Source: a virus
Direction: 5' to 3' (one strand)
DNA: 50,807 nt
Virus record (IMG/VR): IMGVR_UViG_3300028592_000019
Location: 1-50,807 of that record
Shown here: positions 1 to 50,807 of the stretch, in pieces
Layout: the number at the start of each line of letters is the position of its first letter
Position numbering within the stretch: position 1 is the stretch's first letter
Made by a program: the position numbers and the translations under genes
The notes under the pieces: generated by a model
Database searches by the model: none
Told to the model about the DNA's origin: nothing
The model's input: only the letters and a program-made list of their open reading frames with translations

Positions 1-401
1 GCAAAGCGCTGGGCGTGTCCCGCGGCGCCGTGGGCAATTGGGAACTGGACAAGGACATCGGCAAAGACAACCTCCTCGCCATCGCGAAAGAGTGGCGCGT
101 GAGCCTGGATTGGCTGATGAACGGGAAAGGCGACGCGCCGGATCGCGACGACATCCTCGGAACAGAAGTTTTCAAGGACAATGCGCCCAAGGCGTATTCA
201 ACCTTCGATCCCGACGAGGACTGGAAGCCAGAGACAGAGTTTGAGGGCGAGGCGTATACCCGCGAGATGTGGACGCCGCGCCAGCCTGGCGCATTGCCGG
301 AACTGGATCTCAAGGTCGGCGCCGGCGAAGGTTCTGTGGGCGATATCCTCGTGCTCGAGCACAAGGGCCATGCCTACTCTGGCCATCGTATCGTGGACGA
401 A
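1..401 (+). repeat. Left copy of 401-bp terminal direct repeat
   Basis: This stretch matches 50407-50807 at 383 of 401 positions. The first 125 bases are identical; all 18 differences follow. Fifteen are synonymous in the repressor frame and three change residues (two Asp to Glu, one Arg to Leu). The pattern shows two natural variants of one gene, not read error. It implies a circular genome of 50,406 bp, or tandem related prophages. Confidence 0.95.
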
Positions 402-731
402 TGGCTCTTCCCCGAGAGCTTCCTGCATTATGCCGGCACAAGCCCGAACCATTCGATCGTTGCCGAAGTGACCGGCGATTCCATGGTTTCGTCCTACCTG
501 CCCGGCGACCGCGTTGTGGTCGACCTGAGCCAAGAGATGAGCGTGGACGGGGTTTACATGTGGAGCGATGGGCATAGCCCGCCGCAGATAAAACGGCTTC
601 AGCGCATCCCCTTCAGCGATCCGCCGCGCGTCGAAATCAGCTCCGACAACAAGGCCTATAAGAGCTTCGAAGCACCTCTAGCCGAGGTCCGCATCTTCGG
701 CCGGATAACCTGGCACCTGGGCCGGAGATAG
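1..731 (+). CDS. CI/LexA-like phage repressor, C-terminal part (5' end cut by window)
   Basis: The reading frame is open from base 3 and ends at 731. It begins inside an N-terminal helix-turn-helix and carries a full C-terminal S24 peptidase domain: Gly-Asp-Ser-Met with Ser at about residue 183 and Lys at about 220 of the joined protein, the same 37-residue Ser-Lys spacing as LexA. An Ala-Gly pair about 50 residues before the Ser is a likely self-cleavage site. Joined to the N-terminal part at 50340-50406 it would be 265 aa. By family knowledge it keeps lytic promoters off and is inactivated by RecA-stimulated autocleavage after DNA damage. It starts the plus-strand lysogeny genes. Confidence 0.93.
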   Translation, partial: KALGVSRGAVGNWELDKDIGKDNLLAIAKEWRVSLDWLMNGKGDAPDRDDILGTEVFKDNAPKAYSTFDPDEDWKPETEFEGEAYTREMWTPRQPGALPELDLKVGAGEGSVGDILVLEHKGHAYSGHRIVDEWLFPESFLHYAGTSPNHSIVAEVTGDSMVSSYLPGDRVVVDLSQEMSVDGVYMWSDGHSPPQIKRLQRIPFSDPPRVEISSDNKAYKSFEAPLAEVRIFGRITWHLGRR

Positions 732-735
732 TTTC

Positions 736-987
736 GTGAGCGAGAAGCCTACAAAGCTCATCGTTTACCTGGCCTTCGTCCGAGACGAAGAAGGCGAGCT
801 ACAGCCAGCATTTGAGGCCCGTGAAGCTCAATCCGAGAGCGCAGCCAAGCAGCAGGCAGCAATGCTCTGGGGCTCTGGAAAGTATGCTGGTGCCATCGCC
901 TGGTGGCGTTCGGCCGATCTCGTCAACGGAGAGTTCGGGGAACCCGTAATCCTGTTCCAACAGGGCGAAGTGCCCGAAATGGAATAG
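736..987 (+). CDS. Conserved small phage protein, unknown function
   Basis: An 83-aa protein with a GTG start four bases after the repressor stop, so probably co-transcribed with it in the lysogen. It has no signal peptide or membrane segment. The ending, Phe-Gln-x-Gly-Glu-Val-Pro-Glu-Met-Glu, and the internal Ala-Ile-Ala-Trp-Trp-Arg resemble a small family I associate with alphaproteobacterial phages and prophages, without known function. Confidence 0.75.
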   Translation: MSEKPTKLIVYLAFVRDEEGELQPAFEAREAQSESAAKQQAAMLWGSGKYAGAIAWWRSADLVNGEFGEPVILFQQGEVPEME

Positions 988-1006
988 GCTTCGAGGAGAT
1001 CAATCG

Positions 1007-1363
1007 ATGAGAACATTTACCACTCGAAGCGTAACGACAGCGTTTCTGATCATAGCCGCATGTTCGCCTTCTCTGGGCATTGAGGCCGACCAGGTGCGCA
1101 ATTGCTTCAACCTGACGCCCGACCAGTTCTCCATCGATGCGTCGGTGGATCTGGAAATCTCTGTTGCCGCAGGACAGGTGACGTCTGTCGAGGTGACGAG
1201 GTACACCCCCGATACCGAAGAGGGCTATGGGATCGCTCGCGCCGCCTACAGGGCGGCGATGATGTGCGGCCCTTATGTCGGAGAAACCGGCACGTTCTCG
1301 ATCACCCTGCCCGGCAAAACCGCCTCGGAACCCGGCGGGATTCCACTTCCCGGCACACAATAA
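1007..1363 (+). CDS. Predicted lipoprotein with TolA/TonB C-terminal-like domain
   Basis: A 118-aa protein with a GAGGAG ribosome site ahead of ATG. Residues 1-18 form a short positively charged then hydrophobic signal ending in Ile-Ala-Ala-Cys, which fits a lipobox with Cys19 as lipid attachment. The rest resembles TolA domain III: Val-Arg-x-Cys near residue 30, alternating beta strands, a helix with Ala-Ala-Tyr-Arg-Ala-Ala, and a second Cys before Gly-Pro-Tyr, matching the family's disulfide pair. Being just behind the repressor it is probably expressed in the lysogen. A role in superinfection exclusion by mimicking TolA is my inference. Confidence 0.7.
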   Translation: MRTFTTRSVTTAFLIIAACSPSLGIEADQVRNCFNLTPDQFSIDASVDLEISVAAGQVTSVEVTRYTPDTEEGYGIARAAYRAAMMCGPYVGETGTFSITLPGKTASEPGGIPLPGTQ

Positions 1364-1450
1364 TCGCTTCGCCGGCCTATCTATCCACGGCCTCGATGGC
1401 TGTGTGAAGCCTCGCGCGTATTGCCCTATACAGACATCTCAACACGCTAA

Positions 1451-1479
1451 GAGTTCAGTGGTTATAGAACCTTGAACTC
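1451..1479. other. Imperfect hairpin in the intergenic region
   Basis: GAGTTCA and TGAACTC form an outer 7-bp stem; inside it GGTT and AACC form a 4-bp stem with an ATAG loop. No T run follows, so it is not an obvious terminator. It may end the repressor transcript or be a protein-binding site. The region 1364-1753 otherwise holds a promoter and operators but no convincing gene before 1754. Confidence 0.5.
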
Positions 1480-1596
1480 CGTGAAGCGCTGCGCCTAGCG
1501 GCGCGCTTCCTCGATGCCAGTAAGAGGGTGTTTCTATCACCCGTTCGTCGTAGCCGCTTCGCGTCTACTCCTCACTGATCACCCCATTATAGTTAC

Positions 1597-1608
1597 CGCG
1601 TATACGCG
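1597..1608. promoter_or_regulatory. 12-bp perfect palindrome CGCGTATACGCG
   Basis: A perfect palindrome 30 bp upstream of the first repressor-type operator. It could be a site for a regulator dimer; no partner can be named from the sequence. Confidence 0.35.
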
Positions 1609-1637
1609 TGCGTGAAAGGTTGCGTCAAGCGAAAATT

Positions 1638-1652
1638 GAAAGTGCCGCTTTC
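1638..1652. promoter_or_regulatory. Repressor operator, left control region, site 1
   Basis: GAAAG-TGCCG-CTTTC is a 15-bp inverted repeat of the same form as the sites between the repressor and Cro-like genes at 50.26-50.32 kb. It lies just upstream of the proposed -35 box of the early-left operon, so repressor bound here would block transcription of the recombination and integrase genes. Confidence 0.75.
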
Positions 1653-1655
1653 TTT

Positions 1656-1683
1656 TTGCTTGCAGTGTTCTGAAAGTTATGCT
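1656..1683 (+). promoter_or_regulatory. Candidate early-left promoter
   Basis: TTGCTT (1656-1661) and TATGCT (1678-1683) are separated by 16 bp. The -10 box lies inside operator site 2 and the -35 box directly follows operator site 1, the expected layout of a repressible phage promoter. Box quality is moderate. Confidence 0.5.
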
Positions 1684-1686
1684 TTC
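1672..1686. promoter_or_regulatory. Repressor operator, left control region, site 2
   Basis: GAAAG-TTATG-CTTTC, the second 15-bp copy, centred 34 bp from the first. It overlaps the proposed -10 box and also an in-frame ATG at 1679, which argues that translation of the next gene starts further down. Confidence 0.75.
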
Positions 1687-1753
1687 AATAGCTCCATCAA
1701 CCGAGGACGAAGAAGCGCAAGCCGATCTCCTCGATACCCCGATGGAGACGGCG

Positions 1754-2203
1754 ATGACATACAGCGCGGAACACACGGAAGCTGCCGAAGCCCATCCCGG
1801 CCTGGGCGCTGAATACTTCGCTGCCCGCGATGCCGCTGAGGCATTCCTTTCCCACTGGCAGGAAGAACATGCCGAGAAGCTGGCGACCGAAATCGTCAAA
1901 CCGCTGCTCGATACCATCCAAGAGCGCGTCAACGACGCCTTCCGAGATCACCTGCTCAGCGATGCCGAGCAGAACCTCCAAGGCACGATGCGCCGCATGG
2001 TTGAGGACACCGTGAACGCCCTTATCGGCGGGCATAAGTGGGCCAACCAGAAGTACATCGAAACGCCCTACAGCGACGGCCAGAAGGTCCGCGAAACCCT
2101 CGCCAAACTGCACAGCGACCCGATCAAGGACGGCCGCATTGCCGACCTCGAAAAGGAACTGGCGCGGGTCAAGTCTGACCTTGAGTGGCACCGCGCTCGA
2201 TAA
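1754..2203 (+). CDS. Hypothetical protein, first gene of early-left operon
   Basis: The frame is open from 1679, but that ATG lies in the operator/promoter. ATG 1754 has GGAG six bases upstream and gives 149 aa; ATG 1742 is the alternative. The protein is acidic to neutral, mostly helical, with a C-terminal segment (about residues 130-149) of coiled-coil character. I do not recognise the family. As the first gene under the repressor-controlled promoter it is a candidate early regulator or host-takeover protein. Confidence 0.8.
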   Translation: MTYSAEHTEAAEAHPGLGAEYFAARDAAEAFLSHWQEEHAEKLATEIVKPLLDTIQERVNDAFRDHLLSDAEQNLQGTMRRMVEDTVNALIGGHKWANQKYIETPYSDGQKVRETLAKLHSDPIKDGRIADLEKELARVKSDLEWHRAR

Positions 2204-2244
2204 CCCCCCCTCACCCAGTCATTGCCCAACCGGAGCAAGAGACC

Positions 2245-2652
2245 ATGACCACCAACTTCCTGATCCCTATCGAACGCCTTACCTCTGGCAACGAGATCAT
2301 GGTGCCCGACTTCGGCTCTGCCGAGGTCTATGGCGTCGAGTTCGATGGCGAGGGCTATCTGGTCACCTACTGCACCGATGACCGTGCGGGCTGGGATGCA
2401 CTGGACACGCACTACGTCCGCGTCGGTGAAAGCGTGGAATACGCCATAGCCAATTCGCAGCCCCGCTGGATGCGCTCTCGCGCCGCTGTGACGGCCGAGG
2501 AATGGGAAGCGCTGGCCGAGGTCGAGAACAACCGGCGTCTGGTCGAGGATGGCTGTGCCGCAGCCGTAGCCGATGCGCTGGGCGTGTCCAGCGACGAGCG
2601 CCGTGCCGAGTTCTTCGGTGCGTGTGATCGCGCTCTGATGGCCGCGGAGTAA
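2245..2652 (+). CDS. Hypothetical protein
   Basis: A 135-aa soluble, acidic protein. ATG 2245 is chosen over the open frame upstream (from 2185), which is Pro-rich and lacks a ribosome site. The N-terminal half looks like a small beta domain with Phe-Gly-Ser-Ala-Glu-Val-Tyr-Gly-Val; the C-terminal half is helical. No recognised family. It lies 42 bp after the previous gene and 3 bp before the next, in one operon. Confidence 0.75.
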   Translation: MTTNFLIPIERLTSGNEIMVPDFGSAEVYGVEFDGEGYLVTYCTDDRAGWDALDTHYVRVGESVEYAIANSQPRWMRSRAAVTAEEWEALAEVENNRRLVEDGCAAAVADALGVSSDERRAEFFGACDRALMAAE

Positions 2653-2655
2653 GCC

Positions 2656-2928
2656 ATGAGCAATCCCCTCCGCATTCACGCCAAGGTCCATGGATTTCGA
2701 CAGACGCTCCCAGACGGCGCACGACGCCTCGCTGGTGGCTGGGACGAAGAGCGCTATGGCGGCACGACCGAATACCTGCGCGGCGATGTGGCCGACGAAA
2801 TGCTGGTAGCTCTCCGCTACGTCGAGACCCGCTGTGTTTCCGAAGCCGCCTATCCGCACGCCAGCATCGAAGACCGCAAGATGCGCGACATGGTCGTCGC
2901 TGCCATCTCCAAGGCGGAGGGCAACTGA
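2656..2928 (+). CDS. Hypothetical protein
   Basis: A 90-aa protein with no membrane segment and no family that I recognise. Its stop overlaps the next start by one base (TGATG), so the two are translationally coupled. Confidence 0.72.
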   Translation: MSNPLRIHAKVHGFRQTLPDGARRLAGGWDEERYGGTTEYLRGDVADEMLVALRYVETRCVSEAAYPHASIEDRKMRDMVVAAISKAEGN

Positions 2929-3311
2929 TGTTCGACCTCATCACCGTCCTGACCTACTCCCGCTCCCTGCGTCGTGCCTGTGATGCTCGCTCCGCAGACC
3001 ACGACAACGCCGAAGCTGAGGAGGAAGCGCGCGTGGCGCTCCTCCGCATCTCGAACGGCATGGGAGTGACCATCCATCCCGAGCGGCCCGGTCGCTGGAA
3101 TGGCACCGAGCAGTTGGCTCGTGACGTCGAGGCCGCTGCTGTTGCGCTTGCAGCTACCTCCGACGGCTCGTTCCAGCAGGTCGGCGCAATCGCCACGCTA
3201 GCCCTCCGCTTCGGTGCAATCGCTAATCGGCTGGGCTTTGACATCGATCCCGATAGCGACAGCGACGCCCGAGTGGCGGTCGAGGGTCGGACCATGGAGG
3301 CAGCAGAGTGA
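2928..3311 (+). CDS. Hypothetical helical protein
   Basis: A 127-aa, Ala/Glu/Arg-rich, mostly helical soluble protein coupled by overlap at both ends (TGATG before, GTGA after). No recognised domain. Position directly ahead of the RecE/RecT pair suggests an accessory of the recombination module, but this is context only. Confidence 0.72.
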   Translation: MFDLITVLTYSRSLRRACDARSADHDNAEAEEEARVALLRISNGMGVTIHPERPGRWNGTEQLARDVEAAAVALAATSDGSFQQVGAIATLALRFGAIANRLGFDIDPDSDSDARVAVEGRTMEAAE

Positions 3312-4285
3312 AAGCCATCACGATTGAACCAGGCGAAATCATCACCGAGCCCGGCGTCTACGACATGCCGATCGAGTGGTACCATCAGCAATGCTGCGAC
3401 GGCCCGTCAATCAGCTCGAGCGGCATACGCGCGCTGCTGCGGAGCCCGGCTGAATACTGGCGCACTTCGTCGCTCAACCCGAACCGCGTGGAGCAGGACG
3501 ACAAGGAAGCCTTCATCCTCGGTCGCGCGGCCCACCACCTGTTGCTGGGTGAGCGCGACTTTGCCAAGCACTTCGTGATCCGTCCTGAAGAAGCTCCGGA
3601 CGGCCGCGTTTGGAACGGCAACAACAAGAGCTGCATCGAGTGGCTGAAGGCGCAGGCCGACGCCGGCATCACCGTCCTGACGCCAGCCCAGATCGAGAAG
3701 ATCAAGGGCATGGCCGGCCTTCTGCCGTGGCAAAGGGGCATGACCAACTGCGGCCTTGCTAACACCCCGCTCGTCGCCCAAGGCGGCGTACTGTCGGGCG
3801 AGATCGAGCGGTCTCTGATCTTCAAGGTTGGCGATGTCTGGGTGAAGGCCCGTCCTGACGCCATTCCCGGCGACAGCAATGACTTCGCGGACCTCAAGAC
3901 AGTTTCGCCCCGCGGCGTGTCAGGCGTGACGGATCACAGCTTGGCCAACACGGTGCTCGATCACGGCTACCACGTGCAGGGCGCTGTAATTGGCATGGGT
4001 GCAAAGCGCGTCCTCGACCGAAACATGGAAGGCTTTCATCTGGTCTTCGTCGACACGACGAATGTCCACTCAGTCGCGATCAAGACGCTGGACGATGCCG
4101 ACATCGTGCTGGGCGAGCGCTCTACCTTCGCCGCCCTCTCCATCTTCGAACGCTGCCTCTCCACCGGTGTCTGGCCTGGCCCGACGGCTCGTCAGGCCGA
4201 CGCGCAGCGCCTCTCCCTGCCCTCCTACGGTCGCGAAGCAATCGACCGACACCTCGATACCCTTGAAGCGGAGCTTGCCCAGTGA
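3308..4285 (+). CDS. RecE-like PD-(D/E)XK exonuclease (DUF3799 type)
   Basis: A 325-aa protein with GTG start overlapping the previous stop. The N-terminal Tyr-His...Ser-Ile-Ser-Ser-Ser-Gly-Ile-Arg segment is typical of the RecE-type nuclease family. The core shows Ser-Gly-Glu-Ile-Glu, Ala-Arg-Pro-Asp-Ala, then Ala-Asp-Leu-Lys-Thr, giving the Asp...Asp-x-Lys metal site, followed by Tyr-His-Val-Gln-Gly-Ala, a conserved Gln/Tyr motif. It would resect double-stranded ends 5' to 3' for the RecT-like partner encoded next. Confidence 0.9.
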   Translation: MKAITIEPGEIITEPGVYDMPIEWYHQQCCDGPSISSSGIRALLRSPAEYWRTSSLNPNRVEQDDKEAFILGRAAHHLLLGERDFAKHFVIRPEEAPDGRVWNGNNKSCIEWLKAQADAGITVLTPAQIEKIKGMAGLLPWQRGMTNCGLANTPLVAQGGVLSGEIERSLIFKVGDVWVKARPDAIPGDSNDFADLKTVSPRGVSGVTDHSLANTVLDHGYHVQGAVIGMGAKRVLDRNMEGFHLVFVDTTNVHSVAIKTLDDADIVLGERSTFAALSIFERCLSTGVWPGPTARQADAQRLSLPSYGREAIDRHLDTLEAELAQ

Positions 4286-5298
4286 ACCAGTTGGCACCCA
4301 ACAATCAGCAGAGCACGTCGCTGGCTTCGGTCGGCATGGCGCGCGAAGGCAGCGGATCTCGAATCGCGCCGCAGAACCTTGGCGAGGTGGTGAAGTTTGC
4401 CGACCTCATGAGCCGGGCCGATATCGCTCTACCCAAGCACTTGCGCGGTAACCCCGGCGCCTGCATGGCCGTGGCGCTGCAGGCACTCGACTGGCAGATG
4501 AATCCTTTCGCCGTCGCATCGAAGTCCTATTCGGTCAGCGGCATGATCGCCTACGAGGCGCAGCTCATCGCTGCCGTGGTCAACACGCGGTCCGGCATCA
4601 AGGGGCGTCTGCGCTATGAATACGAGGGCGAAGGCGCCAATCTCTTCTGCCGCGTAATCGGTAATCTCGACGATACCGAATGCGTCTATGAGACGCCGAC
4701 AATCGGCAGCATCACGGTTAAGAACTCTCCTCTCTGGAAGTCCGACCCGAAGCAGCAGCTCGGCTATTTCGCCGCGCGCTCCTGGGCACGCCGTCACTGC
4801 CCGGAAGTCATCCTTGGCGTCTATGACCGCGATGAAGCGGAGCAGATCAAGGACGTGACGCCGCCGGCAGGAACGGGGCTTGCTGCGCGATTGCAGAACA
4901 ATGGTGGTGGCTTCAGCGCTCAATCCGTTGAAGGGGCGCTCGGGGAGGCTCAGGAGGCCCAAGACCAGCCATCGAACGCAGACGGTGAAGTGCTGGCGGA
5001 AGTCTCGCCTGCGGACACTGTAGAGGAGCCGCTGGACCCGTCATTCGTCGACTGGAACAGCGCAGACGAAACCGCTGCCGCTCTTAAGATGGGCGTGCTG
5101 CCCGAAGGCTTCTCCACAAATCTCTCAGGCGCACTCGTCATCCCCGACGAGCTGCACGGCAAGAAGGGCGGGCCGCGCGGGCACAGCATCATCGCCGCCA
5201 GCTATGACGAGATCGTCACGGCCTCTGGGGTGGTGGTGAAGAGCAAGGCGCCGAGGGATGACTTCCCCGGTGACCTTCCGACAGAGGGAGACGAATAA
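4282..5298 (+). CDS. recT: RecT-family single-strand annealing protein
   Basis: A 338-aa protein with GTG start in a GTGA overlap with the nuclease. Residues about 35-195 carry the RecT core: Met-Ser-Arg...Leu-Pro-Lys-His-Leu, Cys-Met-Ala-Val-Ala-Leu-Gln-Ala, Trp-Gln-Met-Asn-Pro-Phe-Ala-Val-Ala, Tyr-Glu-Ala-Gln-Leu, and Trp-Ala-Arg-Arg before a Leu-Gly-Val-Tyr-Asp turn. The C-terminal third is acidic and low-complexity. With the RecE-like nuclease it forms a Red-type recombination pair that can circularise or repair phage DNA without RecA. Confidence 0.93.
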   Translation: MNQLAPNNQQSTSLASVGMAREGSGSRIAPQNLGEVVKFADLMSRADIALPKHLRGNPGACMAVALQALDWQMNPFAVASKSYSVSGMIAYEAQLIAAVVNTRSGIKGRLRYEYEGEGANLFCRVIGNLDDTECVYETPTIGSITVKNSPLWKSDPKQQLGYFAARSWARRHCPEVILGVYDRDEAEQIKDVTPPAGTGLAARLQNNGGGFSAQSVEGALGEAQEAQDQPSNADGEVLAEVSPADTVEEPLDPSFVDWNSADETAAALKMGVLPEGFSTNLSGALVIPDELHGKKGGPRGHSIIAASYDEIVTASGVVVKSKAPRDDFPGDLPTEGDE

Positions 5299-6023
5299 TG
5301 GCCCTGATTGCGCGCGTGCTGGACTTCGAAACCACTGGCTTCCCCGAAAACGAAGCCGCCGAAATCATCGAATATGGTTTCGTCGACGTAGACCTGGCTG
5401 GACGCTTCATCATCGATGGCAGCGCCCGGCAGGGCCTGCGCAAGCCAATGGGCGCGATTCCTCCCGAGACATCAGCGGTCCACCACTTCGTGGCCGCTGA
5501 CTTCGAAGACGCGCCGGGGCACGTCGAGATGACGAAGACCTTGGCAGGCGGTCTTGCTGAAGACGACATCTACGTGGCGCACAACGCCGCCTTCGAACAG
5601 CACTTCTATTCGAAGCGGCCGCAGCCTTGGATTTGCACGCTGAAGTGCGCTTATCGGGCATGGCCCGAAGCGCCGGGCCACAACAATCAAACCCTGCGGT
5701 ACTGGTTGGGCCTCGACCTGGACCCAGCGCAAGCAATGCCGCCGCACCGCGCCCTGCCCGACGCCTATGTCACGGCTCACATCTTTCAGCGTCTCCTTGA
5801 GCTTCGCCCTGTCGAGCGGCTGGTCGAGATCAGCAAGGAGCCCGGCTTCTTGCCGCGAATGAATTTCGGCAAGTACCGCGGCAAGAGCTTCAAGGAGGTC
5901 GCGCAGACCGATCGCGGCTACCTGTCGTGGATCGTCGACAAGTCCGACATGGATTCCGACGTGAAGTTCACCGCCAACTGGTGGTTGCGCCGCGGCCCCG
6001 ATGCGTCGGGAGACGCCCAATGA
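5298..6023 (+). CDS. DnaQ/ExoX-like 3'-5' exonuclease
   Basis: A 241-aa protein overlapping the RecT stop by one base. Exo I motif Asp-Phe-Glu-Thr-Thr at residues 9-13, Exo II His-Asn-Ala-Ala-Phe-Glu near 98, and Exo III His-Arg-Ala-Leu-Pro-Asp-Ala near 151. The usual Asp of Exo II is Glu here. A C-terminal segment with Asn-Phe-Gly-Lys-Tyr-Arg-Gly-Lys and a Trp-Ile near the end matches the small domain found at the end of ExoX-like proteins. It probably trims 3' tails during annealing recombination. Confidence 0.85.
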
Positions 6024-6496
6024 GCAGCGTGAACAAGGTCATTCTCGTCGGCAACCTCGGGCAAGACCCCGAAGTCCGGAACCTTCCCAGTGGCGGCAAG
6101 GTCGTGAATCTTTCTGTCGCGACCAGCGAACGTTGGAAGGATCGCAATACCGGCGAGCAGCGCGAAAAGACCGAATGGCATCGCGTCGTAATCTTCCAGG
6201 AAGGCGCTGCGAAGTTCGCCGAGCAGTATCTGCGCAAGGGCAGCAAGGTCTATCTCGAAGGCCCGTTGCAGACGCGCAAGTGGCAGGACCAGTCTGGCGC
6301 GGACAGATATTCGACCGAAATCGTCATCCAAGGTTTCGGGCACAGCATCCAGTCGCTCGACCCGCGCGGTGATGACGGCGAACGCCAACCATCTCGCGAC
6401 GCCGGCAGTGGCGGCGGGCAATCCCAAAACGCTGGCGGATATAGCGGCGCTGGCGGTCTCGACGACGACATTCCCTTCAGTCCGCAGGTGGACTGA
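6020..6496 (+). CDS. ssb: Single-stranded DNA-binding protein
   Basis: ATG 6020 overlaps the exonuclease stop and gives 158 aa. The start [14 protein letters not shown] and the Glu-Trp-His-Arg-Val segment are classic OB-fold SSB. A Gly/Gln/Ser-rich linker leads to Asp-Asp-Asp-Ile-Pro-Phe near the C-terminus, the protein-interaction tip, followed by five extra residues, so the tip is not terminal as in host SSB. Confidence 0.95.
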
Positions 6497-6499
6497 TCA

Positions 6500-6652
6500 A
6501 TGCTGATCGTCGCCACCACAAACCCGCAGCGCTGCTCACCGGCTGTCGAAATGGGCCTGGCCGTGACAATGGCGCAGGCGAAGGCTCTCCTCGCCCAGCG
6601 ACGCCCTATGGCGAAGGTGCTGCCGAAGATCGTTGTGCGGAGGAAGCGCTGA
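6500..6652 (+). CDS. Small basic hypothetical protein
   Basis: A 50-aa ORF between SSB and the HNH gene. ATG 6500 follows the SSB stop by three bases and the TGA overlaps the next ATG. It ends in a run of Arg/Lys and is strongly basic, which suggests nucleic acid contact; no family recognised. Confidence 0.65.
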   Translation: MLIVATTNPQRCSPAVEMGLAVTMAQAKALLAQRRPMAKVLPKIVVRRKR

Positions 6653-7095
6653 TGCCGATCCGCCCCGAGAACATGGCCAAGTATCCTGGCGGCTCGATCC
6701 GTTCTCCCGAATGGCTCGCAATCCGCGATCGCATCCGGGCACGCGCCGGGAACTGCTGCGAGGAATGCGGCGTGCAGAACCATGCTCTCGGCGGGCGCGG
6801 AGTGAACGGCGCCTGGCATAAGGCCCTGCCTGTTGGCCAAAAGCTCTTGGGACTGGAATGGCCGAAGCCCGGCGACACCTCAATGTGCGAAGGCGGCCTT
6901 GCCCGACGCATCGTCAAGATCGTCTGCACGGTCGCGCATGTGGACGGCAAGCTTGATGACCACAGCGACGAGAACCTCCGCTTCTGGTGCCAGCTCTGCC
7001 ACAACCGGCACGACGCGCGGAGTCGGCAGGTCAACGCAGCGATCACCCGCCACGAGAAGAACGGCCAACTCGACCTGATTGGGAGGGAAGGATGA
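6652..7095 (+). CDS. HNH-type zinc nuclease
   Basis: A 147-aa protein. Cys-Cys-Glu-Glu-Cys-Gly near residue 36 and a distal Cys-Gln-Leu-Cys-His-Asn-Arg-His-Asp near 117 form a zinc-binding HNH fold with Ala-His-Val-Asp-Gly between (the catalytic His region) and Asn-Leu-Arg-Phe-Trp before the second Cys pair. This short form is common in phage recombination operons. Coupled by overlap at both ends. Confidence 0.82.
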   Translation: MPIRPENMAKYPGGSIRSPEWLAIRDRIRARAGNCCEECGVQNHALGGRGVNGAWHKALPVGQKLLGLEWPKPGDTSMCEGGLARRIVKIVCTVAHVDGKLDDHSDENLRFWCQLCHNRHDARSRQVNAAITRHEKNGQLDLIGREG

Positions 7096-7529
7096 TCCGT
7101 TCTCAAAAGGTTATCGACAGCGCACGCGGCGCGCCATGCGCGCTTCGCCTGCCCGGCATCTGCAACAATGATCCGGCCACTACCGTGTGGGCGCATCTCA
7201 ACGGGTTCGGCAAGGGCATGGGCATGAAGACCCATGACATTCTGGGGTTCCCGGCTTGCTCATCATGTCATGCCGCATATGACACCGGGAAAGACCGATC
7301 GAAGTATGTCGGGGATGCGCTCAGGGCACTTTGCGAGACGCTGGTGGGGCTTGTTCTGTCCGGTCTGGTGTCCGTGCCCCAAGACAAGCAAAAGCCCGCC
7401 CATGAGGCTCCGGTAAAACCGAGGAAGCCAAAGGCAGAGCGGGCCAAGATCAATGGCAGCCGCGCATTCCCGCAAGGCCGCAAGATGCAATCCCGCCCGT
7501 TCAGGCAGAAGGAACCTCACAATGGCTAA
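7092..7529 (+). CDS. YbcO-like nuclease (DUF1364 type)
   Basis: ATG 7092 overlaps the previous TGA and gives 145 aa. Residues 1-65 show Arg-Gly-Ala-Pro-Cys-x-Leu-Arg-Leu-Pro-Gly-Ile-Cys, Trp-Ala-His-Leu-Asn-Gly, Gly-Met-Gly-Met-Lys and Ala-Cys-Ser-Ser-Cys-His, the set of zinc and catalytic residues of the lambdoid YbcO family. The C-terminal half is a basic, Pro/Lys-rich tail. Probably a recombination or junction nuclease. Confidence 0.85.
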   Translation: MIRSQKVIDSARGAPCALRLPGICNNDPATTVWAHLNGFGKGMGMKTHDILGFPACSSCHAAYDTGKDRSKYVGDALRALCETLVGLVLSGLVSVPQDKQKPAHEAPVKPRKPKAERAKINGSRAFPQGRKMQSRPFRQKEPHNG

Positions 7530-7977
7530 GGCCAGCATACCCTATGCCAACGCCACCAGCGGCGTAGCGGCTCGAACCGAGATCACCAACATCCTGCGCC
7601 GGTTCGGCTGCAGCAATGTTGGCTTCATGGATGATTACGAGAAGCATGAAGTCCTGCTTGCGTTCTCGCATCGCGGCAACAGCGTCCAGTTGCGCGCATC
7701 GGCCAAAGGCTGGGCCGCGATGTTCCTAAAGGCGGAGCCGTGGAGCCCGCAGCGCCGCTCAACGCGCGCTGAATACGAGCAAGCCGCGCTCGACAAGGGC
7801 CTGATCGCCGTCAACTCGGTCCTGCGGGATTGGGTCAAGGGACAGATCACCGCCGTGGAAACCGGCGTGCTCTCGTTCGCTGGGGTTTTCCTGCCCTACA
7901 TGCTCGCGGCCGATGGCAGGCCGGTTCTCGAACACATCCAAGCGGCGAAGCTGCTGCCGGCGCCAATGGAGCCGTAG
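7522..7977 (+). CDS. Hypothetical phage protein
   Basis: ATG 7522 overlaps the previous stop by eight bases and gives 151 aa. A globular sequence with several Trp (Gly-Trp-Ala, Glu-Pro-Trp, Asp-Trp-Val), no membrane segment. Similar proteins occur next to recombination genes in alphaproteobacterial prophages as I recall, without known role. Confidence 0.75.
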   Translation: MAKASIPYANATSGVAARTEITNILRRFGCSNVGFMDDYEKHEVLLAFSHRGNSVQLRASAKGWAAMFLKAEPWSPQRRSTRAEYEQAALDKGLIAVNSVLRDWVKGQITAVETGVLSFAGVFLPYMLAADGRPVLEHIQAAKLLPAPMEP

Positions 7978-7978
7978 C

Positions 7979-8215
7979 ATGGACGAGAAAGAAATCATCG
8001 AAGGTATCGTCCAAGAGATCATGGGCCTCCTCGACGAGCTCGCTGAAGAAGAAGACGTCAACGCTGCCCACATGGTCATGGCCGCCCAGGCTGTTGCGGT
8101 GCGCTTGTGCTGGGCGGCTGCCAAAGATCGATCAGAGGTGCGTCAGATGCTTGGCGCGATGATCGACGATTTCGTGACGCAGACGGAACACGGCGGCCCG
8201 ATGGTGACGCAATGA
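7979..8215 (+). CDS. Small acidic helical protein
   Basis: ATG 7979 is one base after the previous stop; 78 aa, rich in Glu/Asp and aliphatic residues, all helix by appearance. No family recognised. Its TGA overlaps the next ATG (8212), so it is coupled with the excisionase candidate. Confidence 0.7.
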   Translation: MDEKEIIEGIVQEIMGLLDELAEEEDVNAAHMVMAAQAVAVRLCWAAAKDRSEVRQMLGAMIDDFVTQTEHGGPMVTQ

Positions 8216-8487
8216 GGCTGTCTGCTCCACCAAAGCGCATGTTGAGTAAGGACGAGGCCGCGAGCTATTGCGGCTTCACCTCTACAGCACGCTTCGAATC
8301 CGCCGCCCGACCGCATGTCCCGCCTGTGAATTACGGCAACTGCGTCCGCTATGACCGTGTCCGCCTCGACGAATGGCTAGACACAATGACCCAATCATCG
8401 GCATCTGATGATAGCGACATCATCGGAGCCGCCTTCCGTGCTGGTAAAGATCGTGGGCATAAAGCAATACACCGACCGGCACGGTAA
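8212..8487 (+). CDS. Probable excisionase / AlpA-like HTH protein
   Basis: A 91-aa protein with a winged-helix start: Met-Leu-Ser-Lys-Asp-Glu-Ala-Ala-Ser-Tyr-Cys-Gly-Phe near residue 10, then Pro-Pro-Val-Asn-Tyr-Gly and Arg-Tyr-Asp-Arg-x-x-Leu-Asp-Glu-Trp-Leu, the pattern of MerR/AlpA-type HTH proteins. It overlaps the integrase start by 80 bases in another frame, the usual xis-int arrangement. Confidence 0.78.
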   Translation: MRLSAPPKRMLSKDEAASYCGFTSTARFESAARPHVPPVNYGNCVRYDRVRLDEWLDTMTQSSASDDSDIIGAAFRAGKDRGHKAIHRPAR

Positions 8488-9610
8488 GCTCAGGCGCTAC
8501 TACCGTCGCAAGGGCTGTCCGCAGGTGGCCATCGACCCTAGCCTGACCGGCGCCCAACTGGCTGCCGAAGTCGCCCGCCTCGATGCCCTTTACAAGCCCC
8601 ACGCCATGCGCGCCGGCACGCTCCGAGTGCTGCTCACTGAATACCAAGAGAAGTCAGCCCACTGGAAAGGCCTGCGCGACCGCACGCGGCAGGACTACCA
8701 GCGCGTATTCGACATCATGGGCGACACCCTCAACCATGCCCTGACGCGCTTCACGCCGCCCCTGATCGCCGGCCTGCGCGACGCCGCAGCCGAGGCGCAC
8801 GGCTTCAAGTTCGCCAACCAGATGCTCGTCAGCCTAGGCAAGGTCTTTGCCTTCGGCGTCGAATATGGCCACGTCCAGTCCAATCCCACGGCCGACATCT
8901 CGAATGTGGCCCGACCGGCAGACTTGCCAGATGCGAACCGACCGTGGACGCCTGAGGAAGCCATCAACCTCCTCGCCGCGCCCATCCATCTCGCGGCCCC
9001 GATCGCCATGGCTGCGTATCTGGGCCTACGCGAAGGCGACATCATCAAGATGTCCAAGGGGGCGATCACTGAGCGGCTTTTGAGCCTCACGACGAGCAAG
9101 ACCCGCCGGGCGCTCGAATTGCCCGTCTGTGATGATCTCTGGGCAATCCTGAAGCGCTACAACGCGTGGCGAGAGGCGCTATGGGACGAGCGGCGCCGAA
9201 AGGCGGACGCGAAGAACTCTCGCGAGGATATCCAAGACCTGGTGATGACGATGTTCGTCAACACGCGTGGCAAGGCATGGACCTCGGATGGCTTCAGGAC
9301 TTCATGGGGGAAATGGCGCGACGAAGTTGAGGAGGCCAAGAAGGTCGGCCCCGGCATCACGTTCCATGGCGCGCGGCATGGCGTGGCAACCGTTCTCGCT
9401 GAGTGCGGATATGAGCCGCAGCAGGTGAAGCATCTCTTGGGCCATGGCAGCGAGACCATGACCGAGCATTATCAGCGCCGGGCCAAGCGCCGCGGCATGC
9501 TCAAGGATATGACCGACGCCGTGCAAATGGCCTATCGAAACGCTGGCCAAAGCACTGTTGTCGGGTTAGACACCTTCCCGGTTCGTTCCGCCGAAAACGG
9601 GCAAGGTTAG
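8408..9610 (+). CDS. int: Tyrosine integrase
   Basis: A 400-aa recombinase. N-terminal arm-binding region to about residue 65, SAM-like core-binding domain about 75-165, then catalytic domain: Gly-Leu-Arg-Glu-Gly-Asp, Phe-His-Gly-Ala-Arg-His-Gly, Leu-Leu-Gly-His-Gly and Tyr of Glu-His-Tyr, giving Arg, His-x-x-Arg, His and Tyr nucleophile. ATG 8408 is the longest start; GTG 8438 is an alternative. It ends beside a tRNA-Trp type attP, and its last codons contain two of four arm-type repeats. Confidence 0.95.
   Translation: MIATSSEPPSVLVKIVGIKQYTDRHGKLRRYYRRKGCPQVAIDPSLTGAQLAAEVARLDALYKPHAMRAGTLRVLLTEYQEKSAHWKGLRDRTRQDYQRVFDIMGDTLNHALTRFTPPLIAGLRDAAAEAHGFKFANQMLVSLGKVFAFGVEYGHVQSNPTADISNVARPADLPDANRPWTPEEAINLLAAPIHLAAPIAMAAYLGLREGDIIKMSKGAITERLLSLTTSKTRRALELPVCDDLWAILKRYNAWREALWDERRRKADAKNSREDIQDLVMTMFVNTRGKAWTSDGFRTSWGKWRDEVEEAKKVGPGITFHGARHGVATVLAECGYEPQQVKHLLGHGSETMTEHYQRRAKRRGMLKDMTDAVQMAYRNAGQSTVVGLDTFPVRSAENGQG
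9564..9578 (+). repeat. attP arm-type site 1 (P arm)
   Basis: GGTTAGACACCTTCC inside the integrase 3' end. It shares GGTTAGAC-(A/G)-N-TCC with three other copies in the same orientation around the tRNA-Trp core. Likely bound by the integrase N-terminal domain. Confidence 0.75.
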
Positions 9611-9617
9611 ACGCTCC
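9605..9617 (+). repeat. attP arm-type site 2 (P arm)
   Basis: GGTTAGACGCTCC; its TAG is the integrase stop codon. It lies 43 bp before the core. Confidence 0.75.
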
Positions 9618-9659
9618 GGATTTCGGCAGACCCCAACAAAACCGGGATTTGCCCTACTC

Positions 9660-9704
9660 CTCCAAAACCGAGGGTCGTGGGTTCGAGTCCCCCAGCCCCT
9701 GCCA
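9660..9704 (+). other. attP core: 3' 45 nt of a tRNA-Trp gene
   Basis: The segment runs from the anticodon loop (CTCCAAA, anticodon CCA at 9662-9664) through variable loop, T arm with TTCGAGT loop, and acceptor strand to the encoded CCA at 9702-9704. The D arm and 5' acceptor strand are absent, so this is not a tRNA gene but an attachment core that restores the host tRNA-Trp 3' end on integration. One T-stem pair (U50-C64) is mismatched in the phage copy. Confidence 0.9.
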
Positions 9705-9764
9705 GGCAATAGTCGTTGATATCGTTGAGCTTCGCTCCGATTTCCCACCAGAACATTCGAGAAC

Positions 9765-9778
9765 GGTTAGACGCCTCC
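9765..9778 (+). repeat. attP arm-type site 3 (P' arm)
   Basis: GGTTAGACGCCTCC, 61 bp to the right of the core, same orientation as the other copies. Confidence 0.75.
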
Positions 9779-9785
9779 AGCCGGG

Positions 9786-9799
9786 GGTTAGACGTTTCC
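9786..9799 (+). repeat. attP arm-type site 4 (P' arm)
   Basis: GGTTAGACGTTTCC, starting 21 bp after the start of site 3, i.e. two helical turns, on the same DNA face. Region 9611-9823 holds only the attachment site. Confidence 0.75.
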
Positions 9800-9823
9800 G
9801 TTCTTGGTTCGCTCTGCGGCGGG

Positions 9824-10093
9824 CTACCATATCCATCGCGTCGACCGATCCGGAATGTGCGGCGGGTTCTGTATTCTGACGGTCGCTTCTCGCGCTCCGC
9901 ATCTGGCACAGACGAATTGCCTCAAGAACCATTTGTGGCGTGAGGAAATCTCAAACTCCCAGCCGAAACGCTGGATCAGCGACGACACCGAGATTTCGGC
10001 GTTGTGATAGCAGGGCTGGCCGGTCTCGGGATCACGCGCCTCGCAGTAGACATTCAGCCTGAAGCCGTGCTCAAGCATGTTCCGGAGCTGCAT
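9824..10093 (-). CDS. Small zinc-ribbon-like protein
   Basis: ATG at 10093 has GGAGG upstream and gives 89 aa. It starts Met-x-Leu-Arg-Asn-Met-Leu-Glu-His-Gly-Phe-Arg-Leu and has Cys residues in Tyr-Cys-Glu, Pro-Cys-Tyr-His and Cys-Ala-Arg-Cys-Gly, fitting a zinc ribbon around a helical middle (Ser-Leu-Ile-x-Arg-Phe-Gly-Trp-x-Phe-Glu-Ile). I associate this type with small proteins of unknown function in rhizobial genomes. It is the last gene before attP, the place where lysogenic cargo sits in a prophage. Confidence 0.72.
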   Translation of the reverse strand: MQLRNMLEHGFRLNVYCEARDPETGQPCYHNAEISVSSLIQRFGWEFEISSRHKWFLRQFVCARCGAREATVRIQNPPHIPDRSTRWIW

Positions 10094-10157
10094 GGAAACC
10101 TCCGCAGAGGCTCCAACTGCTACAGCGAGAACGCATGGAGAACAAGGCGGCGACAAA

Positions 10158-11087
10158 TCACTTGTCGATCTCGATGGCCTGAACGGTCGCGTGCCGGAGC
10201 TTGTCGCTGCCTTTGAGGTGCCGAACCGTGGCCCGCATTCCCGGCCGTAACCATGTGGCGGTCTTGCGGCCAGTCCCAACGATCGGCGGCTGCGATACGC
10301 CGCTGAGCTCCACATAGCGCCAGAACACATCACGCAATGACTTTGGCAGCGATACAAAGGCTGCGCCGCGATAGCCCACGCCATCGGCCAACAGGGCGTA
10401 GGGAACGCCGTCTCGGTCCTTATCGACGCCTATGACGTCGAACGTCTCGGTGTGCCAAGCCTTGATCTTGAGCCACGATCTCGTCGCCCCGGAGACATAG
10501 AGGCTGCCCTTACGCTTCGAGACAATTCCCTCAAGACCCATCTGATCGACCAGCTTGAAGAAGTCAGCGCCGTCCCCATCGTACTCGTCGGACATGTGGA
10601 TCTGGCTATGAGTGCCTTCTAGAATCCAGCGAAGATGGGCGCGGCGTTCTTCCAGTGGCTTACGGCGCATGTCGACGCCATTGAGGTGCAACAGGTCGAA
10701 GGCGAAGAAGATCAGCCGCTCCGGCGTCTTGGTCATGGCACTGCGTAGAGCGCCGAAGTCGGTGACCCCATGCTCGTTCTGAACACACACCTCGCCATCA
10801 ATCAGCGCAGATCGGCAGTCTATGCGAGCGGCGCCCGCAACGATGCGCGAATATTTCTCGGTCCAGTCATGACCGTTGCGCGTGTAGGCACGGACCTCGC
10901 CGCCGCCAATGGCTAGCTGAGTGCGGTTGCCGTCGTACTTGATCTCATGCAGCCATTCGCCGCCGTCCGGCGGTTCATCGACAAGCGTCGGCTGCATGGT
11001 CGGGATGAACTTCGGTAGGATGAGGGTAGATTCAGAGTCTGTGCGGGATCGCCGCTTTGTGCTGGGGGCCGGCGTCAGCGCGGCCAT
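10158..11087 (-). CDS. ATP-dependent DNA ligase (LigD/LigC ligase-domain type)
   Basis: A 309-aa ligase. Motif I Glu-Ile-Lys-Tyr-Asp-Gly-Asn-Arg with Lys50 as the adenylated residue; Asp-Gly-Glu-Val motif near 98; Phe-Phe-Ala-Phe-Asp-Leu-Leu motif near 127; Glu-Gly-Ile-Val-Ser-Lys motif IV near 185; Trp-Leu-Lys-Ile-Lys motif V near 205; a C-terminal OB domain. The sequence is closer to the bacterial NHEJ-type ligase domain than to T4/T7 ligases. No Ku gene is seen. It lies downstream of the lysis genes and is separate from the replication operon. Confidence 0.92.
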   Translation of the reverse strand: MAALTPAPSTKRRSRTDSESTLILPKFIPTMQPTLVDEPPDGGEWLHEIKYDGNRTQLAIGGGEVRAYTRNGHDWTEKYSRIVAGAARIDCRSALIDGEVCVQNEHGVTDFGALRSAMTKTPERLIFFAFDLLHLNGVDMRRKPLEERRAHLRWILEGTHSQIHMSDEYDGDGADFFKLVDQMGLEGIVSKRKGSLYVSGATRSWLKIKAWHTETFDVIGVDKDRDGVPYALLADGVGYRGAAFVSLPKSLRDVFWRYVELSGVSQPPIVGTGRKTATWLRPGMRATVRHLKGSDKLRHATVQAIEIDK

Positions 11088-11143
11088 GGCAAACTCTGGT
11101 ACATGGCCGACTCAATGAGCAGGACGCGAATCAGTTCCGGCGC

Positions 11144-11506
11144 TTAGCCGCGATCCTTCAACTGGCGCTGGACCTCTTCGGCGATTTCCTTCTCCCGCCG
11201 CTCTTCCTCGATCTGGCCGTCGATGGTGTTGGCCAGGCGGTTGATAGCCTTCGCCGTCGCCTCAGCATGAATGTTGGCCTTGATCTGCTGCTGTACGAGG
11301 AGCCCTACCCCTTCGACCAGCTCTTTGACCGGCCCCATGTCATGGAGCGCGCCAGCCGCGTAAAACTCCTGAACCTTAGGCGCTTCCGGGCCAGCCTTCT
11401 TACCGCGCAGATAGCTCAGGGCCGCGCCCCCGGCGCCGACCACGATAAAGACCACGAGCGCCAAAGGGCGCCACTCGACAGGTATTTGGTCAAGAAAGTC
11501 CAACAT
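11144..11506 (-). CDS. Small membrane protein with coiled coil, lysis region
   Basis: ATG 11506 gives 120 aa. One transmembrane helix at about residues 14-32, followed by a soluble part ending in a charged helix (about 90-118, Glu/Arg/Lys rich). It may be a holin partner or i-spanin-like protein; the topology alone cannot decide. It overlaps the upstream gene by 17 bases. Confidence 0.7.
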   Translation of the reverse strand: MLDFLDQIPVEWRPLALVVFIVVGAGGAALSYLRGKKAGPEAPKVQEFYAAGALHDMGPVKELVEGVGLLVQQQIKANIHAEATAKAINRLANTIDGQIEEERREKEIAEEVQRQLKDRG

Positions 11507-11954
11507 TGCGGGCCGCACCTTTGGAGGCTCTACCGATCGTGAATAGGACGTGCAGCGAGCACCAAAGGTCCAAGACGAGAGGCAACTGATATATTCCTGC
11601 GCCCGACGTGTTGGCGGCGCTGACGGAAAGGTAGACGACGAACCAGACGATGGCGCCGAGGCCAGCAGTCCCACCCCTCACCCATGGCGAAACCGCCGAG
11701 TACCAGGTGTCGGCAAAGGTGCCGTTGACGATCAGCGCCAGCAGTCTGAGGGTGCCGATGGCGACACATATCCAGCCCCACGCTTCCTCGGATGGCCCGA
11801 GGGACAGCATGAAGGCCCAAGCGTCTGTGTTCGACCATTGGACAGACGGTGCCGTGAGGCGCGAGCCCCACCACACGATGTTTACGGCCATGACCCATTC
11901 GAGAACGCGCTCGGGGAAATGCCGCTGAATGCCGGTGACGACGCGGATAAACAT
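11490..11954 (-). CDS. Polytopic membrane protein, lysis region
   Basis: A 154-aa protein with three or four hydrophobic segments (about 20-40, 58-78, 93-112, 120-138). It has several Trp at segment ends. No family is certain. It is coupled by one base to the holin-like gene, so it probably acts at the inner membrane during lysis. Confidence 0.72.
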   Translation of the reverse strand: MFIRVVTGIQRHFPERVLEWVMAVNIVWWGSRLTAPSVQWSNTDAWAFMLSLGPSEEAWGWICVAIGTLRLLALIVNGTFADTWYSAVSPWVRGGTAGLGAIVWFVVYLSVSAANTSGAGIYQLPLVLDLWCSLHVLFTIGRASKGAARNVGLS

Positions 11955-12355
11955 CAGCGCCTCCCAATTGCGCGCGCCGCGAAGGCGCCAGCATCGGCAA
12001 TGACGATGGCCGGGACCAACACCAGAGCCATGTCATGAATTCGGGCGGGCACGTCGATAACAACCAGGTCGAGACCGAACCATGGGTTGATGATCTGAAC
12101 GAGATAGATCGCAGCCCACCAGAGGCCGAAGGGGACGACGATGAGCCACCGGCCAACGGAAGTTGCCGACCACGCCCTGCCCGCTTCGATGACGGCAATG
12201 TCACGCGCCGCCTCGAGCTTGGCGATCACCTGCTCGGCAGCAAGCCGGTCGGCGTCATTCTGGGCGTTGAGCTTCGCTTGGTAGGCCGCCAGCAGCGGCC
12301 CGGTGAACTGTTTGATGACGCCGCCCCCGAGCCAGTCGAGGATGGCCCTAAGCAC
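11954..12355 (-). CDS. 3TM-type holin
   Basis: A 133-aa protein. An amphipathic N-terminal helix (Leu-Asp-Trp-Leu-Gly-Gly-Gly), a charged Lys/Asn/Glu-rich segment to about residue 55, then hydrophobic helices at about 65-87 and 98-120. This arrangement matches the 3TM holin family also found in gene transfer agents and alphaproteobacterial phages. It would form the lesion that releases or activates the endolysin. Confidence 0.75.
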   Translation of the reverse strand: MLRAILDWLGGGVIKQFTGPLLAAYQAKLNAQNDADRLAAEQVIAKLEAARDIAVIEAGRAWSATSVGRWLIVVPFGLWWAAIYLVQIINPWFGLDLVVIDVPARIHDMALVLVPAIVIADAGAFAARAIGRR

Positions 12356-12656
12356 GGATCACCGCCTTGGTCTCGCCATTCTCGATGACCTTGATCGTCG
12401 ATGGATCAGAGGTCTCGCTGATCGCCATCTTCACCTGGACCTCAGGATCCGATGCGACTGACGCCGGCCGCGGCCGCATCCAGACGTTGAGGATGATCAC
12501 CGCAAGGGTCACGTACGGCATGAAGCGGGCCGGGATGACGCTGCTCCAGTCGAAGCCAAGTAGCGCCACCAGCAACTCGGGCGTCAACAGGATGACGAAG
12601 ACCACGTTGACGAACCATGTGCGCCAGCGGACGAGGGTTTCCCAGAGTTTGCTCAA
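12348..12656 (-). CDS. Small membrane protein, lysis region
   Basis: A 102-aa protein with two hydrophobic helices (about 14-34 and 43-60) and a soluble C-terminal tail. It overlaps the holin start by eight bases and follows the endolysin stop without a gap. Similar genes sit beside GH108 endolysins in rhizobial phages; probably part of the holin system. Confidence 0.7.
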   Translation of the reverse strand: MSKLWETLVRWRTWFVNVVFVILLTPELLVALLGFDWSSVIPARFMPYVTLAVIILNVWMRPRPASVASDPEVQVKMAISETSDPSTIKVIENGETKAVIRA

Positions 12657-13418
12657 TTAGGCCTCCTTGGCCACGGCAGAGAGCGCCTGAGCGCGCTGCG
12701 CATTGATGACGGTGCGGATGATGAAGATGCCGGCGACGATGACGACGCCAGCGATGACGAAACCGATGGGCAGACCGGAGAGACCGTTGACCTGATCGGC
12801 AGTTCCGGTGCCGACGGTGACCGCTGCGCCGCCGCCCTGACCGACAGCCTTACCCGCGGCATCCTTGGCGTCCTGTTCGAGCTGCGCCTTGGTGCTGACC
12901 CAAGACAGCGCTTTAGCCTCGACCCCCGCCACGCGGCGGCCCCAGCCGTTCTTATAGGTCTGCCAGATGGCCAAGGACTGGAGGAAGCCCAGCCGCTTGG
13001 CGCAGTGGCCCTTGATGACGGCGCGCGGGCTGGCGGCCTTCGCTGCCAAGATGGTTGCGGGACCGATGCGCCCATCGACGGTGACGCCGAGCACGCGTTG
13101 CAGATCCTTTGCCGATCGCGACACGCCAGAATTGACGCCATAGTCCCAGGTGGACAGGTCGACACCCGCAGGCAGTTCATCGCCACGGATCGGAACCCAG
13201 TACTTGCCGTGATAGATGTCGGCGATCTGGTTGTCGTTCAGGGCCTTGATATCGAGGTGCGGGAATGCTGCGGCTGAGATACCCTTTTTCGTCCCCTTGA
13301 GCACGCCGGCGCCGCGCTTGCCGCCTGTCCAATTGCCCGGGTCCCTTGGGTCGGCGGTATAGCCACCCTCGTGCACGAGCACGTCTTTCAGCGCTGGCTG
13401 AAAGTTGCCTTTGGCCAT
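12657..13418 (-). CDS. GH108 endolysin with C-terminal membrane anchor
   Basis: A 253-aa protein with AGGAGG ahead of ATG. The N-terminal motif Val-His-Glu-Gly-Gly-Tyr with Glu17 and Asp-Pro-Gly-Asn-Trp-Thr-Gly-Gly is the N-acetylmuramidase signature; a peptidoglycan-binding type 3 domain follows (Val-Thr-Val-Asp-Gly-Arg-Ile-Gly-Pro near 115). After an Ala/Gly-rich linker there is one hydrophobic helix at about 214-236 and a short cytoplasm-like tail. The C-terminal anchor is unusual for a soluble endolysin and suggests the enzyme is held at the membrane until lysis. Confidence 0.9.
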   Translation of the reverse strand: MAKGNFQPALKDVLVHEGGYTADPRDPGNWTGGKRGAGVLKGTKKGISAAAFPHLDIKALNDNQIADIYHGKYWVPIRGDELPAGVDLSTWDYGVNSGVSRSAKDLQRVLGVTVDGRIGPATILAAKAASPRAVIKGHCAKRLGFLQSLAIWQTYKNGWGRRVAGVEAKALSWVSTKAQLEQDAKDAAGKAVGQGGGAAVTVGTGTADQVNGLSGLPIGFVIAGVVIVAGIFIIRTVINAQRAQALSAVAKEA

Positions 13419-13439
13419 ATCGGCCTCCTGTGATGATGG

Positions 13440-13469
13440 AAAAGAAAAGGCCCCGCAGAAGCGAGGCCG
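13440..13469 (-). terminator. Rho-independent terminator upstream of the endolysin
   Basis: On the minus strand GGCCTCGC-TTCT-GCGGGGCC (one mismatch) is followed by TTTTCTTTT. It lies 22 bp upstream of the endolysin start and would stop any minus-strand transcript entering from the tail side. Late transcription into the lysis genes then needs read-through, antitermination or its own promoter. Confidence 0.8.
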
Positions 13470-13533
13470 ACTAACCTATGTTAAAGCGCGGATCAGACGC
13501 CCCCGGTAGCGACGGAAGCAAAAAGGAGTCTTC

Positions 13534-13782
13534 TTGGGCAAATTTCGCGTCATTGATTTACGCTCAGGCGTCATCGAGCCAGAGCACATTGTCGATGCTC
13601 GATCACCTGAAGAGGCGGCGTTGCGAGCATTAGGCGAAAAGGGTGTTCGGGGCGGACAGAACCGCACCCGACTATTTTGCCGGGTCTATTGGCAGGACAG
13701 CGCAGGCCAAACCAACATGGTCAGGCTCTACCGTCCGCTCTGGGTGGAAGTGGAACCGTCGTCCTCTGGATCGCAGTCGTGA
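13534..13782 (+). CDS. Small conserved protein, unknown function
   Basis: An 82-aa protein starting with TTG at 13534, supported by AAAGGAG eight bases upstream. It starts Met-Gly-Lys-Phe-Arg-Val-Ile-Asp-Leu-Arg-Ser-Gly and is mixed alpha/beta, with Ala-Arg-Ser-Pro-Glu-Glu-Ala-Ala. I have seen this style in alphaproteobacterial genomes without function. It is transcribed against the lysis genes and ends before its own strong terminator, so it is probably an independent moron. Confidence 0.75.
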   Translation: MGKFRVIDLRSGVIEPEHIVDARSPEEAALRALGEKGVRGGQNRTRLFCRVYWQDSAGQTNMVRLYRPLWVEVEPSSSGSQS

Positions 13783-13816
13783 TCGAACCATTCACTCGGG
13801 CGACCATTGGAGACTG

Positions 13817-13851
13817 GTCAGGACATCCGGCTCCTGTTGTATTGTCCTGAC
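13817..13851 (+). ncRNA. Candidate small RNA hairpin
   Basis: GTCAGGACA and TGTCCTGAC form a perfect 9-bp stem with a 17-nt loop, 11 bases before the terminator hairpin. A hairpin with an intrinsic terminator right behind it is a common small-RNA shape; it could equally be the structured 3' end of the 13534 gene's mRNA. Confidence 0.4.
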
Positions 13852-13862
13852 TCTCAGGGTGA

Positions 13863-13898
13863 GAAGGCCTCGGTGTTGCTCCGGGGCCTTCTTCTTTT
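13863..13898 (+). terminator. Strong rho-independent terminator
   Basis: GAAGGCCTCGG and CCGGGGCCTTC form an 11-bp stem (one G-U) with a 7-nt loop, followed by TTCTTTT. It ends the 13534-13782 transcript. Bases 13899-14139 hold no gene I can support. Confidence 0.88.
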
Positions 13899-14139
13899 CC
13901 GCCGGGCCCCGAGGCGAAATTTCCTGTGGCAAGATCGCTAAGTTACTGGACGACCAGCTATTCACATCGTTGAAGAAAAGCGCTCAGGGCTGTCCCATGC
14001 CGTAGTCAGCAGGCCCTGAACTCTGCCGGCAGAGGAAGGCTCTGTTTCGCCGAATGGAGCCTTCCTTGGCCGCCGCGTATCCCAATCGAGGAACGATGGG
14101 CGGCTTTTTCGCCCAAGCTGATTGTGATATTAACGCCCG

Positions 14140-14319
14140 ATGATCAGCAAACTCATTCACCTCTGGAACGAGACGTTTGCCCCTCGCGAATGGACCACTT
14201 ACCGCGATCGGGAGGCGATGCAGTTTCGCATGCGGCGTTGGAAAAACGGCGCTTGGGAAAGCCGCGCCGCCACCGAAGAAGAGGCGATCGAAATGGCCAT
14301 CTGGCAGGCACACGCTTAG
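14140..14319 (+). CDS. Small Trp/Arg-rich protein, related to the 16347 gene
   Basis: A 59-aa ORF. The C-terminal half, Arg-Arg-Trp-Lys-Asn-Gly-Ala-Trp-Glu-x-Arg with Thr-Glu-Glu-Glu-Ala and Ala-Ile-Trp, lines up with the protein at 16347-16532 (Trp-Glu-x-Arg, Glu-Ala-Glu-Glu, Met-Trp). The two look like distant paralogs on either side of the glycosyltransferase-like gene. No clear ribosome site. Function unknown. Confidence 0.65.
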   Translation: MISKLIHLWNETFAPREWTTYRDREAMQFRMRRWKNGAWESRAATEEEAIEMAIWQAHA

Positions 14320-14394
14320 TTACGCCCGCAGTATCAAAGCATTGCCACCAGCAGTCGCATATGGCTTGTTGTCGCCGCATTCTTCCGGGGCATC

Positions 14395-15993
14395 ATGACC
14401 GATTCACACTCAAGCAAACGCTCGGCAGTACGTCGGGTTCTGCTATTCGTTCCTGGCGCTCTGCTGGGATGGAGGGCCGCGAGCCTTCTGTACCAGAGCT
14501 CAATCGACGGTCGGTTGGCGCTTCCTGGTATCTACGACGACGCCGTGTACCTAACGGCTGGCCTGACATACGCCAAAGCCTGGGACAACGGCGGGTTGTT
14601 CGGAACGCTGGCATCTATTGCACAAAACCCGCCGCACGGCCCGTTCACAACGTTTCTGGCCATGGTGGCTTATCTGCTGCTCAACTACGCGATTTGGGCG
14701 CCGTACGCGTTCAGCGCGCTTTCTTTTATAGGCCTGTGGTACCTGCTTGCGGATAGATGGCCCGTCGCGGTCCAGATAGCTCTATCGGCAGCTGTAGGGG
14801 CAACCTACTGGTTTGAGTTGACGGTGGCGGCATATCACCCCGACCTTCTCATGGGCATGGCGTTAGCAGGCGCAGCCTATTTGATCTGCACCTCTCAAAT
14901 TGAGCGATGGACGTGGCGCGACATCACATTGATCGTCGCGCTGGTCTGCCTGGCCATGTTCACCAAGCCTGTTGGCTTTGCCATGATCGTCGTACTGACG
15001 GGAACGTCTGTTCTGGCAGCTAGCGCACTAGCGTTGCGGCGGAGGGCAGCGCCCACGGCGATCGCGTGGCAGTGGGCACGGCTTGGATCTTTGACGCTGA
15101 TAGTGCTTCTCCCGTTTCTCATCTGGCGCGGGCAAGCCCTGTTCGACTATTTCATGATGGCGGTGATCAATCACGAACATCCGGTTGGTTACTCACCCGG
15201 TTTCCAGCCGCTGGCATTTGCGGAACTGACTAGCACAGCGTTGGGCCTCACCGCGGCGCTCTGCCTCGGCCTGCTGTTGTTGTCGGCACTTGCTGTTGTG
15301 ATCCAACGTAGATTCAACGAACTCGGCGTTCTGGCGGCTCTTACTGTGACGCTCATTATCGCGTACGTGGTGCCTACAGCTTCACCCGTGAAGCAGTTCT
15401 ACTTTGGGGGTGTAATCTATGCCCTGATCGTTCTTATTGGAGGGTATTCAGGATCCATTCTGTACCGCTCAGCGGCGCACAGAAGCTGGATTTTTGCGGC
15501 CCTCCCAGCGGCAGTTATAGCTGTGCTGGGGATATATTCCTCCAAGATAAACGTGGTCCGGTATCCCGAAGAGGAAATTCTCCGTGCGCGGTCATGGCTC
15601 GAAGCGGGAATTGCCGCGATTGAAGCGCGCGCACCTCTTTCAACCATCTACATGTCTGAAGTTACGCCGGTCCCATCCGAGGCCATTATGTTCGAACTAA
15701 TCCGACGCGATATTCCGGTGCCGCAAATCCTGGTCGGCGTGTGGGAGACGTCAGTCGACGGGCATCTGCAGAAGATCGAGCAAGCTCAACTGGCATTCAT
15801 GCAGGACAACGCTTCTAGAGCTGCGCATGATACCGAATTCCCCGGCGACCAATTCCTTGACCAAGTCATCGAGCGACTCAGAAACAGCGCAGACGCATCA
15901 CTGCTGAGTGCTACTCCGTCATATCGCGGCACATACTCGATATTTGAGTTGCACGGTGCTAGTCAGAATACCGAAACAGGAGCAACACAGTGA
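14395..15993 (+). CDS. Polytopic GT-C-like glycosyltransferase (probable lysogenic conversion gene)
   Basis: A 532-aa integral membrane protein with about ten hydrophobic helices and a soluble C-terminal part from about residue 400. In the first long loop, Gly-Ile-Tyr-Asp-Asp-Ala-Val-Tyr (about 45-52) gives the acidic pair typical of GT-C enzymes that use lipid-linked sugars, as in GT39/GT83 and phage Gtr conversion proteins. Base composition is lower in GC than the neighbouring tail genes. The position between tail fibre and lysis genes, on the opposite strand, suggests a moron that alters surface glycans and blocks adsorption of related phages. The substrate cannot be told. Confidence 0.7.
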   Translation: MTDSHSSKRSAVRRVLLFVPGALLGWRAASLLYQSSIDGRLALPGIYDDAVYLTAGLTYAKAWDNGGLFGTLASIAQNPPHGPFTTFLAMVAYLLLNYAIWAPYAFSALSFIGLWYLLADRWPVAVQIALSAAVGATYWFELTVAAYHPDLLMGMALAGAAYLICTSQIERWTWRDITLIVALVCLAMFTKPVGFAMIVVLTGTSVLAASALALRRRAAPTAIAWQWARLGSLTLIVLLPFLIWRGQALFDYFMMAVINHEHPVGYSPGFQPLAFAELTSTALGLTAALCLGLLLLSALAVVIQRRFNELGVLAALTVTLIIAYVVPTASPVKQFYFGGVIYALIVLIGGYSGSILYRSAAHRSWIFAALPAAVIAVLGIYSSKINVVRYPEEEILRARSWLEAGIAAIEARAPLSTIYMSEVTPVPSEAIMFELIRRDIPVPQILVGVWETSVDGHLQKIEQAQLAFMQDNASRAAHDTEFPGDQFLDQVIERLRNSADASLLSATPSYRGTYSIFELHGASQNTETGATQ

Positions 15994-16316
15994 GCCCCGA
16001 TAGCTTCGAAGCAACCGTCCGTTTCATCCGTGATGACGACGGCTCTTATCGAATTGATCCCGCCAGTGTCGACAGAGTGGTTCCCTGTAAAGATAAGGGG
16101 TGGGAACTACCTTTGTTTGTGGAGCGACACATCCGGACGATCCTCCTTGTCCTAGTCCTAATCGCTATCGGCTTTCCAACGTTTCTATGGGCCGTTTTCG
16201 ACATGGTGCCGGCCCCAGCTTCCTGCAACGGGATGCTCAATACCTCTTGCGATGACGGGGTGAGGTGGTTTCACAACTTCTCCGAATGGAAAGACAAACC
16301 GTTCCGGTGGTCCTAA
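15990..16316 (+). CDS. Single-pass membrane protein of the conversion cassette
   Basis: A 108-aa protein with GTG start in a GTGA overlap with the glycosyltransferase-like gene. One strong transmembrane helix at about 49-70, with a soluble N-terminal part and a C-terminal part containing two Cys (about 79 and 86). The coupling suggests a partner of the upstream enzyme. Confidence 0.72.
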   Translation: MSPDSFEATVRFIRDDDGSYRIDPASVDRVVPCKDKGWELPLFVERHIRTILLVLVLIAIGFPTFLWAVFDMVPAPASCNGMLNTSCDDGVRWFHNFSEWKDKPFRWS

Positions 16317-16346
16317 CCGTCGGAACGACGATCCAGAAGGCACAGC

Positions 16347-16532
16347 ATGCGCATATTTCGTAAGATCGAGGCATTCGTTGCAGGCCGTCTGAATTTGGAT
16401 CAGTGGCATGTGTCTACTGAAGGCGACCGCTTCGTTGAGAAGCGATACAACAGAGACACGTTGAGCTGGGAAACACGGCCTTTATCACCAGAGGCTGAGG
16501 AACAAGCCTACGCCATGTGGAGCATCCGCTAG
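16347..16532 (+). CDS. Small protein related to the 14140 gene
   Basis: A 61-aa protein closing the plus-strand cassette, converging with the tail fibre gene (4-bp overlap). It shares the Trp-Glu-x-Arg plus acidic helix ending of the 14140 protein. Unknown function. Confidence 0.68.
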   Translation: MRIFRKIEAFVAGRLNLDQWHVSTEGDRFVEKRYNRDTLSWETRPLSPEAEEQAYAMWSIR

Positions 16533-17506
16533 TCGATAAGGCCCTGCGCTGACGCAAAGCCAGCAACTGTTCCGGGCAGGAATGTCGATGGGTCCCCGCC
16601 GCCATTTTGTGTGTCTATGTGCGCGAAACTGGTGATGTTGTAGCGGGGCCCTGTGACGGAGCCTTTGTTCACGAATGTTGCGCCGCCCACCAACACTAGC
16701 GCACCCTGCGTTGCAGCGATGTACGCATAAACGAATGATGGCGAGTTCAGGAAAGTGACGGGAATACTCTCCTGCACATAGGTGGCCTTGGTGTAGACAA
16801 AGGCATGACGCTCTGCGTTGCCGGAAATGGTAATGCCGTCCGTCGAGCAATAAACGAACGCGTCATGCCCCACGTAAATCTGCATAAGGCCGCATGACCC
16901 GAAATTCACGCGATCAAGCAGCACGGTAGTGCCGCCGCCGAGAATGCGCATTCCAATACTGGTGGACTGAACTTTGAAGCCGGCCAGGGTCATCTTAACG
17001 AGAGAACCGAACCCATTGGCCGCGCCAATATCGATCGGTATGCCGCTTGCGGGCGTAAAGACCACGTTGGCAGGGTTTGCCAAGTTACCCTCAATGACAA
17101 CAGAGGCGCAGCCCTGGGCACCAACCGGCATTCGATTAGTCGCAAAACCTTCATAGGCGCCATCGCCGATCTTGAACTTCACGGTGTAGCCCGCGAGGTC
17201 GACATGGTCGCAAACGAAATTGTAGGCAGCCTGCAGCGTCCGGAAGGCGCCGGCAGAATTGTTGGTCAACCCGTCGTTGGCGTCATTGCCGTCGAGGCGG
17301 ATATAATAGGTGCGCGCGCCAGTGAGCCGCTCGCGCTGACCTTCCAGTGCCTGATCCGCCACGCTTCGCGCAGATGCGGTATCCTCGACCATCTCGTCGA
17401 GAAGCTGAATGATCTCGGCCTTTTCCGGCTGATGATTGCCGCTTTCCGGAACGCCGTCGGTTTCATAGCGGCGATATACAATGCTAGGCGGTACCGTGAT
17501 GGGCAT
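16529..17506 (-). CDS. Tail fibre/tailspike-like protein with beta-helix region
   Basis: A 325-aa protein. Residues 1-65 are a helical, probably trimer-forming N-terminal part; from about 66 (Thr-Tyr-Tyr-Ile-Arg-Leu-Asp-Gly-Asn-Asp-Ala-Asn-Asp-Gly) comes the usual entry to a pectate-lyase-like right-handed beta helix, with repeating short strands to the C-terminus. Last gene of the minus-strand late block; probably receptor binding or glycan contact. Confidence 0.8.
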   Translation of the reverse strand: MPITVPPSIVYRRYETDGVPESGNHQPEKAEIIQLLDEMVEDTASARSVADQALEGQRERLTGARTYYIRLDGNDANDGLTNNSAGAFRTLQAAYNFVCDHVDLAGYTVKFKIGDGAYEGFATNRMPVGAQGCASVVIEGNLANPANVVFTPASGIPIDIGAANGFGSLVKMTLAGFKVQSTSIGMRILGGGTTVLLDRVNFGSCGLMQIYVGHDAFVYCSTDGITISGNAERHAFVYTKATYVQESIPVTFLNSPSFVYAYIAATQGALVLVGGATFVNKGSVTGPRYNITSFAHIDTQNGGGDPSTFLPGTVAGFASAQGLID

Positions 17507-17544
17507 CGCTGAACTCCAATAATGAAGGGAGGCTAGGCGGCGCG

Positions 17545-18066
17545 CTAGATCACGTGGCCGCAGAAGAAGGTTGATCCGGTCCCGCCGCTGATTGTCGCTG
17601 AGCCGCCGCCTGTTTCGAGATGGAAGACGTAGACCTCGTAGTAATCCGTCCCGTTCGCATCATCGATGAAGGTTAGAGGGAGATGCACTTCGCGGTTCGA
17701 CGGGCGATCACAGCGGCTGCGGGCAAGCTCGGTGCCATTCTTGTAGATCGCGGTAATGATCGTCGGGCAGTCGTTGGCATTGGCCACGAAATGCGCCGCT
17801 GCGGAGAGCAGCACTTTGCCGGCTGGCGGCGTCCACTTGTCGGAACCGAAGAGGTTCCCGACGTCGAAAGCCTCAGTCGACCAGGTCAGCTTGGTGAAGG
17901 CGTTGTAGGCCACGCCCGTCTGGTTGGTGCCGTTCTTGTGGACGCGAAAAGTCGGCCGCGCGTATAGCTCGTCGAAGTTCGCATTTATCTTCTGGAACGC
18001 TGTGCGCGCTGGGTCGCCCGTGCCGTCGTTGGCGGTAGTGCCGACTGCAACTGTCTGCTTTGCCAT
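17545..18066 (-). CDS. Tail fibre protein with C1q/TNF-like domain
   Basis: A 173-aa protein. The N-terminal Gly-Thr-Thr-Ala-Asn-Asp-Gly-Thr-Gly-Asp with Ala-Phe-Gln-Lys-Ile-Asn-Ala-Asn-Phe-Asp-Glu-Leu-Tyr is a common phage fibre attachment motif. From about residue 45 the pattern of aromatic strands with Trp-Thr-Pro-Pro-Ala-Gly-Lys-Val resembles C1q-like jelly rolls. It shares one base with the tail tip gene's stop. Confidence 0.78.
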   Translation of the reverse strand: MAKQTVAVGTTANDGTGDPARTAFQKINANFDELYARPTFRVHKNGTNQTGVAYNAFTKLTWSTEAFDVGNLFGSDKWTPPAGKVLLSAAAHFVANANDCPTIITAIYKNGTELARSRCDRPSNREVHLPLTFIDDANGTDYYEVYVFHLETGGGSATISGGTGSTFFCGHVI

Positions 18067-20183
18067 TACATTTCGTCCGCGGTGTAGCCGGTCGTGTCGG
18101 CTTTGATGAGGGAGTTATCGCCGCGGAATTCGGTCGGGGTGACCGCCGGGCCGGTAGCAACGGGAGAAGCCGCGACACCAGAGGAGTTGATTGCGACGAT
18201 GAAGCCGTACCGCAACCCTACGCCGAGCCCGCTGATGGTCCGACTATCCGGAGCGTTCGGAGCGCCGTATTCCGTGGCCGCCAACGTGGCGCCGACAAAG
18301 GTGTTGCTGGTGTTCCAATATAGGCGAGATCCCGCGTAGTTCGGGCTGTTCGGTGCGGTCCAGAAGTAGTTGATAACGCCGTCGCCACCCGTCGCACTGA
18401 CGGCCACCACTGGGCCCGGAGCGACAGGATCGGCCACGACTACCAAAGTTTGGTAGTCAGTCCATTCCGAGGGCGTGCCGGCTGACCAGGTCCTGGCGCG
18501 GAAGTCAAAGGACACGCCATCAGTCAAATAAAGGCTACGAACCTCCAACTCCCCGGAGGCGCCGAGGCGTTGCTGAGCCGCCCCCCCTGCTGTTGGCTTC
18601 CATTCCAGCTCGTACTGGAAGTTCTCATTCTGAAAGTCGAAAGTACCGATGGCGAATGCGGCCGTTGCGCCACCAGAGATAACTTCGGTGTCGATCATGA
18701 CTTCGAAGTTGAGGGGCACAGGGACTTCCTGGCGCTCTACTGGGTTGACGTTGTACCCTGGGACGCCCTCTTCCAATGATGCGCTGAAAGCGTAGAGGGT
18801 CGGCGGAACGACGATGCCTTCGAATTGCACAGTGAGGTTCCGAAGAGATCGGACTGGACGCCCCGTGACCTCAATAATGTCCATGCTCAGTCGTGGGGGA
18901 TAATGGACCCTGATGAACCGGCGATAGGGAATAGGCTTGTCCGGATCATAGTGCGCCGTGATGGTTACTCGTGGTGCATTGGCCCGGATGTAGGCGAGCT
19001 TTTGCATGCGGGCGATATGGTTGTGAGACTGGACACACTGGTTATCGACGGTCTTGGTGCGCTCGTCGTCGGTCGGATAAGGAATGCCATAGATCGCGGC
19101 ATCCGTTGTGTTGAAGCCCTTCTCCGGATCGCTGTACCGACCGCGCACAGCCAGAGTGCTGGTGTTCAGGCGCTTGTTTGGATCATAGCTTACAGCAACG
19201 ATATCGTTGGCCGTGAGCAGAATGTCCGGCTCGACAAGAGATCCAGCGTGAACGCCGACCTTGCCGTCTGGCCGCTCGTAGAGCACCATATCGGCCGCCT
19301 GATCCATGATCCGTCCGACTTCCACTGGGTCATTGTTGGCGCGGAACCAGAAGCCACCGTGATAGCGGTTCTCCACCACGCCCAGCCGGTTAGTAACGCC
19401 TTGGTCGCAGACGTTGGCCGCGTTGATCCAGTCCGGCATGTAAACGTCGTTCAGGGTAAGCTTGCCGCCGACAGGGTGCGTCAGGTGCCAAAGCCGAAAG
19501 AGCGCGATATTGCGCGTGTAGCCATAGGTGCCAGTCCGAGGATCATAGATGCGGTTATGTCCCTCGATCACGGCCGAATGCGATGGCATGCCGTGCGGAT
19601 AGACCGTCTGTAGTTCTTCAGTCGGGACCGAGCCGACATACATAAACACACTGGCCAGACCGTCGCCCCTGTGATCGTTGGACCAGATGTCGGGGAAGGC
19701 GTCGACCACCGTGGCATATGCCGAGGACAGATCAGCGCCGAGGCGCTCTTGAAGGGAAACCCGGTTCGTCAGCCTCTCGGGCGAGGTGATCACGCCGTCC
19801 ACGATCGTGACCGGCTCGTCGTGAAGGTAATGCACGAGGAATGCATGGATCGAATGCGCCGCCGTCACCATGATATGGTAGGCGATGCCGTTCCGCTCCT
19901 CGAGAAAAACGTAGTCTCCGGCCTTCTTCGTCTTGCCCAGGACATAGACGAGCGGAGGCACGGTCTGCTTGAGATTGTATTTTCCGTCTTCAGGCTTCGG
20001 GGCGCCCGGTTTCGGCGGCGCAAAGGCCTGAGAGACGAGATAAGCCGCGCCGGCGAGCAACAGATACGACGCACCAAGCGCAATAGCGCCCACCGACGCG
20101 CCGAAGGCGAGCGTCGGCAGCCCAACGGCGAGCAGCGCATTGGAAATCCACGGCACAAGGACCGTGGCCAGAGCTTGAGGCAT
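18066..20183 (-). CDS. Tail tip / host-specificity protein (J-like)
   Basis: A 705-aa protein. Two hydrophobic N-terminal segments (about 8-55, Ala/Gly-rich), then a large central part with Tyr-Val-Leu-Gly-Lys and Tyr-His-Ile-Met-Val-Thr-Ala-Ala-His typical of central tail tip proteins of alphaproteobacterial siphophages, and a C-terminal fibronectin type III-like domain (about 595-690). It would close the tube and carry the fibres encoded downstream. Confidence 0.85.
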   Translation of the reverse strand: MPQALATVLVPWISNALLAVGLPTLAFGASVGAIALGASYLLLAGAAYLVSQAFAPPKPGAPKPEDGKYNLKQTVPPLVYVLGKTKKAGDYVFLEERNGIAYHIMVTAAHSIHAFLVHYLHDEPVTIVDGVITSPERLTNRVSLQERLGADLSSAYATVVDAFPDIWSNDHRGDGLASVFMYVGSVPTEELQTVYPHGMPSHSAVIEGHNRIYDPRTGTYGYTRNIALFRLWHLTHPVGGKLTLNDVYMPDWINAANVCDQGVTNRLGVVENRYHGGFWFRANNDPVEVGRIMDQAADMVLYERPDGKVGVHAGSLVEPDILLTANDIVAVSYDPNKRLNTSTLAVRGRYSDPEKGFNTTDAAIYGIPYPTDDERTKTVDNQCVQSHNHIARMQKLAYIRANAPRVTITAHYDPDKPIPYRRFIRVHYPPRLSMDIIEVTGRPVRSLRNLTVQFEGIVVPPTLYAFSASLEEGVPGYNVNPVERQEVPVPLNFEVMIDTEVISGGATAAFAIGTFDFQNENFQYELEWKPTAGGAAQQRLGASGELEVRSLYLTDGVSFDFRARTWSAGTPSEWTDYQTLVVVADPVAPGPVVAVSATGGDGVINYFWTAPNSPNYAGSRLYWNTSNTFVGATLAATEYGAPNAPDSRTISGLGVGLRYGFIVAINSSGVAASPVATGPAVTPTEFRGDNSLIKADTTGYTADEM

Positions 20184-20201
20184 TGCGATGTTCCGAGAGG
20201 T

Positions 20202-20726
20202 CTAAACGCGCCACATGGCGAGGGGACGGGCCGCGAATGGCACCCAACGGGCGGCGTTGCCGTCGCCCCATTTCACGAGCCAGCGAAAGCCCTGCCAGAT
20301 AGCAGACCATTGCCGACGTTCATCGTGTTTAGCACCGACAACTGCGATGCAGCCGAATTCCGGCTCAAGGACAGGCGAAAGCCCTATGGCCGACGCACAG
20401 GCACCAATATGAGCGATAAGCCCGCCACGGCGCTCCAGCAGCGCCCTGGATGATGCTTCGCTGTCATAGGCCCCGCGCCACTCAGCGCCGGGGTCTGGAT
20501 ATCCGTTCAGGGCCACCCAGGAGGCCACATCGAGCGAGCAATCAGACTGCCCCCAAACATGTGGCGTGCAGGTGAGGGTAAAGTTCTCCAGCCGAGCCAT
20601 GCGCTCAACAAGACCAGCCTCGGCATGGTGACGGCGAATGGCTTTGACCGCCCATGAGGACATAGCGGGGCGATATTCCGCGGCCTCGATTAGCGCGCGA
20701 GTGTCGTGCCGGGTCCAGTTGCTCAC
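20202..20726 (-). CDS. Tail assembly protein, DUF6950/NlpC-like
   Basis: GTG 20726 in a GTGA overlap gives 174 aa. Trp-Gly-Gln-Ser-Asp-Cys-Ser-Leu-Asp-Val-Ala near residue 60 and Trp-Arg-Gly-Ala-Tyr-Asp-Ser near 80 match the small NlpC/P60-like family set beside the tail tip gene in many alphaproteobacterial phages. The Cys could be a peptidase nucleophile, but the later conserved His is not obvious. Confidence 0.78.
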   Translation of the reverse strand: MSNWTRHDTRALIEAAEYRPAMSSWAVKAIRRHHAEAGLVERMARLENFTLTCTPHVWGQSDCSLDVASWVALNGYPDPGAEWRGAYDSEASSRALLERRGGLIAHIGACASAIGLSPVLEPEFGCIAVVGAKHDERRQWSAIWQGFRWLVKWGDGNAARWVPFAARPLAMWRV

Positions 20727-20878
20727 CGCCGACGCTCGATCCTGTCGGCCAGCGCCACCATGATCAGGCAAAGGCTGATCTGGACCAGAAGCTGCCAAAT
20801 TGGATCTGTCGGTTGTCGCAAAAACAAGGGGGCCAAGACGGCCACGAAGACCACCCAGCAGAAGGTGTCGCTATCCAT
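20723..20878 (-). CDS. Small membrane protein in the tail operon
   Basis: A 51-aa ORF between two tail genes. ATG 20878; the stop overlaps the next GTG. Two hydrophobic stretches (about 6-20 and 30-44) split by Arg-Gln-Pro-Thr-Asp-Pro, and a basic end. No family recognised. It fills the only gap in the coupled chain, which supports it being real. Confidence 0.65.
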   Translation of the reverse strand: MDSDTFCWVVFVAVLAPLFLRQPTDPIWQLLVQISLCLIMVALADRIERRR

Positions 20879-20885
20879 GATTTCC

Positions 20886-21455
20886 TCAGCTAAATCGCGG
20901 CCAGACGATCACGGCGTCGATGAGTCGATAGACACGTTCGGCTATCCGATCGAGCGCAGCCGTGGGATTGAGCACCTTGGCTCGGGCCTTTTGATCGACG
21001 TCGGACAGCACTGCCCCGCTGGTTAGGGTGCGCAGCGAGAAGCGGTTGACCACTTCCAGAACAATAGTGGAAACCACCTGATCGCCCTGCACCGCATCGT
21101 CGCTCGGCATATTGTCGATAGTGCCGGTGAATCCGACTTCAGCCGCACCGATAGGCTGATCCCATTCGTCACACGGCTGCAGGAGCAATTGGACTGTCGC
21201 GCCGATGACTTCGCCGGCATCCAGTTCCTCATAAGCAAGGTCCGTAATGCTGGTGTCGACGCCGGAAAGCGACAGCATCAGCGTTGCTGCCTCACCATTC
21301 ATCGCGCTTTCGATCTGGTCGAGGCCGTCATTCAGGCGAGCGCCGACCCAGACCTCGCCATCGGCATCGAGGACCGGCCCCGCCCCATCCCAAAACCGCA
21401 TGGTCTTCGATGGGAAATCGATCCGGACGAGGATGCGCAGTGACTTGATCGCCAT
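20886..21455 (-). CDS. Tail protein (distal tail / tip complex)
   Basis: ATG 21455 with GGAGG six bases upstream; 189 aa (a GTG one codon earlier is possible). Mostly beta, with Val-Arg-Ile-Asp-Phe, Arg-Phe-Trp-Asp-Gly-Ala-Gly and Glu-Val-Trp-Val-Gly-Ala near the start. Order after the tape measure and before the tip places it in the distal tail. Confidence 0.75.
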   Translation of the reverse strand: MAIKSLRILVRIDFPSKTMRFWDGAGPVLDADGEVWVGARLNDGLDQIESAMNGEAATLMLSLSGVDTSITDLAYEELDAGEVIGATVQLLLQPCDEWDQPIGAAEVGFTGTIDNMPSDDAVQGDQVVSTIVLEVVNRFSLRTLTSGAVLSDVDQKARAKVLNPTAALDRIAERVYRLIDAVIVWPRFS

Positions 21456-22168
21456 CACACACCTCCTGTGGCCAGATTATTCCAATAGTCGACAGCTTCG
21501 ACAAACTCGACCGACGCCGCATCAATTTCGACGTTCGAGAGTGCGAGATCCATTCCGCGATCATCAACCAGACGGCACAGGCACGTCGGGCGATCCGCCT
21601 CAAGCTGGGCATCAACAGGGATGGCTTTTCGGATGGCCGGGAACACCGGCACCTGGAAGGTGTCGTCGTCGACCTGCTGAATGATGGGGCCGGTCTCATA
21701 CAGCGCGTGCTGGTAGCTGAAACGAATGCCGACAGGAGAACTAGCGCTCACCAGTTGGATTGTTATGACCGTAGCCGCGAGCGGGGCAAATGTCGCCATG
21801 CGGACATCGATGGCCCCTTGGCTGTAGCTCGTGCCATCGTCAAAGGTCGTCTCATCGTCGTGCGGTGAATAGACCAAGGGCTCACGATGTCCGGAGGGAT
21901 ACGGCGCGCTGTCGAAAGACCAGGCAGGAACGGTCACAAGTCCCGCCCTGCCCCCCAATTGGGTTCGAATGGCATTCCACGTGCGGCGCATCGCGGGCTT
22001 GTATACGGTCACATCTGACAGCGTAATCCGCCAGAATCCACGGTCGGTGCGAGCCGTCGGTTCGATGCCGCCCAGAGAGCGCCCGCCCGACCGCGTGAAG
22101 GGCACCATCGACGCAGTTGCCTTGGCCGGGCGGAGCAGCTTCGTCGGCCAATGGATGTAGTCTGCCAT
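21455..22168 (-). CDS. Distal tail protein
   Basis: ATG 22168 in a TGATG overlap with the tape measure gene; 237 aa. Beta-rich, with Arg-Thr-Asp-Arg-Gly-Phe-Trp-Arg-Ile-Thr-Leu and Trp-Asn-Ala-Ile-Arg. The gene position directly after the tape measure is that of the Dit-type protein in siphophages. Confidence 0.72.
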   Translation of the reverse strand: MADYIHWPTKLLRPAKATASMVPFTRSGGRSLGGIEPTARTDRGFWRITLSDVTVYKPAMRRTWNAIRTQLGGRAGLVTVPAWSFDSAPYPSGHREPLVYSPHDDETTFDDGTSYSQGAIDVRMATFAPLAATVITIQLVSASSPVGIRFSYQHALYETGPIIQQVDDDTFQVPVFPAIRKAIPVDAQLEADRPTCLCRLVDDRGMDLALSNVEIDAASVEFVEAVDYWNNLATGGV

Positions 22169-24081
22169 CACATGGTCCTATAGTCAGAGCCCGCACGCTG
22201 TTCTTGATACTTAGCAACGGCAGCCGGCGCTGTTTTGTTGGCTTGTGCTACTGCCACCTGAGTACCTGCCGCTGCGGCCGTCTGCGCCTCTTGGCGCGAG
22301 ACCGACTTCACGTATGCCTGCAGCTTGCCCTCATCATCGATCGAGACGCCGACGTTGACATGCATGGAGCCGCCGCCATTGCTGTTCGCTGCAACGCCGA
22401 GCTTCCCATCTGCACCGCGCCGCAGTGGCATGATGGCCTCCGGCCCCGCCTCTCCCATGAGCCCTGCCCCATTGGCCATCGGGAACAGCGTGGGACTGTT
22501 GACGATGCCGCCGCGGGCGAAAGGCTGGACATGACCGCCGCTGAACACGCCGCCGTCTGCAAAGCCAAAGAGCGAGCCTATCATTCCGAAGATACCGCCG
22601 AGCCCGCCCCCGCCACTTCCGCCCATGGAAAAGAGGGCGTCAACCAGGTTGGTCTCGATCTTGTCGATGATCTTGTCCAAGACGCTCATCCCGGCCTGGC
22701 CGAATGCCTCCCAAAAAGAAGCTCCGTCGCTTAATCCCTGCCGGAGATCGGACAGGAACCCCTTGGTGAGGTCCTTGCCAAACTCGAAAGATTCTTTGGC
22801 CTTACGTGCAGCCTCTTCTGCAACGGCCATGGCCTGAGCGAGGGCACCGAGTTCTTCGGTCTGCTGCGGAGTAAGCTTGATATTGTCGTTGGCTGCCTGG
22901 TTGAGCAATTCCTGCTCGTGACGCAGCCGGCCCATCTCGACGGCGGTCATGCCGATCATCTCGATCTCAAGCTCGGATTGATCGATGCGCTGTTGCGCGC
23001 TGCGAACAATGTCTTGATACGCCTCTGCCTGCTTCTGTGCGGCACTGGCTGCCCTCTTCAGCGCATCTTCGTCCGGTGCCGACGCGTTCTTCTGCGCCTG
23101 GCTGGAGACCGCACCAAAGAACTCACCCATGAAGTCACGCTCTTGGAGCGCGCCAACTGTACGGGCATAGGCGCCCCAGCTTTTGTTGTAGTCCTCCATG
23201 GCTGCAGTGCCGCCAAATTCGATCTTGCCAAAGCTCACCGGACCCAGCGCACTGATGACCTCTTGGCCTGCCATCTGGTTGATACCGCCGATCAGCGAAT
23301 TGATGTTTCCGATGACCGAGTTGATGCCGTTGGCAATGGCATCTGCGAAACCTTGCGCAGCGGCCTGCCCCGCGATGATGAAAGCGGCCGGCACTGTGCT
23401 GATGCTGGTCTTGATGTACTCGATCGATCCGACGATGTTTCGGATCATCGCGTTGCCTGCGTCCTTGGTGGCGCCCACGACCCAATCCCAAGCATCAGAG
23501 AACCAACCGCCGATCATGTCAGTGGCAGGCTTGATGAACTGGTAAATTCCGCCCGCGATCACCTGGAAGGTAGCCAGGGCTACGTCCCCGAAGCCAACAG
23601 TCACCTTGGACGTCTCATTGATTTCGTGGGTCATGCCGGCGAAGGCCAAAGACACGGCACCGACGACGGCAGCAACTGGCCAAAACGTCGTCACTAGGCT
23701 CTTGCCGATACCAACCAGGCTATCGATGGCTGGTTTTAGCCCGAACTGCAGCATCTGCGGCACCTGCTGCACTGCGACGATCAGCGGCGACATTCCGGAC
23801 GCTAGCGAGACGCCGATATCGTTGAGCTGATAGATCATATTGGTGCGCACCTGCGTACCCATGCGCATGGCAGCGTTGTTGGCCTGAATAGCGGCAGTAT
23901 GCGCGGCCGTGGCTGCAGTGGCGGCCTTCTGACCGACCGCCTCAACCTGCGAAGCGCCTGCAAGCTGCCGGGCAGCAGCAGAGGCCTGTCCCGCGGCGCC
24001 GGTAAGCTGGTGCAACGAGACCGTGCCCTTTTCGACCTGAGACGAATCCACTGCGAGGCCAAGACGTGCGACGTCGACCAT
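22168..24081 (-). CDS. Tail tape measure protein
   Basis: A 637-aa protein: Ala-rich helical N-terminal part, hydrophobic middle segments (about 100-165), coiled-coil-like region (about 340-430), and a C-terminal Gly-Gly/Ala-rich part with Phe-Ala-Asp-Gly-Gly, Phe-Ala-Arg-Gly-Gly-Ile-Val and Gly-Glu-Ala-Gly-Pro-Glu-Ala-Ile-Met-Pro-Leu, hallmark repeats of tape measure ends. At about 0.15 nm per residue the tail would be near 95 nm. It follows the frameshifted chaperone gene, as expected. Confidence 0.93.
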   Translation of the reverse strand: MVDVARLGLAVDSSQVEKGTVSLHQLTGAAGQASAAARQLAGASQVEAVGQKAATAATAAHTAAIQANNAAMRMGTQVRTNMIYQLNDIGVSLASGMSPLIVAVQQVPQMLQFGLKPAIDSLVGIGKSLVTTFWPVAAVVGAVSLAFAGMTHEINETSKVTVGFGDVALATFQVIAGGIYQFIKPATDMIGGWFSDAWDWVVGATKDAGNAMIRNIVGSIEYIKTSISTVPAAFIIAGQAAAQGFADAIANGINSVIGNINSLIGGINQMAGQEVISALGPVSFGKIEFGGTAAMEDYNKSWGAYARTVGALQERDFMGEFFGAVSSQAQKNASAPDEDALKRAASAAQKQAEAYQDIVRSAQQRIDQSELEIEMIGMTAVEMGRLRHEQELLNQAANDNIKLTPQQTEELGALAQAMAVAEEAARKAKESFEFGKDLTKGFLSDLRQGLSDGASFWEAFGQAGMSVLDKIIDKIETNLVDALFSMGGSGGGGLGGIFGMIGSLFGFADGGVFSGGHVQPFARGGIVNSPTLFPMANGAGLMGEAGPEAIMPLRRGADGKLGVAANSNGGGSMHVNVGVSIDDEGKLQAYVKSVSRQEAQTAAAAGTQVAVAQANKTAPAAVAKYQEQRAGSDYRTM

Positions 24082-24093
24082 GTCGTGACCTCA

Positions 24094-24824
24094 CTAGAAG
24101 ATTGCGTCGAAGAGCTCCGGCGTCATTGGCCGCTCGGAGTGGGTGTGCGGAGATTGGTTGGCGGCTTGTTCGCGGCCTGCCAATTCACGGCAGGAGGAAA
24201 GGTATGCGACGTCCATGGCGCGCAGTACTCGCCATTCCATCGCCCGTGGCTCAGAGTTGGTCAAGGAAGCCCATTCGGCCATTTCCCGCCACGACAGCGC
24301 CTGCGGGCCGGAAAAGCCTTCCTGGCGCCCCTGAGAGAGCTCGACGAACCAGTACCAGAGGTATTCCTGGCCCCAAGGGAGTTCAGGCTGGAAGCTTGGG
24401 GCAAGGATCGCCGCTCGCACCAGCCCGGTGAACTCTTCCGTCAGGTCCTGGTAAAATTTGCGATGTTGCGCGCAGCCCCCACCACTTGGGCATAGAGCCA
24501 AGTTTCCTTGGTGAGGATTGCCTTCACGGTCGCCACGTCGCTGTCCGGCTTCTTTCCGTCGTAGGTGTTGTCGCCCCAGTCCCACGAGGCGACGTAGGAC
24601 ACTGCCTGCTCGACTTCATTCTGCTCGACGCGCTCGGCATCGATCAGCTTGCGGCGCTGCTGGCGCTCAAGCATCCCATCAGTCTGCCGGCGGACAACAG
24701 CCATGGAGGCGTCCGACCCGGCCGAACGAACCATGATCTTGATACCCATCGACTTGCCAGTGGCAGGGTGCTCGACATCGAGCTCGAAAAGCTGCTCGGT
24801 CGATACGAGACCTGAAATTTCCAT
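24094..24824 (-). CDS. Tail assembly chaperone, -1 frameshift product (GT-like)
   Basis: Ribosomes that slip at the A-AAT-TTT heptamer (24459-24453) pass from the frame of the 24824-24441 gene into the -1 frame, which runs open to 24094. The product is 243 aa: 124 from the first frame plus 119. The second part is rich in Trp (Leu-Trp-Tyr-Trp-Phe-Val-Glu, Met-Glu-Trp-Arg) as in many T regions. It lies between the major tail protein and the tape measure gene, exactly the lambda G-GT position. Confidence 0.9.
24441..24824 (-). CDS. Tail assembly chaperone (G-like)
   Basis: ATG 24824 gives 127 aa and starts four bases below the previous stop. It has Phe-Glu-Leu-Asp-Val-Glu-His-Pro-Ala-Thr-Gly near residue 10, then helices to Asn-Ile-Ala-Asn-Phe-Thr-Arg-Thr at the end. 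The longer open frame from 24866 begins with an Arg run and overlaps the upstream gene, so it is not preferred. It would coat the tape measure before tube growth. Confidence 0.88.
   Translation of the reverse strand: MEISGLVSTEQLFELDVEHPATGKSMGIKIMVRSAGSDASMAVVRRQTDGMLERQQRRKLIDAERVEQNEVEQAVSYVASWDWGDNTYDGKKPDSDVATVKAILTKETWLYAQVVGAARNIANFTRT
24453..24459 (-). other. -1 programmed frameshift slippery site (A AAT TTT)
   Basis: In the zero frame the codons read GCA AAT TTT ACC. The heptamer A-AAT-TTT fits the X-XXY-YYZ rule; both tRNAs can re-pair after a one-base back-slip, giving Asn-Phe then Tyr-Gln-Asp. The zero frame ends only nine bases later in coding terms. Confidence 0.88.
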
Positions 24825-24828
24825 GCCG

Positions 24829-25011
24829 TCAGTCCTTCGCCTTCGGCGCCGGCTTGGCCGGTTCACCCGTCACTTCGAAGCCGAGGCCTTCAAAGGCTTT
24901 CGCCTCATCCTTGGTCAGCGGCACGTCAATGGACGCGCCAGGCATCAGCGGAATGTCGACGCCATCGCGTGACAGCTTGCGGGCATCCTGCCCCACGTTT
25001 TTGATCTGCAT
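24829..25011 (-). CDS. Small protein after the major tail gene
   Basis: A 60-aa protein; it starts Met-Gln-Ile-Lys-Asn-Val-Gly and ends in a Pro/Ala/Lys tail. The middle (Gly-Ala-Ser-Ile-Asp-Val-Pro-Leu-Thr-Lys-Asp-Glu-Ala) resembles short structural proteins that occur beside tail tube or capsid genes. Function unknown. Confidence 0.72.
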   Translation of the reverse strand: MQIKNVGQDARKLSRDGVDIPLMPGASIDVPLTKDEAKAFEGLGFEVTGEPAKPAPKAKD

Positions 25012-25020
25012 GATGGCTCC

Positions 25021-25749
25021 TTATCCGAGCGGCGCAACGCGCACGGTGTTGGTGTTGACTTCCACCGTCGCCTGAAGCTGACGGACGTTGTTGGGCCCGC
25101 CGAACGCCTCGGTGGCGCCAGTGACAAGTCCAACGAAGTAGCGCTTGGACGGCACAGGCTGGGTCGTGGCGGTTTGAACGCCGGAGCCGACGGAAGATGT
25201 GTTGACGACCGTGCCGCCCGGAGTGGCGGAGACCGTAAACGTGTTCACGTCGAGCACTGTCTTGACGTAATAGGTCGTACCAGCGGTGAGGCCAGTGGGC
25301 AGCGCGCCAGTGGTCGAGAACACAACCGGCGTGTTGGCAACAAGGCCATGGCCTGTCCAAGTGACGACGCCTGGCGAGGCATTCGAAATCGTCACGGTCG
25401 CCGACTTAGGCACCGGAGGATCATTCAGGTCGACGCGGAACGGGTAGTTGTAGACGGTCTTTTCGGCCGCCAGCAACGCGATTTGGCCGGGATCGTTGAT
25501 TGCGACGGCGAAGTTGTCCTGGCGCGAAGGCGCGTTGCGAGTGCCCTTCTGCTTCATGTCACGGCCGCGATCAATCAGCGGCGTGGTGATCAGCGCGGCA
25601 GCATCGCCCAGCGCGCCGGCTTCCATGTAGTTCTTGACCTCAGTCCAGACGACCGAGGCGAAGTCGGCTTCCGTGACATCAACGTCCGGCAGTTCCATGG
25701 CAGGGCCGATAAAGAACTTGCTCCCGGCAACGGGATAGAGCGTGGCCAT
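25021..25749 (-). CDS. Major tail tube protein with inserted Ig-like domain
   Basis: A 242-aa protein. Residues 1-115 and 195-242 look like one tube fold (Ser-Lys-Phe-Phe-Ile-Gly-Pro, Arg-Gly-Arg-Asp-Met-Lys-Gln-Lys-Gly, Tyr-Phe-Val-Gly-Leu-Val-Thr). Between them, about 116-195, is a Thr/Val/Gly-rich beta module with Gly-His-Gly-Leu and Tyr-Tyr-Val-Lys, typical of surface Ig-like or adhesion inserts. The insert would project from the tail shaft. Confidence 0.88.
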   Translation of the reverse strand: MATLYPVAGSKFFIGPAMELPDVDVTEADFASVVWTEVKNYMEAGALGDAAALITTPLIDRGRDMKQKGTRNAPSRQDNFAVAINDPGQIALLAAEKTVYNYPFRVDLNDPPVPKSATVTISNASPGVVTWTGHGLVANTPVVFSTTGALPTGLTAGTTYYVKTVLDVNTFTVSATPGGTVVNTSSVGSGVQTATTQPVPSKRYFVGLVTGATEAFGGPNNVRQLQATVEVNTNTVRVAPLG

Positions 25750-25804
25750 GCGGCCCTCCTATGTCGTGATGGCCTTGCCGAAGGGCCAGAAACGGCAGGA
25801 GCGC

Positions 25805-26230
25805 TTAAGCCCAGCACTCAAAGGGGATCATGACGGGCACGAGGACGCCAGGCGGCGTGGACTCGACCAGCATGGATGCCGGCTCGGCATCGGCGGTGAT
25901 GCGAATGGATAGACCGAGCGCGTGATAAAGTCTCAGGTCCGCAGGGAAGTGAGCAGCAACCGCACCGGCGATGTCGTCAATCCGCGTGCCCTGGTTGAGC
26001 CCGTCCCGCACGTTGACCTGTAGGAAGCCGAGGCGCTGATGCGGACCATCGGTGTCGATCAGCACTCGGTTGACCGCATTGGGCACATACCGGGCTTCGA
26101 GGTATCGATTACCGGCCGGCGCCGTGAAGTTGAGGTTAGGCCACGAGACCGGATGGGCTGGAGCCAGTACCAGCGTGGCCAGACGGGCGAACAGGGCTTC
26201 CTTAATCGCCCCTTCCACGGTTGTGGCCAT
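25805..26230 (-). CDS. Tail terminator-like protein (DUF4128 type)
   Basis: ATG 26230 gives 141 aa. N-terminal helix Ile-Lys-Glu-Ala-Leu-Phe-Ala-Arg-Leu-Ala, then Pro-Val-Ser-Trp-Pro-Asn, Tyr-Leu-Glu-Ala-Arg-Tyr and Gly-Phe-Leu-Gln-Val-Asn-Val, the pattern of the DUF4128/tail terminator family. It lies just before the tail tube gene, where the terminator is usually found. Confidence 0.82.
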   Translation of the reverse strand: MATTVEGAIKEALFARLATLVLAPAHPVSWPNLNFTAPAGNRYLEARYVPNAVNRVLIDTDGPHQRLGFLQVNVRDGLNQGTRIDDIAGAVAAHFPADLRLYHALGLSIRITADAEPASMLVESTPPGVLVPVMIPFECWA

Positions 26231-26249
26231 GCTGATACCTTCCCGGCCC

Positions 26250-26465
26250 ATGGCCGACGATAAACCGCTCAACGACAATCAGGTCCACGACCGCCTTCAC
26301 GCGGCCATGGAAGCCCTTGGCAATGCCGATGGCGAAACCGTTCATGGCGACACGGCGCTGAAGTCTGCGCGCCGTTCGCTGATGTTGCTGCAATTGGCAG
26401 TGGTGACCGCTCAGGCCAAAGGCGATGCGGTAAACGACAATCTCAAAGGCCCAGTCGAGCCCTAA
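26250..26465 (+). CDS. Antisense small protein set between tail genes
   Basis: A 71-aa ORF on the plus strand that fills the 212-bp gap between two minus-strand genes and overlaps the gp10-like gene end by 23 bases. The protein is hydrophilic and helical with two Asn-Asp-Asn tripeptides, and its composition is like a real protein, whereas the minus strand of the gap has no convincing gene. No clear ribosome site. Unknown function; possibly a moron or a regulator of the late operon. Confidence 0.55.
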   Translation: MADDKPLNDNQVHDRLHAAMEALGNADGETVHGDTALKSARRSLMLLQLAVVTAQAKGDAVNDNLKGPVEP

Positions 26466-26859
26466 CCTCGGCCGCCTTCGTGGCGACAATGCTTTCCCAG
26501 CGCTGCGCTACCATCGAGACCCAAGGCCTGCCGGGACGACCATTCGCACCATAATGGACATAGGCGGCATAGTTGGCCGTGTAGCCGAGATAGAGCACGT
26601 CGCCCGCCTCGGTGCCGGCAATCACCAGCACGATCTCTGCCAATCCGTCAGTACCGGGACCACCCGGGTTCTCCCGTGTCAGCGCCGGCATTGCTGTGGT
26701 CGATGCCATGAGGCTGTTGCGCAGAAAGCCGGTGTCGAACGGCACCAGCGAATTAAGCTCGGAAACAAGCTCTTGCGCCGCTTCCCGGAAGAGCACATCA
26801 AACGCGCCCTCGACCTTTCGTGCCCAGCCCTCAATGGTGGCGCTGAAGCTGTCAGTCAT
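26443..26859 (-). CDS. Neck/tail-completion protein, HK97 gp10-like
   Basis: A 138-aa protein. Pro-Phe-Asp-Thr-Gly-Phe-Leu-Arg-Asn-Ser at about 40-49 and a later Tyr-Ala-Ala-Tyr-Val-His-Tyr-Gly with Gly-Arg-Pro-Trp-Val are the signature of the HK97 gp10 family of head-tail joining proteins. Confidence 0.88.
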   Translation of the reverse strand: MTDSFSATIEGWARKVEGAFDVLFREAAQELVSELNSLVPFDTGFLRNSLMASTTAMPALTRENPGGPGTDGLAEIVLVIAGTEAGDVLYLGYTANYAAYVHYGANGRPGRPWVSMVAQRWESIVATKAAEVRARLGL

Positions 26860-27127
26860 CGCTGAAAGCGGCCTCGATCATTGCCGAATAAATGGCGCCG
26901 ATGCCAACCAATGTCGGCGTCTCCTCGGTTTGTCCATAGTGCTGATTATGGACATCCCAAGCAAATGAAACCATCCTCTCGGAGGGCTCCCGCATCGCCA
27001 TGATGGCGGCGCGAGCCTGCGCTATGTATGCGTCCGAACTTCTCTCCCAGCGATATTCATCGACTTCACCGTTGGGATATTCTTGCTCAAAGATTGCGCG
27101 AGCAACGCGTTCAATCATTTCGTTCAT
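26852..27127 (-). CDS. Hypothetical protein
   Basis: A 91-aa protein that starts Met-Asn-Glu-Met-Ile-Glu-Arg-Val-Ala-Arg-Ala-Ile, overlapping the gp10-like start by eight bases. This N-terminal helix recurs in small non-structural phage proteins, so it may be cargo rather than a virion part. Confidence 0.72.
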   Translation of the reverse strand: MNEMIERVARAIFEQEYPNGEVDEYRWERSSDAYIAQARAAIMAMREPSERMVSFAWDVHNQHYGQTEETPTLVGIGAIYSAMIEAAFSDD

Positions 27128-27136
27128 GCAAACACC

Positions 27137-28174
27137 CTACGCCGCGCGCCGCGCCAGCAACTGGCCGGTATAGTCGACCTTATACTCGACAGTGCAGCGA
27201 CAACCACTCGTCTCGCTGATCGGCGCCGACGGATCGCCGGGAAAGCGCAAAGTTGCGCCTGATTGGCTCTGGAATGAGCCGTAGAAGCCCACCTCGGCAT
27301 TGTTCAGAGCCCGATGGGTATGCCGCACCCGGTTGTCGCCTGCAGAGCGCCAGCGCTTCGTGATGAACATCGGATCCACCTTGCCGGAAAGGACCGCCTG
27401 TTTCATCGCATCGTCTCGCGACTTGCTCAGCGCAGTCATGGTTTCGGTGCGGCTCAGCATCTCGCCGCGGAGAGCCAGAAGCCGGTCGGCATAGCGCCCG
27501 ACCATCCGGTCAACCGTAGCCCGATCGAGCCCCCTGCCCTCAGCAATGGCCTTGCGAACGGCGGCATCAAATCTGCGGTCTCGGCGCTCCCTCGTCAGAT
27601 AGTTCCGAAGGGCTGCAGGATCGCCGGAAGTAAGCTCCTGACGGGCGGAAGCGACAAACCGCTCCTGCGGTGCAGTCAGGCCAATAACGCCGCCTGTACG
27701 GCTCCCTGTGGCGCGGTTGACCCTGCCCACGATATCCAGAGCCGTGGCGCGGGGATTGTTACCTTGGGCAAGCCCTTCAGTCAGCGCCGTGCGGATGGCT
27801 TCGCGCTGGTCGTCCACGATGCGCGTCACAAGCTGGGCGCTGTGGTCCCGAAGCCATGCCTCGGCCTCCGGATTGCGAACCCCGAAGCGGAAGGCAATGC
27901 GGCTGCCATTCGGATCGCGCAGAACCATCGAGCCCGCCATGTCGATGCCGCCAGCATTGTAGGCATCGCCGATGGCTAGTTCGAGCCGACCGAAGGCTTC
28001 GGCCTCGATCTGAAGCACGTCGATCGCACCAGCAATGTCGCCTCGCTCCAAGCGCTCCACCAGCCGCTTCAGCACGACCTGGTCTTTGATCTCGTTGATG
28101 GCGGCGAGGAAGGCGTCGCGGATCAGAGGCTCGTATTTGTCGAGAAGCTGTTCCAGCGCAGAACGGTTTGACAT
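27137..28174 (-). CDS. Head morphogenesis protein (Mu F-like minor capsid)
   Basis: ATG 28174 gives 345 aa. The C-terminal 120 residues carry Leu-Ser-Arg-Thr-Glu-Thr, Lys-Arg-Trp-Arg-Ser-Ala-Gly-Asp-Asn-Arg-Val-Arg-His-Thr-His and Cys-Arg-Cys-Thr-Val-Glu-Tyr, the conserved set of the SPP1 gp7/Mu F family. It usually follows the portal gene; here it is separated from it by the capsid genes. Confidence 0.88.
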   Translation of the reverse strand: MSNRSALEQLLDKYEPLIRDAFLAAINEIKDQVVLKRLVERLERGDIAGAIDVLQIEAEAFGRLELAIGDAYNAGGIDMAGSMVLRDPNGSRIAFRFGVRNPEAEAWLRDHSAQLVTRIVDDQREAIRTALTEGLAQGNNPRATALDIVGRVNRATGSRTGGVIGLTAPQERFVASARQELTSGDPAALRNYLTRERRDRRFDAAVRKAIAEGRGLDRATVDRMVGRYADRLLALRGEMLSRTETMTALSKSRDDAMKQAVLSGKVDPMFITKRWRSAGDNRVRHTHRALNNAEVGFYGSFQSQSGATLRFPGDPSAPISETSGCRCTVEYKVDYTGQLLARRAA

Positions 28175-28218
28175 TGACCCTCGAATCCTTCCCACATTGA
28201 GAGATGGGGGACATTTAG

Positions 28219-29007
28219 ATGCAGATTTTTTTAAGCCACACCGCCGCCGACAAGCCTGTAGTTGAGCCAATTGCTATTCGGTTGGCCGAGATATTTGGGC
28301 AGAGCAGCGTCTTCTACGACGCTTGGTCAATCCAGCCTGGGGACGGCATCATTGACAAGATGAATGAAGGGCTCGCATCGCCAGATTTCTTGTTTTTCTT
28401 CGTGTCGTCAGCCAGCCTCGCAAGCAAGATGGTCAACATAGAATGGCAGAACGCGCTTTACTCGTCCTCTAAGGGGAAGGTGAAGATTGTGCCGGTTAGG
28501 GTAGACGGGGCGTCGATGCCAGCCGTTCTGATGCAGAACGTCTGGATCGATTTATACGGGCAAGGCCTTGAAGTGGCGCTGCAGCAAATTGTGAGTGTCA
28601 TTCAGGGGATGAACACATTCACCCCGCAACACCTTGGGTTCTCGAACCTAACTTGGTCCCAGTCAGAGATCGATGCCAACACAGTTCTTATTGAGGTTAG
28701 GGCATCCCACCTTATGGAACCAAACCCAATGGTGATGATCCTCACGCCCAGTGGGCAATCTGACCTGAATTTTGTTCTGGCAGATCAAAGCCCGCACCGT
28801 GGCGGATTCAATCCAAGCGTCGGAAACTTAACTGACGGCACCCCGCTGAACGGTATTGCTGTTTGTCCGCTGGGCGGCGCGATCACGCCCAAACTCCCCC
28901 TACGAATACACGTCCTAAAGGTATCAGAACGACCGGTTGTGATAAGTGGCGTCTTCCACCAAGAGGGCACCAACGCATGGAAGCCCTTACCGCAGGTCAC
29001 TAAATAG
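28219..29007 (+). CDS. TIR-domain protein with unknown C-terminal domain (moron)
   Basis: A 262-aa protein on the strand opposite to all surrounding virion genes, with a GGGGGA ribosome site. Residues 1-95 are a TIR domain: Gln-Ile-Phe-Leu-Ser-His-Thr-Ala-Ala-Asp, then Val-Phe-Tyr-Asp, Pro-Gly-Asp, Ser-Pro-Asp-Phe-Leu-Phe-Phe-Phe-Val-Ser, and Asn-Ile-Glu-Trp-Gln-Asn-Ala with Glu75 as the expected NAD-cleaving residue. Residues 130-262 are beta-rich and not recognised. The gene is visibly richer in A+T than its neighbours. It diverges from the head gene with a 44-bp gap. Likely role: NAD depletion or signalling against other phages in the lysogen; this is inference. Confidence 0.85.
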   Translation: MQIFLSHTAADKPVVEPIAIRLAEIFGQSSVFYDAWSIQPGDGIIDKMNEGLASPDFLFFFVSSASLASKMVNIEWQNALYSSSKGKVKIVPVRVDGASMPAVLMQNVWIDLYGQGLEVALQQIVSVIQGMNTFTPQHLGFSNLTWSQSEIDANTVLIEVRASHLMEPNPMVMILTPSGQSDLNFVLADQSPHRGGFNPSVGNLTDGTPLNGIAVCPLGGAITPKLPLRIHVLKVSERPVVISGVFHQEGTNAWKPLPQVTK

Positions 29008-29419
29008 CCAAATCCAAATCGTAGAGCACCGCCACGCCAGCCGGAACCAACGGACGCACGGCCATGATCTGCTCCCATGCCAATGCGGCATCGGTCTCGG
29101 CATCGACATAGTCGAGCGCCTGGCCCAGGACGATCTTGTCGTCGTCGCTGGGCACCACACCGGCAGCGGCTGAAATGGTGATGGTCCGCTTGGTCATCCC
29201 GATCAGCGTGCCGTTGATGTCCCTCAGTTCCTTGTCGGACTGAAGGACGATGACCTTGTGATAGGTCGGCGTGCCGTTGGGCGGTTCCCATGGCTGTGGC
29301 GGCGGGCCGCTGGGATCCTTGCGGATCGTGGCGGACTGCTTGCCGGGCTCGTTGACATCCGCGATGGAAGCAAGCGCGCCCTCGACCTCGGCGGCGATGC
29401 TGGACCAGTCTTCTGCCAT
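29000..29419 (-). CDS. Head-tail joining region protein, unknown
   Basis: A 139-aa protein between connector genes. N-terminal helix, a Pro-rich loop at about 36-52, then beta strands. Convergent 8-bp overlap with the TIR gene. Position suggests a neck or completion protein; no family assigned. Confidence 0.72.
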   Translation of the reverse strand: MAEDWSSIAAEVEGALASIADVNEPGKQSATIRKDPSGPPPQPWEPPNGTPTYHKVIVLQSDKELRDINGTLIGMTKRTITISAAAGVVPSDDDKIVLGQALDYVDAETDAALAWEQIMAVRPLVPAGVAVLYDLDLAI

Positions 29420-29420
29420 C

Positions 29421-29900
29421 TCACACCACCAGAATGGCGGGGAAGCCGCCTACGGGCATCAAAAACGGCACCAATAGGCCTTCGACGGCAGAGAGCACCG
29501 GGATCATCGCCCCGGGAGCGCTGGCGTCGCCAATAACATCCCATTCGATCTTGTCGACCTTCGTCAGCACCTTCGTCGTGCCAGGCGTGTAGGTCACCGA
29601 TAGCGAGCCCGGCGCCTTTGCATCGGCCAGAGCTGCCACATAGCTCGCCTTGACCACGGCATCAGGGATCACATCATCGCCAATCGGCTGCCCATATGCG
29701 CAAGCCCCGGTCCGAGGCCACGCCCGCTCCTGAGAAAAGCCACCGGTGGGGATGCCGGAGAACCGAGCGCCATAGGTGCCGTCGATGTAGTTCGAGCCGC
29801 GCTCACGAAGTACCGCGATAGACGGCGGATTGTCGGGGAGAGCAAACCCATTTGCGGAGAGCCATCTATTGAAGCCGTCATCGGTGCCGTAGCCAGCCAT
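29421..29900 (-). CDS. Head completion protein (DnaT-like family)
   Basis: A 159-aa protein. Phe-Asn-x-Trp-Leu near residue 10, Gly-Ser-Asn-Tyr-Ile-Asp-Gly-Thr-Tyr near 36, Arg-Phe-Ser-Gly, Trp-Pro-Arg-Thr-Gly and Pro-Asp-Ala-Val-Val-Lys-Ala-Ser-Tyr match the phage family often labelled DnaT-like, which acts as a head-tail connector rather than in replication. Confidence 0.82.
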   Translation of the reverse strand: MAGYGTDDGFNRWLSANGFALPDNPPSIAVLRERGSNYIDGTYGARFSGIPTGGFSQERAWPRTGACAYGQPIGDDVIPDAVVKASYVAALADAKAPGSLSVTYTPGTTKVLTKVDKIEWDVIGDASAPGAMIPVLSAVEGLLVPFLMPVGGFPAILVV

Positions 29901-29917
29901 TGCCGTCTCCTACCCGA

Positions 29918-30361
29918 TCAGGCCGCCAGCTTGGCGTCGATCAGTTCCTTGAGCTTTTCGTCGGTGATGTCGGCCGGGAACTCGATGCCCAGTTCGGAAG
30001 CCTGCTTCTTGAGATCGTCAGACACAGACTTTTCGGCCAGCTTGGCGCGGATGGTGTCAGCATCCCACTTCGGAGAGGGGCCCTTGCCGAACGCAGCCTT
30101 ATATTCGGTGCGCAGGCCGGATAGCTCGGACGGTGCATTTGCCGTCGGCTTGGCTGGTGCAAGCGCCTTGGGCTTAGCTGCTGGCTTGGCAGACGGCGTA
30201 TCGTCCCATTCGGCATGAAGGAATGAGAGCGACTTGACGCGATCAACGTAATCGTCGGCCACGTCGAGAGTGTTTGTCGCCTTGGGCTCGATAAAGACCA
30301 GGCCGGTCACGGTATGCACACCCTGTAGGGCGCGGGAGTTATTGGTGATGCTCGCCTTCAT
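29918..30361 (-). CDS. Virion-region protein with C-terminal HeH/LEM-like segment
   Basis: A 147-aa protein beginning Met-Lys-Ala-Ser-Ile-Thr-Asn-Asn-Ser-Arg, with a beta part to about 50, an Ala/Pro/Lys linker, and a C-terminal helical pair with Asp-Ile-Thr-Asp-Glu-Lys-Leu-Lys-Glu-Leu-Ile. It follows the capsid gene after a terminator. Similar proteins occur directly after capsid genes in rhizobial phages. Confidence 0.75.
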   Translation of the reverse strand: MKASITNNSRALQGVHTVTGLVFIEPKATNTLDVADDYVDRVKSLSFLHAEWDDTPSAKPAAKPKALAPAKPTANAPSELSGLRTEYKAAFGKGPSPKWDADTIRAKLAEKSVSDDLKKQASELGIEFPADITDEKLKELIDAKLAA

Positions 30362-30387
30362 GGGGAGGCTCCTTTCAGGTCCAGATA

Positions 30388-30412
30388 CAAAAGGGGGCCG
30401 CGGGCGACCCCC
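30388..30412 (-). terminator. Rho-independent terminator after the major capsid gene
   Basis: On the minus strand GGGGG-T-CGC-CC-GCG-G-CCCCC forms a nearly perfect hairpin followed by TTTTG. It lies in the 69-bp gap between the capsid gene and the next gene. The short T run suggests partial termination that would give more capsid than downstream mRNA. Confidence 0.72.
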
Positions 30413-30430
30413 TCATAATCAGGACGGTGA

Positions 30431-31393
30431 TCAGGCCGGCGGGGCGGTAACTTCATCCGCATAGGCGGCAGACTTCGGCAGGCGCCATTCGGTGCCACCG
30501 GTACGGGCGATGATGCCGGTTTCGAAGCCCATGATGGACTTCTGGCGCGGCTGGAGCACGGTGCGGGGCATCGGGAGGTGGAAGCGAACGACCTCCTCGT
30601 CGCGGCGATACGCAACCATGCGACCGCCACCGTCCTGCGAAGCCGTTGCCAGTTCGCGAGCGCCGTAGATGTTGAGCGGCTGGCCAGTTTCGAGGGTGTA
30701 GACGTTGTTCTTGCGGATATAGTCGAGCACCGTGATCGTGCCGTCACCGCTACCCAGGCGCTTGGTGCCGGCGGCACGGATCGCAGCAGGGGGCAGAGCG
30801 AGCGAGTCAGCCCACTCCACTTCCGAGGTCTGCGTCCGCACACGGCTCAGAACCTCGTCAACGTCGGTAAGGATCTGGTCGGCCGTCTTGGCTGGCCAGA
30901 ATGTGCCGGGCGTTGCAACATCAGCGCGAGGGACTTCCGAACTGTTGGCAAAGCCAGTCCAGTTCTTTTCGGTCGAGCCGACGAAGGCGATGGAGTTCAG
31001 AAGGCGCTCCACCTTGTCGGTGGCGCTCATCGCGTCGGTGTTGCTGAGATTGAGGCCATAGAGCGCGGCCTGATTGATCTCTTCGATGGTCCATTCCCAC
31101 CCGGAGCCGATCATCGCAAAGTCGTGCGATGCCTGGTCCTTGGTGGTCTTGTTGAAGGGCATATCAGTGCCCGACCCGGAGATGAACTTGGCTTCACCGG
31201 CACTATCGACCGAGAAGAAGGTCGTGCCGATAGCCCATGCGTTGCCTTCGGTGATGACGGGGATAACCGCCGCATAATTGAAGGTTGGATACCGGCGCTG
31301 ATAGACGCGGGTTTCGATGTTGCGCCCCTGCGCGATCACGAAGGGGTAAGCAGCCTGAGCGTCAGCAAAGGGCTGGCGGATCATCTGGTTCAT
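30431..31393 (-). CDS. Major capsid protein (DUF2184 type)
   Basis: A 320-aa protein: Arg-Tyr-Pro-Thr-Phe-Asn-Tyr near 34, Ile-Gly-Ser-Gly-Trp-Glu-Trp-Thr-Ile-Glu-Glu-Ile near 96, Asp-Lys-Val-Glu-Arg-Leu-Leu-Asn near 127, and a C-terminal Gln-Lys-Ser-Ile-Met-Gly-Phe-Glu-Thr-Gly. These fit the HK97-fold DUF2184 capsid family, which comes with DUF2213 protease and a cement protein, both present upstream. High expression is expected. Confidence 0.92.
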   Translation of the reverse strand: MNQMIRQPFADAQAAYPFVIAQGRNIETRVYQRRYPTFNYAAVIPVITEGNAWAIGTTFFSVDSAGEAKFISGSGTDMPFNKTTKDQASHDFAMIGSGWEWTIEEINQAALYGLNLSNTDAMSATDKVERLLNSIAFVGSTEKNWTGFANSSEVPRADVATPGTFWPAKTADQILTDVDEVLSRVRTQTSEVEWADSLALPPAAIRAAGTKRLGSGDGTITVLDYIRKNNVYTLETGQPLNIYGARELATASQDGGGRMVAYRRDEEVVRFHLPMPRTVLQPRQKSIMGFETGIIARTGGTEWRLPKSAAYADEVTAPPA

Positions 31394-31413
31394 GATTGCT
31401 GGTCCTTTCGCGA

Positions 31414-32166
31414 TCAGCGGAGCTTCAGGGAGACTTCAACGATGTCGCCATCAGCCCCCGAGGTGTCGAATGTGGCACCAGGGATGCGGATATGCGTCAC
31501 CGTCGAGGTGTAGCGGCCCGTCGCCGGGTTCCAGTACACATCGCCGCCATCGACCACTGCAGCGCCCGCCGTGACGTACATCTGACCCATGGTCATGAAT
31601 GCCCCGGTGAAATACTGCGGATAGATGTCGGGCTGGGCGCCAGATGCCGCAGGCGGCACGGACGGGTTGAGCACGGCCAGGCCCAGGAACTTGGCGTTGG
31701 CGGTGTAGGTGACCGTAATGGTCATCTGGTCGCCAATGGCAGGATCGGTGCCAGCGTCGGTGATGGTGAAGGGGCCAATGCCGCCGATGGTGGCAGGGGT
31801 TCCCGTGGTCACCTCGCCAAGCGGAATGCCGTCTGGATCCGTCATCAGGAACACGGCAGTTGCGCCGGCCGTAATAGCGGACAGCAGATAGACGCCCTGC
31901 TTGGCACCAGCAGCGACAGCAGGGGCCGCCGTAATGGTCTGGGCGCCGGTATTGCCAGCGGCGGCAGCGCCGACAGAAGTGGCAGCGAAGGCAGCGCCAG
32001 CAACAACGCCGTGATCGCCAGAACCGCGGAAAGCGGGCTGGCCGAACGCAATGCCGGCTGCCGATTCGACGGTGCGGGAAACCTTGTTGCACTTCTCCTC
32101 ATTGGCGATCTGGCCGGGAAGGCCCTTCGCAGGAGCATTGCCGTAAGTGGTCTGATAGGGTGCCAT
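31414..32166 (-). CDS. Capsid decoration/cement protein (DUF2190-like)
   Basis: A 250-aa Ala/Gly/Thr-rich beta protein between protease and capsid genes. Start Met-Ala-Pro-Tyr-Gln-Thr-Thr-Tyr, later Glu-Ser-Ala-Ala-Gly-Ile-Ala-Phe-Gly-Gln-Pro-Ala. Gene order and composition are those of the structural cement family. Confidence 0.85.
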   Translation of the reverse strand: MAPYQTTYGNAPAKGLPGQIANEEKCNKVSRTVESAAGIAFGQPAFRGSGDHGVVAGAAFAATSVGAAAAGNTGAQTITAAPAVAAGAKQGVYLLSAITAGATAVFLMTDPDGIPLGEVTTGTPATIGGIGPFTITDAGTDPAIGDQMTITVTYTANAKFLGLAVLNPSVPPAASGAQPDIYPQYFTGAFMTMGQMYVTAGAAVVDGGDVYWNPATGRYTSTVTHIRIPGATFDTSGADGDIVEVSLKLR

Positions 32167-32179
32167 GGTGGCGCGCTCC

Positions 32180-32740
32180 TCAGTTCGCCTTGGCCTGATG
32201 CGCCGACGTCATGTCGGCAAGCATCGCGGCGCGGGCATCGTTGACGGGCTTGAGATCGTCGGCAGTGGGCGTCAGCCCATCAGCAACGACTTCGCGGAAG
32301 GGGTCCTTGTCGCCAGCCTTCTTGACGGCATCCTCGACCAGGATTTCGAAGCGGGCGTCGATATAGGCTTCGGGCTTGTCCTTGGCGGCATCGCCAACAA
32401 CAGCCACGACCACGGCCTTCTTGATGTCGGCATCGGACAGACCATCGGTCTTGACGTCCTTGGCCAGCACCTTGGCCTTGCCGATCAGGTCGGCGCGGGA
32501 GGCGACGAGCTTGTCGATGGCAGCGGCGTCAAGCACCTTGCTCTTGAGGGCGTCGATTTCGGCGTCCTTCTTGGCAATGTCGGCATCCTTGGCTGCCAGC
32601 GCAGTTGCATGATCTGCCAGAACCTTGACGGATGCATCATTGGCATCGGCAAGGCGCTTCTGGAGGGTGGCGATGACGGTGGCGCCCTGGTCGGTCACTT
32701 CGACCGGGATGCCATCGACAGTTACCGTCTTCAGGGTCAT
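32180..32740 (-). CDS. Nested scaffold protein (internal start in the protease gene)
   Basis: ATG 32740 (codon 198 of the protease gene) has AAGGA seven bases upstream and begins the 186-residue helical scaffold part in the same frame. This would give a free scaffold in excess over the protease, as with lambda C/Nu3. The start site is visible; its use is inferred. Confidence 0.6.
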   Translation of the reverse strand: MTLKTVTVDGIPVEVTDQGATVIATLQKRLADANDASVKVLADHATALAAKDADIAKKDAEIDALKSKVLDAAAIDKLVASRADLIGKAKVLAKDVKTDGLSDADIKKAVVVAVVGDAAKDKPEAYIDARFEILVEDAVKKAGDKDPFREVVADGLTPTADDLKPVNDARAAMLADMTSAHQAKAN

Positions 32741-33331
32741 TGGAGGGTCCTTTTCAGGGGTTGCGTCAGTGATCGGGGCAGCGCCCCAGGAATACGCACC
32801 GTCACCGATGCGAAGCTGGTCCCCGCCGCGTGCCTTCTCGACAATCGCGACGTGGTTCATTTTGAAGTCGGACATGATGGCGTCGTACGCCTCGCCCGTT
32901 GGGCTGATGCCGTCGCCCAGCGTCACATTGGCGTCGTAGCCCATGGACAACTCGACTGCGGCGCCGGACTCGACCGTCTGGATGCCCTTGGCATCGCGGA
33001 GCATCATGGGGACGCGGACGAACTCACCGTCGCGCATCACCTCATCGCCCACCTCGCCTACGGCAAGGTCTTTCCAGGTATCGGCTGTGACCTTGACCGA
33101 TGGGTGGCCAATGGTGATGGGCACGCCAGCATAGGAGCCGATGGCGTCCTTCTTGAAGACCTCACTCTCGGGCCTGTAGACGCGCACCACGGCCTTGTCG
33201 GTGATGCCAAGCTCTACCCCAAGGTAGGCTTGCACATTGCCGCCACGAGCCACCTTTGCCGATGCTACGGCATAGCCATCCGCTGTCCGACGCAGCGCGC
33301 CGTCCATCGTCATCCGATCGGTGAATTGCAT
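32180..33331 (-). CDS. Prohead protease-scaffold protein (DUF2213)
   Basis: A 383-aa protein. The N-terminal 190 residues hold the protease part: Ile-Gly-His-Pro, Glu-Leu-Ser-Met-Gly-Tyr and Met-Asn-His-Val-Ala-Ile-Val, the conserved Gly-His-Pro, Ser and Asn-His motifs of DUF2213. Residues 198-383 are Ala/Lys/Asp-rich helices typical of a scaffold. Cleavage of the capsid precursor and of the scaffold is the expected role. Confidence 0.9.
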   Translation of the reverse strand: MQFTDRMTMDGALRRTADGYAVASAKVARGGNVQAYLGVELGITDKAVVRVYRPESEVFKKDAIGSYAGVPITIGHPSVKVTADTWKDLAVGEVGDEVMRDGEFVRVPMMLRDAKGIQTVESGAAVELSMGYDANVTLGDGISPTGEAYDAIMSDFKMNHVAIVEKARGGDQLRIGDGAYSWGAAPITDATPEKDPPMTLKTVTVDGIPVEVTDQGATVIATLQKRLADANDASVKVLADHATALAAKDADIAKKDAEIDALKSKVLDAAAIDKLVASRADLIGKAKVLAKDVKTDGLSDADIKKAVVVAVVGDAAKDKPEAYIDARFEILVEDAVKKAGDKDPFREVVADGLTPTADDLKPVNDARAAMLADMTSAHQAKAN

Positions 33332-33334
33332 GGG

Positions 33335-35209
33335 TTATTCCTCGGTGAGCCCTTCGGCCCAATCCTCTTTGACCTCGGCAAACAGTTCCGGCCCCAGCAC
33401 GATCTCGCCCTGGTACGGTTCCACCTTGCTTAGATCCCCCTTGAAGCCATAGCTGATGGTGATGTGCGGCTGGTACTCGGGATGATCCCAAGACCCACCT
33501 GCCTCGGTCACCGCCTCATTGCGCCAGCGCAGTTCATTGGCAGTGAACAGCAGGACTGTGGCCTCCCCGAACTGTTCCATGAGACGTGGTCCACCGGGAC
33601 CGACCTTCAGTTCCGGTGCCCACGACTCCCCGACGCGCATCCAATCAACCGGCGTCTTGCTGTAGGCGATGGTGACGTGCAGTTCATCGGCCGGCAGCGT
33701 GGTTTCGAAGCCCTGCGACTTGGCCCAGGCGATGATAGCGCCGGCGTTCTTGACCTTGCGCTGAATATACAGCGAGCGTGGAGCGGCATCGTTCGCGGCC
33801 AGGCGCTGGCGCTGCTGTTCCGCAGGATCGTTGCCATTGGCAGCAACACCAAGGGCAGCGGCTTCGGCACCCTCGTCTTCCTCCTGTTCGGAGAGCTTGC
33901 CGTATTCCTCGATTGCGGCTTCTAGGCCGCTCAAGGAGCCGTCTTCTATGAGTTCGTTGACCAGAGCGTCGGACAGGGCCTCAATGGGCATCAGCGGCTC
34001 ACTGGTGCCGCCATTGCCAGCAATGACGCGGGCAGCATCAGCCTTCATCTTGAAGGTTTCAGCCTTCTCCTTTTCGGAGAGGGTGTAGAGCGGCGCCCAG
34101 CGGCTATAGATCGAAGGGTCTCGGTCACCAAGCGCGGAACGAACAATCACCTCGTCCAGGCGGTTCATGGCCGGCGTCAGTTCTGTGCGCTGCCGGGCAG
34201 CGATGTTGTCGTAATAGTTCTTGAGCGCGGTGTCGCCATTGCTGCCAAGCCCGCTGGGGGCCTGCATGAGCAGACGAGACACCGGGATATCTGCGGCACC
34301 CGAGGCGATCTCAAGGTACTTCTGCATCAGCTCGGGAAGCTGCGCGAAATTGATCTGTTTCTGCTCCCACTTCTCGCCCAGCGCCGTATCGCCGTTCGCG
34401 CCATTACCCTCGAGCAGCACCATGTTGAACATGGACTTGATCGTGTTGGCGTAGGTGAAGCGATCCGTAACCGACTTGGTGCCGGCAGCCGTGGATAGGG
34501 CCTTAGACAGACCTGGAATGTAGATGACGTCGGCCTTGGCCTCGGGGATCAATGCGGCGACATGAGCCTGTGCGGAACCGGCATTGATAATGGCGTCCCC
34601 AACCACCTGAAGGATGGAATCGCCCCAGTTATCCGCAGCGATCGAGAACCGATCATCCATGACAGGAGCGCCGATGAACCGCACCATGCGGCTGGGATGA
34701 ACCCGCACCTGCGCGCCAGTCCCGCCATTGACCTCGTAATATTCGGGCTGGCCGTAGTAGACGCTGCGCACATCGGTTATCAGCGGGCCTGTAGTGACCT
34801 TGCTGCGGTCCAGCACGTGGAGATAGAGCAAGTCGCCATGCTTGACGTTCTCGACCAGCAATTCCTTGTCTGGGGCACCGTCACGCATGCCCATGTAGAT
34901 AGCCGCGCCGCCGAAGAGCCGAGCCTTCTGCAGGGCCATAGTGACCTTGGGCTGAAGGCTGATCTCCGGCAGTTTCTCGACAGCCTCGATTGCCTCGATC
35001 TGCTCGTTCGTGGCCTGCCATTCCCGCCATTCGCGAGTCATATCGTTCGGGATGATGTCCACGACCTTGCGGGCCAGCCAGTCAGACCGGTGCATGGCGT
35101 TAAGCTGGTCATCGCCAATGGGCACAAAGACGTAGCCGAGGCTGGTATTCTTATCCTTGGACGTGCCGAGACCTGTGACCAGGCTCTTGAGCGTGTCTGC
35201 CAGCCACAT
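33335..35209 (-). CDS. Portal protein fused to an Acb1-like 2H phosphoesterase
   Basis: A 624-aa protein. Residues 1-470 are a DUF1073-type portal (Ile-Pro-Asn-Asp-Met-Thr-Arg-Glu-Trp near 53, Gly-Gly-Ala-Ala-Ile-Tyr-Met-Gly near 100, Gly-Leu-Gly-Ser-Asn-Gly-Asp near 320). After an acidic linker, residues 478-624 have two His-x-Thr motifs, His511-Val-Thr513 and His582-Ile-Thr584, each in a hydrophobic strand: the signature of 2H phosphoesterases and of the anti-CBASS protein Acb1, known to occur fused to this portal family. It may degrade cyclic oligonucleotide alarm signals. Confidence 0.9.
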   Translation of the reverse strand: MWLADTLKSLVTGLGTSKDKNTSLGYVFVPIGDDQLNAMHRSDWLARKVVDIIPNDMTREWREWQATNEQIEAIEAVEKLPEISLQPKVTMALQKARLFGGAAIYMGMRDGAPDKELLVENVKHGDLLYLHVLDRSKVTTGPLITDVRSVYYGQPEYYEVNGGTGAQVRVHPSRMVRFIGAPVMDDRFSIAADNWGDSILQVVGDAIINAGSAQAHVAALIPEAKADVIYIPGLSKALSTAAGTKSVTDRFTYANTIKSMFNMVLLEGNGANGDTALGEKWEQKQINFAQLPELMQKYLEIASGAADIPVSRLLMQAPSGLGSNGDTALKNYYDNIAARQRTELTPAMNRLDEVIVRSALGDRDPSIYSRWAPLYTLSEKEKAETFKMKADAARVIAGNGGTSEPLMPIEALSDALVNELIEDGSLSGLEAAIEEYGKLSEQEEDEGAEAAALGVAANGNDPAEQQRQRLAANDAAPRSLYIQRKVKNAGAIIAWAKSQGFETTLPADELHVTIAYSKTPVDWMRVGESWAPELKVGPGGPRLMEQFGEATVLLFTANELRWRNEAVTEAGGSWDHPEYQPHITISYGFKGDLSKVEPYQGEIVLGPELFAEVKEDWAEGLTEE

Positions 35210-36741
35210 CAGCCTGTTACTCCCAGCATGCCATAAACGAAGTGCGATTGGGCCAACTCATCGAAGGCCCGAGTTGCCGCGTCTGCCTGATCCTTGAACT
35301 TCCCATTCGGGAACGTGCAAAGCTCATCTAGAAACGGCTCAATCCATGCATCCCTTACCGGGTCGCCCGTCATTAGAATGTCGACGTTGCCGGCTTCTGC
35401 CTGAGCCGATAGCGGACCGGCACGGGTCACCTTGTCGCCACTTTCCGGGCTCGATTTGGCTGTGTAGCCGGCCAACTGCTTGACCAAGTATCCAGCCTGT
35501 GACTTGCCTGCCTGGCCGGGGTCCTGCGGCAGCGAGATCCGGCACTCCCTGCCATCAGTCGCAGCGGTGCTGAGGATCAGCCTTTCGACCCCACCAGACG
35601 AAAGATGATCTCGTACCGAATGGGCGATGATGAACCGGCCATCAGGATACCGGCCGATTTTCACCCCTGCGGTGTATGCAGCGCTGTCATCGACCGTTGC
35701 TGCCAAATCCCAACCCCGGGCGAACTCTGTGGCGGCCGGGAAGGCAGCTTTGAAGGCGAACCACGCCCGCTTAAACATACCGCCCTCACGGGGCGCGGGA
35801 CGCTGCTGGAACTGCCCCGCCGTAGCGTAGGAGCCCATAACCTTCTTGTCGCGTTCCACCACTTCACGGGGGAAGCGGGCCGGGAATAGCAATTCGCCAT
35901 CTACCCTGCGCGGATCTTCGAAACCGATGGAAGTGTAGCACTTCCGTTCCGGCTCGAACTCCATCGGCAGCATCAGATGCTCGTAGCCGAAGTCCTTGGC
36001 CAGGATCATTCCTGCCACGTCGTTCTCGTGCAGACGCTGCATCACCACGATAATCGCGGAGCGATCCGGGTTATTCAGTCGGGTCGGCACCGCCTCGCGA
36101 AACGTCTCATTGACTGCATCCCGCTTGACGTCAGACCCCGCATCATCAACCGATAGCGGATCATCGATCAGCACACGGTCACCGCGGGAGCCTGTCAGGC
36201 CCGTGAACGCCATCGCCTCGCGAAAACCGGTGGCGTCGTTTTCGAACTTGAGCTTGGCGTTCTGGTCCGACATGAGCCGAACCGTGCTGCCCCAGCGCTC
36301 CTGATACCATTCCGAGGCGATCAGGCGCCGCATCTTGAGGTTGTCGCGAATTGCCAGCGGATGGCTGTGCGACGTACCCAAATAGCGCATATGCGGGAGG
36401 CCTCGCGGCCCCCACTCCCACGCCGGCCACATCACCCCCACCGAGAGCGACTTCATCGTGCCAGGAGGGACATTGATCAGCAGGCGAGTGATTTGCCCGC
36501 TGGTGACTGCCTCCAAGTGCTCAGAGACGGCATCGATGTGCCATCCGTGCTTATACGGCTGTCCGGGTTCCAGAACGTGCCAAGCGGCCTGTGTGAACGA
36601 TGCGAGCGAGACGCCTGCGGTCTCGATATCGCGATCAAGGTTCTCCTGCGCCTGCCTCTTCTGCCGTTGCGCTGCCAGGGCTTCCAATAAGCCCGAGCTT
36701 CGCGAGAACGGGATAGGCTGCTTCGAGAGATGCAAGTTCAT
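35209..36741 (-). CDS. terL: Terminase large subunit
   Basis: A 510-aa packaging motor. Walker A-like Asn-Val-Pro-Pro-Gly-Thr-Met-Lys-Ser at 90-98, Walker B Val-Leu-Ile-Asp-Asp-Pro near 187, Gln-Arg-Leu-His-Glu-Asn-Asp coupling motif near 230, and a C-terminal nuclease domain starting at Arg-Gly-Trp-Asp-Leu-Ala near 343. The ATG at 36741 overlaps the small subunit by 107 bases; no better in-frame start with a ribosome site is seen, so the exact start is uncertain. Confidence 0.93.
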   Translation of the reverse strand: MNLHLSKQPIPFSRSSGLLEALAAQRQKRQAQENLDRDIETAGVSLASFTQAAWHVLEPGQPYKHGWHIDAVSEHLEAVTSGQITRLLINVPPGTMKSLSVGVMWPAWEWGPRGLPHMRYLGTSHSHPLAIRDNLKMRRLIASEWYQERWGSTVRLMSDQNAKLKFENDATGFREAMAFTGLTGSRGDRVLIDDPLSVDDAGSDVKRDAVNETFREAVPTRLNNPDRSAIIVVMQRLHENDVAGMILAKDFGYEHLMLPMEFEPERKCYTSIGFEDPRRVDGELLFPARFPREVVERDKKVMGSYATAGQFQQRPAPREGGMFKRAWFAFKAAFPAATEFARGWDLAATVDDSAAYTAGVKIGRYPDGRFIIAHSVRDHLSSGGVERLILSTAATDGRECRISLPQDPGQAGKSQAGYLVKQLAGYTAKSSPESGDKVTRAGPLSAQAEAGNVDILMTGDPVRDAWIEPFLDELCTFPNGKFKDQADAATRAFDELAQSHFVYGMLGVTG

Positions 36742-37132
36742 CCTCGGTCAATCCATCCAGCATTTTGGGGGTGATGGTCACCACCTGAATAGTGCCACTA
36801 ATCTTGCGGTTCTCTGTGCCCAGCCCAAACAGCTTGGCCTTGCCCATGGTGGCCGATACGGCTGCGCTGGTCTGCTTCTCACCAATTGCGAGGGTGCGGG
36901 CTTCCTCGAGCTCGGCTGCGAGGCTTTCAACGGTCACCTCGACCTTCTTGGCCACCCTGCCCTGCAGTTCTTCTACCCGAGCAGCGACCATAACATTTGA
37001 TAACAAGCGCGATGCGCTCGGCTGGTTCGGCTTATACCCGGCATGTGCATACGCCTCGGTCGCGCTCTTGCCCTTTGCTAGCGCTTGGGCGAATGCTTCG
37101 TGACGAGGGTTTGGGAGGACGGGCATTGGCAT
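36635..37132 (-). CDS. terS: Terminase small subunit
   Basis: A 165-aa protein (a second ATG lies two codons in). N-terminal HTH: Arg-His-Glu-Ala-Phe-Ala-Gln-Ala-Leu-Ala-Lys-Gly-Lys-Ser-Ala-Thr-Glu-Ala-Tyr, Ala-Ser-Arg-Leu-Leu-Ser-Asn, the Terminase_2 pattern. A long middle helix and an acidic end follow. It binds the packaging start site. Confidence 0.9.
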   Translation of the reverse strand: MPMPVLPNPRHEAFAQALAKGKSATEAYAHAGYKPNQPSASRLLSNVMVAARVEELQGRVAKKVEVTVESLAAELEEARTLAIGEKQTSAAVSATMGKAKLFGLGTENRKISGTIQVVTITPKMLDGLTEDELASLEAAYPVLAKLGLIGSPGSATAEEAGAGEP

Positions 37133-37668
37133 CCGAACCAGAATACGAATTGGAATACTTGGGCCCTATTGGGGGCGACAAACGCTTCGGACTAAAAGGC
37201 CCTCGGGATCTGCTCGACAAACTCGAATGGGAGCTCAACTCCCTTGACCGTGGCTCAGATGCCGCTTTCGCATATGGCTGCTTTAACGCGGCGGTCACCG
37301 CGTGGCACCTTACTGACTGGTGCTGGACCTCATTTAGCGAGGATCAGCGATCAGCCTTGTGCGGACCCGGGAGTAAACTTAAGGATTTTCAGGCGCACGT
37401 GCGAGCCGAGTGCCGCGAATTGGCGATATGCGATCAGCTCGCGAATGGCTCTAAGCACTTCGAGCGCACCATGCACAACGACCCCGGGGTCAAGGCCACA
37501 GTTTCGAGAGGGGTGAATGTCTACGAAAACCTTGAAACCGGTGATTTCGCGTTTGAAGAAACCGACGTCTTATTCGTTCACGACGGCGCCGAAGGCTACG
37601 CGCCTGAAGGCCTATATAGACGCGTCATAGAATATTGGACTGGCTTTTTGGTCGCTCACGGTCTGTAG
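37126..37668 (+). CDS. Unknown plus-strand gene beside the terminase (moron candidate)
   Basis: TTG 37126 has GGAGG seven bases upstream and gives 180 aa; it overlaps the terminase small subunit start by seven bases, divergently. The protein is helical, with Phe-Asn-Ala-Ala-Val-Thr-Ala-Trp-His-Leu-Thr-Asp-Trp at about 60 and Leu-Ala-Asn-Gly-Ser-Lys-His-Phe at about 107, and a beta-rich end. The Lys-His element in a helical frame recalls HEPN-like folds, but I cannot assign a family. It is richer in A+T than neighbours. Confidence 0.7.
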   Translation: MASEPEYELEYLGPIGGDKRFGLKGPRDLLDKLEWELNSLDRGSDAAFAYGCFNAAVTAWHLTDWCWTSFSEDQRSALCGPGSKLKDFQAHVRAECRELAICDQLANGSKHFERTMHNDPGVKATVSRGVNVYENLETGDFAFEETDVLFVHDGAEGYAPEGLYRRVIEYWTGFLVAHGL

Positions 37669-37862
37669 CGGCTACAGACAGCATTTCCACGCCATCTCTG
37701 ATGCCCCGCCTATCGCCAGATTTGTTGCCCGCTTGAAGGTCGCGCCGTTGCGCACCGGTAACCAATTTGGTCCCGATTGCATTTTCCGTATTGACGCGAA
37801 CCGCGAACTGATATTGTTTGCGCATCAGGCAATTGTAGCCGACCGCAAAGGAAATCGACCCC

Positions 37863-37973
37863 ATGGCTTCTTCGCCATCCGCCTCCGGGCAAATCCCCCT
37901 CACACATCACCCACCATGTCGCCTCGTTGAGCGCGCCGCTTTCGGCTGCTGCATTTTCAACCGAGGACTATGA
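37863..37973 (+). CDS. Possible 36-aa leader ORF
   Basis: ATG 37863 with AAGGA about ten bases upstream; 36 aa with four Cys and a basic middle. Its stop is followed at once by another tiny ORF (37975-38019, 14 aa). Both precede the HTH gene at 38047, so they could be a translated leader. The rest of 37669-38046 shows only a possible TTGACG/TATTGT promoter pair (37791-37817, spacer 15) and no firm gene. Confidence 0.3.
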   Translation: MASSPSASGQIPLTHHPPCRLVERAAFGCCIFNRGL

Positions 37974-38046
37974 CATGATGATCGAACGCGCTACAGGCCC
38001 ACCACGACCGCTGTGTTGAGCAGCGGAACCATGATGGGAAAAGACG

Positions 38047-38301
38047 ATGACCGATCCAGGCAAGAAGCCGGAATACCGACGAATGACCGCAGCGGAGATT
38101 TCTGCGGCGTTCAACCGGCTCGGCCTGTCACCCAATGAATTCTGCCGACTGACCGGCTCCGCTTACAAGCGTGTCGTCGGTTCATGGCTGGAAGGCGATG
38201 ATATCCCGCAATGGGTTCCCGTCCTGCTGGCGTCGTGGCTTGCATCCCCCCAAGCCTTTGAAGCCGCGAAGGTGGAAGCCGACAGCCGCCTGATTGGATG
38301 A
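38047..38301 (+). CDS. HTH regulator, Cro/CI-like
   Basis: An 84-aa protein. Residues 14-60 form an HTH: Ala-Ala-Phe-Asn-Arg-Leu-Gly-Leu-Ser-Pro-Asn-Glu-Phe-Cys-Arg-Leu-Thr-Gly then Val-Val-Gly-Ser-Trp-Leu-Glu-Gly and Ile-Pro-Gln-Trp-Val. It sits alone on the plus strand between early-right and late operons and ends in a strong terminator. It could control the switch to late transcription. Confidence 0.75.
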   Translation: MTDPGKKPEYRRMTAAEISAAFNRLGLSPNEFCRLTGSAYKRVVGSWLEGDDIPQWVPVLLASWLASPQAFEAAKVEADSRLIG

Positions 38302-38347
38302 AAGAGCCTTATGCGTCCTCCATAACCCGATTGCCTAGAAATGACAT

Positions 38348-38375
38348 GGCCCGCTTCGCGCGGGCCTTTCTTTTT
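38348..38375 (+). terminator. Rho-independent terminator after the HTH gene
   Basis: GGCCCGC-TTCGC-GCGGGCC followed by TTTCTTTTT. It ends the 38047-38301 transcript before the convergent early-right operon. Confidence 0.9.
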
Positions 38376-38436
38376 ACGCAGTTCGGGATGTTGACGAAGG
38401 TATAGCCTACTCACTTAGCGAGTGTCGAACCGCACA

Positions 38437-38973
38437 TTACAGACCGTGTGCCCTTTGCGTTGCAATCCCATAGAGTTGCGCCAGGTCGTTCAAGCTGTCC
38501 CTGAGATTGTCGGCCATGGTCAGCTTCGCCCGCTGATCCGTGCTTATATCACCAAATGACAATCCCTGCCCGCACACCTTGCAGACCAAGGCATAGTTGC
38601 GCGCACCGAGGAGCATTCGGCACGCCCTGAGATCGCTTGCGGCCACCACGACGCGCTCGCTGATAGGGTCTCGTGCACCGCCTCCATCGACATGGGTGCG
38701 GCTGTAGTCCATTGCCCCTGCCCCCGCCCCTCCACAGGCTTCCCACGTCGCCCTGAAGCGGTCTGCGGCTTTCTTCTGAGCCTCGTCCAGCTTACCCCTG
38801 GCGAATAGCGTCTCGATTGCCGATTCCCGCAGGTTCTTCGTGACCTTGATCTTTCTGGGATTGCTCGAGCTGACGGGGTGATCGGTGGTGAAATACGGAT
38901 TGTCCGCTTCGACCGTCACCTCGTCGGTCTTGGGCGTGATCTTGAACTGTGATTTGAATGGGGTGCGTTTCAT
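38437..38973 (-). CDS. DUF6456-like protein, last gene of early-right operon
   Basis: A 178-aa protein. Basic N-terminal 60 residues, then Ala-Ala-Asp-Arg-Phe-Arg-Ala-Thr-Trp, Asp-Tyr-Ser-Arg-Thr-His-Val-Asp and Leu-Gly-x-x-Asn-Tyr with two Cys in Cys-Lys-Val-Cys-Gly, then an Asp-Asn-Leu-Arg-Asp-Ser-Leu-Asn-Asp-Leu-Ala helix. This matches the C-terminal DUF6456 pattern of alphaproteobacterial phages. Its place at the end of the early operon is that of late activators such as Q or RinA, a possible but unproven role. Confidence 0.65.
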   Translation of the reverse strand: MKRTPFKSQFKITPKTDEVTVEADNPYFTTDHPVSSSNPRKIKVTKNLRESAIETLFARGKLDEAQKKAADRFRATWEACGGAGAGAMDYSRTHVDGGGARDPISERVVVAASDLRACRMLLGARNYALVCKVCGQGLSFGDISTDQRAKLTMADNLRDSLNDLAQLYGIATQRAHGL

Positions 38974-39344
38974 CCGAGAATAGCCTTAAAAATGTCGTCG
39001 CGCGCTGTGGTTTCGAGAATGGCTTGGCACAGGTCTTGGATATCCATGCCCCGCCTTTCCGCCTCGGCATCGATCATGGTCCGGTGGATGCCGCTGAGCG
39101 GCACCGGGACCGCGGCATAGGTGTGTTCTGTGGTGGTTACCGAGTATTCCCAATGCGACCACATGGCGGTGATCATGTTGGGCTGGACACCATCGGCCAG
39201 GCGATCGCATATCCGCTGCGCCGTGAGCCCGCGGCCGGTGTGCACGCCGATCCAGAAGGCCCGCTTGTTGCTCCATCGCTCGGCAAATAGCGGCGCCCCG
39301 AGCCGGGGTAGTTCTTCTCCGAAGAGGTTGGTGTCGTGGGCCAT
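38970..39344 (-). CDS. GcrA-like HTH protein
   Basis: ATG 39344 in a TGATG overlap gives 124 aa. Residues 25-60, with Phe-Trp-Ile-Gly-Val-His-Thr-Gly-Arg-Gly-Leu-Thr-Ala-Gln-Arg-Ile followed by Asp-Gly-Val and Asn-Met-Ile, fit the GcrA-type HTH that in Caulobacter reads methylated promoters. The C-terminal part has a ribbon-helix-like Ile-His-Arg-Thr-Met-Ile-Asp-Ala-Glu-Ala. The assignment rests on pattern only. Confidence 0.6.
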   Translation of the reverse strand: MAHDTNLFGEELPRLGAPLFAERWSNKRAFWIGVHTGRGLTAQRICDRLADGVQPNMITAMWSHWEYSVTTTEHTYAAVPVPLSGIHRTMIDAEAERRGMDIQDLCQAILETTARDDIFKAILG

Positions 39345-41737
39345 CAGAACGGAGGCTCCGATGATGATGCCAGCTCGCGCTTCACGTCCTCTGGAATGCC
39401 CGCTCCGGGCTGCTCCTGTGGTCGCTCCTGCTCCTGATGACGTGGTGGTCGTGGTCGATCGCTCTTGCCGGTCCACCAAACGATGCGTTTGTCGTTGTCC
39501 CGACCCATGTAGCCGGCATTGATCAGCGCCATGGTGGTGCGGCTCAGGAAGTCGGCCAATTCCTTCTGCCGAGCCTCCTGTTCGTCCTCTGGTGCCTTGA
39601 AGCTCATGCGCTTGCGGACCTGCGCTACAAGGGCGCTCTGGGCCACGCATTTACTCACTGAGCCCGCTTCGACACCTTGGGGAATGTCCTGCCCATGATC
39701 GGCCTGCGCAGCCACCAGCGCGTCGAATACGAGCTTATTGCCGCCCTGCAGCCTGGTGACGTCCTCCTGCTGCTCGTGCTGGCTATGCTTCGCCGGCCGC
39801 GCGCAGATCATGGTGGTGAATGGCTCGCCGTCCTCGTCCAGTTCGTTCAACGTCACCGGCTCCAACACGAAGGCCCACGACTTGTTGCCGACGCCGTTCT
39901 TGTTCTTGGCGAGACGGGCCCGACGAATGGGCTGGCCATTCCCATCAAGGGCTGGCTTGGGATCTTCGCGCTTGTTCGGCGCCGGGATCATCTGCTGGCG
40001 GAGCTCGATCACGTTCGGCACGTTGGCCACCAGAGCCGTGGAACCGCGCACCTTGGTGCCGCCTGCATTCATGTGGTGGACTACAGCCACGGTCGCGCCT
40101 GTGCGCTCCCTGATGCGGTTGATGCGGCCCAGCACCTTGCTCGCCTCGCCGCTGCTATTCTCGTCCATGCCCTCTGTGGCCATGGAGAGCGTGTCGATGA
40201 TGATGAACTCAAGGCTGCCATAGTAAGCCTTCCACTCAAGGCACTCGGCTATGAACCGGTCGACCACGGCGTCGTCCATGAGCGTGAAGCCCGTCCCGCC
40301 ATTCGCGAACGGGTCCATCACGACATATGGGATATCGGCGTCTGGGCTGATGCCCTGCGCCTTCAGACAGCCCTTGAAGCGCAGTTCGGTGCCCTTGCCG
40401 TCTTCGACAGCCATGTGGATCACAGCGCCCTGCCTGACCTTATGGCCGGCATAGTCGAGGCCCCGGGCGATCTTCATGCCCATGTCCATCACGAGGAACG
40501 TCTTGCCCGCCATGCTCTCGCCGGCAAGAATCATGATGCCGTTGCGCTCGATCAGGTGCTTCACCAGCCAGTCATAGACCACTGGCTTCTTCGCAATGGC
40601 CCCGCTGGTCTGGGCTCCGAATGTGGAGCGGGGAGGCTTCTGTCGATAGGTCGGCAACTCGTCAAGGATGGCCTGCAACTGCTCGCCGTTGCCGCCGAAC
40701 TTCTCCACCCAGTCCGTGATGTCGCCCTTGTGGTCGAAGCCCGGAACATGATCGGCGAAGTTCAGCACACGGATGCGGCGCGCGATCCCCTTCATGGATT
40801 GGGCAAGTTTGTCCGCGCGGTCGCCGGCAGCATCATTGTCGAGGCAGATCACAACATCAGCGTCACGGAAGCAGGCGGCATGGGCATCGGTCCAGTGCTT
40901 CGACCCGCTTGAATTGGTGGTGCCGCAAAAGCCCAGCCTGTCTGCGGTTTGGGCATCTTTCTCGCCCTCGGCCAAGATGATAGTCCGGCCATCGGCAATG
41001 GCGATCTCCACCTGTGGGTGGTTGAATATGGTGTGCTCAACGCCTTGGGGGAATCGGCGTGTCTCGCCATTGGGCCAGCCCTGAAACTTGTCATGGTCAT
41101 AGGCCGACCAGTCCTTGCCCGGGCCGGGACGCATGAAGTCGCCTGCCGACAGACCCCATACCCATGACCCATCACCAAGGCCGGATGGTCGCCGCTGCAA
41201 GAACGTCTTCCATGTGCCGGCGCCGTCCTTCGTCAAGGCGAACGATCGGTCTGGCATCCTGATCTGGAACCGGCAAACCTGATAGAGCAGGTTCCCGTCG
41301 CGATCTGGATAGTCGTAGGTCGCGACCATCTCGCGCTTGCCTTCGGCAGCGAGAGGCTGTGGCGGCGTTTTGCTTTGCCGTGGCTGTTCCGGTGGTCGGG
41401 CTGGCCTCCCGTCGCTGGCGCTGTTCTCTGGCAGCGCAATGCCGCCGGTGCCAGCAACTTCGCCAACAGCCGTTGGGAAGTCGACGCCCTTCAGGGCCAT
41501 GAGGAATTGGAAGTGGTCGCCAGAAGCGCCACACCCGAAGCAATGGTAGCGACCCTCTTGCCCATCGGCATGGAAGCTGGGGCTGTTCTCATTGTGGAAC
41601 GGGCAGCATGCCCAAAGATCATTGCGACCCGGGTTGGACTTGCCGTTATCCCAAACGACATGCTGGCCAACCACATCGGTGATCGGCACGGCTGCGCGTA
41701 TCTCGTCTAGGAGGGTATCGGGGAAGCGGTCGATCAT
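39344..41737 (-). CDS. Primase-helicase (CHC2 zinc finger, TOPRIM, RecA-like ATPase)
   Basis: A 797-aa replication protein. Zinc finger Cys-Cys-Pro-Phe-His-Asn-Glu near 44 and Cys-Phe-Gly-Cys-Gly near 66; TOPRIM Glu-Gly-Glu-Lys-Asp-Ala near 257 and Asp-Asn-Asp-Ala-Ala-Gly near 297; RecA/RepA-type ATPase with Gly-Glu-Ser-Met-Ala-Gly-Lys-Thr near 406 and Ile-Ile-Ile-Asp-Thr-Leu near 513, His-His-Met-Asn near 555. The Gln/Pro-rich end is probably flexible. It would prime and unwind phage DNA. Confidence 0.93.
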   Translation of the reverse strand: MIDRFPDTLLDEIRAAVPITDVVGQHVVWDNGKSNPGRNDLWACCPFHNENSPSFHADGQEGRYHCFGCGASGDHFQFLMALKGVDFPTAVGEVAGTGGIALPENSASDGRPARPPEQPRQSKTPPQPLAAEGKREMVATYDYPDRDGNLLYQVCRFQIRMPDRSFALTKDGAGTWKTFLQRRPSGLGDGSWVWGLSAGDFMRPGPGKDWSAYDHDKFQGWPNGETRRFPQGVEHTIFNHPQVEIAIADGRTIILAEGEKDAQTADRLGFCGTTNSSGSKHWTDAHAACFRDADVVICLDNDAAGDRADKLAQSMKGIARRIRVLNFADHVPGFDHKGDITDWVEKFGGNGEQLQAILDELPTYRQKPPRSTFGAQTSGAIAKKPVVYDWLVKHLIERNGIMILAGESMAGKTFLVMDMGMKIARGLDYAGHKVRQGAVIHMAVEDGKGTELRFKGCLKAQGISPDADIPYVVMDPFANGGTGFTLMDDAVVDRFIAECLEWKAYYGSLEFIIIDTLSMATEGMDENSSGEASKVLGRINRIRERTGATVAVVHHMNAGGTKVRGSTALVANVPNVIELRQQMIPAPNKREDPKPALDGNGQPIRRARLAKNKNGVGNKSWAFVLEPVTLNELDEDGEPFTTMICARPAKHSQHEQQEDVTRLQGGNKLVFDALVAAQADHGQDIPQGVEAGSVSKCVAQSALVAQVRKRMSFKAPEDEQEARQKELADFLSRTTMALINAGYMGRDNDKRIVWWTGKSDRPRPPRHQEQERPQEQPGAGIPEDVKRELASSSEPPF

Positions 41738-42093
41738 GCGATTTCCCGAACTTTTAGAGCGTCATAGGCGTCAGACCATCGGGCCAATCCGCTGGTGCAC
41801 TGCCAGCCGTTAGCCTTGAGCAGGCGGATCAGGCGCCGATATTCGTGGTACGGCAGCACGTAGCCATTCCAGCACCAGTTCCCGACCCAGTAGGCCATCG
41901 ACCGATAGCGGAAGGTCTGGCGATGAATGCGGATAGTGTGATCGTCGCCTTGGGCGAACTTGATCTCACCGACATGAGTGCGCTCGATGTCCATCTGCCA
42001 AGAGCCGATATCGATGCTGATGCTCTCGACCTTGCCCGCGAAGTCGCCGTGGCCATCGTTGCAGGCAAAACAAACTTGGACGAACCTGGTCAT
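41734..42093 (-). CDS. Hypothetical protein with Trp/Tyr-rich domain
   Basis: ATG 42093 in an ATGA overlap; 119 aa. Cys-Phe-Ala-Cys-Asn-Asp near the start, then a beta-rich part with Tyr-Trp-Val-Gly-Asn-Trp-Cys-Trp-Asn-Gly-Tyr-Val-Leu and a helix with Arg-Arg-Leu-Ile-Arg-Leu-Leu. I recognise no family. It may assist the primase-helicase it is coupled to. Confidence 0.75.
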   Translation of the reverse strand: MTRFVQVCFACNDGHGDFAGKVESISIDIGSWQMDIERTHVGEIKFAQGDDHTIRIHRQTFRYRSMAYWVGNWCWNGYVLPYHEYRRLIRLLKANGWQCTSGLARWSDAYDALKVREIA

Positions 42094-42401
42094 GCCGCTT
42101 CCGCCTGCTCTGCCGGCGCCGGGCGCTCGATCTCTTCCTTCACCCACAGCATGAAGGCTGCGAACTCATTCGGCTTGGCTTTCTGCAATTGAAGAAGGGC
42201 CTCGAAATCATCGGGGGCGGCGCCGAAATCGTTCAGGATGCGCCATGCATCCCGCAGGCCATCCATGTGCAGGTTGTGGGCCCGGCGCATGTCGCCGCTG
42301 GTGTCCATGCTCTCGTAGCGCTGGAAGTCGCGTTCGGTGCGCTTCGACACCGTTTCGATCTCGTCCAAGGCCGCGATGATGCGCTTGCGAAGGGGCTTCA
42401 T
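42090..42401 (-). CDS. Hypothetical helical protein
   Basis: ATG 42401; 103 aa, nearly all charged helix (Lys-Arg-Ile-Ile-Ala-Ala-Leu-Asp-Glu-Ile-Glu, Met-Asp-Gly-Leu-Arg-Asp-Ala-Trp). ATGA overlaps at both ends. No family. Confidence 0.72.
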   Translation of the reverse strand: MKPLRKRIIAALDEIETVSKRTERDFQRYESMDTSGDMRRAHNLHMDGLRDAWRILNDFGAAPDDFEALLQLQKAKPNEFAAFMLWVKEEIERPAPAEQAEAA

Positions 42402-42790
42402 GGCTGAAGCTCGATGCCAACATGGGCGGCGATCTGGGCTCTCGATTCCCGAGGCAGCTCGTACCCTTTGCCCCATAAGGTGTTGATATCGGCACCGATC
42501 CCGCGAAGGGCCACGCGGAGCTTGCACACCTGGACTTGGATTATTTTGATCTCGGGCTGATCGAGGCGATCACCGTAGATCGCATGGAACATCTGATCAT
42601 GGGTTTTGCCTTTGCAGTCCCACAAGACCCAGAGAACGCGAGCCGTTGAAGGCATGACCTGAAATGCCTTACGAACCGCATCGATAAACGCCGGCTCCGG
42701 GTCATAGCGAAGCTGACGGCGCAGTTCAAAGTTCTCAGCGCTCAGGCGCTCGTTCTCTTTACGCAGGGCGACGAATGCTGCCTCGTTCAT
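42398..42790 (-). CDS. CtrA/OmpR-type winged-helix protein without receiver domain
   Basis: ATG 42790 gives 130 aa. Residues 1-28 are a leucine-rich heptad helix; 45-112 are a winged helix close to the CtrA DNA-binding domain: Met-Phe-His-Ala-Ile-Tyr-Gly (67-73), Gln-Pro-Glu-Ile-Lys-Ile-Ile (78-84), Val-Cys-Lys-Leu-Arg (88-92) and the wing Thr-Leu-Trp-Gly-Lys-Gly-Tyr (104-110). There is no phosphorylation domain, so it would act independently of the host phosphorelay. It lies next to the N6-adenine methyltransferase gene. Confidence 0.82.
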   Translation of the reverse strand: MNEAAFVALRKENERLSAENFELRRQLRYDPEPAFIDAVRKAFQVMPSTARVLWVLWDCKGKTHDQMFHAIYGDRLDQPEIKIIQVQVCKLRVALRGIGADINTLWGKGYELPRESRAQIAAHVGIELQP

Positions 42791-43413
42791 GGCGCTTTCC
42801 TTCCGACCAAATGGGTGACATCGACGCCGTGATCGAAGTCGAGAACTGGCTGCGACCGGAGCGGCAAATAAGCCTTCTCGGCGGGCCCGCGGCGTTTCCG
42901 CCAGTCCCAGACGAACCATGAATGGTTCTCGGTGGGGCCATTTTCCTTTTGCGGAACATTGGTCCACCGGATGCGCCGGGTAAGGCGGTACTCGACGGCA
43001 AAGGCCGGATGCTGATCGAAGAGGTGACGGCGGCCATCGGCGCTGTCGAAGCCGACCTTCAAGAGCATTGCCACCTTGCCGCCGTGGAACTCTGTGAGGC
43101 GAAGGGCATGCTCAATGAACCGCACAGCAAGGCGTGACTGAACGCCGTAGGGCGGGTTCGAAACGATGTCGTAGCCATTGGCGTCCTCGCACTCGAAGAA
43201 GTCGAGACGCTGGACGAAATCACTGTCGGGCTCGATGTCAGATGCCCACACCGTCATGGTCGATGGCAGTGACGACACAATCGCGCCGTCGCCGCCGGCG
43301 GGGTCCCAAACCTTGTCGAAGCTCTCCGCCGCGATCAGGGCTTCGATCACCCATGCCGGGGTGAAATACTTCTCGTTCTGGATACGGTCGTAGGTGGAAG
43401 CGCCGACGGTCAT
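42787..43413 (-). CDS. N6-adenine DNA methyltransferase
   Basis: A 208-aa enzyme. Motif I Asp-Pro-Ala-Gly-Gly-Asp-Gly at 37-43 binds S-adenosylmethionine; Asn-Pro-Pro-Tyr at 86-89 is the catalytic loop for exocyclic amino methylation. No partner nuclease gene is present, so it is an orphan enzyme for self-protection or gene control. Coupled with the CtrA-like gene by ATGA. Confidence 0.87.
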   Translation of the reverse strand: MTVGASTYDRIQNEKYFTPAWVIEALIAAESFDKVWDPAGGDGAIVSSLPSTMTVWASDIEPDSDFVQRLDFFECEDANGYDIVSNPPYGVQSRLAVRFIEHALRLTEFHGGKVAMLLKVGFDSADGRRHLFDQHPAFAVEYRLTRRIRWTNVPQKENGPTENHSWFVWDWRKRRGPAEKAYLPLRSQPVLDFDHGVDVTHLVGRKAP

Positions 43414-44450
43414 GGCCGAATTGCCTCCTCAACCATGTCCGCCGCCGCCGGAAATGCCTTACGGGCGGCAAGCAACTGCTTTTCCGTGCCGATCCATGCA
43501 TACTGACGCTCGCCCGTCAGGCGGGTCCCTGACATGTGGAGAAACTGTCCTCGACCAAGATGCTCGCGCAGATAGAACCGGCCTGATGGTGCCTTGCGTG
43601 GCCTATGCAGCACGTCTGAAACATCGTTCTCGACCAGAGGGCGCAGCCGCTCGCTTGGCTTGCTCAGTGGCGGCAGTTCTGGGGCTGGCTGGGTCTGTGG
43701 CTCGTCGGATGGCGCTCCGGCCTCTGGTGGCTCCTCTGCCGCTTCCTTGGCCCATTTCGATGCCGTGCCGAGCGAGCAGCCAGCTTCCGCCGCGATCTGC
43801 CGAAGGGTCCAGTCCGGATGGGCTGCGACGACAGCGAGAACCTTGTCGCGCATGTTCTCTGGCGGGGTACGTGGCGCTCGTGGCAGCTTCAGGCTGAGAT
43901 GGCTCGCCATGACCTGAATGTGCTGCACGCCGAAGCCGAGGTGTTCGGCTATCTGGTGCGAGGTCCAGTCTGGGTGCTCTATATGGCAGGCGCGGACCTG
44001 TTCGCGCTTGGTCATGCGAGGGGATGGGGCGGCGGGATGGATCGCACTTTCGTCCTGCATCCCGCCGGAGGCATCGGCAGACGCCTCCTGTTCCGAGGTC
44101 TTTGCTTCCACTGGCCGACGCATTTCCTCATCGTCGGGGAGCGGCTTAGGAGCCTCGGGAATGAGCGTGACGGGATTTCCCGCCACGGAATTTTCGACGG
44201 GCGCAGAAGCCAGGGAGGAGGAGACCTCCGCGCCCGTCGTGTCGCCCGCCGCTTGGGAAGCGGGCGTATCGGCAGCCGGCGCATGAGGCTTGGAGGGAGC
44301 CTCCGGCTGCGATGGGGTGATGCATGGGCGCAGGGCCGCGATGATCGCGCACTGGCTCGTGCGGTATGTCTTGGCCTGCTCGGCGATGAACACGCCGAAG
44401 TCGAGCGTCACTGTGGTGGCGTCGTGGGCTGCGAGAATTGGGCTGATCAT
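43410..44450 (-). CDS. Double-HTH protein with disordered N-terminal half
   Basis: A 346-aa protein. Residues 45-145 are Pro/Ala/Glu-rich. Then come two HTH-like repeats with the same beginning: His-Pro-Asp-Trp-Thr-Ser-His-Gln-Ile-Ala near 158 and His-Pro-Asp-Trp-Thr-Leu-Arg-Gln-Ile-Ala near 212. The C-terminal 70 residues form another small domain with Gly-Arg-Phe-Tyr-Leu and Trp-Ile-Gly-Thr-Glu-Lys. Likely a DNA-binding protein of replication or transcription. Confidence 0.7.
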   Translation of the reverse strand: MISPILAAHDATTVTLDFGVFIAEQAKTYRTSQCAIIAALRPCITPSQPEAPSKPHAPAADTPASQAAGDTTGAEVSSSLASAPVENSVAGNPVTLIPEAPKPLPDDEEMRRPVEAKTSEQEASADASGGMQDESAIHPAAPSPRMTKREQVRACHIEHPDWTSHQIAEHLGFGVQHIQVMASHLSLKLPRAPRTPPENMRDKVLAVVAAHPDWTLRQIAAEAGCSLGTASKWAKEAAEEPPEAGAPSDEPQTQPAPELPPLSKPSERLRPLVENDVSDVLHRPRKAPSGRFYLREHLGRGQFLHMSGTRLTGERQYAWIGTEKQLLAARKAFPAAADMVEEAIRP

Positions 44451-45664
44451 GCCGCGGCCCTCTCGGTATCCAGATAGGCTGCGATCACTTCCGCCGCGGC
44501 TTCCGGTACGATTGCATTGCCGCCAACGCGCCAGAGATCCACTCGGCCGGGAAGCCCATCAACCAGAAGGCGAATACTGGGTTCGGCGCGCCGCGCTTTG
44601 CCGTCGTGGCAGAGGAGCCATTCGGCGTCTGACCAGTAGGTTCCGTTGCGGCGATCGGACCGGACAGTCGCTCGTCCATCTGACCCGGCAGCAACAAGAA
44701 CTTGCGACCGCCGCTCATTTGGTAGCCCCGACCCTGCGCATCCACCACTGACGTCGTCGCCCACATCGCTTGTGGCGGCTGAGCCATCTGGCGCGGCAAC
44801 TGGTCGACCCTGTTCCGGTCTCCCGACTCCGTCGCCATGCCAGCGCTGTCCTTCCAGTCTCGTGCCGAAGGCGTCACCCAGGGTGACGCCTGGGCTGGTG
44901 CAGTTTGCACAGATGGTTGACATGCCCCCGGGGAAGAATGGGCCAACGCGTCCGCTTCCGCCGCAGGCTGGGCACTCGCCATTACGAACCCCAGATTGGG
45001 GCTGTTCCTGTTGGCCTCGCTGGGCGCTGGCCCTCTCTCGCCCTCGCTCGCCTTCACCGCAGGCCATGTGGATTGATGCATTTGCGCCGGCAGGGGTTGG
45101 CCACCCGCCCCGAAACTCTGGTTGGGCGAGCCCTTTTCCCCGTCGCTGGCTCGCGGCGTGCTCCACTGCGATCCAGTAGAGTCGGTTCCGTTGGTGTGGC
45201 GCGTCGACACTGCAAGCCGGGAAATCAACCGCCCGGCTGGCGTATCCTTCGCTCTCCAGATCAAAGCGGACTCCGTCGAACCAACCGTACCCAGCCGCTC
45301 CCGCAACCTGCTCTCCCATGACGACAGCGGGCCGTCGGGCACGGATGAGGCGATGAAAGTCCGGCCACAAATGCCTTGGATCATCGGTTCCGAGCCCTTT
45401 GCCGGCCGCCGAGAACGGCTGGCACGGACAGGAGCCGGTCCAGAGTGGTCGGTCGTCAGGCCATCCAGCAAGTCGAGCTGCGACGGACCAGAGGCCCCCG
45501 CCGGCGAAGAAATGGCATTGGGTGTAGCCGTCGAGGTCATCGGGCATCACTTCCTTGATGGAGCGGGTGTCGACATCGCCCGGCGCCAGAACACCGTCAT
45601 CGATGAGCGCGCGGAGGATATGCGCAGCGGCATGGTCGAATTCGTTGTAGTAGGCGCGGGCCAT
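44447..45664 (-). CDS. C5-cytosine DNA methyltransferase
   Basis: ATG 45664 gives 405 aa. Motif I Phe-Phe-Ala-Gly-Gly-Gly at 52-57, motif IV Gly-Ser-Cys-Pro-Cys-Gln-Pro-Phe-Ser with Cys81 as nucleophile, motif VI Gly-Glu-Gln-Val-Ala near 118, motif VIII Gln-Arg-Asn-Arg-Leu-Tyr-Trp near 160, and motif X Gly-Asn-Ala-Ile-Val-Pro near the C-terminus. The target-recognition region (about 190-350) is Gly/Ser/Arg-rich and poorly globular in this frame, where a second gene overlaps in another frame. Confidence 0.9.
   Translation of the reverse strand: MARAYYNEFDHAAAHILRALIDDGVLAPGDVDTRSIKEVMPDDLDGYTQCHFFAGGGLWSVAARLAGWPDDRPLWTGSCPCQPFSAAGKGLGTDDPRHLWPDFHRLIRARRPAVVMGEQVAGAAGYGWFDGVRFDLESEGYASRAVDFPACSVDAPHQRNRLYWIAVEHAASQRRGKGLAQPEFRGGWPTPAGANASIHMACGEGERGRERASAQRGQQEQPQSGVRNGECPACGGSGRVGPFFPGGMSTICANCTSPGVTLGDAFGTRLEGQRWHGDGVGRPEQGRPVAAPDGSAATSDVGDDVSGGCAGSGLPNERRSQVLVAAGSDGRATVRSDRRNGTYWSDAEWLLCHDGKARRAEPSIRLLVDGLPGRVDLWRVGGNAIVPEAAAEVIAAYLDTERAAA
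44485..45540 (-). CDS. Overprinted gene within the cytosine methyltransferase (+1 frame)
   Basis: A 351-aa ORF entirely inside the methyltransferase gene, same strand, shifted one base. ATG 45540 has AAGGAAG about nine bases upstream. The protein contains Trp-Val-Thr-Pro-Ser-Ala-Arg-Asp-Trp-Lys, Thr-Gly-Ser-Gln-Trp-Ser-Thr-Pro and, near its end, Phe-Trp-Leu-Met-Gly-Phe-Pro, motifs I have seen in proteins annotated alongside phage C5 methyltransferases. An open frame this long with such motifs supports real dual coding. Function unknown. Confidence 0.6.
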   Translation of the reverse strand: MTSTATPNAISSPAGASGPSQLDLLDGLTTDHSGPAPVRASRSRRPAKGSEPMIQGICGRTFIASSVPDGPLSSWESRLRERLGTVGSTESALIWRAKDTPAGRLISRLAVSTRHTNGTDSTGSQWSTPRASDGEKGSPNQSFGAGGQPLPAQMHQSTWPAVKASEGERGPAPSEANRNSPNLGFVMASAQPAAEADALAHSSPGACQPSVQTAPAQASPWVTPSARDWKDSAGMATESGDRNRVDQLPRQMAQPPQAMWATTSVVDAQGRGYQMSGGRKFLLLPGQMDERLSGPIAATEPTGQTPNGSSATTAKRGAPNPVFAFWLMGFPAEWISGALAAMQSYRKPRRK

Positions 45665-45666
45665 GG

Positions 45667-46182
45667 CTAGGCGCTCCTGCGCTTGGTTTGATGGAATGCG
45701 AGTTCGGGGAGTTGCTGGGCCGCCATGTGCGTCCACACCGCGAGGGCCATGCAGCGCTCGGTCACAAGGTCGTCCATGCTCACCCACAGGCGCCGTCGGC
45801 TTTCCTGTTTCACGGCCCGGACGGCTTCGGCGGCGTTGAGGCTGGCTTGCCCGGTATAGGTGCCGATCGCCTCGCCAAAACTCACGCGCTTGGCAACGCC
45901 AGGGAGGATGCCCTTGACCACGGTCCGGGCGACCACCTGCAAATCGCGCAACCGTTCAGCATCGCTGGCGATCAAGGCAACTGCTGAGATGGCTATGATC
46001 TCCGGCTTGTGGGCATCGATGGCCTGATAGATTTTGGTCTGCGCGTTGCGCCAGACCTCATCCTCGATATTCGACGGACTGCCGAACGTCAGGACGCCCG
46101 ACAGCGGCTTTTCAGCACCAGGCCTACCGAAGGCCCATCCAGCGCCCAAAGGGGCAAGGCTGAGTGCAAGAACGGGTTTCAT
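45667..46182 (-). CDS. RuvC-fold protein with degenerate active site
   Basis: A 171-aa protein. The first strand, Leu-Ala-Leu-Ser-Leu-Ala-Pro-Leu-Gly-Ala-Gly-Trp-Ala, has the shape of a RuvC first strand but Ser replaces the catalytic Asp; the second strand (Ile-Ile-Ala-Ile-Ser-Ala) lacks the usual Glu. C-terminal Trp-Val-Ser-Met-Asp-Asp remains. It lies 5' of the Dcm-like gene and is coupled to the true RuvC-like gene, so it may be its inactive partner. Confidence 0.6.
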   Translation of the reverse strand: MKPVLALSLAPLGAGWAFGRPGAEKPLSGVLTFGSPSNIEDEVWRNAQTKIYQAIDAHKPEIIAISAVALIASDAERLRDLQVVARTVVKGILPGVAKRVSFGEAIGTYTGQASLNAAEAVRAVKQESRRRLWVSMDDLVTERCMALAVWTHMAAQQLPELAFHQTKRRSA

Positions 46183-46673
46183 CGCGCCCTCGTCTCGTGG
46201 TGGTAGAGGGCGACCAGAACAGCTTCGGCGCGGCCATCATCCTTGACCCGCTTGAACAGGTCCGCATGGGCCGGGAAGCGGCGCGTGGCTAGTTGGCGGG
46301 AGCCGCCCTTATCGGCTGTGAGCCCGAAGTGCTTCTTCCACTTCTGGGGCGTCACTGTCTCGATGCCGAAGCCAAGGGCGCCGCAAGCGCCGTGCAAGGC
46401 CCCTGCCCCAAAGCCAAACTGAAACGCCTGCATGGCGCCATCTCTGGGCATTGGACCGACCTGTTCGATGACAGCGGTCGCACCGACGTCGATGAACTCG
46501 CGAAGGAGATTCCCCAGGTCGTGCACGTTGACGTGGTTCTTCGTCTTGTCCTTGCCGCCGATGCGCTTCACCACGGCGAACACCGGCATATCGGTGACGC
46601 TGATGATTTCGCCCACATCGGACAGGATTGCGATTGCCCCGCTCATGCCGGGGTCCATGCCGATGGTTGTCAT
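46179..46673 (-). CDS. RuvC-like Holliday junction resolvase
   Basis: ATG 46673 gives 164 aa. Gly-Met-Asp-Pro-Gly with Asp7, Ala-Val-Ile-Glu-Gln-Val-Gly with Glu70, Pro-Gln-Lys-Trp-Lys near 110, and Lys-Asp-Asp-Gly-Arg-Ala-Glu-Ala with Asp145/146: the full acidic set of phage RuvC-like nucleases. It would resolve branched DNA before packaging. Confidence 0.88.
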   Translation of the reverse strand: MTTIGMDPGMSGAIAILSDVGEIISVTDMPVFAVVKRIGGKDKTKNHVNVHDLGNLLREFIDVGATAVIEQVGPMPRDGAMQAFQFGFGAGALHGACGALGFGIETVTPQKWKKHFGLTADKGGSRQLATRRFPAHADLFKRVKDDGRAEAVLVALYHHETRAR

Positions 46674-47068
46674 GCGGCGATCCTCCGCGCGGCGATCCAG
46701 TCCAGACAGGCGCGTTGGCGCTGTGCCGGTGGAAGCGCGCTGCCGACTTCCCGCATGAAGGTCGCAAGCCATGGCTCGTCACCATTCGGGCGCGGCGGCA
46801 GATCAACGGCGTACCGGGTCTTGCCCTTGGCATCGACATAGGCGCGAGGCCCGGCATAGGGCATCCATGCGAATGGCGGGACTTCGGCGGTGAACATGTC
46901 GAAGCGCTTTTGATCATCCAGCCAGCGGGTCACGGTGACGACGCCGCGCCCTGCGGCAATGATGGGGACCGGCTCGAATATCTTGCGCGTGCCCTTGCCG
47001 TTTGAGAGGGCTACGATGCGGTAGCGGCCTCTCGGGGCGCGGGTCATGTCGAGGTTCCAGCCGCTCAT
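46670..47068 (-). CDS. Hypothetical protein
   Basis: ATG 47068; 132 aa, starts Met-Ser-Gly-Trp-Asn-Leu-Asp-Met-Thr-Arg-Ala-Pro-Arg-Gly, a start seen in small phage proteins next to Cys-free beta domains. The C-terminal part is helical with Trp-Leu-Ala-Thr-Phe-Met-Arg-Glu. ATGA coupling on both sides. No function known to me. Confidence 0.73.
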   Translation of the reverse strand: MSGWNLDMTRAPRGRYRIVALSNGKGTRKIFEPVPIIAAGRGVVTVTRWLDDQKRFDMFTAEVPPFAWMPYAGPRAYVDAKGKTRYAVDLPPRPNGDEPWLATFMREVGSALPPAQRQRACLDWIAARRIAA

Positions 47069-47271
47069 CGCCGCGCCCTCTTGGTGATGCCGGCGGCGCG
47101 GGTGCGCTTCCAACGACGACGGGTGCGGGTTCCGGTCGAGTGCGATCGACCAGCCTTGCTGCCGGTGGGCGACAGGATGGATGAAGGAAGGTCGACGAAG
47201 TCAGGAGCGGCAGCAAGGCCGACACCGAACGACGAGGCGAGCATGGCGCCGATGATTGAGCCCATCCGCAT
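47065..47271 (-). CDS. Small protein with hydrophobic N-terminus and basic tail
   Basis: A 68-aa ORF whose ATG overlaps the previous stop (TGATG) and whose stop overlaps the next ATG. N-terminal 20 residues are hydrophobic (possible signal or membrane anchor), the last 25 are Arg/Lys/Thr-rich. The perfect fit in the coupled chain is the main support. Confidence 0.6.
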   Translation of the reverse strand: MRMGSIIGAMLASSFGVGLAAAPDFVDLPSSILSPTGSKAGRSHSTGTRTRRRWKRTRAAGITKRARR

Positions 47272-47735
47272 CAGTTCACCGTGTTCCCGGCAAGCTCGTT
47301 CAGCGCTTCGGCGCCCGCTGCCTGCTCTTCGTCGGTGACCTTCTGGATCGCTGCGCGCGCCGCGATTGCTGCAGCTTCGCCGGGCGTCGATACCGACTGC
47401 CCTTCGACCGGCTTGAACATGCTCATTTGGCCGCTGGCTTCGACGTACATCTCGACCAGATCGTCACCGACCGATTCCGCGTTCTTTTGAAGAAGGCGCT
47501 CGAGCTCGCGCTGGCGCAGAGCGGCGCGTACAATCTTCTGCGGGATACCGAGCTCCTTCTCCCGCGACTTGATTAGGGTCTGCTCGCGCTTCTTGATGTT
47601 TCCGGCTTTACCCCGCGCCGAAGCGAGGATTTCTTGGGCCTCGCCTCGCATCTCCTCGACTTCACCAACGAGATTTTCGAGGTCTTCCGGCTCATAGCTG
47701 TTGCGCCGCTGTTCTACTGGCTTTGCCTTGCTCAT
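47271..47735 (-). CDS. Coiled-coil protein, possibly GapR/DUF2312-like
   Basis: ATG 47735; 154 aa. Residues 15-115 are long charged helices; Glu-Leu-Gly-Ile-Pro-x-Lys-Ile-Val-Arg-Ala-Ala-Leu-Arg-Gln-Arg-Glu near 63-80 and Met-Tyr-Val-Glu-Ala-Ser-Gly near 98 recall the helix order of GapR, the alphaproteobacterial nucleoid protein. Similarity is weak by eye. Confidence 0.55.
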   Translation of the reverse strand: MSKAKPVEQRRNSYEPEDLENLVGEVEEMRGEAQEILASARGKAGNIKKREQTLIKSREKELGIPQKIVRAALRQRELERLLQKNAESVGDDLVEMYVEASGQMSMFKPVEGQSVSTPGEAAAIAARAAIQKVTDEEQAAGAEALNELAGNTVN

Positions 47736-47881
47736 GGCTTCACCCCGAGAAGAACAAGGGCGACGACGAACAGGGCGAAGAGGGTCACTGCCAGCCATGA
47801 GGCCACACGGCGGTCTGCGGCTTCACGGATGCCGAAGTCGTCGGGCAATGAGATGGGGATGCGCTTGCGTTCCGGATGCAC
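47732..47881 (-). CDS. Small single-pass membrane protein
   Basis: GTG 47881 with AAAGGAG seven bases upstream; 49 aa. One transmembrane helix at about 27-46, basic stretch before it. ATGA overlap with the coiled-coil gene. Unknown role. Confidence 0.68.
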   Translation of the reverse strand: MHPERKRIPISLPDDFGIREAADRRVASWLAVTLFALFVVALVLLGVKP

Positions 47882-47883
47882 GG

Positions 47884-48423
47884 TTATGCTCCTTTGGGTG
47901 GGGATGGCTGGGGAGAGATGGCTGGCGCGGCTTCCTGATCGCCCCAAAGGAGGCGCGTCAGGTCGGCGTTGATGTGTGAGAATTCCCAATAGCCATCGAA
48001 CTCGACGCGGCCATATTCGCCAGTCTGCGGAGCGTTCCAGCGAAACGAAGCCCAGACACAGTGACCGACGGCAAACCCTGCCGCTTCGGCAGCGGTGATG
48101 ATTTGCTCGGCCATCGCAGGAATGCCGTCATCAGCATTGAAGGCTTCGTGCGGCATCGAGTTGGGGTATGCCTCGATGACGTGGGAGCCGTGTTCATTGC
48201 GTCCATCAAGGAACAGAGCGCATCCATCCTTGAGCGCAGCGAAATGGCCTGCCGTCCGCTCGCGCTCGGCATTGATGGCCTTAGCAATCTCTGCCTTCAG
48301 AGCATCACGCGCCTCGGTGCCGTTCGGGTCCAAGCCCTCGAACTCTCCGCCCTGAATGCGGGCCTCGAATGCGAAGACGGCAATCTCAGCAGCCTTCTGG
48401 ATATCGGTGGGGATGGCGGTCAT
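47884..48423 (-). CDS. Hypothetical protein
   Basis: A 179-aa acidic soluble protein: helical first 65 residues, then a mixed domain with Ala-Val-Gly-His-Cys-Val-Trp-Ala-Ser-Phe and a Pro-rich end. No family recognised. ATGA overlap with the gene upstream. Confidence 0.72.
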   Translation of the reverse strand: MTAIPTDIQKAAEIAVFAFEARIQGGEFEGLDPNGTEARDALKAEIAKAINAERERTAGHFAALKDGCALFLDGRNEHGSHVIEAYPNSMPHEAFNADDGIPAMAEQIITAAEAAGFAVGHCVWASFRWNAPQTGEYGRVEFDGYWEFSHINADLTRLLWGDQEAAPAISPQPSPPKGA

Positions 48424-48611
48424 GCGCGCTTCTCCCAGCCCAACAGGCCAGCAGATGATGGCGCTGGGTCGAGCCGCCGCATGTCATCAAGTGCTTGCTC
48501 TGCGATGCCGAAGGGCGATGCTCCGCCGGCGTGCCCGTTGACAATCTTGCCGAGCGCTTCGCGGGCAATCTTCACCTGTTTCTGGAGGTCGATGATCCGC
48601 TGCTTGCTCAT
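48420..48611 (-). CDS. Small helical protein
   Basis: A 63-aa protein, Met-Ser-Lys-Gln-Arg-Ile-Ile-Asp-Leu-Gln-Lys-Gln-Val-Lys-Ile-Ala-Arg-Glu-Ala-Leu followed by Ile-Ala-Glu-Gln-Ala-Leu-Asp. The repeated helix pattern occurs in many short phage proteins of this host group. Unknown function. Confidence 0.7.
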   Translation of the reverse strand: MSKQRIIDLQKQVKIAREALGKIVNGHAGGASPFGIAEQALDDMRRLDPAPSSAGLLGWEKRA

Positions 48612-48919
48612 GCCGCGATGCTCACGGCTTCGGCGCTACATGGGTTCCAGCCCCCTGCCCGGCGCGCTGCATTGTCATTGGCCACGCCGTATTGGCGATC
48701 CTTGGCCCGTGCCCAGTCCATGTGGCGGCTGTCGACGGTGCGAGCATCGTCATCGGTCGCATACCAAAGGTCGCGAACCGTCCCGGCACCGATGTCCTTG
48801 CCCGATTGGGCAGAGATCATGGAGGCGAGATAGCCGATCTTTCCATCACGCTTGAGGTGAGGGACGTTGGCGGCTGCGATGCGGTGAAGCATGTCGCGAA
48901 GTTCTGCGCGGGGCGTCAT
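48608..48919 (-). CDS. Hypothetical protein
   Basis: ATG 48919; 103 aa. The middle (Ile-Gly-Tyr-Leu-Ala-Ser-Met-Ile-Ser, Gly-Thr-Val-Arg-Asp-Leu-Trp-Tyr) could be a small HTH; the rest has Met-Asp-Trp-Ala-Arg-Ala-Lys. ATGA coupled. No family assigned. Confidence 0.7.
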   Translation of the reverse strand: MTPRAELRDMLHRIAAANVPHLKRDGKIGYLASMISAQSGKDIGAGTVRDLWYATDDDARTVDSRHMDWARAKDRQYGVANDNAARRAGGWNPCSAEAVSIAA

Positions 48920-49356
48920 GACACGACCCAATCACGGATTGCGTCAGCCAGTTTCGAGCGGAGCCTGCGCCCCTCCCGTTCACGGTTGCGCTCAAAATTG
49001 CGGGCACGCTGGGCGCTGATCTTGTGTTGCAGCGACATGGAGCGATTGACGGCAAGATCAGGATCAAGCGCCGAAACCGATGTCCCAGCCTTTTCCCGAG
49101 CCAGATCACTTGCGCTCTTGGCTAGAAACTCCGCCAAGTCCTTCTGCACGGGGTGCTCGGAAGTGTTGGGATCGATCTTGGGCCGCGACGAAAACAGAGT
49201 GGGGACAAAGTCAAAGGTAAGCGGCGCCACCTCTCTCGGGATCGCAGCGGCAGGACCAAGCCCCATTACCGATATGTCAGTTGCGACGGCCTTTGCCATC
49301 GACGGCCCAGCGGCAACAGCGCCGCCCATAAGCCCAAAGAAACTCCGGCGCTTCAT
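48916..49356 (-). CDS. Protein with twin-arginine (Tat) type signal
   Basis: A 146-aa protein. It begins Met-Lys-Arg-Arg-Ser-Phe-Phe-Gly-Leu-Met-Gly-Gly-Ala-Val-Ala-Ala and then Ala-Lys-Ala, a Tat signal with a plausible cleavage site after about residue 23. The mature part is hydrophilic and ends in an Arg/Glu-rich helix. A Tat substrate in an early phage operon is unexpected; cofactor motifs are not visible. Confidence 0.7.
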   Translation of the reverse strand: MKRRSFFGLMGGAVAAGPSMAKAVATDISVMGLGPAAAIPREVAPLTFDFVPTLFSSRPKIDPNTSEHPVQKDLAEFLAKSASDLAREKAGTSVSALDPDLAVNRSMSLQHKISAQRARNFERNREREGRRLRSKLADAIRDWVVS

Positions 49357-49961
49357 GCTGCACCTGCCAGAATGGCATTGGCGTCGGGCTTGTAGAAATC
49401 ACCGTGGCGCTGCGCTGCCACCTGCTGATAGGCTGCGCTTGCCTCCTCAGCGGTATCGAAAGCCCCAAGGTGATGGTGCTCGCCACAGATCGTTATCTGC
49501 GCAATCCACCGCGACCACCGTGCATTCCAGCTCACACCTTTGAACCCACTCTTGTTCGTGGATGGCGCTCTGGAATTGTGAGCGTTCTGCGCCTTCGTCG
49601 CCGGTCGCAGATTGGCGGGCCGATTGTCCGTCACGACCCCATTGATATGGTCCAGGGTCTGGGGGAGATGGGCCATCTCAATGCCATGATGCATCGCGAA
49701 CACCACGCGGTGCGCGGCATACCGGACATCGTTCACGCAAACCTTGAGGTAGCCGCCAGGGCCTATCGCCCCTGCCCTGCGCCCTGCATAGCGCGTCAGC
49801 CAAGTGCTGCACCCGCGAAGGGTGGCGAAGTGCTCACGCGGACGATGGAGCCAAGTTAGAACGCCAGTGTCGCTGTCGAGCGAAAGGCACTCGTGTAGAT
49901 AAGCCAGTGTCGGAAGCGTGCTGGCTGAATGTTCAGACGGAATAACTGACAATTCGGACAT
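49353..49961 (-). CDS. HNH endonuclease with AP2 domain
   Basis: A 202-aa protein. HNH part: Tyr-Ala-Ala-His-Arg-Val-Val-Phe near 81, Leu-Asp-His-Ile-Asn-Gly near 102, Asp-Asn-Arg-Pro-Ala-Asn-Leu-Arg near 111. AP2-like part: Lys-Gly-Val-Ser-Trp-Asn near 142 and Leu-Gly-Ala-Phe-Asp-Thr-Ala-Glu-Glu-Ala near 164. This form is typical of mobile homing endonucleases. Confidence 0.9.
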   Translation of the reverse strand: MSELSVIPSEHSASTLPTLAYLHECLSLDSDTGVLTWLHRPREHFATLRGCSTWLTRYAGRRAGAIGPGGYLKVCVNDVRYAAHRVVFAMHHGIEMAHLPQTLDHINGVVTDNRPANLRPATKAQNAHNSRAPSTNKSGFKGVSWNARWSRWIAQITICGEHHHLGAFDTAEEASAAYQQVAAQRHGDFYKPDANAILAGAA

Positions 49962-50030
49962 TCCTTATGGCAAACAGAGGCCGTGGCGCGGTGATGCGCA
50001 TGGAGGCTGTGGTGTTGAATTCGGTGTTGG

Positions 50031-50255
50031 TTAGCTGGCCACGGCCATGAGGGGCGGAGGCGCTGTCGCCTCGCCGTAGATGTCGGGCCGCAGGTCATGG
50101 CGCGAGACGCCAGTGACGGCCTCGACCGCCAGCACTCGCCCCACCGGGCACACTTCCCACTGAGAAATCGCCTGAGACGTGATGTTCCCAAGCGCCTTGG
50201 CTAGCTTGGTAGCGCCGCCGGCCTTCTCGATTGCTGTCTTCAGTGCGTTTTCCAT
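50031..50255 (-). CDS. Cro/YdaS-like HTH repressor
   Basis: ATG 50255 gives 74 aa. HTH at about 14-40: Ala-Thr-Lys-Leu-Ala-Lys-Ala-Leu-Gly-Asn-Ile-Thr-Ser-Gln-Ala-Ile-Ser-Gln-Trp, then Val-Pro-Gly-like turn and Val-Ser-Arg-His-Asp-Leu-Arg-Pro-Asp-Ile-Tyr-Gly, the YdaS/Cro pattern. A TTG at 50291 would add 12 residues but lies in the operator region. It is divergent from the repressor gene and first of the early-right genes. Bases 49962-50030 hold nothing recognisable. Confidence 0.85.
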   Translation of the reverse strand: MENALKTAIEKAGGATKLAKALGNITSQAISQWEVCPVGRVLAVEAVTGVSRHDLRPDIYGEATAPPPLMAVAS

Positions 50256-50264
50256 GACTGCATT

Positions 50265-50279
50265 GAAAGCACAGCTTTC
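50265..50279. promoter_or_regulatory. Repressor operator, right control region, site 1
   Basis: GAAAGC-ACA-GCTTTC, a perfect 15-bp inverted repeat ten bases upstream of the Cro-like ATG. It is the best copy of the pattern also found at 1638 and 1672. Confidence 0.8.
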
Positions 50280-50292
50280 CGTTTGATGCAAG

Positions 50293-50303
50293 CGAAACTT
50301 TCG
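50293..50303. promoter_or_regulatory. Possible operator, right control region, site 2
   Basis: CGAAA-C-TTTCG, a perfect 11-bp palindrome. Its half-site spacing differs from the 15-bp copies, so it may bind the Cro-like protein instead, or the repressor weakly. Confidence 0.5.
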
Positions 50304-50309
50304 ATGATT

Positions 50310-50324
50310 GAAAGCTTAGATTTC
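50310..50324. promoter_or_regulatory. Repressor operator, right control region, site 3
   Basis: GAAAGC-TTA-GATTTC, one mismatch from the 15-bp pattern, ending 15 bases before the repressor ATG. A site here suits autoregulation of the repressor. Confidence 0.68.
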
Positions 50325-50339
50325 GGCAATCTCTGCGCC

Positions 50340-50807
50340 ATGGATACCATTGCTGCCAGAATCAAGTTTGTCCGGAAGAGCGCCGGCCTCTCCCAAGAAG
50401 CCTTTGGCAAAGCGCTGGGCGTGTCCCGCGGCGCCGTGGGCAATTGGGAACTGGACAAGGACATCGGCAAAGACAACCTCCTCGCCATCGCGAAAGAGTG
50501 GCGCGTGAGCCTGGATTGGCTGATGAACGGGAAGGGCGAAGCGCCGGATCGCGACGACATCCTCGGAACTGAAGTCTTCAAGGACAATGCGCCGAAGGCG
50601 TATTCCACCTTCGACCCTGACGAGGAATGGAAGCCTGAGACAGAGTTTGAGGGCGAAGCTTATACCCGCGAGATGTGGACGCCGCGCCAGCCCGGCGCAC
50701 TGCCCGAACTGGATCTCAAGGTCGGTGCCGGCGAAGGTTCTGTGGGCGATATCCTGGTGCTCGAGCACAAGGGCCATGCCTACTCTGGCCATCTTATCGT
50801 GGACGAA
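50340..50807 (+). CDS. CI/LexA-like repressor, N-terminal part (3' end cut by window)
   Basis: ATG 50340 starts Met-Asp-Thr-Ile-Ala-Ala-Arg-Ile-Lys-Phe-Val-Arg; the HTH follows with Leu-Ser-Gln-Glu-Ala-Phe-Gly-Lys-Ala-Leu-Gly-Val-Ser at 17-29 and Val-Gly-Asn-Trp-Glu. The 156 residues seen run up to the start of the S24 domain. It is a slightly different allele of the gene at the window's left end. Confidence 0.93.
   Translation, partial: MDTIAARIKFVRKSAGLSQEAFGKALGVSRGAVGNWELDKDIGKDNLLAIAKEWRVSLDWLMNGKGEAPDRDDILGTEVFKDNAPKAYSTFDPDEEWKPETEFEGEAYTREMWTPRQPGALPELDLKVGAGEGSVGDILVLEHKGHAYSGHLIVDE
50407..50807 (+). repeat. Right copy of 401-bp terminal direct repeat
   Basis: Matches 1-401 with 18 differences, all after the first 125 bases. 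See the left copy for the codon analysis. Confidence 0.95.

Follow-up and report, generated by a model that had tools for sequence, protein, structure and literature searches.

A TIR–beta-sandwich gene lying antisense in a phage head operon is a candidate single-gene defence effector

Results

A TIR gene in the late operon of a temperate phage

The window, meaning the whole stretch of DNA analysed here, comprises the 50,807 nucleotides of IMG/VR virus record IMGVR_UViG_3300028592_000019. Judged by their sequences, the minus-strand genes around the TIR gene, from terminase to tail fibre, constitute a normal tailed-phage late operon (Table 1), and the presence of an integrase and an S24/CI-type repressor indicates that the phage is temperate. 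The two ends of the window form a 401-bp repeat with 95.5% identity (18 mismatches, the first 127 bp identical). The repeat falls within the CI-type repressor gene and suggests that the genome is nearly complete and maps as a circle, and that its assembly combines two strains.

The TIR gene reads in the opposite direction to the late operon. A preliminary description, made from the DNA letters, had reported an A+T-rich plus-strand gene at this position, and the open reading frame, its ATG start and its GC content (0.529, 9 points below the 0.620 of the flanks) all agree. Its placement between a head morphogenesis gene and a connector gene was likewise confirmed by profile matches of the neighbours, Mu F-like MuF (PF04233/phrog_3517) and Hc1 (phrog_161). 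MuF lies head-to-head with the TIR gene across a 47 nt gap, the start fitting its homologues being 28171 and not the TTG at 28270, while Hc1 is convergent, its stop overlapped by 8 nt. A scan with sigma-70 models recognised no promoter at the TIR gene, and two terminator-like sites nearby are weak, on the minus strand and at chance level.

Table 1 Features of the window discussed in the text
Feature	Position	Strand	Basis or remark
TIR + beta-sandwich gene, candidate single-gene defence effector	28219..29007	+	262 aa, ATG start; PF13676 + homologue family
TIR domain, residues 1-131	28219..28611	+	Pfam 3-123; dN/dS 0.02-0.08
Predicted catalytic Glu75 codon	28441-28443	+	Glu invariant 28/28
C-terminal nine-strand beta-sandwich, residues 132-262, putative sensor/oligomerisation domain	28612..29004	+	AlphaFold2
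Accessory insertion, Hc1/MuF slot	28154..29012		Lacks nucleotide homology to TIR-less relatives (blastn vs L046-L055)
Head morphogenesis (Mu F-like), left neighbour	27137..28171	-	344 aa; PF04233; phrog_3517 E=2e-120
Head closure Hc1 connector, right neighbour	29000..29419	-	phrog_161 E=1e-7
Head-tail adaptor Ad1	29421..29900	-	phrog_477 E=8e-23
Terminase	35209-36741	-	Late operon
Portal	33335-35209	-	Late operon
Protease	32180-33331	-	Late operon
Major head protein	30431-31393	-	Late operon
Neck	26443-26859	-	Late operon
Major tail protein	25021-25749	-	Late operon
Tape measure	22168-24081	-	Late operon
Tail fibre	18066-20183	-	Late operon
Integrase	8408-9610		
S24/CI-type repressor	3-731		
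532-aa ORF	14395-15993	+	Weak codon signal
ATP-dependent DNA ligase gene	10158-11087	-	PF01068
End repeat	1-401 and 50407-50807		401 bp

Related loci are cited below by their L numbers. The TIR gene is missing from phages whose MuF proteins are 84–85% identical to that of the window, and the Hc1/MuF slot is without it in L046, L047, L049, L050, L052 and L055. The slot measures 859 nt in the window against 36 nt in L047, where the stop of Hc1 overlaps the start of MuF (TGATG) with no insert; over 28175-29006, the 832 nt of the window compare with 219 nt in L046. Other antisense genes fill the slot in relatives, namely a secreted Rap1a-type immunity protein gene in L049/L055 (PF18602, E=3e-15; L049:2536-2871), a lipoprotein-like gene in L050 and a 68-aa ORF in L046/L052, and the TIR gene of the window is therefore one of several occupants. 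Missing from close relatives at its site and divergent in base composition, it has the marks of an accessory (“moron”) gene. Antisense genes were also observed at further head-operon junctions: one for a small protein that begins with a signal-peptide-like stretch (L046:2779-3183) and one for a lipocalin (PF08212, E=4e-48; L051:2971-3486).

Three other features of the window were recorded. Residues 480-619 of the portal protein form a C-terminal extension that matches the RNA-ligase family phrog_755 (E=2e-21) and contains HxT-like motifs (HVTIAY, HITISY) of 2H phosphoesterases. Domains of the 2H phosphoesterase type include anti-CBASS enzymes, and the extension may be a portal-fused counter-defence domain. 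The 532-aa ORF between the lysis and tail genes had no match in Pfam, PHROG or PADLOC and is a possible further accessory gene. An ATP-dependent DNA ligase gene lies near the lysis genes.

An intact TIR domain joined to a beta-sandwich

Pfam TIR_2 (PF13676) matches residues 3-123 of the protein with E=1.3e-22 and 81 bits, against a gathering threshold of 28. Residue 75 is a glutamate that, in alignments, occupies the position of the conserved Glu in TIR domains of known structure, as expected from the preliminary description, which had called the domain intact on account of Glu75. The best match to the TIR domain among PDB sequences is the TIR-NLR protein 9m0n (E 7e-6). The best defence-model matches in PADLOC are TIR-NLR and PDC-S66, both confined to the TIR part in the window protein.

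The remainder of the protein had been described as an unrecognised beta-rich domain, a view that stands: a Pfam search of the C-terminal part gave zero family matches, and AlphaFold2, run on this domain alone with 22 homologues, predicted an all-beta, nine-strand sandwich (pLDDT 90.9, pTM 0.83). A structure search of this part had been recommended. Foldseek comparison of the domain model with PDB and BFVD yielded nothing at E<=0.001, the top results being generic beta-sandwich modules with TM about 0.4-0.5, and a PDB sequence search with the domain gave no significant match. CBM3 modules appeared at E 2e-4 with TM below 0.5 when the weaker full-length model was used. With the domain model, resemblances to CBM3/cohesin-like and other beta-sandwich folds stayed at E>0.001 and TM about 0.4-0.5, so no function was assigned from them. 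A search of 398 Pseudomonadota genomes for the C-terminal domain joined to other effector domains recovered only the known member.

A family with a constant TIR half and a variable C-terminal half

Scans of IMG/VR and GTDB genomes recovered full-length relatives built of the same two parts. We aligned 24 members, which share 36-60% identity with the window protein. The preliminary description had named loss of Glu75 in homologues as the finding that would count against it; no such loss was seen, as the glutamate is present in all 28 of 28 sequences. Known hosts are Proteobacteria, including Pseudomonas alkylphenolica, a Rhodobacteraceae MAG and a Phenylobacterium MAG, with several prophage groups represented. 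The L030 prophage has Firmicutes-like composition and genes, from which its host is a probable Firmicute.

The family is sparsely distributed in the collections sampled. Ten of 5,426 E. coli genomes carry a member, and these fall into two types, one with a 100% DNA match in a single genome and the other with a 68% DNA match in nine. Random-genome samples of two classes (369 and 385 genomes) contained no member besides the query genome, and the INPHARED phages contained none. Searching the open-access literature by accession and keyword found no published family name, most subscription journals being outside this coverage.

The two halves of the protein differ in conservation. Mean identity within the family is 58% for the TIR part and 28% for the C-terminal part, and the TIR part is the better conserved in all 365 of 365 pairs. 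The window protein and its L007 relative share 82% identity in the TIR part and 38% in the C-terminal part; for L005 and L018 these values are 88% and 50%. In pairs without synonymous saturation, dN/dS ranges from 0.02 to 0.08 for the TIR part and from 0.03 to 0.47 for the C-terminal part, which indicates that purifying selection acts on each domain, less strongly on the C-terminal part. The DNA of L009 and L013 is 95-100% identical just upstream and in the early part of the gene, then falls to 55-75%, a pattern that suggests intragenic recombination. In a maximum-likelihood tree, members group by insertion-site class, and the window protein pairs with L007.

A lone add-on gene at many sites

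The family gene is a lone add-on in many unrelated prophages, in a gene-transfer-agent-like (GTA-like) cluster and, rarely, on chromosomes. It has lower GC than its flanks at all 24 of 24 loci. In Pseudomonas, members are antisense and adjoin the terminase small subunit gene. The L008 member (7992-8783) is antisense in the GTA-like cluster, where a tape-measure gene and a GTA-gp10-type gene (PF11836) flank it; its GC is 0.47 against 0.66 in the flank, and L060 holds a counterpart of the cluster without the TIR gene. The TIR gene converges with lysis genes in L007 and with the tail operon, at its end, in L009-L015, and in L002 it adjoins an integrase gene. A lambdoid E. coli prophage has its member between ren and ybcN. 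P2-type E. coli members lie between the replication gene gpA and the portal gene gpQ (3/3 inspected of nine records), an interval that Rousset et al. 2022 (PMC9122126) showed to be a hotspot with active anti-phage systems. The members in L004 and L006 are chromosomal, with phage genes absent nearby; in the former, from a Rhodobacteraceae MAG, the uvrB stop and the TIR gene overlap by 4 nt (L004:5824-8798).

No conserved partner gene was found across the family loci, the neighbours differing at nearly every site. A two-gene system with a relaxase was considered and rejected: the relaxase lies upstream in several L009-L015 members, and nothing alike occurs elsewhere. The relaxase gene upstream of the TIR gene is of the MobA type (L010:1-1191, L014:960-1289) and is accompanied in L014 by a NikA-like mobilisation gene; the arrangement looks as though a small mobilisable element had become part of the phage.

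A stand-alone NAD-consuming effector is the favoured reading

The sequence evidence points to a real gene that is probably defensive. On balance we favour, with some confidence, a lysogenic-conversion (“moron”) gene for a stand-alone TIR enzyme predicted to consume NAD and to act by abortive infection. The preliminary description had proposed a prophage-borne candidate for single-gene TIR defence. This candidacy is strengthened by the invariant glutamate, the lack of a partner, the AT-rich insertion and the occupancy of the P2 hotspot; the protective effect itself is kept as a prediction.

In such a scheme, the resident prophage would make the TIR protein at a low level and in an inactive state. 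When another phage infects, the beta-sandwich domain would bind something made by that phage, the most plausible candidate being a virion protein that forms oligomers, and this binding would cluster the N-terminal TIR domains, completing the active site around Glu75. The clustered TIR domains would then cleave NAD+, leading to growth stop or cell death ahead of progeny release. The fast-evolving C-terminal domain fits a sensor role and does not name the trigger. Alternatively, it could be a module for oligomerisation that evolves under weaker constraint. Sensing of a structural protein, as the preliminary description suggested, is a guess, and the structural-operon site is uninformative on the trigger because relatives sit in early regions, by an integrase and on chromosomes.

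Some TIR domains produce a second messenger rather than acting alone. The window protein might likewise cyclise NAD to a cADPR isomer and activate an effector whose gene lies elsewhere in the host, as Thoeris ThsB does. Messenger-type TIR sensors exist, one of them triggered by a phage capsid (PMC11312562), and ThsB profiles match some family members weakly. Against this, the top defence models are TIR-NLR and PDC-S66, not ThsB. Thoeris genes are normally adjacent, and neither a ThsA-like gene nor any other conserved neighbour was noted in a family locus. We consider a messenger role unlikely, though deserving of some weight.

A function outside defence, such as that of a secreted modulator of immunity of the BtpA/TcpB kind or of a virion component, seems improbable. 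The TIR proteins BtpA/TcpB turned up in the sequence and fold searches, but these matches are limited to the TIR domain, nothing suggestive of a signal peptide was seen by eye at the N-terminus, and members are found in environmental phages and in a GTA-like cluster, at locations patterned like those of exclusion genes. That the gene is decaying cargo with no current function, as its AT-richness, antisense orientation and absence from close relatives might suggest, is very improbable, since every member keeps an open frame and the catalytic residue and, in related pairs, dN/dS is well below 1 for both domains.

Antisense nesting and possible self-silencing

Prophages need to escape their own defence upon induction. 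Added to the stand-alone NADase reading, rather than competing with it as an alternative activity, is the hypothesis that the defence works in the lysogen and is shut down at induction by late-operon transcription passing through the gene in antisense, sparing the resident phage. Late transcription would cross the window gene antisense, so silencing of the tha-1 type is possible; tha-1 in S. aureus is a precedent for antisense control (PMC11087260). In the window, L005/L018, L017 and the GTA-like L008, the gene is antisense and lies among late genes or adjacent to them; in L007, L009-L015, L002 and the P2 group it converges with neighbouring phage genes. The TIR-less relatives of the window phage hold other antisense genes in the same slot. 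The lambdoid members (L031-L039, L041) and the Firmicutes-like L030 are, however, co-directional with their neighbours. A family rule of constant antisense orientation to the late operon was therefore rejected; antisense nesting is common in the family, not universal. Since the lambdoid members break the rule, we retain self-silencing as an add-on hypothesis and hold it to be a minority prospect.

A still more specific proposal combines the two ideas: a prophage-specialised form of pattern recognition, in which the rapidly evolving beta-sandwich would directly recognise rival virion proteins and switch on the near-invariant TIR NADase, with nesting antisense to the late operon silencing it once the carrier phage turns to lytic growth. 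We regard this as rather doubtful. If it held, L008 would extend antisense control to a domesticated phage, in the form of its gene-transfer-agent-like cluster.

Discussion

If the favoured reading is correct, these compact proteins (about 260 aa) would represent a one-gene defence family that prophages have distributed among the Proteobacteria and probably the Firmicutes. The combination of a near-constant effector half with a highly variable other half would offer a system for studying how TIR domains are retargeted to new triggers, and the E. coli members make the family directly testable in laboratory strains. The head operon slot of the window’s phage group, for its part, takes up different antisense accessory genes repeatedly. 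Decay of the TIR gene as cargo is disfavoured, as the catalytic residue is kept and dN/dS in related pairs is well below 1.

Several known systems invite comparison. The window protein resembles TIR-NLR, which is one of its top matches in PADLOC and the best one to its TIR domain among PDB sequences, but it has no STAND NTPase and no TPR repeats and measures 262 aa against 824 aa; lacking NTPase and repeats, it is not a TIR-NLR. Thoeris ThsB is also a TIR enzyme acting on NAD, an activity predicted for the window protein, and ThsB1/B2 of S. aureus are triggered by a phage major head protein (PMC11312562). The window protein differs in its extra C-terminal domain and in having no ThsA neighbour: ThsA was found neither adjacent, where MuF and Hc1 flank the TIR gene, nor among 10 other window genes scanned, and the system is therefore not Thoeris. 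The tha-1/ith-1 genes of S. aureus prophages, with antisense control of a prophage defence gene and a tail-protein trigger (PMC11087260), share with the window gene the antisense orientation to phage genes. Tha-1, however, is a HEPN RNase that has an antisense inhibitor gene of its own, and no such inhibitor was identified for the window gene.

The P2 gpA-gpQ/cos hotspot provides another point of reference, as E. coli relatives of the window protein occupy exactly that site. In the part of the hotspot study available (PMC9122126), the TIR systems tested were a TIR-NLR from P4 and a three-gene system of phage AC1 comprising a TIR and a membrane protein; a lone TIR–beta-sandwich protein is not among the systems that this part describes.

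SpbK, encoded by ICEBs1 of Bacillus subtilis, is the nearest precedent with demonstrated function, a 267-aa TIR NADase activated by binding the SPbeta portal protein (PMC11984713), and its activity depends on self-association (PMC12847820). It resembles the window protein as a single-gene TIR on a mobile element, of similar length (267 vs 262 aa) and with a conserved catalytic Glu. SpbK has an N-terminal four-helix bundle followed by a C-terminal TIR, whereas the window protein has an N-terminal TIR followed by a beta-sandwich, and the PADLOC spbK model matches one of the 24 members and leaves the window protein unmatched. With the domain order reversed and a second domain that is all-beta instead of a helical bundle, the window protein falls outside the SpbK family. 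The compact TIR–beta-sandwich family is best read as a variant on known TIR defence, in which, compared with SpbK, the order of the domains is inverted and the putative sensor has another fold.

Follow-up and report, generated by a model that had tools for sequence, protein, structure and literature searches.

Does a temperate phage carry, beside its replication genes, its own version of the CtrA-GcrA-CcrM cell-cycle circuit of an alphaproteobacterial host? The question is raised by the window, a stretch of 50,807 nucleotides whose source is an IMG/VR virus record (IMGVR_UViG_3300028592_000019). An original prediction, made from the letters of this DNA, held that one operon encodes a receiver-less CtrA-like protein, a GcrA-like helix-turn-helix (HTH) protein and an N6-adenine methyltransferase, and that a further gene perhaps encodes a GapR-like protein. 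Earlier reports describe, one at a time, single phage genes that recall GcrA, CtrA, GapR or the specificity of CcrM. Here we examine the window proteins individually, compare the operon with related loci, and weigh what such a set of genes may do.

Results

A replication operon in a temperate phage

The ends of the window share a mutual repeat of about 400 bases, with differences, and the window encodes an integrase and a CI-like repressor (Table 1), as well as a RecT-like protein, a ligase and a Holliday junction resolvase; on these grounds it is a near-complete temperate phage. Relatives of its primase occur in named genomes of Devosia and Pelagibacterium (L021-L023), and further copies were reached by search in Devosiaceae genomes (L166, L210, L224), from which we infer a host among soil bacteria of the Devosiaceae (Alphaproteobacteria). 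Such hosts encode CtrA and GcrA (4/4 each), GapR (3/4) and a RAMA-domain methyltransferase (5/5); the last is of CcrM type, as CcrM bears a RAMA domain.

All of the open reading frames named in the prediction are present, on the minus strand. Eight genes run as one chain from 44450 down to 38437, in the order HTH gene, methyltransferase, CtrA-like gene, two small genes, primase, 38970 gene and 38437 gene, with successive overlaps of 4, 4, 4, 4, 4, 1 and 4 bases. The genes, the primase/helicase among them, are translationally coupled in one operon, the replication operon of the phage; these overlaps confirm that the three named genes lie in one operon. By HMM, 11 other loci also have a relative of the upstream-end HTH gene located upstream of their primase. 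The small gene next to the primase matched no family at a useful E-value in Pfam, PHROGs or NCBIfam.

Table 1. Features of the window considered in this study
Coordinates	Strand	Feature	Basis
15-731		CI-like repressor	
8408-9610		Integrase	
38437..38973	-	Gene coupled to the 38970 gene	phrog_21451, 1.1e-59
38970..39344	-	124-aa protein: GcrA-DNA-binding-domain-like HTH (about 18-67) and ribbon-helix-helix (about 73-124)	
39344..41737	-	Primase/helicase (DnaG zinc ribbon, Toprim, AAA_25)	Pfam AAA_25 2.5e-28, Zn_ribbon_DnaG 9.8e-23
41734..42093	-	Small gene	4-base overlap with primase
42090..42401	-	Small conserved gene between slot and primase	57% to L008, 95% to L016; present in L014 and L210 too
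42398..42790	-	Receiver-less CtrA-type winged-helix protein, 130 aa	Pfam Trans_reg_C and NCBIfam CtrA
42787..43413	-	DNA methyltransferase, 208 aa	phrog_799, 9.8e-43
43410..44450	-	HTH protein, upstream edge marker of slot	HTH_32 29.6 bits, HTH_23 23.1 bits, both below cut-off
47271..47735	-	GapR-like helical protein, remote similarity	hhalign 58%, P 1e-4

A CtrA DNA-binding domain without its receiver

The protein at 42398-42790 consists of an N-terminal heptad-like helix (about residues 1-27) and a CtrA-like DNA-binding domain (about 47-112). Its Trans_reg_C match in Pfam exceeds the cut-off (27.5 against 26.2 bits), and CtrA is its best NCBIfam model (1.4e-8, runner-up 1.7e-3). No receiver with a phosphoacceptor aspartate is present among its Pfam and NCBIfam matches, which cover the winged helix only, and it therefore scores 34.8 bits on the CtrA model NF045991, far under the full-length cut-off of 350 bits. 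The prediction of a receiver-less CtrA-like protein thus holds.

The kinship was followed into bacterial genomes. Used as a query at E<=1e-6, the phage protein hits 125 of 136 Devosiaceae genomes, 121 of them at a single place, while the CtrA response-regulator model matches 25-31 places per genome in three of the matched Devosiaceae genomes. The matched place was CtrA itself in all three genomes searched both ways (G001-G003), and across the order 23 of 397 genomes match at E<=1e-8. In a tree of 44 domains, 21 receiver-less proteins and 8 host CtrAs split from 15 other regulators with support of 100/99, the row nearest to the window domain being L166 (92/86); as it was their similarity to the window that brought in the receiver-less members, and the rows were selected among the loci collected here, the tree speaks to CtrA type versus other regulators and not to the full history. 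By the top model, the genome matches and the tree split, the domain is of CtrA ancestry, with CtrA a nearer relative than the other regulators of OmpR type.

Two features set it apart from host CtrA. The N-termini of receiver-less CtrA-type proteins tend to a heptad pattern, which 10 of 12 show at 0.02 or less against shuffles; the window protein scores 0.036 (reached by 3.6% of shuffles) and L236 0.052. In the recognition helix, the element that reads DNA in OmpR-type regulators, the phage protein has KIIQVQVCKLR against KIIDVFICKLR in the host CtrAs compared. Because Q stands in the places of the host D and F, its DNA specificity may differ from that of host CtrA.

A methyltransferase outside the CcrM class

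The product of 42787-43413 matches no Pfam family over cut-off. It carries DPAGGDG followed by NPPYG, and the NPPY motif together with the relatives of the enzyme makes adenine (N6) its probable target; of the predicted N6-adenine methyltransferase, the DNA methyltransferase part is secure and the adenine part deduced. As a CcrM homologue it was rejected, since neither PF01555 nor PF18755 matches it at E<=1 and motif I precedes NPPY. In the CcrM class (beta-class), DPPY comes before FxGxG, so that the order in the window enzyme, with the SAM motif ahead of NPPYG, is the reverse.

Kinship to phage enzymes nevertheless leaves room for a CcrM-like target. The window enzyme is 35% identical to phiN3 gp208 (YP_009212452), which in the available part of Decewicz et al. 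2017 is named among homologues of GANTC-specific phage enzymes (PMC5537653), and 30% identical over 142 aa to phiLM21_p027 (pairwise E 6e-9), for which the same text reports GANTC specificity (PMC5537653). Given this distant homology to the latter, GANTC is a plausible target of the window enzyme. A counterpart in L166, one of the loci compared below, is 61% identical to it.

A GcrA-type HTH joined to a ribbon-helix-helix

The protein at 38970-39344, predicted to be GcrA-like, does not belong to the GcrA family: it has no GcrA match in Pfam (PF07750, E<=1), NCBIfam or PHROGs, and PF07750 matches 0/9 members of its own family. What survives is a specific remote similarity of its HTH. A profile of the family (14 relatives) aligned with the GcrA profile at 74% (hhalign, P 2.7e-5) with the HTH in register. 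None of seven other profiles exceeded 0.6%, and of 60 column-shuffled decoys the best had P 0.065. Two AlphaFold models were made in this work (mean pLDDT 63.5 and 71.3); that of the 38970 protein (63.5) has a three-helix N-terminal half and a C-terminal half. In a Foldseek search of 350,542 chains with this model, the DNA-binding domain of Caulobacter GcrA, 5yiu, ranked first (prob 0.99, 43 columns, rmsd 1.0), but at E 0.3, and in VIA-align residues 18-67 gave 5yiu a Z of 6.3, within 1 of Tc3 and Myb-like HTHs and so tied with them. By remote similarity and a moderate-confidence model, the N-terminal half is a GcrA-type HTH.

The second half of the protein, overlooked in the original prediction, is in the model a ribbon-helix-helix fold: residues 73-124 aligned with TacA1 (Z 7.2), CopASO (7.0) and AmrZ (6.5), which share that fold. 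PF21983 (NikA-like) matches 3/9 family members, in agreement with this assignment if PF21983 is ribbon-helix-helix. The Cys-rich motif of the GcrA C-terminal domain, CKWPxGDP...FCG...PYCxxH, found in host GcrA and most sister-phage GcrA, is absent from 38970-39344. Also missing is the TRNAVIGKVHRL stretch seen in host GcrA, so that the DNA target of the protein may differ from that of GcrA.

A possible GapR-like protein

For 47271-47735, outside the eight-gene chain, a GapR-like nature is possible. The weak profile similarity (Table 1) compares with at most 0.3% in the controls and a best P of 0.01 among 60 decoys, and a bridging protein in L170 aligns at 90% with GapR and at 96% with the phage family of 47271-47735 (hhalign), reaching, with its neighbours, weakly over the GapR cut-off. 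The protein itself has no PF10073 (GapR) family-model match, its structural model found no GapR among PDB fold matches, and one of nine members of its family reaches PF10073, at 0.0098.

An exchangeable slot upstream of the primase

A primase scan was the productive route to related loci; viral scans with single proteins gave one locus for the methyltransferase, one for the 38970 protein and none for the CtrA-like protein, and PDB sequence searches with single window proteins gave nothing useful. The comparison covered 13 non-redundant loci that share a related primase and have, upstream, a gene in the place of the 43410 gene: the window, L008-L012, L014, L015, L016, L022, L166, L210 and L224. 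Excluded as duplicates were L021 (equal to L015), L023 (equal to L010), L013 (a piece of L014) and L017, which has sequence in common with L008 and is without the upstream part; L002, L018-L020, L024/L170 and L225 were left out because they have no slot or are too distant. The upstream gene of L224 was missed by the HMM and placed by reading.

The slot, between the HTH gene and the primase, varies strongly in content. True GcrA (PF07750, 60.4-127.4 bits, cut-off 26.9) occupies nine of the 13 (L008, L010, L011, L012, L014, L016, L166, L210 and L224) and is absent from the window slot; a CtrA domain occupies three (window, L011, L166). A DNA methyltransferase is present in 11, all except L014 and L022, counting one under the family cut-off (L010), one recognized by reading only (L012) and one by an HMM of the window enzyme (L224, 1e-6). 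The methyltransferases are of six types (phrog_799 type, N6_N4, MT-A70, C5, Dam and D12). L009 and L015 have methyltransferases and neither regulator, and the slot of L022 is almost empty. All three parts coincide in two loci, L166, with the row methyltransferase, GcrA (116.9 bits), CtrA domain and D12 methyltransferase, and L011, with GcrA (127.4 bits), CtrA domain and a Dam-type methyltransferase. Around the slot the 38970 family adjoins the primase from behind in 13/13 loci, and the GapR-like family lies upstream in 12/13, the L022 contig ending before that region.

The original prediction did not see these sister loci, in which true GcrA stands where the window has its CtrA-like gene. Its central claim, that the genes mimic the host CtrA-GcrA-CcrM circuit, is strengthened by the sister (pro)phages with GcrA or a CtrA domain beside methyltransferases and by the phiLM21_p027 homology. 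The predicted set is real in kind, although two of its names need loosening: as worded it is not supported, the methyltransferase being no CcrM homologue, the 38970 protein lying outside the GcrA family and the GapR link being weak. As far as sequence comparison reaches, the circuit-copy reading is supported more strongly by the related loci than by the window alone.

Receiver-less CtrA genes at other loci

Receiver-less CtrA genes were also found in 22 other loci (L167, L168, L226-L245), about ten of which are accounted for by one divergent subfamily. In the available stretch, a GcrA-type match accompanies them in 4/22 (L167, L227, L238, L241) and a GapR-type match in 5/22 (L168, L230, L236, L238, L242). 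L236 puts a CtrA domain, Dam and GapR (114.9 bits) next to a DNA polymerase of phage type; in L238, GcrA (27.3 bits) and a CtrA domain occur with a ParB-like gene and a GapR-type gene. L170 joins GcrA, a GapR-like gene and a methyltransferase to a primase.

GANTC sites and CtrA boxes

GANTC occurs 44 times in the window phage against about 197 expected (0.22), the strongest depletion of 16 such palindromes. Observed-to-expected ratios were 0.44 in host loci, 0.19-0.40 in sister phages, 0-0.02 in Roseobacter and Paracoccus CtrA phages and 0.46 in a Rhizobium phage; since host DNA and every phage locus examined show the depletion, it was discarded as a mark of the cassette. Four GANTC sites cluster at the start of a ligase gene (p 0.004, post hoc), a cluster not seen at the phiLM21 ligase gene.

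The CtrA box TTAA-N7-TTAA, allowing up to one mismatch, has no site in the phage genome (0.8 expected), and eleven sister loci have 3 against 4.65 expected, so that we rejected the idea that the protein works through canonical CtrA boxes of the phage itself. Should the domain have retained the specificity of CtrA, the lack of a box in the phage would place its targets in the host. In twelve other CtrA-domain loci 13 such boxes were found against 2.85 expected; 7 of the 13 lie in the AT-richer locus L242 and outside it none is near the CtrA-domain gene, and autoregulation from these boxes was likewise set aside.

Discussion

The best-supported view of the locus is that of a slot in the replication operon whose exchangeable contents are methyltransferases and host cell-cycle DNA-binding parts. 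We give about an even chance to the fuller explanation, in which the slot gathers methyltransferases and such parts (GcrA, the CtrA domain or both) and a constitutive CtrA piece and altered methylation keep the host permissive. The slot of the window carries a methyltransferase of NPPY type together with a CtrA DNA-binding domain in which a short heptad-like helix takes the place of the receiver. Lacking both the receiver and any phosphorelay input, the CtrA piece would be constitutive, possibly as a dimer mediated by the helix, and could compete with host CtrA at host CtrA-regulon sites or at the origin, while the methyltransferase could change methylation of GANTC or of another motif. The outcome would be a host in which DNA replication continues to be permitted once the phage is induced or infects. 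Weighing against this explanation are the changed recognition helix of the CtrA domain, the lack of CtrA boxes in the phage, the low identity (30%) of the methyltransferase to phiLM21_p027, the GANTC depletion shared by host DNA, and the loci without a methyltransferase (L014), without either regulator (L009, L015) or with an almost empty slot (L022). The parts would then act on the host without checkpoint control, and phages of this kind may interfere with host cell-cycle timing, in line with the original prediction that the phage may rewire host replication timing.

A further reading makes the slot by the primase one of writer and reader, in which a methyltransferase with a CcrM-like target is paired with regulators freed of their control domains, the CtrA receiver giving way to a coiled coil and the GcrA C-terminal domain to a ribbon-helix-helix. 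These would be checkpoint-free switches that uncouple the host origin and the CtrA/GcrA regulon from the phosphorelay during phage replication; as a whole we consider this unlikely.

The proteins might instead act on the phage only, as regulators of transcription or copy number built from common DNA-binding parts, with the methyltransferase serving in anti-restriction and host timing untouched. The changed recognition helices of both DNA-binding proteins, relative to CtrA and GcrA, would fit such a role, as would the diversity of methyltransferase types in the lineage, which is what anti-restriction would lead one to expect, and the rank of GANTC as the most depleted palindrome. Anti-restriction leaves unexplained, however, why true GcrA and CtrA domains should partner the methyltransferase, and why the partner proteins all come from one host circuit; in Caulobacter, according to the available text, GcrA DNA binding depends on N6-adenosine methylation (PMC3667746). 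We hold action on the phage only to be a credible reading, if somewhat doubtful. That the slot is instead a moron hotspot, where regulators and methyltransferases arrived independently and have no joint function, seems to us improbable. Slot contents do vary strongly among relatives, down to an almost empty slot and two without a regulator, but the gains come repeatedly from the same small set, the regulator and methyltransferase genes of the window are translationally coupled, and phages of other backgrounds have comparable sets (L236, L238, L170).

With the slot genes linked, exchangeable and tied to a replication operon, the older idea that phages of Alphaproteobacteria steer the cell cycle of their hosts can be put to a direct test. 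Nature offers the combinations for comparison: methyltransferase with CtrA domain, methyltransferase with GcrA, and all three. The receiver-less CtrA domain could also serve as a small constitutive tool for studies of the CtrA regulon.

Comparison with known systems

GcrA homologues are reported from phages and prophages (phiCbK gp222, PMC3556154; Atu_ph08 gp5, PMC6630229; phiLM21-like prophages, PMC12429752), and the portions of these papers available to us propose that the genes raise host replication functions. They resemble the PF07750 GcrA of the sister phages, whereas the window has no PF07750 protein and combines its GcrA-type HTH with a ribbon-helix-helix in one chain; in those portions, moreover, the papers report single genes, as against a set linked with a CtrA domain and a methyltransferase. 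The Roseobacter phages RDJL Phi 1 and Phi 2, which carry a CtrA annotation in GenBank, have a receiver-less CtrA-like domain near replication genes (L005), as the window does; they are different phages, with 37.5% identity over 72 residues to the window protein, and no methyltransferase or GcrA is annotated within the 12 kb examined in RDJL Phi 1.

phiLM21_p027 and its relatives are, like the window enzyme, small NPPY/F/W methyltransferases upstream of replication genes and not related to CcrM, as far as the available text goes (PMC5537653); the former is GANTC-specific, while the window enzyme is a distant relative at 30% identity, with a putative specificity. Host CtrA is reported, in the parts of these papers available, to act on phage promoters or to be needed for infection (PMC9437464, PMC10589892). 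In lytic deferment, as there described, host CtrA controls phage promoters, and CtrA is thus tied to phage gene timing in Alphaproteobacteria as it may be here; there, however, host CtrA works on phage DNA, and here a CtrA domain is encoded by a phage without CtrA boxes (PMC9437464). The accessible text on Erythrobacter phage R34L1 reports a GapR (PMC12185513), in contrast to the window protein, which fails the GapR family model, and T4 DsbA is described, in the available text, as a GapR homologue (PMC7824862).

GcrA in phages, CtrA domains in phages and phage enzymes that methylate GANTC are therefore each known already. For a linked cassette of CtrA domain, GcrA and methyltransferase we found no description in the openly licensed literature (CC0, CC BY, CC BY-SA). 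What looks new is the interchangeable linked cassette, the coiled coil in the place of the receiver, and the protein that joins a GcrA-type HTH to a ribbon-helix-helix.

Overlapping frames and neighboring genes

Within the C5 methyltransferase gene of the window lies a second open reading frame of 351 aa in a different frame, and both have phage-family matches (table below). An equally long open frame was retained in 3.7% of synonymous-codon shuffles, and dual coding of this region is possible.

Overlapping reading frames at the C5 methyltransferase gene of the window
Feature	Position	Strand	Family matches
C5 methyltransferase gene	44447-45670	minus	phrog_363 (2e-68)
351-aa ORF	44485-45540	minus	phrog_1008 (1.2e-17), phrog_31772 (3.2e-12)

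The primase of the sister locus L014 (10001-13309) contains about 310 extra residues, inserted where residue 256 of the window primase falls, and this insertion is perhaps an intein. In three other loci (L168, L227, and L238), ParB-like genes (phrog_1033) immediately adjoin the receiver-less CtrA genes.

Distribution of GANTC sites

Four GANTC sites fall in a stretch of about 100 bases (window positions 11029-11132) where the ligase gene (10158-11087) begins; this cluster, identified post hoc, has a p of 0.004 under a uniform distribution, and GANTC is strongly depleted elsewhere. One further 100-base stretch with four sites begins at 14684 of the sister locus L224, behind its relative of the window's 38970-39344 gene. 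In stretches of Roseobacter and Paracoccus phages that contain CtrA-like genes, the observed GANTC counts were 1 against 48 expected (L004), 0 against 53 (L005), and 0 against 11 (L006).
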